DNA of 64,000 bases from contig NC_134398.1 in assembly GCF_050003625.1 (NCBI RefSeq), positions 115,668,145 through 115,732,144 on the forward strand, written 5' to 3'. Position 1 is the first letter of the stretch. Every line of letters starts with the position of its first letter. The notes under the pieces were generated by a model that made no database searches, had not been told where the DNA came from, and was given only the letters and a program-made list of their open reading frames with translations. Source of the stretch: Haematobia irritans (lineage: Eukaryota > Arthropoda > Insecta > Diptera > Muscidae). Below, in pieces: positions 1 through 64,000 of the stretch. Both the position numbers and the translations under genes were made by a program.

Positions 1-171
1 TCTTCTTGCTTGGACGGCATTTTGACAACTGAAGAGTGAAATCCAAAATCAAAATAGGAGCAACATTCTACACACACACCTTCAAAATGAGGGGTGTTCG
101 GGTTTTTTAAATGCAAAATTGAAAGAAATACGTCAAGTTTATATTGACCAAATTTTGACCGTATCACCCTT
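1..171 (-). mobile_element. Terminal fragment of a DD37E-type Tc1/mariner transposon
   Basis: The first 171 bases match the right end of the element at 51526-53032 almost base for base. They end in the same terminal inverted repeat, seen here as gtatcacccTT followed by TA at 172-173, the expected target dinucleotide. On the minus strand the transposase start codon lies at 18-20, so the first codons (M P S K Q E) are present and the rest runs off the window. The 5' untranslated part fills 21-171. Whether the copy outside the window is intact cannot be seen. The related copy at 51526-53032 is broken. Confidence 0.85.
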
Positions 172-173
172 TA

Positions 174-1604
174 AATATTTTTAACGCAACAACAAATCAT
201 AGCAAAGGATTGAAATAAATACAGTGTGCAACAACAAATAGCCACTTGGTAAAAGTTTGCAAAAATATATGACAGAACGCATTTGAAATTACCTGTGTTT
301 GTGTTTTGTGGTATTGTACAAATGGAAAACAATCAACGTTAATTGAAGGTAAGAAATTGTGAAATGTGAATACCGTTTTCCATTGAAGCCTGTTTACATT
401 AAACGCACTAAAATAATATATTTTTATTCATTTCTTTTAGTGACCAGTTTTATTTCGTGAAATTGACCAATCAATCCCATCGAGTCCATCATTTTATCAA
501 TTATATAAGAATATGTTTGCAATCAAAAGGTGGGTACAGTATTTATCTTTTAAAATTATAAAAATTTTTCACTCCTAGTTTTCTTAAAACCAAGAGCGGT
601 ATGGTTTTGTTGGAAGATTCACCTTGAAGTTGCGAAGTAGTGTTGGCATTAAATTGCATTTTTCTTTTACCTGTTTTTTTTTCAGTGTGAACCCTAGTAG
701 AGAGCAGTATATCTGATATATAAACTAATGAGCTGAATTATGTAATGGTAAAGTTCTTTCTTTTAGATTTAAAAATATGAAAAATATCCGAAAATTATAA
801 AAATATATATTTTCCATTTATATTTTTTCCAATTTCCAGAATTTATGTTATATATCATCAATACAACAACAAATATTACATTGCTTTGCCATTATTTTCG
901 TCTTTGATTGGTTCAAATTTTAATAGACGATTTCAATGTGTGGAAATTTTGGAAAGAAATTGTTACTAAAATTAAATTACCGAGCTCCTTAATAACCCTT
1001 TTATGCTAAACGACTACAACTGCAAAATAACATTATAAATATGCAACCTGGAACTTGATGTTTTATGCAGGTAATGTTTAACAAAATTAACTTTTAATTG
1101 AACAAAATTAAATTCGAATTATTCTGTTTACTTTCGGAAAAACTAATTTAGATTACAGGCTGCTGATTTATTGGAAATCTAGACGCATCTAAATATTAGA
1201 AGGAATATGCTGACATCGTTAATATGATAAGGAAGATAATGATTTATATAGCTTATTTTTTAACCCTTTAGTTGTTATTGATCATAATTGTATGCCCAAG
1301 TGATGTTAGAACAAACACAAACAAATAACAAAAACCAAATTCTTTAGTCTATAGCATAATTCAGAAAAATAAAATTTTGAATATTTTTTATAAGAAATGC
1401 ATATTTTCTCTTATTTCAAATAAAACTAAATAAGATATTGGAGGCGCAATATAAAAATTTTTTTATTGAAATTTATTGCCCATATCAATTAATAATTCAA
1501 TTTGGTCGCGAAATTAATTAAAATTTTAATTGATTCAATTAAAACTGTTATTGAATTTTAATTTTAATGTAGTTTCACAGCAATGTGATACGCCGTTCGG
1601 ACCA
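174..1604. other. AT-rich stretch with no assignable gene
   Basis: I see no coding region. The only recognisable structure is a patch of ttaattg/caattaa inverted motifs near 1480-1560. It resembles patches at 29350-29580, 35156-35470 and 62880-62965, so it is probably a decayed foldback element. The stretch ends where the D-type terminus CACCCTC begins at 1605. Confidence 0.5.
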
Positions 1605-2750
1605 CACCCTCAAAAAAAAAAAACAAATTGCTTCTCTAACATATTTTGCAGGAAGCACATATATTACTGGATATTGCCGAAACATTATTATGTTTGAGTT
1701 ATGTGAATATATTATATGTTTGGAAGCATTTTGAGCCCTGAGCTTTTGGATAAAATATTATTTTTTTATTGCAAAATAACAATTTTGTAACAAAAAATGT
1801 TTTTGGTATAAAAATTTGAAATTTTCGAAGAAATTCAAAAACTCTAACAAAAGAAGAACGTGAAGTCGAGTATAAACATAAATAATTTTACAATGTACAC
1901 ATAAATTTATTTAGGCGTGAACTAGTTTTTACTAGCATTTAGCACCATTTTAAATGCATTTAAATTTATCGTATTTAGAAATATAAATAAATATGAATAT
2001 TTATTAACGAATAATTTTATACTTAATTTCATTTTTACCTTTAGGGCCGGTATTCTTTTCTTTAATAATTCATTTTAAAGAAATTTGCCAAAGGTTATGT
2101 TATTCTGCTTTTAGAGATTCGAGTTTTGCCGCTAAAATGAACAATAATTTTAGCGGCAAAACTCGAACTTAATGGCCGCTTTTATTTTTGAAAGTGTCCG
2201 TCAACTCATCTTGGACTACCTATTCATGAAGAGAAACTAAGTTTATATTTTTCAGAAATGAAATGTAATTTTTATATATTTTCCACTGTTTTTTTTTTAA
2301 TTTCCTTTCTTCCTAAATATTTTGACTTACTCGTCGTACATTCCGATTTCTTTTGACGAACCCGAAAAATTGTGCCCATAATGCCAATGATAAACAAAAC
2401 ACATGTCCACACATACTTGAATTGCTGCTCTCAAGGCAAAAACACATGCTGTTTTTTTAATGGTTATACTCTTCATTCCGAATGTCTATTCTCTTTACTC
2501 CGAATACGCAATTTAATATTCAAATTAAATAATATTTAGACTTAAGAATATGAAATTTTTGGCGAAGCCTTATTACCATGCCAAGCGCATAGCCAAAACA
2601 AATGAACACATAAAACAGTTTTCCGAAACAACATACAAGCAGTTTCACAGAAATTGCTCTCTTTTGATTCTCTCGCTGTGTTCTGTTGATATCTTTCGTC
2701 AACCCTCCCGGTTTCAATCTCTATTTCTTTCTCTATACTTGACAACAAAT
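1605..2750. mobile_element. Long D-family element, fragment
   Basis: The piece starts with the D terminus CACCCTC plus an A-run at 1605, preceded by CA. It then follows the internal order seen in the full-length element 61570-62856 read on the other strand: short AAACATA-type palindromes, a tttggtataaaaatttgaaatt block also found near 51060, the bromide-like 'attgtgcccataatgcca' block near 2370, and the block at 2550-2740. Similarity to D is lost near 2740-2750, where H-type sequence begins. No transposase is encoded. The short open frames here are not conserved between copies. Confidence 0.6.
2118..2167. repeat. Perfect 21-bp hairpin
   Basis: Arms 2118-2138 (ttcgagttttgccgctaaaa + t) and 2147-2167 are exact reverse complements around an 8-base loop. 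The arm sequence is the core of the MITE termini at 7738-7955 and 35804-35919. A decayed half of the same module lies at the matching place in the D element near 16245-16290. It is therefore most likely a collapsed copy of that MITE inside the D family. Confidence 0.85.
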
Positions 2751-5700
2751 CATCTTGACTACAAAGTGAAAAATCGTTCAAAAATAGGATATGTTTTTCA
2801 ATACTTTATTTTAAAGACGTTTTTTACTTGAAACATAGCATAATTTCTACTGGAAGTCGGGTCTTAATTTGGAAAATAAAGTTGTCGTTAACTCGTTTTT
2901 AAAGGACTTTGATAGCATATGAAGAAAAAAAGCGAAAAATTAAAATTTGCTTCCTAGAAGCAAGTACACAAAATCCAAATTTAAAAGAGAATTGTGTCTT
3001 AAAAGTATCCTTACTTGTACACTGAAAAAACAGTGAACCCTTTTCCATTGCAAAATGAACTAAACTGTAGTAATATTGACCATGATTTAGCCCTTAAGAT
3101 TTTTTTCAACTTGTGTAGTTTATAATTCTCTTAAATTTTAGTTAATCTATAACATTGTAGTTTAGTTCATTTTTACAACACCATAAGATTTATATACCCC
3201 TACCAAGTTAAAAAGTCAGTATTATTTTGGTTTACCTGCTTATTTTTTGGGAAACCCGATAATAAAAAGTGGTTAACAATCTCCTTAAAATGTCGACGAC
3301 TAAACTATTTTTAAATCAATCATTCCACAGTACAGAGAAATTAAATAATTAAAGGAACAACAACCCGTTTTAATATTATGAAAATTTTCATACATTAAAA
3401 TTCAACTTTCTTTAAGCAAAAGTACTTTATTATAAAAACTTATGATGAGAGTTCTTAATACAATGTTTTTGTGAATAAAAATTATGACTACGTGGAACAA
3501 GAAAGTAGTTTATTTTAACTCGCTATTTGGACATTTTGACTTTTCCTTAGTTTTTTATTCATCGTTAGTATATTCACATATCTTGCTGAAAAAAATGGAA
3601 GGAATAATGAAAATTGTTAAAAATTAACATGTAATAAACTATAATTTTTAATCTCTTTAAATTAGCTTGTAACTTACCAAATTTGGGGGCATTTTATTAA
3701 ATGGTGTAAGGAATTCAACTTTTCTTAGATAAACGTACCTCATAAAGTTTGTAGCTGAAACAATTAGAGAAATAATGAATTAAGTAATATATTAACTCAT
3801 AAAACTGTGTTGTTATCGATGTGAAGGACATAATACAATAAATATTCTTGTCAAAAGAAAGCCAAAGTTTTAATATAAAACTTACCAATTCTCTATTAAA
3901 TTGTACGCTGAGGTTAAAAAGTTATTGAAATTCATTTGGGGATACTCTGAAATTAAATATTTATTTTTTACATTAAATAGAAAACATTAAATTGGTTTCC
4001 AAAAAATCTAATTAAAAAATAATATGCATAAAAAAAATAAATATTCTGGTTAAAAGAATGTTAAAGAAAGCTTACCAATTCATAAAAATGTTTCCAAATT
4101 GTTATTCTGAAATTAAATATTTGTTTTTTACAATAAAAATAATAAATTTGTTTCCAAAAATATTTGATTATTGTAATACTAAAATAAGGTATTAAAAACA
4201 TGTAATTTTGATAATAAAAAGGTCATAAAAATTTAAATATTCTAGTGAAAAGAAAGCCAAATTTTAAAAGAAAACTTACCACTTCTCTATTAAATTATAC
4301 GCTGAGGAGGAATATAAAAATATGCCCGAATCCATCTTGGGGTTGCTCTGAAATTAAATATTTTTTTACAACAAAGAAAAACATTAAACTAGTTTCAAAA
4401 AAAAAAAAATAATAATAATAATAATAATTAGCAAATAATGATATAAATAAAAAATATCCTTTTTAACAGAAAACCACATTTTAAAAAGAATACTTACCAA
4501 TTTATGATTAAACTATATGCTGAGGTGTAACAAAATTTTTCCAAAAATATTTGATTAAAGTAATACTAAAATAAAGTATTAAAACCTGTAATTTTTGACA
4601 ATAAAAATGTCACTAAAACGTAAATATTCTAGTGAGAAGAAAGCCAATTTTTAAAAGAAAACTTACCACTTCTCTATTAAATTATACGCTGAGGAGAAAT
4701 ATAAAAATTTGCCCGAATCCATCTGGGGTTGCTCTTAACTTAGATATTTTTTTACAACAAAGAAAAACATGAAACTTGTTAAAACAATAATAATAATTAG
4801 CAAATAATAATATACATAAAGAATATTATTTTTTAAAAGAAAACCACATTGAAAAAAAACTCTTACCTATTTATCATTAAACTATACACAGAGGTGTAAC
4901 AAACAATTTTCCAAATTCATCTGGAGTTACTCTGAAATTGAATATTTATTTTTTACATTGAATAATAAAAATTAAATTAGATAAAACAATTTCAATATAC
5001 TTTCCATTTCAGCATTTTTTCCTAAATATTGAACATTCTTAATAACTTTTTTTTAAGCTACCGATCATCACTTCGCCATCGTACATTTCATCGCTAAAAT
5101 ATTAATAACTTTCATTTCAAAGTTTTAATAAACAAACGCCAATATATGTCTAAAAAAACCAAAATATTCCATACCTTTATATTCCCTTGTTACATATTTG
5201 CTAAAAAGATGCAACAGCCCACGCCAACGCCAACTATATAACTGAAGCATGCCAAACAAAACCAAGCAAAACCAAAACATTCCTACAACAACAAAAACAC
5301 ATGTGCCTTCATTGAAAACAACACCTCATCCAGACAAATAAACCATTCGCCAATAATAAACACACACACAAACCACTGAAAGAACAAAAACAACCCCACG
5401 CTCAGATATACACAACATCCCCATCACTCGCTACCATTTCTCATTATTGCATTGCATGCTCTCACTCTCAAAAAAAAAATTCAAGTAACATCATCTTTAC
5501 ATTAAACATATTCCACTTTGACGAGAAGGATCTCTGTACATGCATTAGTTCATCGCATCTGTCCACAATTTACTCTAAAAACAATACTCTTAAATGCATA
5601 TCAGTATAAGAACGATGAAACGTTTACCTTAAAATTAGCAAAAACTTCATGAAATGATATCTACCCATTTTTGACGAAAATGTCTATAAATTTAATTACA

Positions 5701-6207
5701 TGTGAACTAAAAATATTTCATTGGGGAATTTTTTACCAACAATTATTAACCATAGGAATTGTCAGTAAGAAATTGCTATCCACTTTCAAGTTCATTTTTC
5801 GTAAAAAAATATTTTCTCATACAAAAAAATCTTATGGTAAATTGCACTTATTATTTAGAAAATACTTTACATTTCACAAGTAGTTTTATAGCATAACAAA
5901 CGAATTTTTAACTACCAGTTAAGAATTTTTTTAAGGAAATGTCCATCGTATTTTGTAGGCCATGAACTAAACGATTGCTACTTAGAATTTGTAAAATTTC
6001 CTTTCGAGTAGTTAATTTTCGTTGAAGATACGAAAAATGAACTAAAATTCTGGAAAATTCTTGTAATAAATTATTGTAAAAATCTTCTTAAATTTACGAG
6101 ACACTTTTTTTTCTGTGTATTCTCCGCTACTTTGGCTCGGAACCAAAACCAGAATTTAAAGTAAAGACAAAATCTTTGGAATCGGGCATGTGTGTTTTTT
6201 AGTGTAA
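2751..6207. mobile_element. H-family element, 5' incomplete, split by C1
   Basis: The flanks 2751-3019 and 6120-6207 match the H element at 16430-19507. Shared blocks include the run through 'aggatatgtttttcaatactttatttt' and the stretch 'cttgTAttctccgct', which is uninterrupted at 19406-19440. This uninterrupted paralogue shows that the C1 element 3020-6117 landed on a TA dinucleotide. No protein is encoded. Confidence 0.65.
3020..6117 (-). mobile_element. C-family DNA element, copy C1, with exon-like units
   Basis: The left end is CACTGAAAAAACAGTG and the right end is AGACACTTTTTTTTCTGTG (reverse complement CACAGAAAAAAAAGTG). TA flanks both sides (3018-3019 and 6118-6119). On the minus strand it holds repeated units of about 200 bp. 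Each has a splice-acceptor-like ttttag/tttcag and a donor-like gtaagt; on the plus strand the donors read cttac near 3675, 3884, 4072, 4275, 4493, 4663 and 4864. The units near 4275-4340 and 4663-4730 keep an ATG followed by M-D-S-G and SAYNLIEK. The 3' end keeps MRYVYLRKVEF. No transposase is seen, so it must be mobilised in trans. Confidence 0.8.
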
Positions 6208-7737
6208 TGTCGGAAGTTTCCCACAAGCTCCCGAACATTTTTGGAATATATGAAAAAAATATATTTATGTTAAAAAAAACTTTTTGGTGTTCGGTCGAAC
6301 CTTTTGCTTGTGCGTTGATGGCTATAACGATAATTGTCTGTTGATGACAATAACAGCTACGTAGCCGAGTGGATTACGATTCACCGTCCAGGCGAAAGGT
6401 AAAATTTACAAAATTTATAAAATCGAATAATTTCCTATACATTGTTTGCATTACAGAAAAAGGTGCAAACAAACTAAAAATGTGAGGGTCCAATTAGCCA
6501 GAAAATATTTTTTTTTTGAGTTAGTAAGTAAGATCTCAATTTTCTTTGGGAGAAAATGCTTCCAAGCAAATAATATTTTTTGGCTCAAAGTGCTTCCAAA
6601 CATATAATATGTTCTCATAAAACAAACATCATACACCGAAAAAAAAGTTTACTATTTTTTACGGAAAATGAACTAACCCATAGTAAGAATGACCATGATT
6701 TGGCGCTAAAGATTTTTTCACCTAGATAAGTTCATGATTTTCTTATAAATTAGTTCATGTATTGCATCGTATTTTAGTTTATTATTACTATGCTGTGGGA
6801 AGAATATACTTAAACTCATTCAAAATATTCCTGCTATCCGGAAAAATGAACAATTTTTTGGGAAATCTGTATTAAGAAATTTGTTTGAAATAAACTGTTT
6901 GTCAGTACAATTTTCAAAAATATAGAGAAATTGAGGAATCAAAGGTACAACAAGCATTTATACAACTAAGAAATTTTTCGTGTAAAACAAGTCAATTTTC
7001 TATAACAACCAGTATTTTATTTCAAAAAATTATTATTATAATACACAAAACTATGGCTTATGATATACAATAAAGGAAATATTTTTATTCGTACGTTGGA
7101 TGCAGTTACTTGCCTGTAGTTAATAATTGCTTCTTCAAAAGAGTAATATTCTATGTTATTACGACTAAACTAATTAGTTTAAATTTCCATGTTTTCTATC
7201 CATATGAACGATATATGTGGCATAAGTTGCTATATTCATTGAATTGTTTTCCATTTTCATCGATTTTGGCTAACTTTTGTTGGGCGGATTTGTCTTATAA
7301 GCATCTGAAATTGCAAAGTTATACAAAATATAAGAAAAATATTATCAAATTCTATCGTACATATTGATTTTTAACTTACGGTTTTCAAGAGTATTTCCTA
7401 GAGCCAATAAGGATATCAGCTTAGTTAGCATTAAACAGTAAGAATATTCAAAAAAATTACCATTACAAGACCTGTCTACCTGCAAGTGACAATTATTTTT
7501 AATAAATTGAAACAATTATTTTTAATAAATTGAAATTTTGGTTTTATTAAAAACGGACAAAATACCGTTTATAGAAAAACTTACCACATTGAAAAATCCA
7601 TTCAGTAGGTACATTATTGGAATCATATCCATGGACTAATGGGACGTTTTTGAAATTATTCTCAGAATATAGTTGAAATAAAAAATATTATAAAATTATA
7701 CATAATTTCCACTTGTCAGTATAGCATTTAGTATTTA

Positions 7738-7955
7738 AGGTGGATATTAAGTTCGAGTTTAGCGGCTAAAATCGCAATTTTCATGATAAGTTTTTTCTAA
7801 TAATTCATTATAAAAAAATAATCTTTATAAAAAACTTGGTTTGGGCTATTCTCCACCAAATTATATTTAAATTTGTATCGAAGACGTATAATTTTATACT
7901 TTTCTTAGTGATTTGTTTTTAATTTTAGCGGCTAAACTCGAACTTAGTACTCACC
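7738..7955. mobile_element. MITE with 34-bp inverted ends (M family)
   Basis: The left end AGGTGGATATTAAGTTCGAG continues into tttagcggctaaaa. The right end read in reverse is AGGTGAGTACTAAGTTCGAG plus tttagccgctaaaa. The element is about 218 bp with no coding capacity. A second copy lies at 35804-35919, flanked by tta on both sides. That would fit a 3-bp TWA duplication as in PIF/Harbinger, but the flanks here are tta and gta, so the superfamily is only a guess. Confidence 0.7.
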
Positions 7956-9048
7956 TGTAGGAATTGCTGTAACATAAAAAATATAGACTCAAAAAACTGG
8001 CTGCATCTCCAAGATGTATAATAAATATAGATCATCCTATTACCACTCATGTTGTATATTTTTTATGTAAATCAATTAAAAATCCGCACTAATTTTAAAC
8101 TATTGACAGAAATATACAGTTTATTAATCTGTTATTTGTTTTTTTTTTTATCAATAAAAAGCGTTTTTGATTTCTCTAACATCACATCATTCACTTCTCA
8201 GTTTCTAAAATGTTTCGAAATAAATGTATTTTCATTAATAAACACCAATACCGCACGTACAATTTTGCAAAATTAAATCCACACGTGCACTTCATAAATG
8301 CACCAACAGAACTGAATGCAGCAATAAAACTCAAAGACATAAATAGTCATAAAGGATACATACCTGCAGTAAAGAAAAACAACTCCACACACACGATCCC
8401 TTTCTGATCTCGCTATTGCAAGAAAACAACTCTCACCACAAAACATAACATACCAACAACACACAACGGACATTCCATTGTCTCTAGAATCAAAACAACC
8501 ACACGCTCACAAAAAATCGCTTCTGTAACATATACTCCCAAACATATTTTGCTTCAAGCATATACATTGTTGGCTATTGCCCAAACATTTATATGTTTGA
8601 TCTCTTCCAATATATAATATGTTTGAAAGCAAATTGGTCTAAACAATATATGTTTGGGTAGTCAATTTCCAAACATTTTGTATTTTTGCATCCAAATTCA
8701 ATAATGTTGTCTTCCAAAAAACAATATGTTATTATGTGAACATATAATATGTTTGGAAGCATTTTGCACCCAAAAATATTATATGCTTAAAAAAATTCTC
8801 CCAAACAATATTGTGCTCAAAATTTTATTCATTTATTTATATATTTACAATCATAATGAATTATGAAAATAAACAGGTAATATAGGTGCTAACAACATAG
8901 GTTTTTGATCTGAATGCTCAAAATTTTGTTTCTGCCCAATTGTATATTCCCCCACATCTTTCTCACTTCCACGAGATTTTTTAGTTCTTAGCACCTTTTT
9001 CTGTAATACAAACATTGTAGAAGAAATTATTCAATTGTATGATTTTTT

Positions 9049-10928
9049 ATACCCTCCATCATAGGATGGGGGTATATTAACTTTGTCATTCCGTTTGTAA
9101 CACATCGAAATATTGCTCTAAGACCCCATAAAGTATATATATTCTGGGTCGTGGTGAAATTCTGAGTCGATCTAAGCATGTCCGTCCGTCCGTCCGTCTG
9201 TTGAAATCACGCTAACTTCCGAACGAAACAAGCTATCGACTTGAAACTTGGCACAAGTAGTTGTTATCGATGTAGGTCGGATGGTATTGAAAATGGGCCA
9301 TATCGGTCCACTTTTACGTATAGCCCCCATATAAAGGGACCCTCAGATTTGGCTTGTGGAGCCTCTAACAGAAGCATATTTCATCCGATCCGGCTGAAAT
9401 TTGGTACATGGTGTTGGTATATGGTCTCTAACAACCATGCAAAAATTGGTCCATATCGGTCCATAATTATATATAGCCCCCCTATAAACCGATCCCCAGA
9501 TTTGGCTTGTGGAGCCTCTAAGAGAGGCATATTTAATACGATCCGGCTGAAATTTGGTACATGATGTTAGTATATGGTCTCTAACAATCATGCAAAAATT
9601 GGTCGACATCGGTCCATAATTATATATAGCCCCCATATAAACCGATCCCCAGATTTGGCTTGCGGAGCCTCAAAGAGAAGCAAATTTCATCCGATCCAGC
9701 TGAAATTTGGTACATGATGTTGGTATATGGTCTCTAACAACCATGCAAAAATTGGTCCACATCGGTTCATAATTATATATAGCCCCCATATAAACCGATC
9801 CCCAGATTTGGTTTGTGGAGCCTCTAAGAGAAGCATATTTCATCCGATCCGGCTGAAATTTGGTGCATGGTGTTGGTATATGGTCTCTAACAATCATGCA
9901 AAAATTGGTCCACATCGGTCCATAATTATATATAGCCCCCATATAAACCGATCTCCAGATTTGGCTTGCGAAGCCTCAAAGAGAAGCAAATTGCATCTGA
10001 TCCGGCTGAAATTTGGTACATGGTATTGGTATATGGTCTCTAGCAACCGTGCAAAAATTGGTCCACATCGGTCCATAATTATATATAGCGCACATATAAA
10101 CCGATCCCCAGATTTGGGTTGCGGAGCCTCTAAGAGAAGCGAATTTCATCCGATCTGGCTCAAATTTGGTACATGGTATTGGTATATGGTCTCTAGCAAC
10201 CGTTCAAAAATTGGTCCATATCGGTCCATAATTATATATAGCCCCCATATAAAACGTTCTCCAGATTTGACCTCCGGAGCCTCTTGGAGGAGCAAAATTC
10301 ATCCGATCCGGTTTGAATTAGGAACGTGGTGTTAGTATATGGTCGCTAACAACCATACCAAAATTGGTCCAATCACACAAAAATTGGTCCATATCGGTTC
10401 ATAATCATGGTTGCCACTAGAGCCAAAAATAATCTACCAAAATTTTATTTCTATAGAAAATTTTGTCAAAATTTTATTTCTAGAGAAAATTTTGTTAAAA
10501 TTTTATTCGGTTCATAATAAAATTTTCATCATTGTCAAAATTTTATTTCTATAGAAAATTTTGTTCAAAAGTTTATTTATATAGAAAATGTTGTTAAAAT
10601 TTTATTTCTGTAGACATTTTTGTCAAAATTTTCTTTCTATAGAAAATCGAGCCAAAAATAATCTACCAAGATTTTATTTCTATAGAAAATTTTGTCAAAA
10701 GTTTATTTCTATAGAAAATTTTGTTAAAATTTTATTTCTGTAGACATTTTTGTCAAAATTTTCTTTCTATAGAAAATTTTGTGAACATTTTTATTTCTAT
10801 AGAAAAGTTTGTGAAAATTTTATTTCTATAGCAAATTTTGTTAAAATTTTATTTCTGTAGAAAAGTTTGTCAAAATTTTATGTCTACTTTGTCAAACTGA
10901 ATTATATACGTATTGGATCGATCTTTTT
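9049..10928. mobile_element. F1 tandem-repeat element, first copy, truncated (F1a)
   Basis: It starts ATACCCTCCATCATAGG, which forms a palindrome with the following gatgggggtat. Next comes a gtccgtccgtcc run (9180), then about six units of about 153 bp ('ggtccataattatatatagc' at about 9461, 9613, 9767, 9920, 10073 and 10226), then an A/T block built on tttctatagaaa. It stops at gatcgatcttttt and is joined directly to a second copy beginning ATACCC at 10929. The period is a multiple of 3, so long frames open on both strands. They are repeat artefacts, not genes. Confidence 0.8.
10435..10905. repeat. A/T-rich array built on aaattttatttctatagaaa
   Basis: Units of about 28-30 bp, each around the palindrome tttctatagaaa and separated by attttgtc/attttgtt, run through this stretch. 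The same array recurs in the other F1 copies at about 12285-12730, 26490-26945, 29780-30045 and 59530-59855, on either strand. It marks one side of every fuller F1 copy. No function is evident. Confidence 0.85.
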
Positions 10929-12974
10929 ATACCCTCCATCATAGGATGGGGGTATATTAACTTTGTCATTCCGTTTGTAACACATCGAAATATTGCTCTA
11001 AGACCCCATAAAGTATATATATTCTGGGTCGTGGTGAAATTCTGAGTCGATCTAAGCGTGTCCGTCCGTCCGTCCGTCCGTCTGTTGAAATCACGCAAAC
11101 TTCCGAATGAAACAAGCTATCGACTTGAAACTTGGCACAAGTAGTTGTTATCGATGTACGTCGGATGGTATTGAAAATGGGCCATATCGGTCCACTTTTA
11201 CGTATAGCCCCTATATAAAGGGACCCTCAGATTTGGCTTGTGGAGCCTCTAACAGAAGCATATTTCATCCGATCCGGCTGAAATTTGGTACATGGTGTTG
11301 GTATATGGTCTCTAACAACCATGCAAAAATTGGTCCATATCGGTCCATAATTATATATAGCCCCCATATAAACCGATCCCCAGATTTGGCTTGTGGAGCC
11401 TCTAAGAGAGGCATATTTAATACGATCCGGCTGAAATTTGGTACATGATGTAAGTATATGGTCTCTAACAATCGTGCAAAAATTGGTCGACATCGGTCCA
11501 TAATTATATATAGCCTCAAAGAGAAGCAAATTTCATCCGATCCAGCTGAAATTTGGTACATGATGTTGGTATATGGTCTCTAACAACCATGCAAAAATTG
11601 GTCCACATCGGTTCATAATTATATATAGCCCCCATATAAACCGATCCCCAGATTTGGTTTGTGGAGCCTCTAAGAGAAGCATATTTCATCCGATCCGGCT
11701 GAAATTTGGTGCATGGTGTTGGTATATGGTCTCTAACAATCATGCAAAAATTGGTCCACATCGGTCCATAATTATATATAGCCCCCATATAAACCGATCT
11801 CCAGATTTGGCTTGCGAAGCCTCAAAGAGAAGCAAATTGCATCTGATCCGGCTGAAATTTGGTACATGGTATTGGTATATGGTCTCTAGCAACCGTGCAA
11901 AAATTGGTCCACATCGGTCCATAATTATATATAGCGCACATATAAACCGATCCCCAGATTTGGGTTGCGGAGCCTCTAAGAGAAGCAAATTTCATCCGAT
12001 CTGGCTCAAATTTGGTACATGGTATTGGTATATGGTCTCTAGCAACCGTTCAAAAATTGGTCCATATCGGTCCATAATTATATATAGCCCCCATATAAAA
12101 CGTTCTCCAGATTTGACCTCCGGAGCCTCTTGGAGGAGCAAAATTCATCCGATCCGGTTTGAATTAGGAACGTGGTGTTAGTATATGGTCGCTAACAACC
12201 ATACCAAAATTGGTCCAATCACACAAAAATTGGTCCATATCGGTTCATAATCATGGTTGCCACTAGAGCCAAAAATAATCTACCAAAATTTTATTTCTAT
12301 AGAAAATTTTGTCAAAATTTTATTTCTAGAGAAAATTTTGTTAAAATTTTATTCGGTTCATAATAAAATTTTCATCATTGTCAAAATTTTATTTCTATAG
12401 AAAATTTTGTTCAAAAGTTTATTTATATAGAAAATGTTGTTAAAATTTTATTTCTGTAGACATTTTTGTCAAAATTTTCTTTCTATAGAAAATCGAGCCA
12501 AAAATAATCTACCAAGATTTTATTTCTATAGAAAATTTTGTCAAAAGTTTATTTCTATAGAAAATTTTGTTAAAATTTTATTTCTGTAGACATTTTTGTC
12601 AAAATTTTCTTTCTATAGAAAATTTTGTGAAAATTTTTATTTCTATAGAAAAGTTTGTGAAAATTTTATTTCTATAGAAAATTTTGTTAAAATTTTATTT
12701 CTGTAGAAAATTTTGTCAAAATTTTATGTCTACTTTGTCAAACTGAATTATATACGTATTGGATCGATCTTTTTTGATTTAATATATACCACGTATGGAC
12801 TTACATACAATTTAGAAGATGGTGTTAGGAGGTTTTAAGATACCTTGCCATCGGCAAGCGTTACCGCAACTTAAGTAATTCGATTGTGGGTGGCAGTGTT
12901 TAGAAGAAGTTTCTACGCAATCCATGATGGAGGGTACATAAGCTTCGGCCTGGCCGAACTTACGGCCGTATATA

Positions 12975-13907
12975 AAGGGTGATTCTTTTGAGGTTAGGAT
13001 TTTCATGCATTAGTATTTGACAGATCACGTGGGATTTCAGACATAGTGTCAAAGAGAAAGATGCTCAGTATGCTTTGACATTTCATCATGAATAGACTTA
13101 CTAACGAGCAACGCTTGCAAATCATTGAATTTTATTACCAAAATCAGTGGCAGAAAATCCGCTTTTTTATCGACAAATTTTGTTCAGCGATGAGGCTCAT
13201 TTCTGGTTGAATGGCTACGTAAATAAGCAAAATTGCCGCATTTGGAGTGAAGAGCAACCAGAAGCCGTTCAAGAACTGCCCATGCATCCCGAAAAATGCA
13301 CTGTTTGGTGTGGTTTGTACGCTGGTGGAATCATTGGACCGTATTTTTTCAAAGATGCTGTTGGACGCAACGTTACGGTGAATGGCGATCGCTATCGTTC
13401 GATGCTAACAAACTTTTTGTTGCCAAAAATGGAAGAACTGAACTTGGTTGACATGTGGTTTCAACAAGATGGCGCTACATGCCACACAGCTCGCGATTCT
13501 ATGGCCATTTTGAGGGAAAACTTCGGAGAACAATTCATCTCAAGAAATGGACCGGTAAGTTGGCCAACAAGATCATGCGATTTGACGCCTTTAGACTATT
13601 TTTTGTGGGGCTACGTCAAGTCTAAAGTCTACAGAAATAAGCCAGCAACTATTCCAGCTTTGGAAGACAACATTTCCGAAGAAATTCGGGCTATTCCGGC
13701 CGAAATGCTCGAAAAAGTTGCCCAAAATTGGACTTTCCGAATGGACCACCTAAGACGCAGCCGCGGTCAACATTTAAATGAAATTATCTTCAAAAAGTAA
13801 ATGTCATGGACCAATCTAACGTTTCAAATAAAGAACCGATGAGATTTTGCAAATTTTATGCGTTTTTTTTAAAAAAAAAGTTATCAAGCTCTTAACAAAT
13901 CACCCTT
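12975..13907 (+). mobile_element. DD41D mariner-family transposon, internally deleted
   Basis: The left end is AAGGGTGATTCTTTTGAGG. The right end read in reverse is AAGGGTGATTTGTTAAGAGC. TA lies on both sides (12973-12974 and 13908-13909). F1c at 27181-27193 shows the same site without the insertion (ccgtatatacttg), so ends and duplication are proven within the window. At 933 bp it is shorter than an autonomous element of this type. The missing part is the middle of the DNA-binding region. Confidence 0.93.
13088..13800 (+). pseudogene. DD41D mariner transposase, deleted and frameshifted
   Basis: The original start codon at 13088 opens MNRLTNEQRLQIIEFYYQNQ, the first helix of the paired-type DNA-binding domain. 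A deletion then joins it, one frame off, to the catalytic domain, which is open from 13147 to the stop at 13800. In that frame the three acidic residues are in FSDEAHF (D15), QQDGATCH (D108) and LTPLDYFLWG (D150). The last two are 41 residues apart, the DD41D signature of rosa-like mariners. The catalytic frame is intact, but the protein lacks most of its DNA-binding half and cannot be made in one frame. Transposases of this family cut and paste DNA at TA sites. Confidence 0.93.
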
Positions 13908-15131
13908 TACTTGTTTTATTTTAATTTTACCTTTTGCCGGACGGGGATTCGAACAGCGGACCACACAGTTTGTAAGGATCAAAGAAGTAGCTGATCAATT
14001 GCCCAAGGAAAAATAAAATGTTAATTTTGTAATAACAAGCAACAACCACCAACTTAATTCAATATCGCTCCCTGTTAAATAGCGCTCCAAGCTACTAAAC
14101 ACATATATGTTTATAGGCTATTTCTAAATTAATATATGTTTGCATCCAAGCATATTATATTTAAAAACATTTTATGTCCCAAACATAATATGTTCTAACA
14201 TATTAACATATATGTCCCAAACATGTTATGCTAGTTTATGAACATTATATGCATGCACTCAAAAATATTGTGTTTAAAAATTTGTGTTCCAAACATATAA
14301 TGTTTATAGCCAAACATATGAAAAACAGTCTTTTTCATCCGTGCAACAACAGCATAAATGACGCAATAACAAACACAAACAATCATACGAGATATACACA
14401 AAATGTCTCTAAAAACTCACTCACATGATGCAATGATTTCATTACTTTCTTCTCACTTCATTTTCCAGTAGCATGTTTATTGATTAGTTGGAATTCTATC
14501 CATAAGTTAAGGTAAACTATATACCAAATCTATGAGGAATATATAAAAAATTATATACACCCGTCAAGGATTAATTAACTACTTTTTATTCTACTTTATC
14601 TAAAATTTTCAATGTGAAGAAAAACACTCCAACTTATAATAAAAAGGGAAATAATCTGTAGGTAGCCATCATACGAATCGGTAATGTCGTTAAGTTAATT
14701 TTTACTACAAAATTTTTTTCATACAAAATTTTTTCTTAGTAAATTGTCCACATTTCGTAGTAAGATTTTTATATTGCCCATGTATTTTTATAATGGAATC
14801 AACGATGCATTAACTACTGTGTTGGAAATTTATTTAAGGAAAAATCCTTCCCATTTCGTAGTTAGTGAACTAAAAAACATTTACTGAATTTTTATAAGTT
14901 TTCCTTTAGCTAAGCTAATTTTCGTTGTGGTTACGAAAAATGAACTATATTACAGTAAATTTGTTGAACTATGTGGAAGTTAAAATGGTCCTTAAATTTA
15001 CAAGACACTTTTTTTTCTGTGTAATGTTTCGGCAATATCTAAGAATATATGTGCTTCTTGCAAAATATGTTTGGAACATATGTTAGAGAAGCGATTTTTT
15101 GAGGGTGTAGACTCCATATGAATTTAGAACT

Positions 15132-15205
15132 TGGTACGCAATCCATGGTGGAGGGTACATAAAACTCAGCCTGATCGAAATTATGGACATATATACCTGT
15201 TAAGT
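15132..15205. repeat. Decayed F1 terminus
   Basis: The run cgcaatccatggtggagggtac, then a degraded version of the F1 double palindrome (cagcctgatcgaaattatgg), matches the terminal part of F1 copies such as 27130-27193. The remainder of that F1 copy is absent. Confidence 0.65.
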
Positions 15206-15694
15206 TTTGTATGTTGTTGTTTTTTGTCAGATACACCCTCAAAAAAAAAAAATCGCTTCTGTAACATATACTCCCAAACATATTTTGCTTCAAGCATATA
15301 CATTTTTGGGTATTGCCCAAACATTTATATGTTTGATTTCTTCCAATATATAATATGTTTGAAAGCATATTTGTCTAAACAATATAATATGTTTGGGTAG
15401 TCTGAGTTCCAAACATTTTGTATTTTTCCATCCAAATTCAATAATGTTGTCTTCCAAAAAACTATATGTTATTATGTGAACATATAATATGTTTGGAGGC
15501 ATTTTGGACCCAAAAATATTATATGCTGAGAAGAATTTGCTCCCAAAGATTATTGTGCTCAAAATTTTTTTTGCCTAATTGTATATTGTCTCACATTTTT
15601 TTTCACTTCCATGAGTTTTTTTAGTTCTTAGCACCTTTTTCTGTAATACAAACATTTTAGAAGAAATTATTAAATTTTATAATTTTTTTTTTCA

Positions 15695-15910
15695 ATTTTA
15701 CCTTTTGCCGGACGGGGATTCGAACAGCGGACCACACAGCTTGTAAGCCAGCACACTTACCACTGGGCTACGTAGCTGTTATGGTCATCAGGAGATAATA
15801 GCATAGCTTGCGGCGCCCACGAGCCGATGCAAACATAACATTGTTTAACAACATAACATTGTTAAACATACATTTGTTGGCAGCGTGGAGCAGTGCTTGG
15901 TCCGATAACC
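15695..15910. repeat. Divergent tRNA-like modules in D7, one decayed
   Basis: On the minus strand there is an A-box-like TAGCCCAGTGG (reverse of ccactgggcta near 15763-15773) and a B-box-like GTTCGAATCCC near 15717-15728. On the plus strand the start of a second head (gcagcgtggagcagtgcttgg, 15892-15912) survives but has lost its B box. Cloverleaf stems do not pair properly, so these are tRNA-derived promoter relics inside a repeat, not tRNA genes. Confidence 0.65.
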
Positions 15911-16816
15911 ATTCAAAAGCACATTATATTTAAATTCTAAACAGTAATTTTACAACAGCACATACATTTATTTTGGTGTGAACAATTGTTTGCTAGCATG
16001 TAACCCCAATAATTTAGATATACAAATAAATATGAATTTTTATTAACGAATAATTTTGTACTTAATTTAATTCTTAAGGCCGGTATAAATTGGTATTATC
16101 GCGTTAAAATGGCCATGTTTACCCTTTTACTTTTCTTTAATAATTTCTTTTAAAGAAAATAAACTTATTCAATTGTTGCTTTGGATCTTTCCCCACCTTG
16201 TTATAATACAATTTACCGGAAAAAGTTGTAATGTTATTCTGGTTTTGCCGCTAAAATGAGAAATAATTTCGAACTCAATGCCCGCTTTTATTTTCGAAAA
16301 AATCCGTCAACTCCTCTTGGACTACTCATTAATAAAGAGGAACTAATCTTTGTTTTTATAGATCTTACTGTTTAATTTTTCACTGTTTTGCCCTGTTTTC
16401 ATTTTATTTTCACAACTCTAAAAAGAGTGCACTGAAAAAATATTGTCGTGAGGCCAAAGAGTTCATGTCCTTAAAATAAGAATACAACTTTTGCTTAGCT
16501 TAGAAGACGCATTTCTCTAATATAAAGTTTTTTCCATGTTTAAAGGTCGATACTTTCAATGAAGTCGTGTTGTCGTTATAATTAAGTGATTTGACTTAAA
16601 AATGGGTATCATAACATGAAAGAACAAATTTTTGGACTAAGGTCAACTTGACTTTAATAATTCAGAAAAATTCTTTAAAATTAATGAAACTGTCTTTAAA
16701 TTTGTTGCATTTTTGCATCTTGACTACAAGGCCAAAATCATTAAAAAATAGGACATGTTTTTCAATACTTTATTTTAAAGACATTTTTTACTTTAAACAT
16801 AGCGTAATTTCTACCG

Positions 16817-19280
16817 CACTGAAAAAACAGTGAACCCTTTTCCATTGCAAAATGAACTAAACTGTAGTAATATTGACCATGATTTAGCCCTTAAGATTTT
16901 TTTCAACTTATCTAGTTTATAATTCTCTTAAATTTTAGTTCATCTATAACATTGTAGTTTAGTTCATTTTTACAACACCATAAGATTTATATACCCATAC
17001 CAAGTTAAAAAGTCAGTATTATTTTGGTTTACTTGCTTATTTTTTGGGAAACCCGATAATAAAAATTGGTTAACAGTCTCTTTAAAATGTCGACAACTAA
17101 ACTATTTTTAAATCAATCATTCCACAGTACAGAGAAATTAAATAATTAAAGGAACAACAAACCGTTTTAAAATTATGAAAATTTTCATACATTAAAATTA
17201 AACTTTCTTTAAACAAAAGTACTTTATTATAAAAACTTATGATGAAAGTTCTTAATACAATGTTTTTTGTGAATAAAAAATTTTAAAAAATTTTAAAAAA
17301 TTTTTTAATATAAAACTTACCAATTCTCTATTAAATTGTATGCTGAGGGGAAATATAAAAAGTTGTCCAAATTTATTTGGGTTACTCTGAAATTAAATAT
17401 TTATTTTTTACATTAAATAAAATTATTAAATAGGTTTTCAAAAAATCTAATGAAAAAAATAATAATATGCTTAAAAAAAAACAAATATTCTTGATAACCC
17501 TAGACAGTCATTATTCGTCAAAATGACGACACATAATTTAATTTTCGATTTAAAATGCATTTTAGTCTATTGGGAAATGGTAAATTTAAATTATACTAAT
17601 TCGACCGTTTTATGAATTTTTGTTTTATACTACATAAAAAAAAAAATGAATAAGAAAATAAATTGAAGTTTGTTCACTTTTTCGCTCACGATGAAAATTA
17701 TAGCGTCTTGAAATCAGCCGTACTCAAAATGACAAAGGATGACGTTAATGTACAAAAAATAAGGATGACTGTCGAGGGTTAAAAGAAAGTTAAAGAATCC
17801 TTACCAATTCACTATTAAATTACAGGCAAAGGAGTACTAAATATGTGTCCAAAATTTTAAGGGTTATTCTGAAATTAAATATTTGTTTTTACATTAAAAA
17901 TATTACATTGGTTTCCAACACATTTGATTAAAGAAATACTAATATAAGGTATTAAAAACCTGTAATTTTGATGACAAAAAGGTCACAAAAACGTAAATAT
18001 TCTAGTTGAAATAAAGCCAATTTTTAAAAGAAAACTTACCAATTCTCTATTTTTTAAATTTGTTCGAATCCATCTGGAGTTGCTCTGAAATTAAATATTG
18101 TTTTTACAACAAAGAAAAAATTAAACTGGTTTCCAAAAAAATTAATTAACAAATAATAATATACATAAAAAATATTATTTTTAAAAGAAAGCCATATTAA
18201 AAAAATACTTACCAATTTATGAATAACTATACGATAAAATATAACAAAAATTTTCCAAATTCATCTGGAATTGAATATTAATTTTTTACATAGAATAATA
18301 AAAATTTCAATACACTTTCAATTTCAACATATTTTCCTAAATATTCTTAATAACTTTTTTTTTAAACTACCGATAAAATATTATAAAAGGTTTAATAAAC
18401 AAACACCAATATATGTCTCAAAAATCCAAAATATTCCATGCCTTTATATTCCCTTGTTGCATACATGCTTAAAAGATGCAACAGCCCACGCCAACGCCAA
18501 CTATACAACTGAAGCATGAACGAAACCAAGCAAAGCCAAAACATTCCTACAACAACAAAAACACATGTGCCTTTATTGAAAACAACACCTCATCCAGCCA
18601 AATAAACCATCCACGAATAACAAACACACACACACAAACCACTAAATGAACAAAAATAAAAACAACCCCACATTCCACTATGTTGATAAAGATCTCCGTA
18701 CTATGCATTAGTTCATCGCATCTGCTGACAATTTACTCTAAGAATAATATTCGTAAAGGCACACTAGTTTATGAACGATGAAACATTTAACTTAAAATTT
18801 GCAAAATTTTCATGAAATGTTATCTACCATTTTTGACGAAAATGTCTATAAATTTAATTACATGTGAACTAAAAATATTTCATTGGGTAATTTTTTAGCA
18901 ACAATTATTAACTATAGGAATTGTCAGTAAGAAATTGCTATCCACTTTCAAGTTCATTTTTCGTAAAAAAATATTTTCTCGTACAAAAAAATCTTATAGT
19001 AAATTGCACTTATTATTTAGAAAATACTTTACATTTCACAAGTAGTTTTATAGCATGACAAACGAATTTTTAACTACCAGTTAAGAAATTTTTTAAGGAA
19101 ATTTCCATCGTATTTTGTAGGCCATGAACTAAACGATTGTTACTTAGAATTTGTAAAATTTCCTTTCGAGTAGTTAATTTTCGTTGAAGATACGAAAAAT
19201 GAACTAAAATTCTGGAAAATTCTTGTAATAAATTATTGTAAAAATCTTCTTAAATTTACGAGACACTTTTTTTTTCTGTG
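16817..19280 (-). mobile_element. C-family element, copy C2
   Basis: The ends are CACTGAAAAAACAGTGAACC and ACACTTTTTTTTTCTGTG. The flanking dinucleotides are CG and TG, a 2-bp duplication with one probable transition. The unbroken H sequence near 2850-2860 gives the empty site. Minus-strand exon-like units persist but are decayed: in the unit near 17320-17400 the ATG has become ATA, while FPSAYNLIEN and the gtaag donor remain. Part of the 3' exon region is deleted after 17280. A MITE sits at 17498-17778. Confidence 0.78.
17498..17778. mobile_element. piggyBac-like MITE, 281 bp, copy 1
   Basis: The ends are CCCTAGACAGTCAT and, in reverse, CCCTCGACAGTCAT, flanked by ataa (17494-17497) and ttaa (17779-17782). 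C1 has the uninserted site 'ctggTTAAaaga' near 4045. CCCTAG ends at a TTAA target are the hallmark of piggyBac. There is no open frame. Copy 2 at 32809-33089 has the same length, the same site and the same ataa change, so it moved with its host C element rather than inserting twice. Confidence 0.85.
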
Positions 19281-20192
19281 TGGAAGTCTTGTTTTTAACG
19301 GACATTTTATATCATATGAAAAAAAGCTGAAAAAGCGAAAAATTGAAATGTGCTTCGTAGAGTCAAGTACACAAAGCCCCATTTAAAAGAGAATTGTGTC
19401 TTAAAAGCATCCTACTTGTATTCTCCGCTTCTTTGGTTCGGAATCAATACCAAAATTGTTAAAGTGGAGACACAATCTTTGGAACCGGACATGCTTTTTG
19501 TTCAGTGTATAGTGCCATTTCGTTAGTTTTTATGAAGATCCCTTTAATTACCTTTGTTTGAATATTTTGACTTACTCGTCCCACGTTCCGATTTGTTTTG
19601 ACGAAACAAAAAAATTGTGCCCGTAATGCGAAAATGATAAACAAACCTCATGCTCTTTTTTCAAATATATTTTATCTTGGTTCCGAATGAATTCCGAATA
19701 CTCATTTTAATATTTTACTTAAGCATATACAATTTTTGGCGAAGTCTTATATCACAACATATATATGTTTACTCATAATATGTAAATTTATACTTGTTTA
19801 TATTCACACGTAGTATTTTTCCTATATTTAATGAAATTTTTTTTGTATATATATTTGTAATGCGCCAATTGGTTACTTTCATTATTTTACTTCCAGCATA
19901 CACTTTGTCTCTCTTTGTAAACACATATATGTTTATGGGCTATTTCTAAATTAATATATGTTTGAATATTATATTTACAAACATTTTATGTCCCAAACAT
20001 AATATGTTCTAACATATTAACATATATGTCCCAAACATATTATGCTAGTTTATGAACATTATATGTTTGCACTCAAAAATATTGTGTTTAAATATTTGAG
20101 TTCCAAACATATAATGTTTATACCCAAACATATGAAAAACAGTCTTTTTCGTCCGTGTATGTTGCCTTAAAAAAATAATGTAATAAAAGAAA

Positions 20193-20699
20193 TTAGCCAA
20201 GCTTGTTTAGAGCTGCTTTTAAATAACGGCCATCAATGCCAAAATCTAGGACAATATCCAACGATTTCAAACTGTTTCTAACTAAAAAATCGGTTAATCC
20301 ACTTTTTAATCTATAGTGGATGTATGTTCCTTCACCTACTTTTCTCCTCTCTGTAAAACATGTCGTTTGTAGAAGTGTCCTTGCGTCCTTTGGAACTTCC
20401 ATGTTACAATAATAATAGAGCAATAATTGCAACAAAGCTCACGTTAAATTCAATTGCCCACTTAGCTAGTCCATCACATATATTAAATTCACTTTTTTCA
20501 CATTCACTGTCAAAACTTTCGCTATCAACACTTTTTTTATTTTTATGTTCACTAATCTCTTCAATAACCACTGTCTTTTTTCAGATTTATTTATTTATTT
20601 ATTTATTTATTTTGGTGAAATTTAATTGTTTGCCTCTTTTTCTGCCAATCTTTTTATTTGGGCTTTTTCCATTCTGGTATTTTTAGTTTTAGACGACAT
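20193..20699 (-). pseudogene. Transposase-like protein remnant
   Basis: On the minus strand an ATG at 20699 opens M-S-S-K-T-K and stops after about 25 codons. A second frame (from about 20590) carries acidic and charged residues, then LAKWAIEFNVSFVAI. After a stop and frame change, 20392-20193 reads VPKDARTLLQT, an IHYRLKSGL stretch and FGIDGRYLKAAL. The order (L.KWA.....I..L, then PKD.RTLL.T, then Y.H..LK.G, then IDG..L) matches what I recall of the N-terminal part of large uncharacterised insect transposase-like proteins. The rest of the protein is absent. Family assignment is tentative. Confidence 0.5.
20586..20613. repeat. (ATTT)n microsatellite
   Basis: About seven tetranucleotide units, uninterrupted. 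They lie within the transposase-like remnant between its first stop and the second open segment. Confidence 0.95.
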
Positions 20700-22549
20700 T
20701 TACTTTTTTATTTAAATTAATTAAATATTTATTAGCTTTCAATTACTTTTTCGGAATGAACAGAAGTTTAAGTTTTTGTTTTATTTTTTTAATTTTCTGA
20801 CAATATTATAAAGATTGCCTCGTTACACTTCTGATTTAAAAAAAAAAAAAAACACCTGCAATGACTCTATTAGATCAGTTTTTGATCACCAAAAGTACTC
20901 GAAGATGACTCCTTTAGACGATTTTAAATCGAACACATTTTATGCCCATTAGCGCGAGTCATTTTAGTATAATTTTCTGGTCCCGTAACTGACATAGCAG
21001 TTTTTGATCTCCTAAAGTACTCGAATATGACTCATTTAGATGATTTTTTGTCAAAACAATCACCCAAATTCTAGCTGGAATCATAAAAGTATTTCGAATG
21101 TGTTTGACAACATATGATGAGATATATTGTTTTGTTAAAATTAAACTTAAAAATTCGAGAATTATGTTATTTTTCACGATTCTATATCTTCCGATCTATG
21201 GCAGATATCAAAAAACTGTAAATACAGAAAAAGTCGGCTTCAAAAACTATACACAACATAAAATTTTAAGAAATTTTTTAAATTGTTTTTAAGAAATTGA
21301 TCATAACTCCACATATATGTTATTTAGTATTCAAATAAATTACAAACATATGATTTTTTGTAGTCCAATACAATTATTGTTAGACCATTTTAATCCAAGT
21401 AAATTTATTTTTAACTATAAATACATATTTAGGGCGAAATATAACATGTTCGCACGATACAAGCAATTGTTTTTTTTTTTTTTTAACAAACTATGAAAAT
21501 AATATTCTTGAGAGAGAAAATCATTTCATATACCCTTACGTCAAAGTGGCAGCCCGATTTGATTCAGGATCACTTAGACTATTCAGTCCATTGTGATAGG
21601 TTAGGTTAAAAATACTTGCATTTTATTACAATAATAATTTTTTTCTGGTGTAAAATAATTATCGCCCTAAGTTAGATTTTAATACATAATTTCAATCGAG
21701 CAATTTCTTGAACGCTCTTTCGCGTTACGTATTGTCAGGCTTTGGAATCGTCTCCCTGCAAGCATCATATTCTTTGAGTCCTCACAATTTTAATAAAAAG
21801 CTTCTTCAGCATTTCTGTGAGTAAAATTAAACCTACCGTAACAATTGTCGCCATGGCCAATCAATCATCTGTACCCTTACAGGTATTGATGTGTGTATGT
21901 TATGAAAATTATTTTCTCTATTATCCTGAAGCACTCGTTATATTAGGGAAGTCTATATTAATTAGCCGTTTATATTTGCTTTGCATATACAAGGTCGATA
22001 AATAAAGCGGTTCTGCTCTAAATGCTGCAGCTTTGAAAATCTTTTTGGAAGATTCTTTGCAATTAGTGAGAATTGCTAAAAAGGTTGTATTAACCATAAT
22101 TTTTCAATGTAATCAGCACATGCGAGACAAGGATTGACACCAATATACCTCATTGACACAATATCTTCAAGCTCACCTCGGGTTACAATAATTGCGTCCT
22201 CCCACCCCAAATATACATTCAGAACCACAATCATCTAAATTATGGGGAACGCTCAAATGCTAATTTGATAAAAGCAAACAGACCCCGAAAGTAATGAAAA
22301 TTCATCGTATGGAAGGCAAATAGTCAATGTAACTACTCCCTCATTTCCACATCCGCGACAGCAAATATAGACAGTGAATAGGGCAATCTGGCATTAGTGC
22401 AGAAAAGCAAACTACTTTAGAGAAAGACCAAAACAAACAATCAAATGACTAAGTTATAAATGTATATGAATGTGAATTACAAACAGGTGAAGATGTCTTC
22501 TATTTAGCATAAATATTTTTTTTTGGCTGTCATCGAGGGGGGTACTGTA
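20700..22549. other. No gene seen; a direct repeat and AT-rich spacer
   Basis: Apart from a direct repeat (20876-20935 and 21000-21058, sharing gtttttgatc and aaagtactcgaa...gactc) and the SINE/LINE tail piece at 21545-21597, I recognise nothing. Open frames are short and low in complexity. Confidence 0.5.
21545..21597 (-). repeat. Isolated SINE/LINE 3' tail fragment
   Basis: Agtggcagcccgattt...cacttagactattcagtccattgtgat is the reverse complement of the 3' tail shared by the SINE at 24474-24820 and the LINE at 51720-52260. Only the tail is present. Two TTAGG-type repeats (aggttaggtt) follow on the unexpected side, suggesting rearrangement. Confidence 0.75.
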
Positions 22550-23453
22550 CACCGAAAGAATTTTATTCGTAAGAAGAACGAACAATTAAAAGTATTAAAA
22601 GTACGATTTTTGTAATTGTTTTACAAGCAAAGAAAATAAGCAATTAAAAGTACAACATATTTCGTTCTTTTTACGAAGAAAAATTCTTCCAATTTGTTCG
22701 TAGTTTGTAAGAAACAACTTCGAACTTTTTATGAAAAAGTTTCATACTTTCTATGAAACAATTTCGTTCTTTTTATGAAATTATTTCGTACTTTTTACGA
22801 AATTTTTTCTTACTTTTTATGAAACTGTAACGTACTTTTAACGAAAGTATTTCGTACTTTTTATGAAAAACTTTCGTGCTTTTTGTGAAAAATGTTCGAA
22901 CTTTTAGAAAAAATTTATAATCCAAAGTGCATTTGGTTATAGTAACAATTTTGAAAAATATCATCACTACTTTACATTTTAAGTTTTTGAATAAATTTTA
23001 GTTTGGTTGCTTCACTTTTATTCATAGCATGTTGCCACTCAAATGAGAAGTAGCATAGACACGCATTAAAAATTTAATAAAGGAATACACTCAAGCACAT
23101 TTTGATGTCGCGAACGGAAATTTTACAACTTCAATGAAACTTTTTCGTTATTTCAAAGAAAATGTTTCGTACTTTTATGAAGAAATTTAACGCAGAATGT
23201 TTCGTAAAATATTCATAAATTCGTAAAAACTTCTTCACAAAAGTCTTGAAATTTGAAGAAAGTTTCGTTAAAAGTACGAACTTTAGGAAGAAAAGTTAAT
23301 GTGCAATATTTCGTAGACGCTTCGTATATTCGTAGAATGTTCTTCGTAAAATTTACGAAAACGATTAAAAATTTCGTTAGTTTAATGAAGAATTCACGAA
23401 GAATAGATAATGAAGAATTCTTCGTAAAATTAACGAAGAGAATTCTTTCGGTG
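22550..23453. mobile_element. Foldback MITE of the CAC...GTG group (C8)
   Basis: The left end CACCGAAAGAATTTTATTCG and, in reverse, CACCGAAAGAATTCTCTTCG lie between TA dinucleotides (22548-22549 and 23454-23455). The interior is made of short palindromic motifs: on the left half ttcgtactttttatgaaa-like units about 26-30 bp apart (22700-22910), and on the right half their inverted counterparts. The single-stranded form could fold over most of its 904 bases. No coding capacity. Confidence 0.82.
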
Positions 23454-24283
23454 TACCTGTTATGTATTACAAATTTTGGGAGTTTGTACTTTTCTTTTGG
23501 TGTTAAAGAAAATGTTTTAAATTCAAAGATCATGCACAATGTTATATGTTTAATATGCACAGAAAAAAAGTGTCTCGTAAATTTAAGAAGATTTTTACAA
23601 TAATTTATTACAAGAATTTTCCAGAATTTTAGTTGATTTTTCGTATCTTTAACAAAAATTAACTACTCTAAAGGAAGTTTTACAAATTTTAAGTAGCAAT
23701 CGTTTAGTTCATAACCTACAAACTACGATGGAAATTTCCTTAAAAATTTTCTTAACTGGTAGTTAAAAATTCTTTCGTCATACTATAAAACTACTTATGA
23801 AATGTAAAATACTTTCTAAATAATAAGTGTAATTTACTATAAAGGGTTTTTGTATGAGAAAATATTTTTTTACGAAAATTGAACTTGAAAGCGGATAGCA
23901 ATTTCTTACTGGCAATGCCTATAGTTAATAATAGTTGGTGCAACATTTCTCAATGAAATATTTTTAGTTCACATGTAATTAAATTTATAGACATTTTCGT
24001 CAAAAATGGGTAGATATCATTTCATGAAGTTTTTGCTAATTTTAAGTTAAACATTTCATCGTTCTTATACTGACATGCATTTAAGAGTATTGTTTTTAGA
24101 GTAAATTGTGGACAGATGCGATGAACTAATGCATAGTATAGAGATCTTTCTCGTCAAAGTGGAATATGTTTTATGTAAAGATGATGTTACTTGAAATTTT
24201 TTGAGAGTGAGAGCATGCAATGCAATAATGAGAAATGGTAGCGAGTGATGGGGATGTTGTGTATATCTGAGCGTGGGGTTGTT

Positions 24284-27193
24284 ATACCCTCCATCATAGG
24301 ATGGGGGTATATTAACTTTGTCATTCCGTTTGTAACACATCGAAATATTGCTCTAAGACCCCATAAAGTATATATATTCTGGGTCGTGGTGAAATTCTGA
24401 GTCGATCTAAGCATGTCCGTCCGTCCGTCCGTCTGTCCGTCCGTCTGTTGAAATCACGCTAACTTCCGAACGAGCCACCGTGGTGCAATGGTTAGCATGC
24501 CCGCCTTGCATACACAAGGTCGTGGGTTCGATTCCTGCTACGACCGAACACCAAAAAGTTTTTCAGCGGTGGATTATCCCACCTCAGTAATGCTGGTGAC
24601 ATTTCTGAGGGTTTCAAAGCTTCTCTAAGTGGTTTCACTAGAATGTGGAACGCCGTTCGGACTCGGCTATAAAAAGGAGGTCCCTTGTCATTGAGCTTAA
24701 CATGGAATCGGGCAGCACTCAGTGATAAGAGAGAAGTTCACCACTGTGGTATCACAATGGACTGAATAGTCTAAGTGAGCCTGATATATCGGGCTGCCAC
24801 ATAACCTAACCTAACCTAACCTAACTTCCGAACGAAACAAGCTATCGACTTGAAACTTGGCACAAGTAGTTGTTATTGAGGTAGGTCGGATGGTATTGCA
24901 AATGGGCCATATCGGTCCACTTTTACGTATAGCCCCCATATAACGGACCCCAAAATTTGGCTTGCGAGGCCTCTAACAGAAGCATATTTCATCCGATCCG
25001 GCTGAAATTTGGTACATGGTGTTGGTATATGGTCTCTAACAACCATGCAAAAATTGGTCCATATCGGTCCATAATTATATATAGCCCCCATATAAACCGA
25101 TCCCCAGATTTGGCTTGTGGAGCCTCTAAGAGAAGCATATTTCATCCGATCCGGCTGAAATTTGGTACATGGTATTGGTTATGGTCTCTAACAATCATGC
25201 AAAAATTGGTCCACATCGGTCCATAATTATATATAGCCCCCATATAAACCGATTGGTTGGCTTGCGGAGCCTCAAAGAGAAGAAAATTTCATCCGATCCG
25301 GCTGAAATTTGGTATATGATGTCGGTATATGGTCTCTAACAACCATGCAAAAATTGGTCCATATCGGTCCTTAATTATATATAGCCCCCATATAAACCGA
25401 TCCCCAGATTTGGCTTGTGGAGCCTCTAAGAGAAGCATATTTCATCCGATCCGGCTGAAATTTGGTACATGGTATTGGTTATGGTCTCTAACAATCATGC
25501 AAAAATTGGTCCACATCGGTCCATAATTATATATAGCCCCCATATAAACCGATCCCCAGATTTGGTTTGTGGAGCCTCTAAGAGAAGCATATTTCATCCG
25601 ATCCGGCTGAAATTTGGTACATGGTGTTGGTATATGGTCTCTAACAACCATGCAAAAATTGGTCCATATCGGTCCTTAATTATATATTGCCCCCATATAA
25701 ACCGATCCCCAGATTTGGCTTGTGGAGCCTCTAAGAGAAGCATATTTCATCCGATCCGGCTGAAATTTGGTACATGGTGTTGGTATATGGTCTCTAACAA
25801 TCATGCAAAAATTGGTCCACATCGGTTCATAATTATATATAGCCCCCATATAAACCGATCTCCAGATTTGGCTTGCGAAGCCTCAAAGAGAAGCAAATTG
25901 CATCCGATCCGGCTGAAATTTGGTACATGGTATTGGTATATGGTCTCTAGCAACCGTGCAAAAATTGGTCCACATCGGTCCATAATTATATATAGCGCAC
26001 ATATAAACCGATCCCCAGATTTGGGTTGCGGAGCCTCTAAGAGAAGCAAATTTCATCCGATCCGGCTCAAATTTGGTACATGGTATTGGTATATGGTCTC
26101 TAATAATCATGCAAAACTTGGTCCACATCGGTTCATAATTATATATAGCCCCCATATAAACCGATCCCCAGATTTGGGTTGCGGAGCCTCTAAGAGAAGC
26201 AAATTTCATCCGATCCGGCTCAAATTTGGTACATGGTATTGGTATATGGTCTCTAGCAACCGTTCAAAAATTGGTCCATATCGGTCCATAATTATATATA
26301 GCCCCCATATAAAACGTTCTCCAGATTTGACCTCCGGAGCCTCTTGGAGGAGCAAAATTCGTCCGATCCGGTTCGAATTAGGAACGTGGTGTTAGTATAT
26401 GGTCGCTAACAGCCATACCAAAATTGGTCCTATCACACAAAAATTGGTCCATATCGGTTCATAATCATGGTTGCCACTAGAGCCAAAAATAATCTACCAA
26501 AATTTTATTTCTATAGAAAATTTTGTCAAAATTTTATTTCTAGAGAAAATTTTGTTAAAATTTTATTCGGTTCATAATAAAATTTTCATCATTGTCAAAA
26601 TTTTATTTCTATAGAAAATGTTGTTCAAAAGTTTATTTATATAGAAAATGTTGTTAAAATTTTATTTCTGTAGACATTTTTGTCAAAATTTTCTTTCTAT
26701 AGAAAATCGAGCCAAAAATAATCTACCAAGATTTTATAATCTATAGAAAATTTTGTCAAAAGTTTATTTCTATAGAAAATTTTGTTAAAATTTTATTTCT
26801 GTAGACATTTTTGTCAAAATTTTCTTTCTATAGAAAATTTTGTGAAAATTTTTATTTCTATAGAAAAGTTTGTGAAAATTTTATTTCTATAGAAAATTTT
26901 GTTAAAATTTTATTTCTGTAGAAAATTTTGTCAAAATTTTATGTCTACTTTGTCAAACTGAATTATATACGTATTGGATCGATCTTTTTTGATTTAATAT
27001 ATACCACGTATGGACTTACATACAATTTAGAAGATGGTGTTAGGAGGTTTTAAGATACCTTGTCATCGGCAAGCGTTACCGCAACTTAAGTAATTCGATT
27101 GTGGGTGGTAGTGTTTAGAAGAAGTTTCTACGCAATCCATGATGGAGGGTACATAAGCTTCGCCCTGGCCGAACTTACGGCCGTATATACTTG
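24284..27193. mobile_element. F1 element (F1c), complete, holding a SINE
   Basis: It runs from ATACCCTCC to TATACTTG. Comparison with the C1/C3 empty site shows two additional T, that is a TT duplication. About ten 153-bp units follow the gtccgtcc run, then the tttctatagaaa array (26490-26945) and the terminal palindromes ttcgccctggccgaa (one mismatch) and tacggccgta. A plus-strand frame of 308 codons (25469-26395) is a product of the 3n period. Its peptide unit, with NNHAKIGPHRSIII, repeats every 51 residues. Confidence 0.83.
24474..24820 (+). mobile_element. tRNA-derived SINE, full length
   Basis: The 5' head is tRNA-like, with an A box TGGTGCAATGG (24481-24491) and a B box GGTTCGATTCC (24525-24535), so it should be transcribed by RNA polymerase III. 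A tRNA-unrelated body of about 200 bp follows, then a 3' part (gtggtatcacaatggactga... to gggctgccac) and four or more TAACC repeats. The target ctaacttccgaacg is duplicated around it inside F1c; F1b, without the SINE, reads straight through. The 3' part matches the LINE at 51720-52260, the likely source of its retrotransposition machinery. Confidence 0.9.
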
Positions 27194-27656
27194 TTTTTAT
27201 TTTTGTTCTTTCAGTGGTTTGTGTGTGTGTGTTTATTATTCGTGAATGGTTTATTTGTCTGGATGAGGTGTTGTCTTCAAGGAAGGCACATGTGTTTTTG
27301 TTGTTGTAGGTATGTTTTGGTTTTGCTTGGTTTTGTTTGGCATGCTTCAGTTGTGTAGTTGGCGTTGGCGTGGGCTGTTGCACCTTTTTAGCAAGTATGT
27401 AACAAGGGAATACAAAGGTATGGAATATTTTGTTTTTTTTGAGACATATATTGGTGTTTGTTTATTAAAACTTTTAAATGAAAGTTATTAATATTTTATC
27501 GATGAGTTGTACAATGGTGATGATCGGTAGCTTAGAAAAAAGTTATTAAGAATGTTCAATATTTAGGAAAAAATGCTGAAATGGAAAGTATATTGAAATT
27601 GTTTTATCTAATTTAATTTTTATTATTCAATGTAAAAAATAAATATTCAATTTCAG

Positions 27657-28774
27657 AGTAACTCCAGATGAATTTGGAAAATTGTTTGTTACACCTCAGC
27701 GTATAGTTTAATCATAAATAGGTAAGTGCTCTTTTTTCAATGTGGTTTTCTTTTAAAAAATAATATTCTTTATGTATATTATTATTCGCTAATTATTATT
27801 ATTTTTTTTTTTTAAGTTTAAGTTTCATGTTTTTCTTTGTTGTAAAAAATATTTAATTTAAGAGCAACCCCAGATGGATTCGGGCAAATTTTTATATTTC
27901 TCCTCAGCGTATAATTTAATAGAGAAGTGGTAAGTTTTCTTTTAAAAATTGGCTTTCTTTTCACTAGAATATTTACGTTTTTATGACCTTTTTAGTATCA
28001 AAATTACAGGTTTTAAACCTTATTTTAATATTACTTTAATCAAATATTTTTGGAAATCAATTTAATATGTTTAATGTAAAAAACAAATATTTAATTTCAG
28101 AATAACAATTTGGAAACATTTTTATGAATTGGTAAGCTTTCTTTAACATTCTTTTAACCAGAATATTTATTTTATTTATTTCTTAATTAGATTTTTTGGA
28201 AACTAATTTAATTTTTTTTATTTAATGTAAAAAATAAATATTTAATTTCAGAGTAACCCCAAAGGAATTTCGATAACTTTTGAACCTCAGCGTACAATGT
28301 AATAGAGAATTGGTAAGTTTTATATTAAAACTTTGGCTTTCTTGTACAAGAATATTTATTGTATTATGTCCTTCACATCGATAACAACACAATTTTATGA
28401 GATAATATATTACTTAATTCATTATTTCTCTAATTGTTTCAGGTACAAACTTTATGAGGTACGTTTATCTAAGAAAAGTTGAATTCCTTACACCATTTAA
28501 TAAAATGCCCCCAAATATGGTAAGTTACAAGCTAATTTAAAGAGCTAAAAAATTATATTTTATTACATGTTAATTTTTAACAATTTTCATTATTCCTTCC
28601 ATTTTTTTCAGCAAGATATGTGAAAAATATACTTACGATGAATAAAAAACTAAGGAAAAGTCAAAATGTCCAAAAAGCGAGTTAAAATAAACTACTTTCT
28701 TGTTCCACGTGGTCATAATTTTTATTCACAAAAACATTGTATTAAGAACTTTCATCATAAGTTTTTATAATAAA
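27657..28774 (+). other. Exon-like array with splice signals in C4
   Basis: Six units follow acceptor-like ends, and the first five have donors. U1 is 27657-27721 (tttcag before, gtaagt after), U2 27863-27929 (tttaag, gtaagt), U3 28101-28131 (tttcag, gtaagc), U4 28252-28312 (tttcag, gtaagt), U5 28443-28519 (gtttcag, gtaagt), and U6 starts at 28612 after a T-run and cag. U2 has an ATG and encodes MDSGKFLYFSSAYNLIEK, ending in tg. Spliced to U5 it would read W-Y-K-L-Y-E-V and stop in U5. The other U5 frame, MRYVYLRKVEFLTPFNKM, runs into U6 and stops at caagatatgTGA. AATAAA lies at 28769-28774. U1, U3 and U4 are damaged here, but matching units in C1 are open. That these sites are used is inference. 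Confidence 0.6.
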
Positions 28775-29181
28775 GTACTTTTGCTTAAAGAAAGTTTAAT
28801 TTTATTGTATGAAAATTTTCATAATAGTAAAACGGTTTGTTGTTTCTTTAATTATTTAATTTCTCTGTACTGTGGAATGATTGATTTAAAAATAGTTTAG
28901 TCGTCGACATTTTAAAGAGACTGTTAACCAATCTTTATTATCGGGTTTCCCAAAAAATAAGCAAGTAAACCATAATAATACTGACTTTTTAACTTGGTAG
29001 GGGTATATATATCTTATGGTGTTGTAAAAATGAACTAAAATACAATGTTATAGATTAACTAAAATTTAAGAGAATTATAAACTAAACAAGTTGAAAAAAA
29101 TCTTAAGGGCTAAATCATGGTCAATATTACTACAGTTTAGTTCATTTTGCAATGGAAAAGGGTTCACTGTTTTTTTCAGTG

Positions 29182-29580
29182 TGTTATATAATTAAATTTA
29201 CACAGAAAAAATTTATAACATTTGTAATTTGTGCAAAGCTTTCTTGTTCTTAAAATTTCGAAAGAATTTTTTCATAAGAAACTCGTGGAGGAGTAAATTT
29301 CATCCGATCCGGTTAAAATTTGATACGTAATGATTTCCGTAATACCAACTGATTTCAAAAGTGTGGAGCTTTACAGACAGAAAAAATATCACCAAAATAT
29401 TGCCAATATAAAAGCGGATTGAAGTTAAAAAATTTTTCAATTAATACAATAAACATTTTAATCAAGATGGAAACATTAAGTTAATTAAGTCAAGGATTGA
29501 AAATTTTAAAATTTTTAACTTACAACTGAATTGATACAATTATCTTTTTAATCAAACTCGGAAGACTAAGTCAATTAAAA
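29182..29580. other. AT-rich spacer with ttaattg motifs and an F1 scrap
   Basis: The stretch 29284-29340 (gtggaggagtaaatttcatccgatcc...) is a decayed piece of an F1 unit. From about 29400, ttaattaagtcaa and tcaattaaaac motifs recur as at 35156-35470. F1d and F2 together interrupt that block. No gene. Confidence 0.5.
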
Positions 29581-31224
29581 CAAGTATATACGGCCGTAAG
29601 TTCGGCCAGGCCGAAGCTTATGTACGCTCCACCATGGATTGCGTTGAAACTTCTACTGAAGCCGATGGCAAGGTATCTTAAAACTTCATAACACCGTAAT
29701 ATATACCACATAGTCCATACGTGGTATATATTAAACTAAAAAGGCTGAATAAATACTTATAAAGTTTAAAGTTTCTATAGAAATAAAATTTTGACAAAAT
29801 AAAATTTTGACAACATTTTCTATAGAAGTAAAATTTTGACAAAATTTTCTATAGAAATAAAATTTGGAAAAAAATTTATAGAAATAAAATTTTGACAAAA
29901 TTTTCTACAGAAATACAATTTTGTCAAAATTTTCTATAGAAATAAAATTTTGGCGAAATTTACTATAGAAATAAAATTTTAACAATATTTTCTATAGAAA
30001 TAAAATTTTGACAATGTTTTCTATAAAAATAAAATTTGGTAGATTATTTTTGGATCGAGTGACAACCATGATTATGAGCCGATATGGACCAATTTATGTG
30101 TGATTGGGGATCGGCTATATATAACTATAGACTGATATGGACCAATTTTGGCATGGTTATTAGCGACCTTATACTAACACCACGTTGCAAATTTCAACCG
30201 GACGGGTGAATTTAGCTCCTCCAAGAGGCTCCGGAGGTCAAATCTGGGGAACGGTTTATATGGGGGCTATATATAATTATGGACCGATATGGACCAATTC
30301 TGGCGTGTTTGTTAGAGACCACATTCTAACACCATGTTCCAAATTTCAACCGAATCGGATGAATTTTGCTCCTCCAAGAGGCTCCGGAGTACAAATCTGG
30401 GGATCGATTTATATGGGGGCTATATATAATTATGGACCGATATGGACCAATTCTTGCATGGTTGTTAGAGACCATATACTAACACCACGTACCAAATTTC
30501 AAACGGATCGGATGAATTTTGCTCCTCTAAGAGGCTCCGGAGGTCAAATCTGGGGATCGGCTTATATGGGTACAAAATTCCAGCCGGATCGGATGAAATT
30601 TGCTTCTCTTAGAGCAAACGCAAGCCAAATTTGGGGGTCCGTTTATATGGGGGATATACGTAAAAGTGGACCGATTTGGACCAATTTTTGCATGGTTGTT
30701 AGAGACCATATAGTAACACCCTGTACCAAATTTCAGGCTGATCGGATGAAATTTGCTTCTTGTAGAGCAATCGCAAGCCAAATTTGGGGGTCCGTTTATA
30801 TGGGGGCTATACGTAAAAGTGGACCGATATGGACCAATTTTTGCATGGTTGTTAGAGACCATATACTAACGCCATGTACCAAATTTCAGCAGGATCGGAT
30901 GAAATTTGCTTCTCTTAGAGCAATCGAAAGCCAAATTTGGGGGTCCGTTTATATGGGGGCTATACGTAAAAGTGGACCATTTGCAATACCATCCGACCTA
31001 CATCAATAACAACTACTTGTGCCAAGTTTCAAGTCGATAGCTTGTTTCGTTCTGAAGTTAGCGTGATTTCAACAGACGGACGGACGGACGGACATGCTCA
31101 GATCGACTCAGAATTTCACCACGACCCAGAATATATATACTTTATGGGGTCTTAGAGCAATATTTCGATGTGTTACAAACGGAATGACAAAGTTAATATA
31201 CCCCCATCCTATGGTGGAGGGTAT
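29581..31224. mobile_element. F1 element, reverse orientation (F1d)
   Basis: It runs from CAAGTATATACGGCCGTAAG with the palindrome ttcggccaggccgaa to ...ggtggaGGGTAT, with AA before and after. It holds the tttctatagaaa array (29780-30045), four to five 153-bp units and the gacggacggacgga run (31075-31091). The 274-codon frame in it is a repeat artefact. Confidence 0.82.
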
Positions 31225-31794
31225 AACAAGTAAGGAAGGTCTAAAGTTGGGCGGGGCCGACTATATTATATCCTGCACCACTTTGTAGATCCAAATTTTC
31301 GATACCATATCACATCTCTATTGGGGGCTATATAGAAAGGTTTGTCCCAAATTCATATATTTAAATATCACTCGATCTGGACAGAATTTGATAGACTTCT
31401 ACAAAATGTATAGACTCAAACTTTAAGTCGGCTAATGCACTAGGGTGGAACACAATGTTAGTAAAATAATATGGGAAAATATTTAAATATGAAGCAATTT
31501 TAAGGAAACTTCGCAAAAGTTTATTTATGATTTAACGCTCGATATATATGTATTAGAAGTTTAGGAAAATTAGAGTCATTTTTACAACTTTTCGACAAAG
31601 CAATGGCGATTTAACAAGGAAAATGTTGGTATTTTAACCATTTTTGTCGAAATCAGAAAAACATATATATGGGAGCTATATCTAAATCTGAACCGATTTC
31701 AACCAAATTTGGCACGCATGACTATACTACCAATGTACTCCTTGTGCAAAATTTCAAGCTAATCGGGATAAAACTCTGACCCAGAGTTCATATA

Positions 31795-34655
31795 CACTGA
31801 AAAAACAGTGAACCCATTTCCATTGCAAAATGAACTAAACTGTAGTAATATTGACCATGATTTAGCCCTTAAGATTTTTTTCAACTTGTCTAGTTTATAA
31901 TTCTCTTAAATTTTAGTTCATCTATAACATTGTATTTTAGTTCATTTTTACAACACCATAAGATTTATATACCCCTACCAAGTTAAAAAGTCAATATTCT
32001 TTTGGTTTACTTGCTTATTTTGTGGGAAACCCGATAATAAAAATTGGTTAACAGTCTCTTTAAAATGTCGACGACTAAACTATTTTTAAATCAATCATTC
32101 CGTAGTACAGAGAAATTAAATAATTAAATGAACAACAAACCGTTTTGCTATTATGAAAATTTTCATACATTAAAATTAAACTTTCTTTAAGCAAAAGTAC
32201 TTTATTATAAAAACTTATGATGAAAGTTCTTAATACAATGTTTTTTGTGAATAAAAATTATGACCACGTGGAACAGAGAGTAGTTCATTTGAACTCGCTG
32301 TTTGGACATTTTGACTTATCCTTTTTTTATTCATCGTAGGTAATTTTTTCACATATCTTGCTGGAAAAAATGGAAGCAATAATGAAAATTGTTAAAAATT
32401 AACACCATGTAATGAAATATAAGTGTTTAATTCTTTATATTATCTTGTATCATATTTGGGGGCATTTTATCAAATGGTGTAAGGAATTCAACTTTTCTTT
32501 GGAAAACGTATCTCATAAAATTTGTACCTGAAACAATTAGAGAAATAATGAAGTATTTTATATAAACTCATAAAACTGTGTTGTTATCGATATTCTAGTT
32601 GAAAGAAAGACAAAGTTTTAATATAAAACTTACCAATTCTCTATTAAATTGTACGCTGAGGGGAAATATAAAAAGTTGTCCAAATGTATTTGGGTTACTC
32701 TGAAATTAAATATATATTTTTTACATTAATTAAAATTATTAAATAGGTTTCCAAAAAATCTAACGAAAAAAATAATAATATGCATAAAAAACCAACTATT
32801 CTTGATAACCCTAGATAGTCATCATTCGTCAAAATGACGACACGTGATTTCATTTTCGATTTAAAATGCACTTTAGTTTATTGGGAAATGGTAAATTTAA
32901 GTTATACTAATTCGACGGTTTTATGAATTTTTGTTTCATACTACTTAAAACTAAATTGAATAAGAAAATAAATTCAAGTTTGGTTCACTTTTTCGCTCAC
33001 GATGAAAATTATAGCGTCTTGAAATCAGCCGTAGTCAAAATGAAGAAGGATGACGTTAATGTACAAAAAATAAGGATGACTGTCCAGGGTTAAAAGAAAG
33101 TTAAAGAATCCTTACCAATTCACTATTAAATTACAGGCAAAGGAGTACTAAAAATTTGTCCAAATTTTTAAGGGGTTATTCTGAAATTAAATATTTTTTT
33201 TACATTAAAAATATTACATTGGTTTCCAAAAAATTTATTAAAGAAATACTAAAATAAGGTATTAAAAACCTGTAATTTTGATGATAAAAAGGTCATAAAA
33301 ACGTAAATATTCTAGTCGAAAAAAGGCAATTTTTAAAAGAAAACTTACCAATTCTCTATTTTTTAAATTTGTTCGAATCCATCTGGAGTTGCTCTGAAAT
33401 TAAATATTGTTTTTACAACAAAGAAAACCATTAAACTGATTTACAAACAAAAATAATTAACAAATAATAATATAGATACAAAATATTATTTTTAAAAGAA
33501 AGTCATATTAAAAAATACTTACCAATTTATAAATAAACTATACGCTGAGATATAACAAAAATTTTCCAAATTTATCTGGAATTGAATATTAATTTTTTAC
33601 ATTGAATAATAAAAATTTCAATGCACTTTCAATTTCAACATATTTTCCTAAATATTCTTAATAACTTTTTTCTAAACTACCGATAAAATATTAATAACTT
33701 TCATTTAAAAGGTTTAATAAACAACAATATATGTCTCAAAAATCCAAAATATTCCATGACTTTATATTCCCTTTTCCCTTGTTGCATATCTTCTTAAAAG
33801 ATGCAACAGCCCACGCCAACGCCAACTATGCAACTGAAGCATGCCAAACAAAACCAAGCAAAGCCAAAACATTCCTACAACAACAAAAACACATGTGCCT
33901 TTATTGAAAACAACACATCATCTAGCCAAATAAACCATCCGCAAATAACAAACACACACGCAAACCACTAAATGAACAAAAATAAAAACAACCCCACGCT
34001 CATGTATACACAACAAAACTCAAGTAACATCATCTTTACATTAATCACATTCCACTATGCCGATAAAGATCTCTGTACTATGCACTAGTTCATCGCATCT
34101 GCTGACAATTTACTCTGAGAACAATATTCGTAAAGGCACACCAGTGTATGAACGATGAAACGTTTAACTTAAAATTTACAAATTTTTCATGAAATGTTAT
34201 CTACCATTTTTGACGAAAATGTCTATAAATTTAATTAAATGTGAACTAAAAATATTTCATTGGGTAATTTTTTACCAACAATTATTAACTATAGGAATTG
34301 TCAGTAAAAAATTGCTATCCACTTTCAAGTTCATTTTTCGTAAAAAAATATTTTCTCATACAAAAAAATTTTATAGTAAATTGCACTTATTATTTAGAAA
34401 ATACTTTACATTTCACAAGTAGTTTTATAGCATGACAAACGAATTTTTAACTACTAGTTAAGAAATTTTTTAAGGAAATTTCCATCGTATTTTGTAGGCC
34501 ATGAACTAAACGATTGCTACTTAGAATTTGTAAAATTTCCTTTCGAGTAATTAGTTTTCGTTGAAGATACGAAAAATGAACTAAAATTCTGGAAAATTCT
34601 TGTAATAAATTATTGTAAAAATCTTCTTAAATTTACGAGACACTTTTTTTCTGTG
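31795..34655 (-). mobile_element. C-family element, copy C3
   Basis: The ends are CACTGAAAAAACAGTGAACC and GACACTTTTTTTCTGTG, with TA on both sides (31793-31794 and 34656-34657). On the minus strand the 3' exon (32450-32535) encodes MRYVFQRKVEFLTPFDKM, close to C1 and C4, and is followed by the conserved caagatatgTGA. Its donor is lost (atacaag instead of gtaagt). The exon unit near 32630-32710 keeps FPSAYNLIEN but has ATA for ATG, as in C2. C2 and C3 therefore share an ancestor, as does the MITE at 32809-33089. Confidence 0.82.
32809..33089. mobile_element. piggyBac-like MITE, 281 bp, copy 2
   Basis: The ends are CCCTAGATAGTCAT and, in reverse, CCCTGGACAGTCAT, flanked by ataa (32805-32808) and ttaa (33090-33093). 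Same length and same site as copy 1. C1 and C4 lack it (ggttaaaag and cttttaacc respectively). Confidence 0.85.
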
Positions 34656-35155
34656 TAAGTGCATATCGGGCGAAAGATATATATGGGAGCTATATCTAAA
34701 TCTGAATCGGTTTCAACCAAATTTGGCACACTTGACTATACGACTAAGTGTTATGTTTGTACAAAATTTCAAGCAAATCGGTATAAAACTCTGGCTGCTG
34801 GGTCCATATTAGTGCATATCGGGCGAAAGATATATATGGGAGCTATATCTAAATCTGAACCGATTTCTTCCAAAATCAATAGGATTCTATTCTGACCCAA
34901 ATTAGGAACATGTGCCAAATTTGAAGGCGATTGGACTTAAATTGCGACCTAGACTTTGATTACAAAAATGTGTTCACAGACAGACGGACGGACGGAGGGA
35001 CGGACGGACAGACAGACGGACATGGTTATATCGACTCAGGGACCCACCCTGAGCATTATTGCCAAAGACACCATGTGTCTATCTCGTCTCCTTCTGGGTG
35101 TTACAAACATATGCACTAACTTATAATATCCTGTTCCACAGTGTGGCGCAGGGTA

Positions 35156-35480
35156 TAAAAAGTGATTTTAATTTTTAACAAAAAATTTTTTTCAAACAAT
35201 CAATTTTTTAATCAAACTAAAAACACTGACTCAGTTAAGAAAGTAATTGTAAAAAAGTTATGTTTTTGATGAAAAAAATAATTGGGTTTTGCAATCACCA
35301 TCACTTAAATTTTTCATTGAATCAATTAAAAAGTTAATTGAAATTTTCTTATGAAATCAATTAATTTTTTAGTCAAGTATGTTTTTAATGACCAATTAAA
35401 ACTGTTATTGATACTATCATTTTCGTGATTTCACATTTCAATTAAAAAATTAATTGGATCAAAATTCTAAATTAATATAT
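35156..35480. repeat. ttaattg/caattaa-rich block
   Basis: Repeated short inverted motifs (tcaattaaaaagttaattga, gaaatcaattaattttttag) run through this stretch and pair with similar motifs at 29400-29580. The two blocks look like the halves of one decayed foldback element interrupted by F1d and F2. No gene. Confidence 0.45.
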
Positions 35481-35651
35481 TTGCATCCATACATTTAATA
35501 TTTAAGAAACTTGATGTCCCAGACATAATATGGTTTACCGTATTGACGTATTTCTGTTAAGGTATTTCCGTTGAATGCGGTGAATGCGTTGTTATCAGTG
35601 AATAAAGCTTTCTTGTTCAGTTGTAAATTTGTATACCCCGAGAGGAAATCA

Positions 35652-36394
35652 CAGTGTTGCCAACTCCCCAAGGCCAAAAAGCACCAAAAATATATTATAA
35701 ATTCTAACCTACCACCTTCCACCACAAAATCGAAAATTAAATGCTCTACTAAAAAAAACAAAAAAAGCTTCCGAAGATGTATTATAGAACTTTTAAGAAG
35801 TTAAGGTGGGTATTAAGATCAAGTTATAATAAAATTTGCAGCAAATATGCATAATTTTATGCCTTTTTCACTGATATAGTTTTCACTTTAGCGGCAAAAC
35901 TCGAACTTAGTACTCACCATTATGAACCGCTATTCAAGTATACACTTTGATCAGTCTTAATGATTTTGTCCATTTCATTTTGATCAGTGATGTTTTTCAA
36001 CTTTCAAAATATTAATACATGGAAGGAGTCTATTGCTTATTTCAGTTGTGCGTGCTTTTGTGAATTTAATACAAACGTTTTTAATTACATCGCTCGACTT
36101 TCCTACAGAATACCCTAAATAACAATATTAATTAAAAAATAATCAATATCAACTTCATAACAATCAAATTATAAATTTGAGTTTCTTCGGCTCTTGAAAG
36201 TCTAATAAAATTTTTGTATCAACTAAACTTAATACCGTTCAAAATAAAAAAAAGCACCAAAAGCACTAAATGAAAATGCCAGAAAGCACCAAGTTGGTGT
36301 TTTTTTTGAAAAAGCACCAAAAAGGTAATTTGGTGCTATTTAGAAATCAAAAAGCACTAAATTTGGTGCTAAAAGCACCAAATTGGCAACACTG
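35652..36394. mobile_element. hAT-like non-autonomous element
   Basis: The ends are CAGTGTTGCCAAC and, in reverse, CAGTGTTGCCAAT, bounded by a perfect 8-bp duplication ggaaatca (35644-35651 and 36395-36402). An 8-bp duplication with CAGTG-type ends is typical of hAT. Subterminal motifs aaaagcacca/tttggtgctt occur at least eight times, mostly in 36240-36390 and once near 35680, as expected of hAT transposase binding sites. A MITE lies inside at 35804-35919. No transposase is seen; the frames here are repeat-derived. Confidence 0.85.
35804..35919. mobile_element. M-family MITE inside the hAT-like element
   Basis: It starts AGGTGGGTATTAAG and ends tagcggcaaaactcgaacttagtactcacca. Tta flanks both sides (35801-35803 and 35920-35922). 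Its left inner arm is decayed relative to 7738-7955. Confidence 0.7.
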
Positions 36395-36402
36395 GGAAAT
36401 CA

Positions 36403-37800
36403 GGTTTAGTAAAATTCCATACTTTATTCTAGTTAATGAGCTATTTTCTAACAGCTCTCTGTTAGTATTTTTTCCTGAAACAAATAAATTTTATTATTTT
36501 AAACAGAAATTTAACTTAGTTTCGAAGGCACTTTTTTCTGAATCATACATTTTGTAAAAATTCAATTCTCCGTCTCCGTCATGAAAGGTACAATGTGAAA
36601 GATTTATAAAATCGATTATTAACTTATACATTGCTTTTATTACAGTAAATAATGCTGAGAACTAAATAAATCATGCAATTAGCCAGAAAATTAAAAGCAA
36701 AACAGTTTTATTAAATTGCTTTCATATCCTGAGAAAGAGTCCATACTTTTATAATGCACAAACTTATTTGAAATGAAAAGAAAATTGTAAACGATGGTTG
36801 TTAGTCTCAAATTTTATTCGTCTACCGCAGATTGAATGAAAAAATATTTTTCGTAAACTAGTATACCTCATAGATAGCCCGGAAAGCTTGGTCTACTCCC
36901 TCTTATTGCAAATTATTTTCTGTTAAAAACATTGGTTTGAGTGTAACATTTGAAGTCATGGCTAATGAAGATTCTAAATTCTGTCTAAAATTTTGAATAT
37001 GCCTCTTCAAGATGTGGAGAAGACACGTTTCCCAAAACTTTGGATATATATTTAGTAGTTGGCCTCGTTTGATATGTTGTTTTTGATTTCCTTGGTGTTT
37101 CTGCTAATTAATACAAATAGAAATTTGGATTTAACAAGACTCTTAACCACCAACCAGTAAATAAAAGCAAATAACGCAACTAAACAAAAGTCTTGGCGCA
37201 AGTAAACGAAACATAAATTCACCAATTCATTGGTTAAAGTCAGTTTCGCCCTTTCGAATGGCAGGCATGGGATTATAATGAAACACAAACACCATACTCG
37301 AAATTCCACAGGGATATTTTGTTTATCACAGAATTCATAATTAAATGAATATTTTTAAAAATTATTCCACTTCTTAACCCACCGCCCCCTGCAAGCGATT
37401 CCGGACATAATCAGTTAATGGTTGAATGTAAATTAAGGAATTGGGAAATTTGTATTCATAGTCATTTTTGTTATATTCTTTAGAAACTTTCCAAAGGTGT
37501 TAGAATAAAATTTTCTTGAATTACAAAAATTCATTAGACAATAATAACATTGGATGTTTTGCATTTCCTGGGAGGTCTAATGAATTGAGTCACTACAAGC
37601 ATTTGGATTAAATTTTGTCTAGATTTGTCAAAATATAGGTTACTGCCCTTTGTTTTTTAATCTTCCACCATACGGTGGGGCTATAATAACACATCGAAAT
37701 CCGAGTACTTATAAAAAAATTTCAAAGATTTTAACCTCCTTACAACCACCAAAGGAATGAACTGATACACGAAATATATGAACTGATATACAATAATAAA
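36403..37800. other. No gene recognised
   Basis: Short frames only. A weak F1-like scrap (tcttccaccatacggtgggg, 37664-37683) precedes F1e. Otherwise ordinary AT-rich spacer with no repeat I can name. Confidence 0.45.
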
Positions 37801-39523
37801 CAAGTACATACGGCCGCAAGTTCGGCCAGGCCGAATCTTATGTACCCACCACCATGGATTGCGTAGAAACTTCTACGAAAGACTGTGATTTAGTCCATAC
37901 ATGGTATATATTAGACAAAAAAGTTATGTATAGTTAAGTCTACAAATAATTACGAATCGATATGGATGAAATTTGCTCCTCCAAGAGGTTCCAAAACCAA
38001 ATCTCGGGATCGGTTTATATGGGGCTATGTACGATTATGGACTGATATGGACCACTTTTGGCATGGTTGTTAAATATCATATACTACCACCACGTACCAA
38101 ATTTCAAGCAGATCGGATGAATTTTGCTTCTCCAAAAAGCACCGGAGGTCAAATCTGGGGATCGGTTTATATGGGAGCTATATATAATTATGGACTGATA
38201 GGAACCAATTCCTGCATGGTTGTTGGATACCATATACTAACATCACGTACCAAATTTCAACCGAATGGCAAGAATTTTGCACTTCCAAGGGGCTCTGGAG
38301 GTCAAATCTGGGGATCGGTTTATATGGGACCTATATATAATTATGGTCCGATATCGACCAATTTTTGCATGGGAGTTTGAGGCCATATATTAACACCACG
38401 TACCAAATTTCAACTGAATCAGATGAATTTTGGTCTTCCAAGAGGTTCCGGAGGTCAAATTTGGCGATCGGTTTATTTCGGGACTATATATAATTATAAA
38501 CCGATGTGGACCAATTTTTGCATGGTTGTTATAGACCATATACTAACATCACGTACAAAATTTCAGCCGGATCGGATGAATTTGCTTCTCTTAGCGGCCT
38601 CGCAAGCCAAATCGGGGGATCGGTTTATATGGGGGCTATATATAATTATGGACCGATGTGGACCAATTTATGCATGGTTGTTAGAGATCATATACTAACA
38701 CCATGTACCAAATTTCAGCCGGATCGGATGAAATTTGCTTCTCTTAGAGGCCTCGCAAGCCAAATCGGGGGATCGGTTTATATGGGGGCTATATATAATT
38801 ATGGACCGATGTGGACCAATTTTTGCATGGTTGTTAGAGACCATATACTGACACCATGTACCAAATTTCAGCCGGATCGGATGAAATTTGCTTCTCTTAG
38901 GGGCCTCGCAAGCCAAATCGGGGGATCGTTTTATATGGGGGCTATATATAATTATGGACCGATGTGGACCAATTTTTGCATGGTTGTTTGAGACCATATA
39001 CTCACACCATGTACCAAATTTCAGCCGGATCGGATGAAATTTGCTTCTCTTAGGGGCCTCGCAAGCCAAATCGGGGGATCGTTTTATATGGGGGCTATAT
39101 ATAATTATGCACCGATGTGGACCAATTTTTGCATGGTTGTTAGAGACCATATACTAACACCATGTACCAAATTTAAGCCGGATTGGATGAAATTTGCTTA
39201 TCTTAGAGCAATCATAAACCAAATTTGGGGGTCCGTTTATATGGGGGCTATACGTAAAAGTGGACCGATATGGCCCATTTGCAATACCATCCAACCTACA
39301 TCAATAACAACTACTTGTGCCAAGTTTCAAGTCGATAGCTTGTTTCGTTCGGAAGTTAGCGTGATTTCAACAGACGGACGGACGGACGGACATGCTCAGA
39401 TCGACTCAGAATTTCACCACGACCCAGAATATATATACTTTATGGGGTCTTAGAGCAATATTTCGATGTGTTACAAACGGAATGACAAAGTTAATATACC
39501 CCCCATCCTATGGTGGTGGGTAT
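37801..39523. mobile_element. F1 element, reverse orientation (F1e)
   Basis: It runs from CAAGTACATACGGCCGCAAG with ttcggccaggccgaa to ...ggtggtGGGTAT, AA on both sides. It has about eight 153-bp units and the gacggacggacgga run (39375-39388), but lacks the tttctatagaaa array. The frames of 135-161 codons on both strands repeat every 51 residues (for instance GAIYNYGPMWTNFCMVVRDH) and are artefacts. Confidence 0.82.
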
Positions 39524-39907
39524 AAAAAATGGGGTATTCGAACCTGGGGTATCATAGCTCTTGTTTGGCATCAAAAGTTAAATGTTTTATTATAAATACG
39601 TAACCATTATTTTTTCAGATCATGAACACTGGTTTCTGTTTTGACAACGTATAATGTTATATTATACTTGTTAGATTGACACAACAGACCGTTTGACACC
39701 ACATCGTTGTGAAACGTCCTCGCCGTTCTTAATTTTTTCTTTGGGTGTGGTGAGAGATCATATGAAACTAAGAGACGCAATTACCTACGAAATAAAAATA
39801 AATTGAGCTAGTATTCATTTAATATTTTTACATTACGTTAAGAGACGTCAACGTTTATCACAACATTAACATAGATTTCTTGTAATCTATGTTTTTTCGT
39901 TTGTCTA

Positions 39908-40877
39908 CACGGTTGAAAAAGATTGTTTTTCATATGTTTGGCTATAAACATTATATGTTTGGAACACAAATTTTTAAACACAATATTTTTGAGTGCAAGC
40001 ATATAATGTTCATAAACTAGCATAACATGTTTGGGACATATATGTTAATATGTTAGAACATATTATGTTTGGGACATAAAATGTTTGTAAATATAATATG
40101 CTTGAATGCAAACATATATTAATTTGGAAATAGCCTATAAACACATATGTGTTTAGTAGCTTGGAGCGCTATTTAACAGGGAGCGATATTGAATTAAGTT
40201 GGTGGTTGTTGCTTGTTATTACAAAATTAACATTTTATTTTTCCTTGGGCAATTGATCAGTTACTTCTTTGATCCTTACAAACTGTGTGGTCCGCTGTTC
40301 GAATCCCCGTCCGGCAAAAGGTAAAATTAAAATAAAAAAAATCATAAAATTGTATAATTTCTTCTACAATGTTTGTATTACAGAAAAAGGTGCTAAGAAC
40401 TAAAAAATCTCGTGGAAGTGAGAAAGATGTCGGGGAATATACAATTGGGCAGAAACAAAATTTTCAGGTCGAAAACCTATGTTGTTAGCACCTATATTAC
40501 CTGTTTATATTCATAATTCATTATGATTGTAAATATATAAATAAATAAATAAAATTTTGAGCACAATATTGTTTGGGAGAATTTTTTTTAAGCATATAAT
40601 ATTTTTGGGTGCAAAATGCTTCCAAACATATTATATGGTCACATAATAACATATTGTTTTTTGGAAGACAACATTATTGAATTTGGATGCAAAAATACAA
40701 AATGTTTGGAACTTAGACTATCCAAACATATATTGTTTAGACCAATATGCTTTCAAACATATTATATATTGGTAGAGATCAAACATATAAATGTTTGGCC
40801 AATAGCCAAAAATGTATATGCTTGAAGCAAAATATGTTTGGGAGTATATGTTACAGAAGCGATTTTTTGTGAGGGTG
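39908..40877. mobile_element. Short D-family element, uninterrupted (D3)
   Basis: It runs from CACGGTTGAAAAAGATTG to gcgattttttgtGAGGGTG, with TA on both sides (39906-39907 and 40878-40879), 970 bp. It contains arrays of short palindromes such as caaacatattatatattgg and ttccaaacatattatatgg, and one tRNA-like module (tgtgtggtccgctGTTCGAATCCCC, 40265-40320). D4 is nearly identical. This is the best short D reference in the window. Confidence 0.87.
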
Positions 40878-42369
40878 TATAACAGCGCTTCCCAGACGGC
40901 GCAGAGTCATTTTAGGTATCATTAAATTTGTTAAATCAACACAAATTGGTTAGTTCAGCATCAATAATATACTACAAAGAACGCACGAAACATGTCGAAA
41001 TGTTAATTTATAACCAAAGCGAGAAAAGAGTAGAAGTCACATGCAATGCAATACGTTTTTTGTAGAGTTTCCCATATTTGGAAATCTTGGCTACGATCAA
41101 TTCTGACATGTGGCGACTGTGAACGATTGTGGACTTGGTAGTTGATACGTAAAATTCAGTCCGGCCGAACTATCAACAGTATATACGTATTATATTTTAA
41201 AAGTAAATGAAACCGAAAGTTTCCTGCCGCATACAAGAAATTTCCTTGAAGACTCCACCTAGAAGTATACTACATGAACATCTTAACCTATGTAGATTAT
41301 TTTTGCTTTGGATGTAAAACTAAAAACAAAAAACTTTCATGAACTTTGGAGTTAGTTATACACATTAGGACATAATTCTAATGTGCGCTACTTAAACTGT
41401 ATTTGAGTAAAATTACTACCTTCAACCATGTTAACCGATCTTCTTCAATCTTCAGTTAAAAACCATTGGTTTTAAACTGAAGATTGTGGATGTGGCTGAT
41501 ATATCAGATTACGAGTTCGATTTTAGATTCAAACGAGCTTACAAGGAATCTCGTTTCAAAAAATGGTATGAATGGGAAAACGATTCGAACCCATAAAGAA
41601 GATCCAATAATTTTTTTTAAAGCTCAGTTTTTAACGGCTTCTGTGTGAACTCTGCTTATGCTTTTTTATGTTTTAATACAATTAATGAGAGTAAATTTTT
41701 CTGTTATGGATTCATTCATTGGTTAACACAATACATACCATATCTATTTGATTGAACCGAATGGAATCATTACATCTTCATCGAAATTATTAGTGTGCCA
41801 CCACTTGATTGCCGAAGTCTATTTTATTCTGGCATTCGACTTTGAGTCGTCGAGGAATGTTCTAACTAATTAAAACCTTCACAAATTAACATTAATTCAT
41901 TCATAGTCGTTGAGTGGCAAGAAAGTGTTAAACCAAACTTTTTCTCCCCCGTTTGCATTGCCGACCAGCTCATCCGTATTTGGATTTTCGATTAGAGGGT
42001 GTAAAATGCACAATGCTCTAACTTCATCAAAATATTCATAAGTTCCATTATACTTAGTACGAGTGATATATCTGGAAGATTTTTAAAAAGTGAAGTGGAC
42101 CTATTATATTATCCCCTGCACCTCTTTGTATATCAACACGGCAGTCCCAATTTAAAACTTTGCACGCAAAGAAAAAAGAAAAAACGCGCGGAAAACGTGT
42201 ATGGAAAAGGTTATTCTTTTTTTAAAGTTTTTTGAATATCATTGAAAATTTTAAACTTTTATCACTAAACAATTTTTTTACAAAATTTTTATTCTTATTC
42301 TTTTCTTCCTTCTGCCTTTATTAAGAAACATGTTGAACTTTCCGAGTATAAATTTAATATAGTATGTAA

Positions 42370-42370
<1 letters not shown>
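40878..42370. other. No gene; scraps of F1/F2 ends
   Basis: The pieces 41155-41190 (cagtccggccgaac...agtatatacg) and 42085-42130 (agtggacctattatattatcccctgcacc) are decayed F1 and F2 termini. The remainder has no recognisable coding or repeat structure. Confidence 0.45.
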
Positions 42371-43175
<805 letters not shown>

Positions 43176-44547
43176 ATTTTTCACGTGCACTTTTGCTGAT
43201 ACTTTTATTTAGGAACCCCCTTTTAGAATATCGGTTATTCTGACAATTATATTGCAATAATTGTTTAGATCCAATAAGATTTTAAGAGACCATAAATTAA
43301 TTAATCAATGAATTATAAGAACTGTTAATAATTGTGACAAACTGAAGCACTGGTAGCAGTCCTGTGATAGGCCCTTTAGTGACAATTTGCACCAATTTCC
43401 CGTGGGGTAAAATCTTGGGACCGATTTATATGGGCGATATATATAATTAAGTACCGATATGACCAATTTTTACATGATGATTAGAGTGTGATATCACATA
43501 CCAAATTTCAACCGTATTGTGTACAATTTGTCCCTCTAAAACGCTCTACAAGCGTAAACACCATTCTTTTGTCTAAAGGAAAGAATGATTTTTTGTAAGT
43601 GGCGATGGGCCGTAAACTGGGAACTTTTTATGAGAGTTGTTTAATATCTGATTCGATTTCCATACAATTTCGACCACGTTTTTAAATGATTAAAAGGCCA
43701 TATTTGGAAAATCGGTCATACTTATGTGTAGAAGATGAACAAAAACTCTGTTTATCCCACAATGGATATTCGGATTTTCCGTCGATCAATAATCATAAGC
43801 TTAGAATATGAAATGGAAATTTACTTGCTTCAGTAAAAAAACCTAAACTTAAGGCAGTTAGGAATAGTTCGTTAACTAGAATAAGTCAGGGAATTTTACT
43901 AATACTGTTTTCTTTGCGGGATAACAAAACATTCGTAAAAAAACGAACTAAAACCAAGTTTCCTCAAATTTAGTAAAATTTCTTATACAATTATAATTCT
44001 GACTTCCTTTATTATAGAAAGCTTATCACACATACGAATAACACTTAGCATAGAAAAATATTTTAGTTCATTCGAACTAAGAAGTATTCAATCCTTTCAA
44101 AACTTAAGGAAACAAATTTGTTAGAATATAGGAAAATTTCCTATATTTCTTTTATCTACCTGTACTCGATACCTGTCATCGATGTAATCGATATGTTTGC
44201 GCGTTAGTTGTTTTTTTTCAGTTGGAATCGTGTTGTAATAGTATACGGAGAGATTGTAAAGAAATAATATAATAAATACTAAATATTTGTTATTTTAAAT
44301 TAGTGAGAAAATTTTTCGTTTTTTGAAAATTATTGAACATAAATAACAAACAATAAGTCTATCAATGTTCGTGAAAGAAAACACAAACAGAATAGCAACT
44401 CGTCTTCATTTTGGAATCTTCAATTTTCTGGTAACATTCAATGACGCTAACCTTTTGTGAAAAAATTGGTTTATAATTTTTTATATTTATAGGAATTGAA
44501 ATTGTAAAAGGAGGACAAACTCGTTAGGCAGCAACTTATTAAAACTG
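43176..44547. other. No gene; one decayed F1 unit and a C-like patch
   Basis: The piece 43385-43545 (gggaccgatttatatgggcgatatatataat... tcaaccgtattgtg) is an eroded F1 unit in reverse orientation. The stretch 43840-44150 has taggaaattttc/gaaaatttcctat and gaactaaa motifs like the C-family outer parts, without clear ends. Confidence 0.45.
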
Positions 44548-45051
44548 CACAGAAAAAAATTTCCGTAGTTAAATTAACGCTAAATTTAACTTATTTTTAT
44601 TCGAAAAAAAAATTATTTGCTTGTAGTTAAATTTTATTATTTTTATCGAAATTTTCCACAGCTTAATGAAATCTTACTTTTTTTAAGTATGTCTCAAAAA
44701 TTTAATGAACTAAACGTGAGTATAAAGTTCAATGACCGTACAAATAAGTTCAGTATGAACTAAAACAAATGATAATTTTCGTACGATTCCCAAAAATAGT
44801 AAGAATGAACTATTGTATGGTTAAAATGGTCACGATTTGGCGCCAATGATTTTCTTCTTTACTTTTAGTTAATTTTTTCTTCTATGAGATGATGTCATTT
44901 CGTGAACTGCAGTTAAAAAGTACAACAGGGCATTAAAATTTCCTGGTATTAACAACGCTTTGTGGAAATCACAAAATGTGGAGTAAAATTTAGTTCAATT
45001 TTCGTGCGTGGTAATTCATTCTTCCTATAAAACAGTTTACTTTTTTCGGTG
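44548..45051. mobile_element. Small C-type element, 504 bp (C7)
   Basis: The left end is CACAGAAAAAAATTTCCG and the right end, in reverse, CACCGAAAAAAGTAAACTG. TG flanks both sides (44546-44547 and 45052-45053). It carries outer C-family motifs (gttaattttcg-type, 'gaccatgatttggcgc' in the form gtcacgatttggcgcc) but no exon array. It is a deletion derivative. Confidence 0.78.
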
Positions 45052-45845
45052 TGGAACGTACAAGAAGAGAAAATAAAATACATTTTACTGTTGATAACAT
45101 TACATGGAAATTGGAAATAGTGGAATAATAAACTAATATTTCAAGGCCAGTCGATGCTGTTGATTCTTAATAAATATATTTAATATATTAATAAAACATG
45201 CCTTTTATTGAAGAAAAAATTGCCTATATAAATAAATAAATTGTATTTAAAAACGAAGGCAAGCAGTTCTAATTTTGAAGTAAAAGGTTTACCACAAATA
45301 TGTAAGATTTGTATGATATATGAGTTCAATTCAGTTAAATTTTTTCATTCTTTAGTATAGTGGTACATAAATATAGGAAAATGTTAACTAATATATGGAC
45401 TGCATTCTACATAATTTCTACGAAAATCACAACGTCCAAACAAATAAAAATGTCTTTGGCGCTATACGAAGTTCAACTTTCTTCAAAATGAGTTCATTTT
45501 AACTTAGAGAAGGGTCACTTTTGTCTGGGTGTAAGTTTTAAATTTATTTTTTTTCGACGTTGAACAAATATACAGCTTTTCTATATCTAAAAACTGACAA
45601 CTTTTTCTCATAAAAGTAAATACTTTTTCTGTTTCGAACAGTACCTTAAACTCAACTGAGAACTCTCTGTTATCCTGCCTATGTATTCATATGCCAGTTA
45701 TGAACTTAACTGTTGAAAAAATGTTTAGTTAACGGAGAGAAAATATCTGCAATTTATGTTTTCACAATTAAAGCCTAACGGAGTTACAAGAAAATGGTCG
45801 TTAATCGGCTATCTATATTTTCAGTTTTCAGTATTCTTCTGACTA

Positions 45846-47268
45846 CACCTAGACCTCGCTTTGCGTCGCAGATACGTTCCAAAAAAAACACGACGCAAAC
45901 TGAAACGACGCAAAGTGAATTATGAGTTTCTATGGCAAACCATGCAAAGATTGGAGATAGGTTCCAGGATTGCGAAAGTACTACTCTTTCAAAAAAAAAA
46001 AAATTGAACAAAGTAATTAAGAAACAAAACAAAATGTAAACTTTTATTTAATTCATAAGAAAAACAAAAATAATATAAGTTCAATTAAAACAAAAAAAAA
46101 TCAATTAATAACCAAAAACAAAATAAAAATTAAACGCTGTCACAAAAAATTGGTCCAATGTTTTCTGAACTGCTTTCTTTTTCAATGTAAAATACATTTC
46201 CTTGTAATTGATATCAGAGGCTACCGCCTGGGGCACTGTCAGGATCGTTTTTTATAAAAATTTCCATAGCTTCATCAATCAAACACATCGCTTTGGAAAT
46301 TTGTTTTCATGTCAAATTCTGTTCTTTGCAGATGTTTATTGAACAATAACTGTCACCTTCTTCATTAGCAAATTGAAGTTCCAGTTGCAACAGTTCTTCA
46401 TTAGACAATTCTTGGTTGTGCGAGAATAGCAGTTCATTTATATCACTCTCCTCCATACCTTCAAAATTAGATTCTCTAGCTAAATCAAAAAATTCATGGC
46501 GAACAGCTGTTGTACTATCAACTTCTACCGCGCAAGTTCTGTGAACACATTCAGGCCATATTTTGCGCCAAACACCATTCATGCAAGACACCATTCATCA
46601 AAGCACTCCTTGATCGGGACATCGTTTTGGCATCTAATGGCGTCGCAGATTTTGCAGCATCTCTTATTTTATCTCCATCGCGATCTCTAATGGTTCTGAC
46701 AGTTGTTGCAGCTATACCAACAGCATTTGCTCTATCTACAGCCTTCTCTCCTTTATCAAATCGACGCAAAATATCTAGTTTTGTCTCCAAGCTGATAGAT
46801 TTTTTGTTATTTTTATGAATTTTACCAGCAGCGCCCTTTCTACCCATTTAGCTAAATTTACACTTGGATATAGAATAAAAAACAAAGATATAACTCCCTC
46901 AATGATTTAATTTAAAAATTATTTACCTTTTTCTATCAACCCGAAAACTTTATAAAAATGTATTATTGAAACGCTAAAACAACACTTTCATTGAGAGTAA
47001 AAGAAACTGAAATGAACTAAAATAAGCAAAACAAAGTGTGTATGTATTAAAAATGAGTCGTGTTTTAAAAAGAAGGAGAAATCCCGAGTTTGATAGCATG
47101 ACGCAGATGAAAACAAAAGGATTGCCACTTTTGCGAAAAATATGTATAAAAAACCAAACAACGCAACTTTGATACTCTAACGACGCAAAGTGAAAACTAG
47201 TACTAATTCAGCAGCGACGCATCTTCGAAAAAACGCAAAACGAAACGACGCAAATCGAGGTCTAGGTG
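45846..47268 (-). mobile_element. Tigger/pogo-type transposon, internally deleted (T1)
   Basis: The ends are CACCTAGACCTCGCTTTGCG and, in reverse, CACCTAGACCTCGATTTGCG, with TA on both sides (45844-45845 and 47269-47270). Subterminal gacgcaaa motifs recur at both ends (45890-45915; 47180-47255), plausible transposase sites. It encodes pieces of a Tigger-type transposase (46307-46847, minus). The middle, including the DDE core, is gone. Confidence 0.88.
46307..46847 (-). pseudogene. Tigger-like transposase, N and C termini only
   Basis: The start at 46847 opens M-G-R-K-G, and KKSISLETKLDILRRFDKGE begins a CENP-B/psq-type helix-turn-helix (residues about 15-65) with GIAATTVRTIRD as the recognition part. 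After TMSRSRSALM the frame changes. From 46594 the C-terminal part reads SCMNGVWRKIWPEC, then the acidic tail EGMEESDINELL and SNEELLQLE. These are the parts that begin and end Tigger/pogo transposases. About 300 residues with the DDE triad are missing. At the junction acaccattcat occurs twice, 16 bases apart, so the deletion probably formed at a microhomology. Confidence 0.88.
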
Positions 47269-47330
47269 TACATAGATCGCCGTAAATAAATTCAAAACAT
47301 GAACAATTTACTAATGAAGAATTTTGTACT

Positions 47331-47643
47331 TAGGTTAGGTTAGGTGGCAGCCCGATGTATCAGGCTCACTTAGACTATTCAGTCCATTGTGATACCACAT
47401 TGGTGAACTTCTCTCTTATCACTGAGTGCTGCCCGATTCCATGTTATGCTCTATGACAAGGGACCTCCTTTTTATTGCCGAGTCCGAGCGGCGTTCCACA
47501 TTGCAGTGAAATGTCACCAGCATTACTGAGGTGGGATAATCCACCGCTGAAAAACTTTTTGGTGTTCGGCCGAAGCAGGAATCGAACCCACGACCTTGTG
47601 CATTCAAGGCGGGCATGCTAACCATTGCACCACGGTGGCTCCT
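47331..47643 (-). mobile_element. tRNA-derived SINE, second copy
   Basis: In reverse it has the same parts as 24474-24820: head ggagccaccgtggtgcaatg with A box, B box GGTTCGATTCC (47573-47583), body with the 'ctcagtaatgctggtgacat' block, tail with gtggtatcacaatggactga, then TAACC repeats. It lacks about 35 bp of the body. No clear target duplication can be fixed. Confidence 0.88.
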
Positions 47644-47814
47644 TAGTGCATTGCTAAAGTTTTGAAGTACCAAATTTGGCATACAATATGAAAAACATAA
47701 AAATATGACAATTCGAGATATTCCAGTGGAAAAACTAATCTCTTGCGCACAAGGATTTCTGCCTTTAAAGAAAGAATGCAAGTTTTGCTTCCTATTTCAT
47801 TTCTAAATGTCGTT

Positions 47815-47935
47815 TTTCCTTAGAATTAGGTGATTTGTCTTGAAAATGGGTATTTTTTACTTTACAACGAAGTAGTATTTTCCTTAGAATTAGGTTATTT
47901 GTCTTGTAAATGGGTATTTTGTATTAATGAAATTC
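47815..47935. repeat. Direct repeat of an H-like segment
   Basis: The stretch ttttccttagaattaggtgatttgtcttgaaaatgggtatttt occurs at 47815-47857 and again, with few changes, at 47878-47920. It resembles the H-family piece at 16575-16610 (attaagtgatttgacttaaaaatgggtat). It is a local duplication of an old H fragment. Confidence 0.7.
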
Positions 47936-48104
47936 TGTAGAATTGGGCTAAACTTTTATTCAAATATCTGAATAAAATCTTCAATAGTATGTTATCATCC
48001 TTATCATCGATACTTTCTTGAGTTTGAATTTGAGTTTATAAGGTTTTTTGGGACAAAATTTTTTAATGTGCGTTAGCTCTTATTCGGTTTAGGAAAAACA
48101 AACA

Positions 48105-49077
48105 CACTGAAAGAAGAGTTTCCTTTTATACGAACTACACCTGCCATCATAATAGTGGTTTAGTTCACATATTCGAATCCCTGTTAATGTCAGTTAAGCC
48201 ATTTGGAATTTTAATCACTTTTATATTTATCCTTCCCCTACTATTTCATTGCTCAGCTGAATGTGTATGAATGAATTGGCAAGTGAACAAGGCGGCGGTT
48301 GGAAGTTATTTCATTTATTCATAATCAAATTAGATTGTTCTTAATTATTATTTTTAATAATTCCAGCTCATTGGAAGAATTACAAATATTTATTTTTATA
48401 TTAATTATTTACATTAAGTGGTACATTTGGGTAAATTGTTTAGTTTATTTACATTTCGACTGAATACATCTGTAACAATATTCGGTTGTATGTTTTTGTA
48501 TGCACAGTGGATTTTGCTCTTTATTTGTTTTGAAAGATTTCCTAAGGCCATTATAGAGAGGGTGGTATTAACATCATGACCATTCTATGAAATTCTCACC
48601 TACCTAATCTGTTGCGAAATTCAGCAAGATAGCATTCAAGTAATTAAATTTAATAAATTCTGCAAAGAAAATGTTATTGCTGTATTCACTGCCCATTAGG
48701 GGCCAATGAAATTGACAATAAAATAAGTAATTTGAAAACTTGCGAAAATAATTACGTTTATCAAAAGGTCACACTTTATGTGACAATTCTATGTAGCTTT
48801 CCTTTTCCCATGCAGCGAATTTTAAATGGTCAATTTCTTTCTTTTTTTAATAGTCAGTGCATAATTTGTAAAGAATTGAAATGGTGAGTAAATGGAGTAC
48901 TTCAGATTCGTGAAAAACTTAAACATAACAAGAAAGTAAAGTCCAAAGTACAATGCCATAGATGAACTAAAATTTAAGAGAATTTTAAACTAGACAATCT
49001 TAAGGACTAAATCATGGTCAATATTATTACAGTTTAGTTAATTTTGCAATGGAAAAGGGTTCACTGTTTTTTCAGTG
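48105..49077. mobile_element. Possible composite C-type element (C5)
   Basis: The left end is CACTGAAAGAAGAG and the right end ggttcactgttttttCAGTG, with CA on both sides (48103-48104 and 49078-49079). The last 130 bases (48949-49077) are the same as the C4 right end, and the first 80 resemble C6. The middle 750 bases match no C copy. It may be a C element with foreign filling, or two unrelated ends meeting by chance. Confidence 0.45.
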
Positions 49078-49475
49078 CAAATAATAGAACATGTTTGCGG
49101 CATTTGAGAACCATTTAAATGCTTATTGCCAACATATATTTTCTCCGCTCGAAAATAATTTTTACAAAGACAAAATACATGCACTTAAAAAACAGTGCAC
49201 CAGGAAGAAAACTTTCGGTTGATTTTAGAAAATTTTGAACATTTTTAGAAAATGTTAACTAGACAGTATTGCCAACGCTGGCATCACGCCATGTCATTAA
49301 AATAAGTAAATATTTTTCGACAAATTCAAGAAAATGTATCAGACATAATTAAGTTTTTTCACTTGTTAACCCTTTCGACCCTAAAGTTGCCTGTGGGCAA
49401 CTTTTTGTGGTTTTAGACTCACTGTCAGCGTTGTTTTTGTTTTTGTTCATAAAACTGTAATGGTGTCGAAAACTA

Positions 49476-49725
49476 CACCCAGAGAAGGAATATGATCACC
49501 TCAAACAGGTTTTATGAGCAAAATGTTATTTTTGGGTGATGACCATGTAACATGGTTTTCGCAACCATATTACTTTCTCGGAAATCATGTATCTGATTTC
49601 GGCAAGCAGGTTATATTTGACGAGAAAATAACATTTTAGTGACAAACATGTTACATGGTCACCATGCAAAAATAACATTTTGCTCTTGAAACATGTTTGA
49701 GGTGATCATATTCCATCTCTGCGTG
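49476..49725. mobile_element. Foldback MITE, 250 bp (N family)
   Basis: The left arm CACCCAGAGAAGGAATATGA and, in reverse, CACGCAGAGATGGAATATGA continue as imperfect inverted arms of about 60 bp (caccattta... agcaaaatgttatttttg). TA flanks both sides (49474-49475 and 49726-49727). A second copy, cut short, lies at 63222-63413. No coding capacity. Confidence 0.87.
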
Positions 49726-50010
49726 TACAAGTGTTTTCTTCAAGTTGAATGAAAAATTAGCTAATTTGGTTGTCAATTAGCAAAATTTTTTCATTAATAC
49801 GCACGTACCTCAAGAATAAAATATGTGCGAATTTAAAAAGAGGTGGTGCGAATTTGGAAGGAATCGTAAAAAGGGAGGAAGCCATAGATATCGACCTTCT
49901 TGGCAACATACTAGTGGATTAGCACGAATATTGGCGCTTGACTATACTTTTGTTTTTTACACCGCCAATTAAATTTACATGGGTTTAAAAAAAAAAAAAA
50001 AAAAAAAAAA

Positions 50011-50660
50011 CATTTTCGTGAATCACACGTGATTCACGCGAGGCTGTAAATGAAAATTAAATGAAATCTCGTGAATGTGCGTGAACGAGACTAAACAAAA
50101 ATGTGTTGTGGCGCGTAAGTAAAACTCAAATTGTGTTCTTGATTGTGAGCGAGTAAAATTTCTCCGAAATCACGCTCTCGATAAAAATTCACTTTCACGA
50201 TCCAACTCACGCTCAAGATCCATCTCTCGGTCAAGACAAAATTCACGTTCACGATAAAATTCACACTCACGATAAAACAGAGACACAAAAAGTCACAATC
50301 ACGAACAAATTCACGTTGACGATTAAATTCAAGCTTACCGATTTTAATGACCTTTACTTATTTAATCACGCTTAAGACTTCAATAGCGTGATTCACGAGA
50401 AATTTCGTGAATTACGAGAATTTTATTGAGCCACGAAAATTGTCGTGTTCCGAATATATTCGTGAATCACGAGATTTGTCATGAATTACGAAAATTGTCG
50501 TGAATCGTGCTAAAGCGTGAGGCATAAACGTTGTTCATGCGTGAGCGTGCGCGTTTACGACTTTTTATTTCGTGAACTGGCGTGAATTCCTACCACATGG
50601 CGTGCGTGAGTACAAATATTTCTTCGTGAATGTGTTTGAGAGTGTGTGAAATTCCACTCG
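50011..50660. repeat. CGTGAA/TTCACG-rich block
   Basis: The motif cgtgaat or its reverse occurs about every 15-30 bases over 650 bp. The first half mostly reads ttcacg-tcacgat, the second half cgtgaat-tcacgag, so the block is an imperfect large inverted structure. A near-perfect palindrome of two 10-bp arms lies at 50017-50038 (cgtgaatcac, ac, gtgattcacg). It follows a 26-base A-run and ends where D5 begins. I do not recognise the element. Confidence 0.6.
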
Positions 50661-50716
50661 CGTGGAATAATGTTGAAGAAATTATTCAATTTTATAAATT
50701 TTTTTAATTTTTACCT

Positions 50717-50985
50717 TTCGCCTGGACGGAGAATCGAACCGAGGACCATACAATTTGTAAACCAACTCTGGGCTACGTAGCTGTTATAGTCACCAGTAGA
50801 CAATTATCGTGATAAGTTACATTTATATAGCATAGTTTGCAGCGCCCACGAGCCCATGCAGACATAACATTATTTAACAGAAACAAACATACATTTGTTG
50901 GCCACGTGGAGCAGTGATTAGCATGTCTGCCGTGCAAGCAAAGGGTCGTGGGTTCAATTCCTGCACCGACCGAACCAATTTTTTT
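50717..50985. repeat. Divergent pair of tRNA-like heads in D5
   Basis: Minus-strand head: GGTTCGATTCTCC B box near 50731-50743 and an A-box region (reverse of gggctacgtag, about 50780-50790, slightly damaged). Plus-strand head: A-box-like tgGAGCAGTGATTAGCATG (50927-50945) and B box GGGTTCAATTCCTGC (50950-50964), ending ccgaccgaac. About 130 bp separate them. The plus-strand head closely resembles the SINE head at 24474. Neither folds as a proper tRNA. Confidence 0.75.
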
Positions 50986-51719
50986 TTTAAATTTATATTT
51001 AATATTAAATTTTTATAGTGAAACTGCAAAAATAACAATTTTATAACAAAAAACAGTTTTTGGTAAAAAAGTTTGAAATTTTGGAAGAAATTCAAAAACT
51101 GTAACAAAAGAAGAAAATTTATTTATGCGTGAACCGTTTTTTTACTAGCATTTAACACCATTTTAAATGCCTTTAAAACTTATCGTGTGTTGTACTTAAT
51201 TTCATTTTTACCTTTACGGGCGGTAAAAAAATTGTGCCCATAATGCCAAAATGATAAACAAAACACTTGTCCACACATACATAAAATTCTGCTCACAAGG
51301 CGAAAACTCATGCTGTTTTTTTCCAAATGTCTATTCTCTTGGTTCCGAATGTCTATTCTCTTTACTATTCGGAGTAATATTCAAATTAAATAATATTTAG
51401 ACTTAAGCATATCACATATATATGTTTAATCGAAATTTTTTAATTTATATATGTTTACATTCACACATATTATTTTTATGAAACATTCATGCCCCAAACA
51501 TAATATATTCTAACATATTAACATAAAGGGTGATAGGGTCAAAATTTGGTCAAGGGAAAACGCGTGTAAATCGGTGAAATCGTTTATTTAAAAAATCAAA
51601 TTAAATTTCTTTTTCAAGTTCAATTAGTATAAAATTCAGGAAAAATATTCAGTTAGGCTTTCGCTTTTCCAAATCCGAATTGCCGGGCCTCATGCTTGAC
51701 ACCTGCCATCAGATTTTGT

Positions 51720-52260
51720 CAGATTTTTATGATGGCCAATATTCGATGGGAAAATTGCAAGGGTTGAAAGACACCAAGCAAATATGGCCCCATTTAAACT
51801 TAAACCGCACACTAGATATGCTAGTGTTCTCAAGGCGTCAGATAGCACTCCTAATATCTGCTATAACGGGTCGCTGCCTGATAGGCGAATTTGCAAAAAC
51901 TATAGGTGCGAAGTATAATGACTATTGTATAAGCTGTCATGACGTGGAGGAAAAGGAATCAATTAAACACCTCTTGTGTGAGTGTCCTGCTTTTTGTGTA
52001 AGGCGTAAGCGAATTTTAGGAGCATATAGCTTTAGATTACTGGCTGACCTGGAAAACGTTAACTTAAGCAGTCCACTAATGTTTTTGGAACAATCTGGTT
52101 GGTTCAACAGAAGAAAATAATCGAGAAGGTTCAGCGGTTAAAACTACAAGTGCCCATATATAATAGGTACTTTTAGTTAAATGTGGTATCACAATGGACT
52201 GAATAGTCTAAGTGAGCCTGAAATTTAATCGGGCTGCCACTTTAACCTAACCTAACCTAA
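51720..52260 (+). mobile_element. 5'-truncated LINE with a 14-bp target duplication
   Basis: The element is bounded by identical 14-mers ccatcagattttgt (51706-51719 and 52261-52274) that belong to the DD37E transposase gene. The 3' end has gtggtatcacaatggactga... gggctgccac (52181-52240) and TAACC repeats. That 3' tail is almost the same as in the SINEs at 24474-24820 and 47331-47643. Truncation at the 5' end plus a target duplication are the marks of target-primed reverse transcription. Confidence 0.93.
51722..52120 (+). pseudogene. C-terminal end of a LINE polyprotein
   Basis: The open frame holds the last 132 residues. FSRRQIALLISAITGRCLIG looks like the region after the RNase H domain, followed by a zinc-knuckle-like set C-x2-C-x9-H...HLLCECP and the C-terminal SSPLMFLEQSGWF, to a stop at 52118-52120. 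Such tails occur in RNase-H-bearing non-LTR elements of the Loa/I/R1 type. The exact clade is not fixed. The reading frame is undamaged, so the insertion is fairly recent. No start codon belongs to it, as the 5' part is missing. Confidence 0.82.
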
Positions 52261-53169
52261 CCATCAGATTTTGTACAGCCACCTTGTCCACCTTCTTCGC
52301 CGCAGAAAGCCAGTTTGCCTTGAACTGCTGCTCGTCCTTAGCAGTTTTTTTGGTCTTCTTAAGTTCCGCTTGACAATAGCCCAGTATTTCTCAATTGGGC
52401 GGAGCTCTGGCGTGTTGGGAGGGTTCTTGTCCTTGGGAACCACCTGCACGTTGTTGGCGGCATACCACTCCATGGCCTTTTTACCGTAATGGGAAGATGC
52501 CAAATCCGGCCAAAACAGTACGGAACAACCGTGTTTCTTCAGGAAAGGCAGCAGACGTTTATTCAAACACTCTTTCACGTAAATTTATTGGTTGACAGTC
52601 CCGGAAGCTATGAAAATGCTGCTTTTCAAGCCACAGGTACAGATGGCTTCCCAAACCAGGTATTTCTTTGCGAACTTTGACAATTTTATGTGCTTGAAAA
52701 TATCTGCTACCTTTCCCCTTCCTTTTGCGCACAAAACTCCTGTCTCGGAAGCTGCTTGTAGTCTTGTAACGGTTGATTTGGCAACTTTTAGCGATTTTGC
52801 CAGTTTTGCGTGCGAGTAGCTCGGATTTTCGCGATGCGTGAGCAAAATTTTGATACGCTGCTCTTCTTGCTTGGACGGCATTTTGACAACTGAAGAGTGA
52901 ATTCCAAAATCAAAATAGGAGCAACATTCTACACACACACCTTCAAAATGAGGGGCGTTCAGGTTTTTTAAATGCAAAATTAAAAGAAATACGTCAAGTT
53001 TATATTGACCAAATTTTGACCGTATCACCCTTTATGTGTTCCAAACATTTAGTGTTAGTTTAGGAACATTACATGTTGCACTTTAATATATTGTATTTAA
53101 AAATTGTGCCCGAAACACATTTTGTTTATATCGGAACATATGAAAAACATATTTTTCTAACAGTTATGC

Positions 53170-53575
53170 ATATTGACCGGTTACAGATCTCATTTATGGA
53201 ACCGCATTATCGACATCTCAGTGATTTCGATAAATTTAGACTCCGATTACACATTAAACACAGCTTGTGCAGACGGGAGTCTTGCTATATACTTTGTCAC
53301 CTTTGTAAAACTCTTCTTAATCCATATCTCGAGAAGTTAATAGTTCCCGCTAAACTGAAAAAGAATAGCCAAAGCTAAATAACTCCAAGTGGAATAAAAC
53401 TTGATTTTTTCAAGTCATCCGTGTAAATTTTTCGCATTTCGTATGAGAACATTTACGGAATAATAAAATTAATAATTAAAAAGTCGATATTTGAGTATTT
53501 CGGGCTAGAAAACAGACTCGATCGATGTATGACAAAAAATTCCCGGAAATTAATATTTATATTTGAAGTCCTTCG
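53170..53575. other. Unassigned spacer with an open minus-strand frame at its right
   Basis: The minus-strand frame 53453-53575 stays open into the D4 border. If D4 is removed it continues into 54554-54592 as FVGDSKESKPTSR followed by RTSNININF. Upstream of that the frame has stops. This is weak evidence that D4 landed in a decayed gene. Nothing else is recognised. Confidence 0.3.
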
Positions 53576-54551
53576 CACGGATGAAAAAGACTGTTTTTCA
53601 TATGTTTGGCTATAAACATTATATGTTTGGAACACAAATTTTTAAACACAATATTTTTGAGTGCAAGCATATAATGTTCATAAACTAGCATAACATGTTT
53701 GGGACATATATGTTAATATGTTAGAACATATTATGTTTGGGACATAAAATGTTTGTAAATATAATATGCTTGGATGCAAACATATATTAATTTAGAAATA
53801 GCCTATAAACATATATGTGTCTAGTAGCTTGGAGCGCTATTTAACAGGGAGCGATATTGAATTAAGTTGGTGGTTGTTGCTTGTTATTACAAAATTAACA
53901 TTTTATTTTTCCTTGGGCAATTGATCAGCTACTTCTTTGATCCTTATAAACTGTGTGGTCCGCAGTTCGAATCCCCGTCCGGCAAAATGTAAAATTAAAA
54001 TAAAAAAATCATAAAATTGAATAATTTCTTCTACAATGTTTGTATTACAGAAAAAGGTGCTAAGAACTAAAAAATCTCGTGGAAGTGAGAAAGATGTGGG
54101 GAATATACAATTGGGCAGAAACAAAATTTTGAGCATTCAGGTCGAAAACCTATGTTGTTAGCACATATATTACCTGTTTATTTTCGTAATTCATTATGAT
54201 TGTAAATATATAAATAAATAAATAAAATTTTGAGCACAATATTGTTTGGGAGAATTTTTTTTAAGCATATAATATTTTTGGGTGCAAAATGCTTCCAAAC
54301 ATATTATATGTTCACATAATAACATATTGTTTTTTGGAAGACAACATTATTGAATTTGGATGCAAAAATACAAAATGTTTGGAACTTAGACTACCCAAAC
54401 ATATATTGTTTAGACCAATATGCTTTCAAACATATTATATATTGGGAAGAGATCAAACATATAAATGTTTGGGCAATACCCAAAAATGTATATGCTTGAA
54501 GCAAAATATGTTTGGGAGTATATGTTACAGAAGCGATTTTTTGTGAGGGTG
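53576..54551. mobile_element. Short D-family element (D4)
   Basis: It runs from CACGGATGAAAAAGACTG to gcgattttttgtGAGGGTG, with CG on both sides (53574-53575 and 54552-54553), 976 bp, nearly identical to D3. It keeps one tRNA-like module (53935-53990, GTTCGAATCCCC) and the AAACATA palindromes. Its CG duplication extends the range of target dinucleotides for this family. Confidence 0.87.
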
Positions 54552-54673
54552 CGGGACGTGGGCTTGGACTCTTTGGAGTCCCCGACAAACAAATTTTACT
54601 AATTTCTTTGTAAAGTTTGGAATAAATTCCACGAGGTAAGGACAGACAGATTTCTCGATTTAGCAAGAACATG

Positions 54674-54973
54674 TCATATTAATTTTCTGTTCATTGACAA
54701 AAATTTTCCTGCGCATGTGGGGCTACCGCCCATACAAGAATTATCCTGATTTGAGGCAAGACGGAATTTTCCATTGCCATTGGCTTTGATGTCACATTCA
54801 TAAAATAAGCCCAGCCGTCCTGAATGGAATTCTACCGAAATACTTCGATGTCCATTTTCCCTAAATTTTAGCTGACAAACATTTGCTTCAGTACGTCTTC
54901 TGGGAACCCGTCCATAATTACCAAATTTTATAGGACATGAGATGTTGTAATTTTTATTGATCCAAAAGTCCAT
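54674..54973 (-). CDS. Orphan open frame, 99 codons, possible exon or small gene
   Basis: Starts M-D-F-W-I-N-K and stops TGA at 54674-54676. Base composition is clearly less AT-rich than the surroundings and the peptide is of mixed complexity: RRRTEANVCQLKFRENG, SISVEFHSGRLGLFYEC, FRLASNQDNSC, GGSPTCAGKF, with five cysteines. No signal peptide or membrane segment is apparent. I recognise no family. Possible start context: ag just upstream of the ATG (ctgtag) could be a splice acceptor, but lacks a clear pyrimidine run. It could be a conserved exon, an unknown repeat or chance. Confidence 0.35.
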   Translation of the reverse strand: MDFWINKNYNISCPIKFGNYGRVPRRRTEANVCQLKFRENGHRSISVEFHSGRLGLFYECDIKANGNGKFRLASNQDNSCMGGSPTCAGKFLSMNRKLI

Positions 54974-55010
54974 TTGTTTGACTACAGATGATTACCAGCC
55001 AATACCTGAT

Positions 55011-57040
55011 CTCGAAATAGCCTAATTCTTCTATTGAAAAAAATCAAAATATGAAGCTTATACTATTTAAAATTGAGAAAATAATTCAAAGTTCGATGTG
55101 AAGCAAAGGGTGTTCTTGTTTCGATTTTTTCTTTAAATTATTTATTATTTCGTTAAACTTAAACTTAAATTTAATTTAATTTAAAATATTTTTATATTTA
55201 AATTGTTGCAAACAAAGTTTCAATACTAAAATATTAATTTTAAATTACTTGAATAAGTCATTTTTCCAATCACCAATAATTATTCATAATTTAGCATGAA
55301 TAAGCAACTATAGTAAGAAAAGAGATCCAACATCATGAGGAGGCCTCGTCATTCATCGTTGGGAGAGTAAATTTGGTGAGTCCAATTGTTTATGAGACAG
55401 AAGATTTTTTTGTTTATTACATCATAAAGAAAAAACGCAGTAAGAAAGAATGGTAGATCAAAATGAATAAAATTTTACTATTCTTTGTTTACATATTATT
55501 TTTCGTTTATTGATTTCAACCAAAAACAATGGAAGATGAAGACGGGAAAATGGGCGACGTCATACCAAAAGTTGCATTTACGGTGTTCGATACATACACG
55601 TTCGTTCATTTTTAATTTGCAATATTTTTTGTTAAAAACTCACAAATGATGTTAAATTTTGTGTAAATAATAATGAGAAACTCTTGACCGATTGTTCTAC
55701 GTCATTCCCTGATATAAATTTCTTTTTATTCTTAGTTTAATTTGTGGAACAGAAAATCATAAACGACACGTTTGCATCGAACGCCGTCAATGGTTTGATA
55801 CCCTCTGCTGCCATTTTCCCATCTTCATCTTCCATTGTTTTTGATTTCAACTATATTTTGTTTTGATCTACATTATGATTTAATTTCTTTAATTTCTAAG
55901 AACCCTACTATTCTAGAATCGGTATTGTGAAGTCCATACAAATAATGGTGTAACAGTTTTTTTGTTAATGACTTATCTTGCTTATATAAATTTCTATACG
56001 GTTTTCGAATTATTATCTATAATGGCAAGTAGGCTAGTATGATTTTTTTTATTGGTAGATAATATGAGCCTGTCAATTTTCTTTTAATTATTATTAAAAT
56101 AAAATAACATCATTGGATTTAATCATGAATTGGTAAATTTGAAAGTGTTTTCTTGCTGGATGTGAGGGAAATTATGTAAAGATTAATATAGGGATTTTAA
56201 CTCAAATGCACCGCGTCGCTAAAATCATGGTAGGGAGAGTACAGAGACGCAGGCTCCATTCCATCTGGGGGCTACATGGCGTTACGAAGAGCTGATAGTT
56301 TCTTTTTATTTCGTCAATGATACAAGAAAATAATGTGGTTTCAAAAACATCATATTGAGAATGAAGTATCAGTTTTTTTTTCTTCTTTATTTTATGTAAT
56401 ATTTGGATTTACTAAATTACAGGGAGTCTTTAAAAATTTTAATTATGGATGTTCGGGTATGAAATCGGGAGACGGTGAACAAGAAACCACCCCACATTAA
56501 TGACTCCCGAAAGTTGTCTTCTAGTCCTTTTCCAATTCGATCCTCGATCTTCTAGGAAGATCGGTTAACTGGAACATTACACTGGAAGTCCTTCGTTATG
56601 GTACACCAAAAAGAACATTTTTTTCCCAGTAAAAACTTGCAGGAGGTAGCACACAATTATCAGCTGGTTTTAACCATCGACAAATCCAATGTATATTGCA
56701 CAATGTCATAGAAGTGTATTAGAAAATATCAATATGTTTCTTTTTAATTGGTTTAAAATCGGTGAATTAATGATAAACGAGAACGTTTTCTAATTTTACC
56801 CAAGAGAGTTAAACCCATTTTTACTGTCTTGCAATTTTATACTGAATAACTCTTATTGGAAAATTATGCAAACACTCCTATTATTGCATAATTTTCGTAA
56901 ATTTTATTCCATTCCATTCACAATCTGCAGATTTTTTATCGCTTTTATAATAATGTTTTGATCCTATCAATACGATACTTTTTGATGTTAAAAAATAATA
57001 CCAAATTCAAAACTTTATTTCCTTCATCTTTTCTTGCATA
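55011..57040. other. No gene recognised; one inverted repeat
   Basis: AT-rich with short frames only. The inverted repeat at 55510-55855 is listed separately. The stretch 56190-56600 has slightly higher GC but no coding frame or repeat that I can identify. Confidence 0.45.
55510..55855. repeat. Diverged inverted repeat with ATG-bearing arms
   Basis: The left arm 55510-55615 has aaaaacaatggaagatgaag, then gggaaaatgg. The right arm 55755-55855, read in reverse, has the same with small changes, then ttcga..caaacgtg/ttcgatacatacacg. The spacer is about 145 bp. Both arms encode M-E-D-E-D-G-K-M, reading outward-in on opposite strands, then differ. It may be a foldback element or two inverted copies of a small exon. 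Confidence 0.55.
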
Positions 57041-57439
57041 CACTGAAAAAAAGTATGCTCTGTTCCAAAGATTTTGTCGTTACACTAATGATTTTGGTAT
57101 TAATTCCGAGTCAAATTTTAATTTAATCGTTTTTTCAGTTTTTTCTTCGTGAACTATCAAAGTCCTTTAAAAACGTGCTAACGTTTTCAAGTAGAAATTA
57201 TTCTGTTTATTAAGTAAAAAACATCTATAAAATAAAGTATTGAAAAAGATCTTCTTTTTTTTCCTTTTTTTTTTGCTTTGTGGTCTGAATACGAAAATTC
57301 CACAAATTTACTGACGACTTCATTAATTTTGAAGAATTTTTCAGAATTGACCTTAGTTCAACACAATTTTCTTTCACTTAACGATTGCACAAGGAAAAAA
57401 CTTTATATAAGAGCAAATCACGGCAATATTTATTCAGTG
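57041..57439. mobile_element. H-family MITE, 399 bp (H3)
   Basis: The ends are CACTGAAAAAAAGTATGC and aatatttattCAGTG, with TA on both sides (57039-57040 and 57440-57441). It is the reverse orientation of H at 16430-19507 (ttccaaagattttgtcg and aaagtcctttaaaaac are shared). No coding region. The following 57440-57880 shows nothing recognisable. Confidence 0.78.
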
Positions 57440-57889
57440 TACAAAGCAATTCACATCTAATTTTTTAACTTAGTAATAACATAATAACTTGAGTCAAAAA
57501 CTTTGCAACAAGGTGTATTTGTTGCCAAAATGCGCCACATAATGGCTGAAATCATTGTTAATGTTTGAATTGAGCTTTGAAATGTGTGGAAACCCTTATT
57601 CTGGAAGAAGGATTAGATAAAAACGCCGTTTTGTTCCTATTTCAATAGAAACAAGTCGAAAAAAGCTAAAAAAGCTAAAAGGGTCATGAAAAAACCCAGG
57701 AAAAAAAGTTAAATACATTTTTTTCCCGCTAAACGACTTCAAAAAAAGCCAAATATAGCGGGAAAATAGCTAAATTGACAACGCTGTTGAAATTTGATAA
57801 TATTCTTGGATCTCATTGAAATTAAAATACATTTTTTTATTCGTGAGTCAGGAGACTACTCATTAAACAATGTTTGAATTATCTTTAAG

Positions 57890-58252
57890 TCAATTATCTT
57901 TATCATTAAGCTGATCTAAAATATTGAAGAAGGGTCTTTCGGTAGGTGTGTATGATAGCTCAAAATGCTTCAACGTATTCGGAAGACTATTATACAGTCT
58001 ACCAATTTTCACATGAAAGGATTTATTCATGTATCGACTAGCAGTTGGAATAATTAATTGATTGCGACGAGAGCGTCCAAAAGCAAACAGGTTGGCGAGA
58101 AAATGAGGAGTTAGTGTCTTAAAAATTTTGTAAAATAACAACAGCGATCTGAAATCAACAAATTTCGAGAAGGAACATCCTAAAAAGCGTCTAACATAGC
58201 CCGAGACATGATCAAAACGTCCAAGCGAATATGGATAACGTATTACAGTAAT
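57890..58252 (-). pseudogene. LINE reverse-transcriptase polyprotein, C terminus
   Basis: The frame reads VIRYPYSLGRFDHVSGYV, RRFLGCSFSKFVDFRSLL, FYKIFKTLTPHFLANLF, FGRSRRNQLIIPTASR, SFHVKIGRLYNSLPNTLKHF and stops at 57890-57892. The RS.RN..LIIP and SF.V...RLYNSLP motifs are characteristic of the C-terminal end of jockey/CR1-type non-LTR polyproteins. The frame is open from the T2 border. Its continuation upstream lies at 59197-59320. Confidence 0.82.
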
Positions 58253-59196
<944 letters not shown>

Positions 59197-59320
59197 ATTG
59201 CTGTACTCTATTCACTGTTAGTTTTACCTTTCTCAAGTTCTCTCCCGTTGTACTGCTATAAACCTTAATACAATAAAGTAAGTGGGGCATAACTAATAGA
59301 TGTATCAACTTCTCCTTCAC
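59197..59320 (-). pseudogene. LINE reverse-transcriptase thumb fragment
   Basis: The frame reads KEKLIHLLVMPHLLYCIKVY, then SSTTGENLRKVKLTVNRVQ, up to the T2 border. The pattern K..L...L.MP.LLY...VYSS..G.NL.K..L.VNRV is the thumb/post-thumb region of jockey/CR1-type reverse transcriptases. It joins in sense and order to the C-terminal piece at 58252. About 100 residues of the palm domain upstream are missing. Confidence 0.8.
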
Positions 59321-59345
59321 CTAGTAAGGTAAAATTAAATCTTAT

Positions 59346-60850
59346 CAAGTATATACGGCCGTAAGTTGGGCCAGGCCGAAGCTTATGTACCCTCCACCAT
59401 GGATTGCGTAGAAACTTCTACTGAAGCCGATGGCAAGGTATCTTAAAACTTGCCAACACCGTAATATATACCACATAGTCCATACGTGCTATATATTAAA
59501 CTAAAAAAGGCCGATTAAATACGTAATTAAGTTTAAAGTTTCTATAGAAATAAAATTTTGACATTTTCTATAGAAGTAAAATTTTGACAAAATTTTCTAT
59601 AGAAATAAAATTTTGTCAAAATTTTCTATTGAAATAAAATTTGGAAAAAATTTCTATAGAAATAAAATTTTGACAAAACTTTCTATAGAAATAAAGTTTT
59701 GACAAAATTTTCTATAGAAATAAAATTTTGTCAAAATTTTCTATTGAAATAAAATTTTAACAACATTTTCTATAGAAATAAAATTTTGACAAAATTTTCT
59801 ATAGAAATAACATTTTGACAATGTTTTCTATAAAAATAAAATTTTGGTAGATTATATTTGGCTCGAGTGGCAACCATGATTATGAACCGATATGGACCAA
59901 TTTTTGTGTGATTGGGGATCGGCTATATATAACTACAGACCGATATGGACCAATTTTGGCATGGTTGTTAGCGGTCTTATACTAACACCACGTTGCAAAT
60001 TTCAACCGGATCGGAGGATTTTTGCTCTTCCAAGAGGCTCCGGAGGACAAATCTGGGGATCGATTTATATGGGGGCTATATATAATTATGGACCGATATG
60101 GACCAATTCTTGCATGGTTGTTAGAGACCATACTCTAACACCACGTACCAAATTTCAACCGGATCGGATGAATTTGGTTCTCTTAGAGGCTCCGCAAGCC
60201 AAATCGGGGGATCGGTTTATATGGGGGCTATATGTAATTATGGACCGATATGGACCAATTTTTGCATGGTTGTTAGAGACCATATACTAACACCATGTAC
60301 CAAATTTCAGCCGGATCGGATGAAATTTGCTTCCCTTAGAGCAATCGCAAGCCAAATTTGGGGGTCCGTTAATATGGGGGCTATACGTAAAAGTGGACCG
60401 ATATGGACCAATTTTTGCATGGTTGTTAGAGACCATATACTAACACCATGTACCAAATTTCAGCCGGATCGGATGAAATTTGCTTCTCTTAGAGCAATCG
60501 CAAGCCACATTTGAGGGTCCGTTTATATGGGGGCTATACGTAAAAGTGCAATCGCAAGCCAAATTTAAGGGTCCGTTTATATGGGGGCTATACGTAAAAG
60601 TGGACCGATATGGCCCATTTGCAATACCATCCGACCTATATCAATAACAACTACTTGTGCCAAGTTTCAAGTCGATAGCTTGTTGCGTTCGGAAGTTAGC
60701 GTGATTTCAACAGACGGACGGACATGCTCAGATCGACTCAGAATTTCACCCCGACCCAGAATATATATACTTTATGGGGTCTTAGAGCAATATTTCGATG
60801 TGTTACAAACGGAATGACAAAGTTAATATACCCCCATCCTATGGGGGTAT
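59346..60850. mobile_element. F1 element, reverse orientation (F1f), inside a LINE
   Basis: It runs from CAAGTATATACGGCCGTAAG, with the palindrome changed to ttgggccaggccgaa, to ccatcctatggGGGTAT, AT on both sides. It has the tttctatagaaa array (59530-59855), about five 153-bp units, and a shortened gacggacgg run (60714-60723). Removing it brings the two LINE pieces together. Confidence 0.82.
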
Positions 60851-60859
60851 ATTAGTGCT

Positions 60860-61540
60860 TCCGTTTATGAAAAAATGATTAGGATTCATCCAATCGAATA
60901 GGGATTTCATGACAAAGTTCATTTTAGTCTGAAGGACATCAGTATGTTGCACATCTCCTATGAAACGTAGTTGGATATCATCCGCGCGGTGAGTAAATTC
61001 TGCTGTTCTTAATGTTTTTTGAGTTGCACCTTCAAGAACGCAATTCCGTAATTTTCGACAAAATTGGTAAAAGCGATATGGGTCTGTAACAGTCTGAGCG
61101 AACATTGTCCGATTTCTTTCTTATGGGGTTAATTTTGGCTGTTTTCCAGCCAAAAAGGCCCTATGTGTCAGATCAGATAATGATTTACTGTAGCGTACAC
61201 TAGGGGATTTAAGCCAATTATTGCGATTCCTCGCAAAAAATTTCTTCTCCTTTTACGAAAAGCAGAATGAATAAAAATTATGCACAGCATTAAAATGTTC
61301 AATTGGATGTCAACATCGGACGTCAAAAGACTAAGGGAAAAGTCAGTTGAAATAATATGAGTATGTAATACATTCTCATCGTAATTTTCATAATCATAAT
61401 ATTCGCAATAACTATTGTGTGGTGGTACTGAAAATCCAAAGGACATGAATATGAATGCGAGTCTCGATATATCGGGACAAAAAATTGATTGATCAGATGC
61501 ACGCGAGACAGCGAAGAAAATAAAAAATAGTCCAAGAAAC
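60860..61540 (-). pseudogene. LINE endonuclease end and reverse transcriptase, degenerate
   Basis: In order on the minus strand: SRASDQSIF (end of the endonuclease, near 61500), FGFSVPPHNSYCEYYDYENY and LTSDVDIQLNILM (61446 on), then in another frame KSPSVRYSKSLSDL. Next, KSDNVRSDCYRPISLLPILS ending KIT (61115-61030) is the first conserved block of a non-LTR reverse transcriptase. A deletion follows, then H-R-A-D-D-I-Q-L (catalytic YADD block with Y replaced) and KMNFVMKSLFDWMNPNHFF. Several frameshifts and a large internal deletion make it inactive. Confidence 0.8.
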
Positions 61541-61569
61541 TAAAAAAAATAATCCAATAGTTTTAATTG

Positions 61570-62856
61570 CACTGTTAAAAAAAATATGTTTTTTATATGT
61601 TCCGATATAAACAAAAAGTGTTTCGGGCACAATTTGTAAACACAATATATTTAAGTGCACACATGTAATGTTCCTAAACTAACACTAAATGTTTGGGGCA
61701 TGAATGTTTCATAAAAATAATATGTGTGAATGTAAACATATATAAATTTACAAATTTCGAGTAAACTTATATATGTTGTGATATTTTATTCAGAGAGTGA
61801 CAGAGAGAGAGTATAGAGAAAGAAATAGAGATTGAAATCAGGAGGGTTGACGAAAGATAACACAGCAAGAGAATCAAAAGAGGGCAATTCCTGTGAAACC
61901 GCTTGTATGTTGTTTCGGAAAACTGTTTTATGATAAGGCCAAAAATTTGATATGCTTAAGTCTAAATATTATTTAATTTGAATATTAGAATGAGTATTTG
62001 GAGTAAAGAGAATAGACATTCGGAACAAGGGGAATAGACATATGAAAAAAAAGCATGTGTTTTCGCCTTGAGAGCATCATTTTATGTATGTGTGGACATG
62101 TGTTTTGTTTATCATTTTGGCATTATGGGCACAATTTTTGTTATTGGTTCGTTAAAAGAAATTGGAACATACGAGGAATAAGTCAAAATATTCAGGCAAA
62201 GAAAATTAAAAAAACGGTGGAAAATATACATAAATTACAAAGGAATCTTCATAAAAACTATACTCTTTTTAGAGTTGGGACAGTAAAATAAAAAAAGGAG
62301 GAAATAGTGAACAGTTAAACAGCAAAATGTTTAAAAACAAAGTTTAGTTTCTCTTTATTAATAAGAAGCCCAAGAGGTAAATCTTTAATAAAAAATTTAT
62401 TTAACATAGTATAAATATAAATGTGTAAATAAAAAAAAAATTGGTGTTCGGTTGGAGCAGGGATTGAACCCACGACCCTTTGCATGCAAGGCAGACATAC
62501 TAACCACTGCTCCACGTGGCCAACAAATGTATGTTTGTGTTAAATAATGTTATGTTTGCATGGGCTCGTGGGCGCTCCAAACTACGCTATATAAATGTAA
62601 CTTATAATGATAATTGTCTACTGCTGACTATAACAGCTACGTAGCCCAGTGGATAGTGTGTTGGCTTACAAACTGTATGGTCCTCGGTTCGATTCTCCGT
62701 CCAGGCGAAAAGTAAACTTTAAAAAATTTAATAATTTCTTCATTATTTGTATTACAGAAAATGATGCCAAGAACTAAAAAATTTCGTGGGAGTGAAAATT
62801 ATGAGAGGGAATGAGCACAATGTTCTTAAGGAAAGAGAAGCGATTTTTTGAGGGTG
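61570..62856. mobile_element. Long D-family element, uninterrupted (D6)
   Basis: It runs from CACTGTTAAAAAAAATATG to gcgattttttGAGGGTG, with TG on both sides (61568-61569 and 62857-62858), 1287 bp. In order: AAACATA palindromes, a gagagagtgacagaga stretch (61795-61815), the block ending 'ttggcattatgggcacaattttt' (62115-62140), the tttaaaaacaaag block, a divergent pair of tRNA-like heads (62452-62712) and the gtgccaagaac block. No protein. It is the reference for the long D type in this window. Confidence 0.85.
62452..62712. repeat. Divergent pair of tRNA-like Pol III heads in D6
   Basis: Minus-strand head (62521-62452): A-box TGGAGCAGTGGTTAGTATG and B-box GGGTTCAATCCCTGC. Plus-strand head (62632-62712): A-box TAGCCCAGTGG (62642-62652) and B-box GGTTCGATTCTCC (62686-62698). 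Both fit the RNA polymerase III box consensus in sequence and spacing (about 35-45 bp). They point away from each other with about 115 bp between. Stem pairing is poor, so they are not tRNA genes. Confidence 0.8.
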
Positions 62857-64000
62857 TGGACATAAAAACATACTTTATTAAAAGCTTAATTGATTTCATA
62901 TCACAGCAAATTCATAGCAATTTTCAATTAATTTTTTAATTCATTCAATTAAAAACTTAATTGATGTTTGCGAAAGTGATCAGCTGCCGAAATTGGTTTT
63001 CTACAAAGACAAGCCATTCCAAATTGAGCAGTTTGTGAAGAACCAAAATGATGGGGTTCACCTGTAAAAAAGGCAGCTCTAAATTTTCTACTTCGATTGT
63101 CCACTAGAACTCAAGCACCGCCGATGGTAATGTAGTGGGCTGCCGTGACTCTCCGTTAGTATTCATGTGGTCAAAATAAATGCCGAATATTATCGGGGAA
63201 CAAGACAATAGTGAAGTCCTGCACTCAGAGAAGGAATATGACCACCTCCTAGAGCAAAATAATATTTTTGGGCAATGAACATGTAACATGTTTGTCCATA
63301 CCATGTTATTTCCTCGGACCTTTTGAATCGGTTCCGACCACAATTTTATGTTTGACGAGAAAATTACATTTTTGCGGCAACCATATTCCCCATTCAAAAA
63401 TATCATTTTGCTCTAGCTGGCTAGAAGAATACAAGAAGCTCTAAATATTTCTTTGGGACAGATTATATGACATTGAAAATAAATGAAATATGGTTGAGTA
63501 TAGTACCAATAATTTAATTTCCAGGGCCATGTCTTATAAGCGTGCTTCTGACAAGGGAAGCTAATATTAAAATAGAAGCAGTATAATTTCACAAAATAAA
63601 ATTATTGAAATAGCCTTTTTTATAGAACTTACACAGTACGTATAATAGTTGCTCGGTTTCTTCTTTAACATAAACCTTGCACCAATTCTAGTATAAAGAA
63701 ATTGTCCAGCTACCCCAAATAGGCATTCCTATAGGAAACAAAATATAACACTCGAATTTAGCTTGAATTCACTCCCTCGCCAAAATAACGCCAAACCTCT
63801 ACGTTCTATGTTCTTACGTATGTGTGCCCATACAGGTTGGCAAAGTTCTTGGCTCATAACTCACGCGAATGTTTGCGTGTTCCCAAATCTATCCATATTT
63901 TGAATCGTTTGAAATGTATTGTACCCCTTTTGTAAAACATTTGTGGTGGTATTCATACAACATTAATGGATAACTTTTTGAAGGGGAAAAAAACTCCTGA
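62857..64000. other. No gene; one truncated N-family MITE
   Basis: The stretch 62880-62965 has ttaattg motifs. The N-family MITE is at 63222-63413. The last 580 bases are AT-rich spacer without a recognisable frame or repeat. Confidence 0.5.
63222..63413. mobile_element. N-family foldback MITE, truncated
   Basis: It starts CACTCAGAGAAGGAATATGA after TG, as at 49476, and follows that copy through catgtaacatg and gacgagaaaattac. It is cut off at attttgctcta, so the last 50 bases and the right terminus are missing. Confidence 0.82.

What the first reader, a model, noticed from the sequence alone, without database searches (positions are those of the whole stretch)
27657..28774. A DNA transposon carrying a tandem array of duplicated start exons
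Seen: in C4 six exon-like units follow one another. Five are followed by gtaag[tc], and the acceptors read tttcag except for one tttaag. C1, C2 and C3 hold the same units on the minus strand. In C1 and C4 the better units contain an ATG and encode M-[DN]-x3-F-L, then SAYNLIE[NK] and a split W codon at the donor (for example MDSGKFLYFSSAYNLIEK in C4 and MNFNNFLTSAYNLIEN in C1). C2 and C3 share ATA for ATG. The last two exons, the stop caagatatgTGA and AATAAA are also shared. Inference: a captured gene with its first coding exon multiplied, carried by a non-autonomous CAC...GTG element. Joining two array units in series would shift frame and hit a stop, so the units would be alternatives.
Basis: partly seen in the sequence, partly recalled or inferred. 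Interest (0 to 1): 0.86.

Follow-up and report, generated by a model that had tools for sequence, protein, structure and literature searches.

The report
Fly transposon with exon-shaped repeat array
A small mobile DNA element in a fly-like genome carries a row of repeated, exon-shaped units whose splice-site signals have stayed alike while the would-be protein code is broken in most units, so it looks more like a spliced, mainly non-coding cassette than a working gene with many start exons.

Summary
C4 spans 23558-29181 (with a nested insertion at about 24284-27190) and is one of four copies with both ends: CAC...GTG, 2-bp target duplications. It resembles a non-autonomous CACTA/CMC-type transposon; no transposase was seen. 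Inside are four homologous ~200-bp units (six in C1) and two unrelated exon-like blocks (28443-28519; from 28612). All 18 units have a GGTAAG donor, the only six-column block without change in the unit alignment, and splice-boundary columns change less than exon bodies: modest support for splicing, past or present. Coding start exons are poorly supported: 4 of 18 units are open from ATG to donor, exons diverge like flanks, and a unit joined to the next exon stops after 12 codons, not at caagatatgTGA, which is in another frame. That other frame has a slight synonymous excess, so coding in the last exons is not excluded. Unit-unit joining gives TGA at 11 of 11 junctions tested. A cousin element, D1, has a different exon-like interior. 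Most likely a mobile, spliced, largely non-coding exon array. RNA and genome-wide copies could not be examined.

The parts
23558..29181 (+). C4, whole element (CACAGAAAAAAA...TTTTTTTCAGTG), flanked by TG/TG
24284..27190 (.). nested insertion in C4 (ends from alignment, approximate), rich in a 153-bp tandem repeat; absent from C1-C3 at this place
27657..27721 (+). unit U1 of C4 (exon-shaped; stop in the frame set by the donor)
27863..27929 (+). unit U2 of C4, open MDSGKFLYFSSAYNLIEK then split W; acceptor tttaag
28101..28131 (+). unit U3 of C4 (short, 31 nt)
28252..28312 (+). unit U4 of C4 (ATG lost, stop inside)
28443..28519 (+). U5, exon-like block unrelated to the units; the frame coming from a unit ends in TGA after 12 codons
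28612..28646 (+). U6, start of last exon-like block with caagatatgTGA and AATAAA
28719..29181 (+). 3' terminal part, the slowest of the three element parts measured as flanks (32 changes in 462 columns); partly shared with D1 and with 48943-49077
3020..6117 (-). C1, 3098 bp, flanked by TA/TA; six units (extra U1b-U2b pair)
16817..19280 (-). C2, 2464 bp, flanked by CA/CG; four units, U5 and U6 deleted
31795..34655 (-). C3, 2861 bp, flanked by TA/TA; four units, U5 donor deleted
6634..15021 (-). D1, cousin element with related ends (left 330 bp ~71%, right ~420 bp ~65%), TA/TA flanks, nested insertions and a different exon-like interior
48943..49077 (+). isolated C-type right end

Best explanation
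C is a ~2.5-3.1-kb (without the nested insertion in C4) non-autonomous cut-and-paste DNA transposon with CAC...GTG ends and 2-bp target duplications (shown), most like the CACTA/EnSpm-Mirage-Chapaev group (inferred from ends and duplications only). Its interior holds a transcription-unit-like cassette: a tandem array of a ~200-bp exon-shaped unit, two further exon-like blocks and AATAAA (shown as sequence). The four-unit array existed before the copies separated and grew again in C1 by a two-unit duplication (shown by the unit tree). Splice donor and acceptor neighbourhoods stayed alike while exon bodies suffered substitutions and out-of-frame indels (shown), so the array was most likely spliced, or descends from a spliced transcript, with the units competing as alternative exons onto the shared downstream blocks (inferred). 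The product would be mainly non-coding RNA or, from a few units in C1 and C4, a peptide of 29-31 residues (inferred).
For: Ends and target duplications: identical 2-bp flanks in 4 of 5 elements (C1 TA, C3 TA, C4 TG, D1 TA; C2 is CA/CG); C1's right flank holds a repeat copy of C2's unfilled site, GACTTCCAGTAGAAATT, compared by eye. Donor GGTAAG unchanged in 18 of 18 units, the one zero-change block among 152 six-column blocks (5 blocks have at most one change); six columns drawn at random are all unchanged with P = 0.001. Donor, acceptor and acceptor-upstream columns 7 changes in 137 (0/24, 2/19, 5/94), against exon bodies 34 in 189 (Fisher P = 0.0006) and the left + 5' parts of the element 124 in 939 (P = 0.005). 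GGTAAG: 20 on the sense strand of C (18 units, 2 U5), 0 antisense, 7 elsewhere in the window on both strands. Coding not visibly kept in the units: exon divergence C4-C1 10/301 (U1-U5) against introns 28/641 and 5'+3' parts 36/1012; C3-C2 exons 10/238 against 5'+3' parts 29/846; 4 of 18 units open from ATG to donor.
Against: No RNA evidence and only four copies. Boundary columns do not change less than the element's own 3' end (7/137 against 32/462, P = 0.56), and the donor alone against flanks gives P = 0.06, so the constraint is modest; columns were treated as independent, and 5 of 24 acceptor columns were lost to gaps. Hints of coding: among the six units with a comparable open frame, the synonymous proportion exceeds the non-synonymous one in 9 of 15 pairs (not independent, about 9 synonymous sites each), and in the second frame of U5, which runs on to caagatatgTGA, C4 and C3 differ by 3 synonymous (13.8 sites) and 3 non-synonymous (61.2 sites) changes. 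The sequence just upstream of the acceptor is A-rich rather than pyrimidine-rich. C2 lacks U5 and U6 and C3 lacks the U5 donor, so a complete chain could come only from C1 or C4. No convincing 5' exon or promoter was identified, and no transposase.
Confidence: 0.54

Rival explanations
1. Plain internal satellite: the array is an ordinary tandem repeat inside a non-autonomous transposon; the splice-like motifs are a chance property of one ancestral unit, copied by duplication, and nothing was ever spliced.
For: The units are copies of one another, so the splice pair counts as about one event, P = 0.0015 for the strict motif and 0.0125 for a looser acceptor in 260 bp, before allowing for search; unit number varies (4 or 6) as in satellites; boundary columns are no slower than the element's 3' end; tandem repeats inside fly DNA transposons are known (Tetris, PMC4079207, passages).
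Against: The motif named beforehand is the only zero-change six-column block, boundaries change less than exon bodies, and the unique blocks U5 and U6 bring further donor and acceptor sites in the same orientation.
Confidence: 0.29
2. Captured gene with a multiplied first coding exon: alternative start exons give variant N termini on a shared C-terminal part.
For: Open 16-18-residue frames from ATG to the same split codon in 4 of 18 units; TGA on joining unit to unit at 11 of 11 junctions tested, as alternatives would need; synonymous proportion above non-synonymous in 9 of 15 unit pairs, and 3 synonymous against 3 non-synonymous changes in the second frame of U5.
Against: The joined frame ends after 12 codons in U5, and the claimed stop is in another frame; no lower divergence in exons; 14 of 18 units, among them all eight of C2 and C3, are not open from an ATG; no homologue.
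Confidence: 0.09
3. Transposase-binding or other DNA/RNA-protein sites: GGTAAG and the A/T block are repeated binding sites, splice likeness being incidental, as suggested for repeats of Galileo and Tetris.
For: Published precedent that internal repeats can carry transposase-binding sites (passage in PMC4079207); conserved blocks exist upstream of the acceptor too.
Against: GGTAAG occurs in C only in the units and U5 and never in the opposite orientation; the array is internal, not subterminal.
Confidence: 0.08

Closest known systems
CACTA/EnSpm-Mirage-Chapaev (CMC/CMCT) DNA transposons
   Same: CA...TG termini and 2-bp target duplications; PMC12730594 (passages) gives CA..TG ends in most cases and 2 to 5 bp duplications for the group, and PMC4298943 (passages) reports a 2-bp duplication for an animal CACTA-type element.
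   Different: No transposase seen in any copy here, so the superfamily cannot be proved; terminal repeats only about 16 bp; the animal element of PMC4298943 begins CCC, not CAC.
Pack-TYPE elements (Pack-CACTA, Pack-MULE)
   Same: Non-autonomous element whose interior looks gene-derived, with exons in it.
   Different: Described in plants (PMC8903248, start of abstract, passages); here no parent gene was found, and one exon-like unit is multiplied in tandem.
Tetris and Galileo, fly elements with internal tandem repeats
   Same: Internal ~200-bp AT-rich repeats of variable number inside a DNA transposon (Tetris: ~220 bp, three or four repeats in the left end of two alleles; passages).
   Different: Theirs lie inside long terminal inverted repeats; here the array is internal, one-directional and exon-shaped.
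Tandemly duplicated, mutually exclusive exons (recalled: Dscam1, para)
   Same: Serial units with acceptor and donor whose joining to each other would break the frame.
   Different: Those are coding exons under selection; here coding is lost in most units and the array is on a transposon.

Membership tests
CACTA/EnSpm-Mirage-Chapaev group | CA...TG termini | tested here: met
   CACAG.../...CAGTG in C1-C4; D1 starts CACAG and ends CGGTG
CACTA/EnSpm-Mirage-Chapaev group | 2 to 5 bp target duplication | tested here: met
   identical 2-bp flanks in 4 of 5; C2 CA/CG
CACTA/EnSpm-Mirage-Chapaev group | DDE transposase with C(2)C and H(3-4)H motifs | not testable with these tools
   stop-to-stop frames of C1, C3 and C4 are at most 97 codons (C2 not listed there, none of 120 or more in it); the autonomous partner was not available, as the own-genome search did not complete
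Tc1/mariner | TA target duplication | tested here: not met
   C4 is TG/TG and C2 CA/CG, though C1, C3 and D1 are TA/TA
Transib | 5-bp target duplication (recalled) | tested here: not met
   flanks agree for 2 bp only
Helitron | no terminal inverted repeats and no target duplication (recalled) | tested here: not met
   short inverted termini and 2-bp duplications
Pack-TYPE element | terminal inverted repeats and target duplication, without a transposase | tested here: met
Pack-TYPE element | coding DNA traceable to a host gene | tested here: inconclusive
   no protein match and no Pfam match above cutoff for the short frames; peptides too short for a fair search
Foldback/Tetris-like element | long terminal inverted repeats holding the tandem array | tested here: not met
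   array is single-orientation and internal

The most novel reading that the evidence does not exclude
A mobile DNA element family that maintains a row of competing, non-coding alternative exons: splice sites selected, protein frames not. This could be a splice decoy, a piRNA or other RNA precursor, or a device that keeps insertions in host introns tolerable or makes chimeric transcripts. The cousin D1 carries a different exon-like cassette in the same place.
Probability: 0.17. Interest if true: 0.75.

Novelty: new variant of a known kind. Interest (0 to 1): 0.42.

Why it matters
If the array is really spliced, one transposon family would scatter ready-made arrays of alternative exons through a fly genome, a natural source of new exons and of tandem exon arrays whose origin is usually unseen. 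It would also give replicate copies in which selection on splice sites can be separated from selection on coding. If it is only a satellite, it is a warning that tandem duplication can make one chance splice pair look like a designed exon array.

Tried and rejected
Captured gene with coding start exons: set aside as the main reading on frame, divergence and indel evidence; the codon counts are mixed and do not decide it. Homology of D1's interior to the units or to U5/U6: not detectable (unit profile best hit 19 nt at a donor, E 1.8; five alignments reached or exceeded by 32 to 80 of 100 shuffles). Transposase: stop-to-stop frames of 45 codons or more in C1, C3, C4, two stretches of D1 and 44548-49077 were listed and looked over; only seven stretches were sent to Pfam: no match above a curated cutoff; two weak ones, CENP-B_N in a minus-strand frame of 44548-49077 (E 0.023) and HIG_1_N in a C1 5' frame (E 0.049). 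Two longer minus-strand frames that cross C4's ends (23213-23662 and 27063-27461) were not searched. A joined D1 peptide against solved structures: best E 0.36. Subterminal binding repeats: no GGTAAG in C outside the units and U5. Rfam at gathering threshold and tRNA: none. DNA relatives in public collections: 0 exact matches to two patterns in viral contigs and 0 to one in prokaryote genome contigs; neither is expected to hold fly DNA. Literature: eight searches, some with capped lists (10 of 27, 10 of 1,075, 8 of 10), listed no paper whose title or abstract start describes this element; that speaks for those lists only. Papers: PMC8903248, PMC4079207, PMC4298943 and PMC12730594 seen as passages, the rest as listings.

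Limits of the counts. Units were first cut around GTAAG sites; the later profile search found exactly the same 18 places, but it was built from those units, and a unit that had lost its donor and most of its sequence would be missed. The unit tree has no support values in what I printed. Intron columns away from the boundaries are badly aligned and their high rates (51/136 and 80/212) were not used. In one search the C1 U2 exon was cut at an inner AG, and C1 U1b, whose acceptor is uncertain, at 75 nt. One search used 6 of 18 units, those with a comparable open frame.

Full report
What is there. Comparing the four C copies shows that they share not only the array but a further ~610-730 bp to the left: C1 6117-3020 (minus, 3098 bp), C2 19280-16817 (minus, 2464 bp), C3 34655-31795 (minus, 2861 bp), C4 23558-29181 (plus, 5624 bp because another repeat lies at about 24284-27190). 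The left end reads CACAGAAAAAAA..., the right end ...TTTTTTCAGTG. The two bases on either side agree in C1 (TA), C3 (TA), C4 (TG) and the cousin D1 (TA); in C2 they are CA and CG. C1's right flank happens to hold another copy of the sequence into which C2 went, and reads straight across the site (GACTTCCAGTAGAAATT), which fits a 2-bp CA duplication with one later change in C2 (compared by eye). CACWGAAAAAA occurs 15 times in the window against 0.29 expected, 8 of them at the ends of C1-C4 and others before unrelated sequence, so several families here seem to share this kind of end.

The array. A profile made from the units finds 18 places in the window and no others at E up to 10: six in C1, four each in C2, C3 and C4. 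The tree of units groups them by position (U1, U2, U3, U4) across copies, not by copy, so the four-unit array is older than the copies. C1 has an extra U1b-U2b pair; the first half of U1b resembles the intron before U3, which suggests an unequal exchange. U5 (28443-28519 in C4) and U6 (from 28612) were not found by the unit profile. C3 has lost the U5 donor through a small deletion and C2 has lost U5 and U6 altogether.

Is it exon-like beyond chance? All 15 TTTCAG-(20..110)-GGTAAG pairs of the window (13 units, 2 U5) lie on the sense strand of C; a random 260-bp stretch of the same composition holds one with P = 0.0015, or 0.0125 with a looser acceptor. Since the units are copies, this is weak by itself. 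Conservation says more. On the unit tree, built without the boundary columns, GGTAAG shows no change in 18 rows and is the only zero-change block among 152 blocks of six columns (5 blocks have at most one change); six random columns are all unchanged with P = 0.001. In the orthologous comparison of C1-C4, donor (0/24), acceptor (2/19, five columns lost to gaps) and the 24 columns before each acceptor (5/94) have 7 changes in 137 columns, exon bodies 34 in 189, the left and 5' parts of the element 124 in 939 (Fisher P = 0.0006 and 0.005). Against this: the 3' end of the element is as slow (32 in 462, P = 0.56), the donor alone against flanks gives P = 0.06, and columns are not fully independent. 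When U1 of C2 and C3 lost 11 bases including the acceptor, the deletion left ...AATTCCAG at the new edge, another acceptor-like end.

Is it coding? Probably not in the units; open for the last blocks. Exons U1-U5 differ between C4 and C1 at 10 of 301 positions, introns at 28 of 641, the 5' and 3' parts at 36 of 1012; between C3 and C2 exons at 10 of 238, the 5' and 3' parts at 29 of 846. In the frame set by the split codon at the donor, 4 of 18 units (C1 U2, U2b, U4; C4 U2) are open from a real ATG to the donor, leaving out three that hold only a 2- or 3-residue tail; 7 of 18 have no stop in that frame over the whole exon (for U1b of C1 the acceptor is uncertain and 75 nt were taken). Exon lengths break the frame: U2 is 67 nt in C4 and 45 in C2 and C3, U3 is 31 nt in C1 and C4 but 64 and 65 in C2 and C3. 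Among the six units with a comparable open frame, C4 U2 against C3 U4 gives 1 synonymous and 7 non-synonymous changes, but over all 15 pairs the synonymous proportion is the higher one in 9 and the lower in 6, with about nine synonymous sites per pair: undecided, and biased towards open units. A unit joined to U5 reads on for 12 codons to TGA (...YKLYEVRLSKKS*), giving 29-31 residues; in C1 the split codon becomes TGC. The second frame of U5 (TNFMRYVYLRKVEFLTPFNKMPPNM) runs on into caagatatgTGA (the TGA read by eye); there C4 and C3 differ by 3 synonymous and 3 non-synonymous changes over 13.8 and 61.2 sites, a slight hint of constraint that speaks against a wholly non-coding reading. No relative was found for the tested stretches, but these peptides are too short for the searches to weigh much.

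Cousin D1. A diverged element lies at 15021-6634 (minus): left 330 bp 71% alike, right ~420 bp 65% alike, TA on both flanks, split by 153-bp-repeat insertions and a mariner. Just before its right part the sense strand has three GTRAGT donors (7954, 7584, 7379) in 1.1 kb, 0.39 expected, P = 0.007, none antisense, with acceptor-like TTGCAG and TTTCAG sites and open stretches between. No likeness to C's units or U5/U6 was detectable. So two subfamilies with related ends carry different exon-like interiors in the same place and orientation. The stretch was picked after seeing it, so the P value is a guide only.

How it most likely works. Shown: an element with CAC...GTG ends and 2-bp duplications, an array older than the copies that grew again in C1, and splice boundaries more alike than exon bodies. 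Inferred: the array is or was transcribed from the left, each unit able to join to U5 and U6, serial joining being useless for coding because it makes TGA at once (11 of 11 junctions tested); the RNA is mainly non-coding now. Not known: promoter, 5' exon, transposase, function. The ends and duplications fit the CACTA/EnSpm-Mirage-Chapaev group as described in PMC12730594 (passages), but membership cannot be proved without a transposase; Tc1/mariner, Transib and Helitron each fail one feature. Closest in build is Tetris, with ~220-bp repeats of variable number, but inside long terminal inverted repeats (PMC4079207, passages); closest in idea are plant Pack-TYPE elements (PMC8903248, passages).

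Source. The window looks like a higher-fly genome by its repeats (recalled). Its mariner is 98% identical to a protein recorded from Haematobia irritans, but also 96% to one from Leptinotarsa and 100% over 92% of its length to an unnamed one, so this does not fix the species. The own-genome search was asked 15 times and never answered, so nothing here speaks for copies beyond the window.

Noticed in passing
6634-15021 (minus): D1, cousin of C with related ends, TA/TA flanks and exon-like blocks (donors at 7954, 7584 and 7379) without detectable likeness to C's, before its right end.
   Followed up: partly
24284-27190: Nested insertion in C4 rich in 153-bp tandem repeats and a 29-bp CAAAATTTTATTTCTATAGAAAATTTTGT repeat; similar arrays at 9290-12732, 29781-30978, 37964-39277 and 59535-60543.
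   Followed up: partly
about 32809-33089 (C3), matching place in C2: Insert in the U3-U4 intron with inverted ends CCCTGGACAGTCATC/GATGACTATCTAGGG at a TTAA-like site (counted by eye), looks like a piggyBac-type MITE (recalled family features); absent from C1 and C4.
   Followed up: partly
9290-12974: Two near-identical copies of a ~1.85-kb stretch in tandem (open frames at 9718 and 11564 almost the same).
   Followed up: no
13129-13800 (plus): Mariner/DD41D-like transposase stretch, 98% identical to a Haematobia irritans record and 96% to a Leptinotarsa record, which hints at horizontal spread.
   Followed up: partly
44548-49077: CACAGAAAAAA at 44548 and a C-type right end at 48943-49077; in between, on the minus strand, a frame with a weak CENP-B_N match (E 0.023, below cutoff).
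   Followed up: partly
42691-42943 and 58404-58741: Long, nearly pure (AT)n runs of about 126 and 169 units.
   Followed up: no
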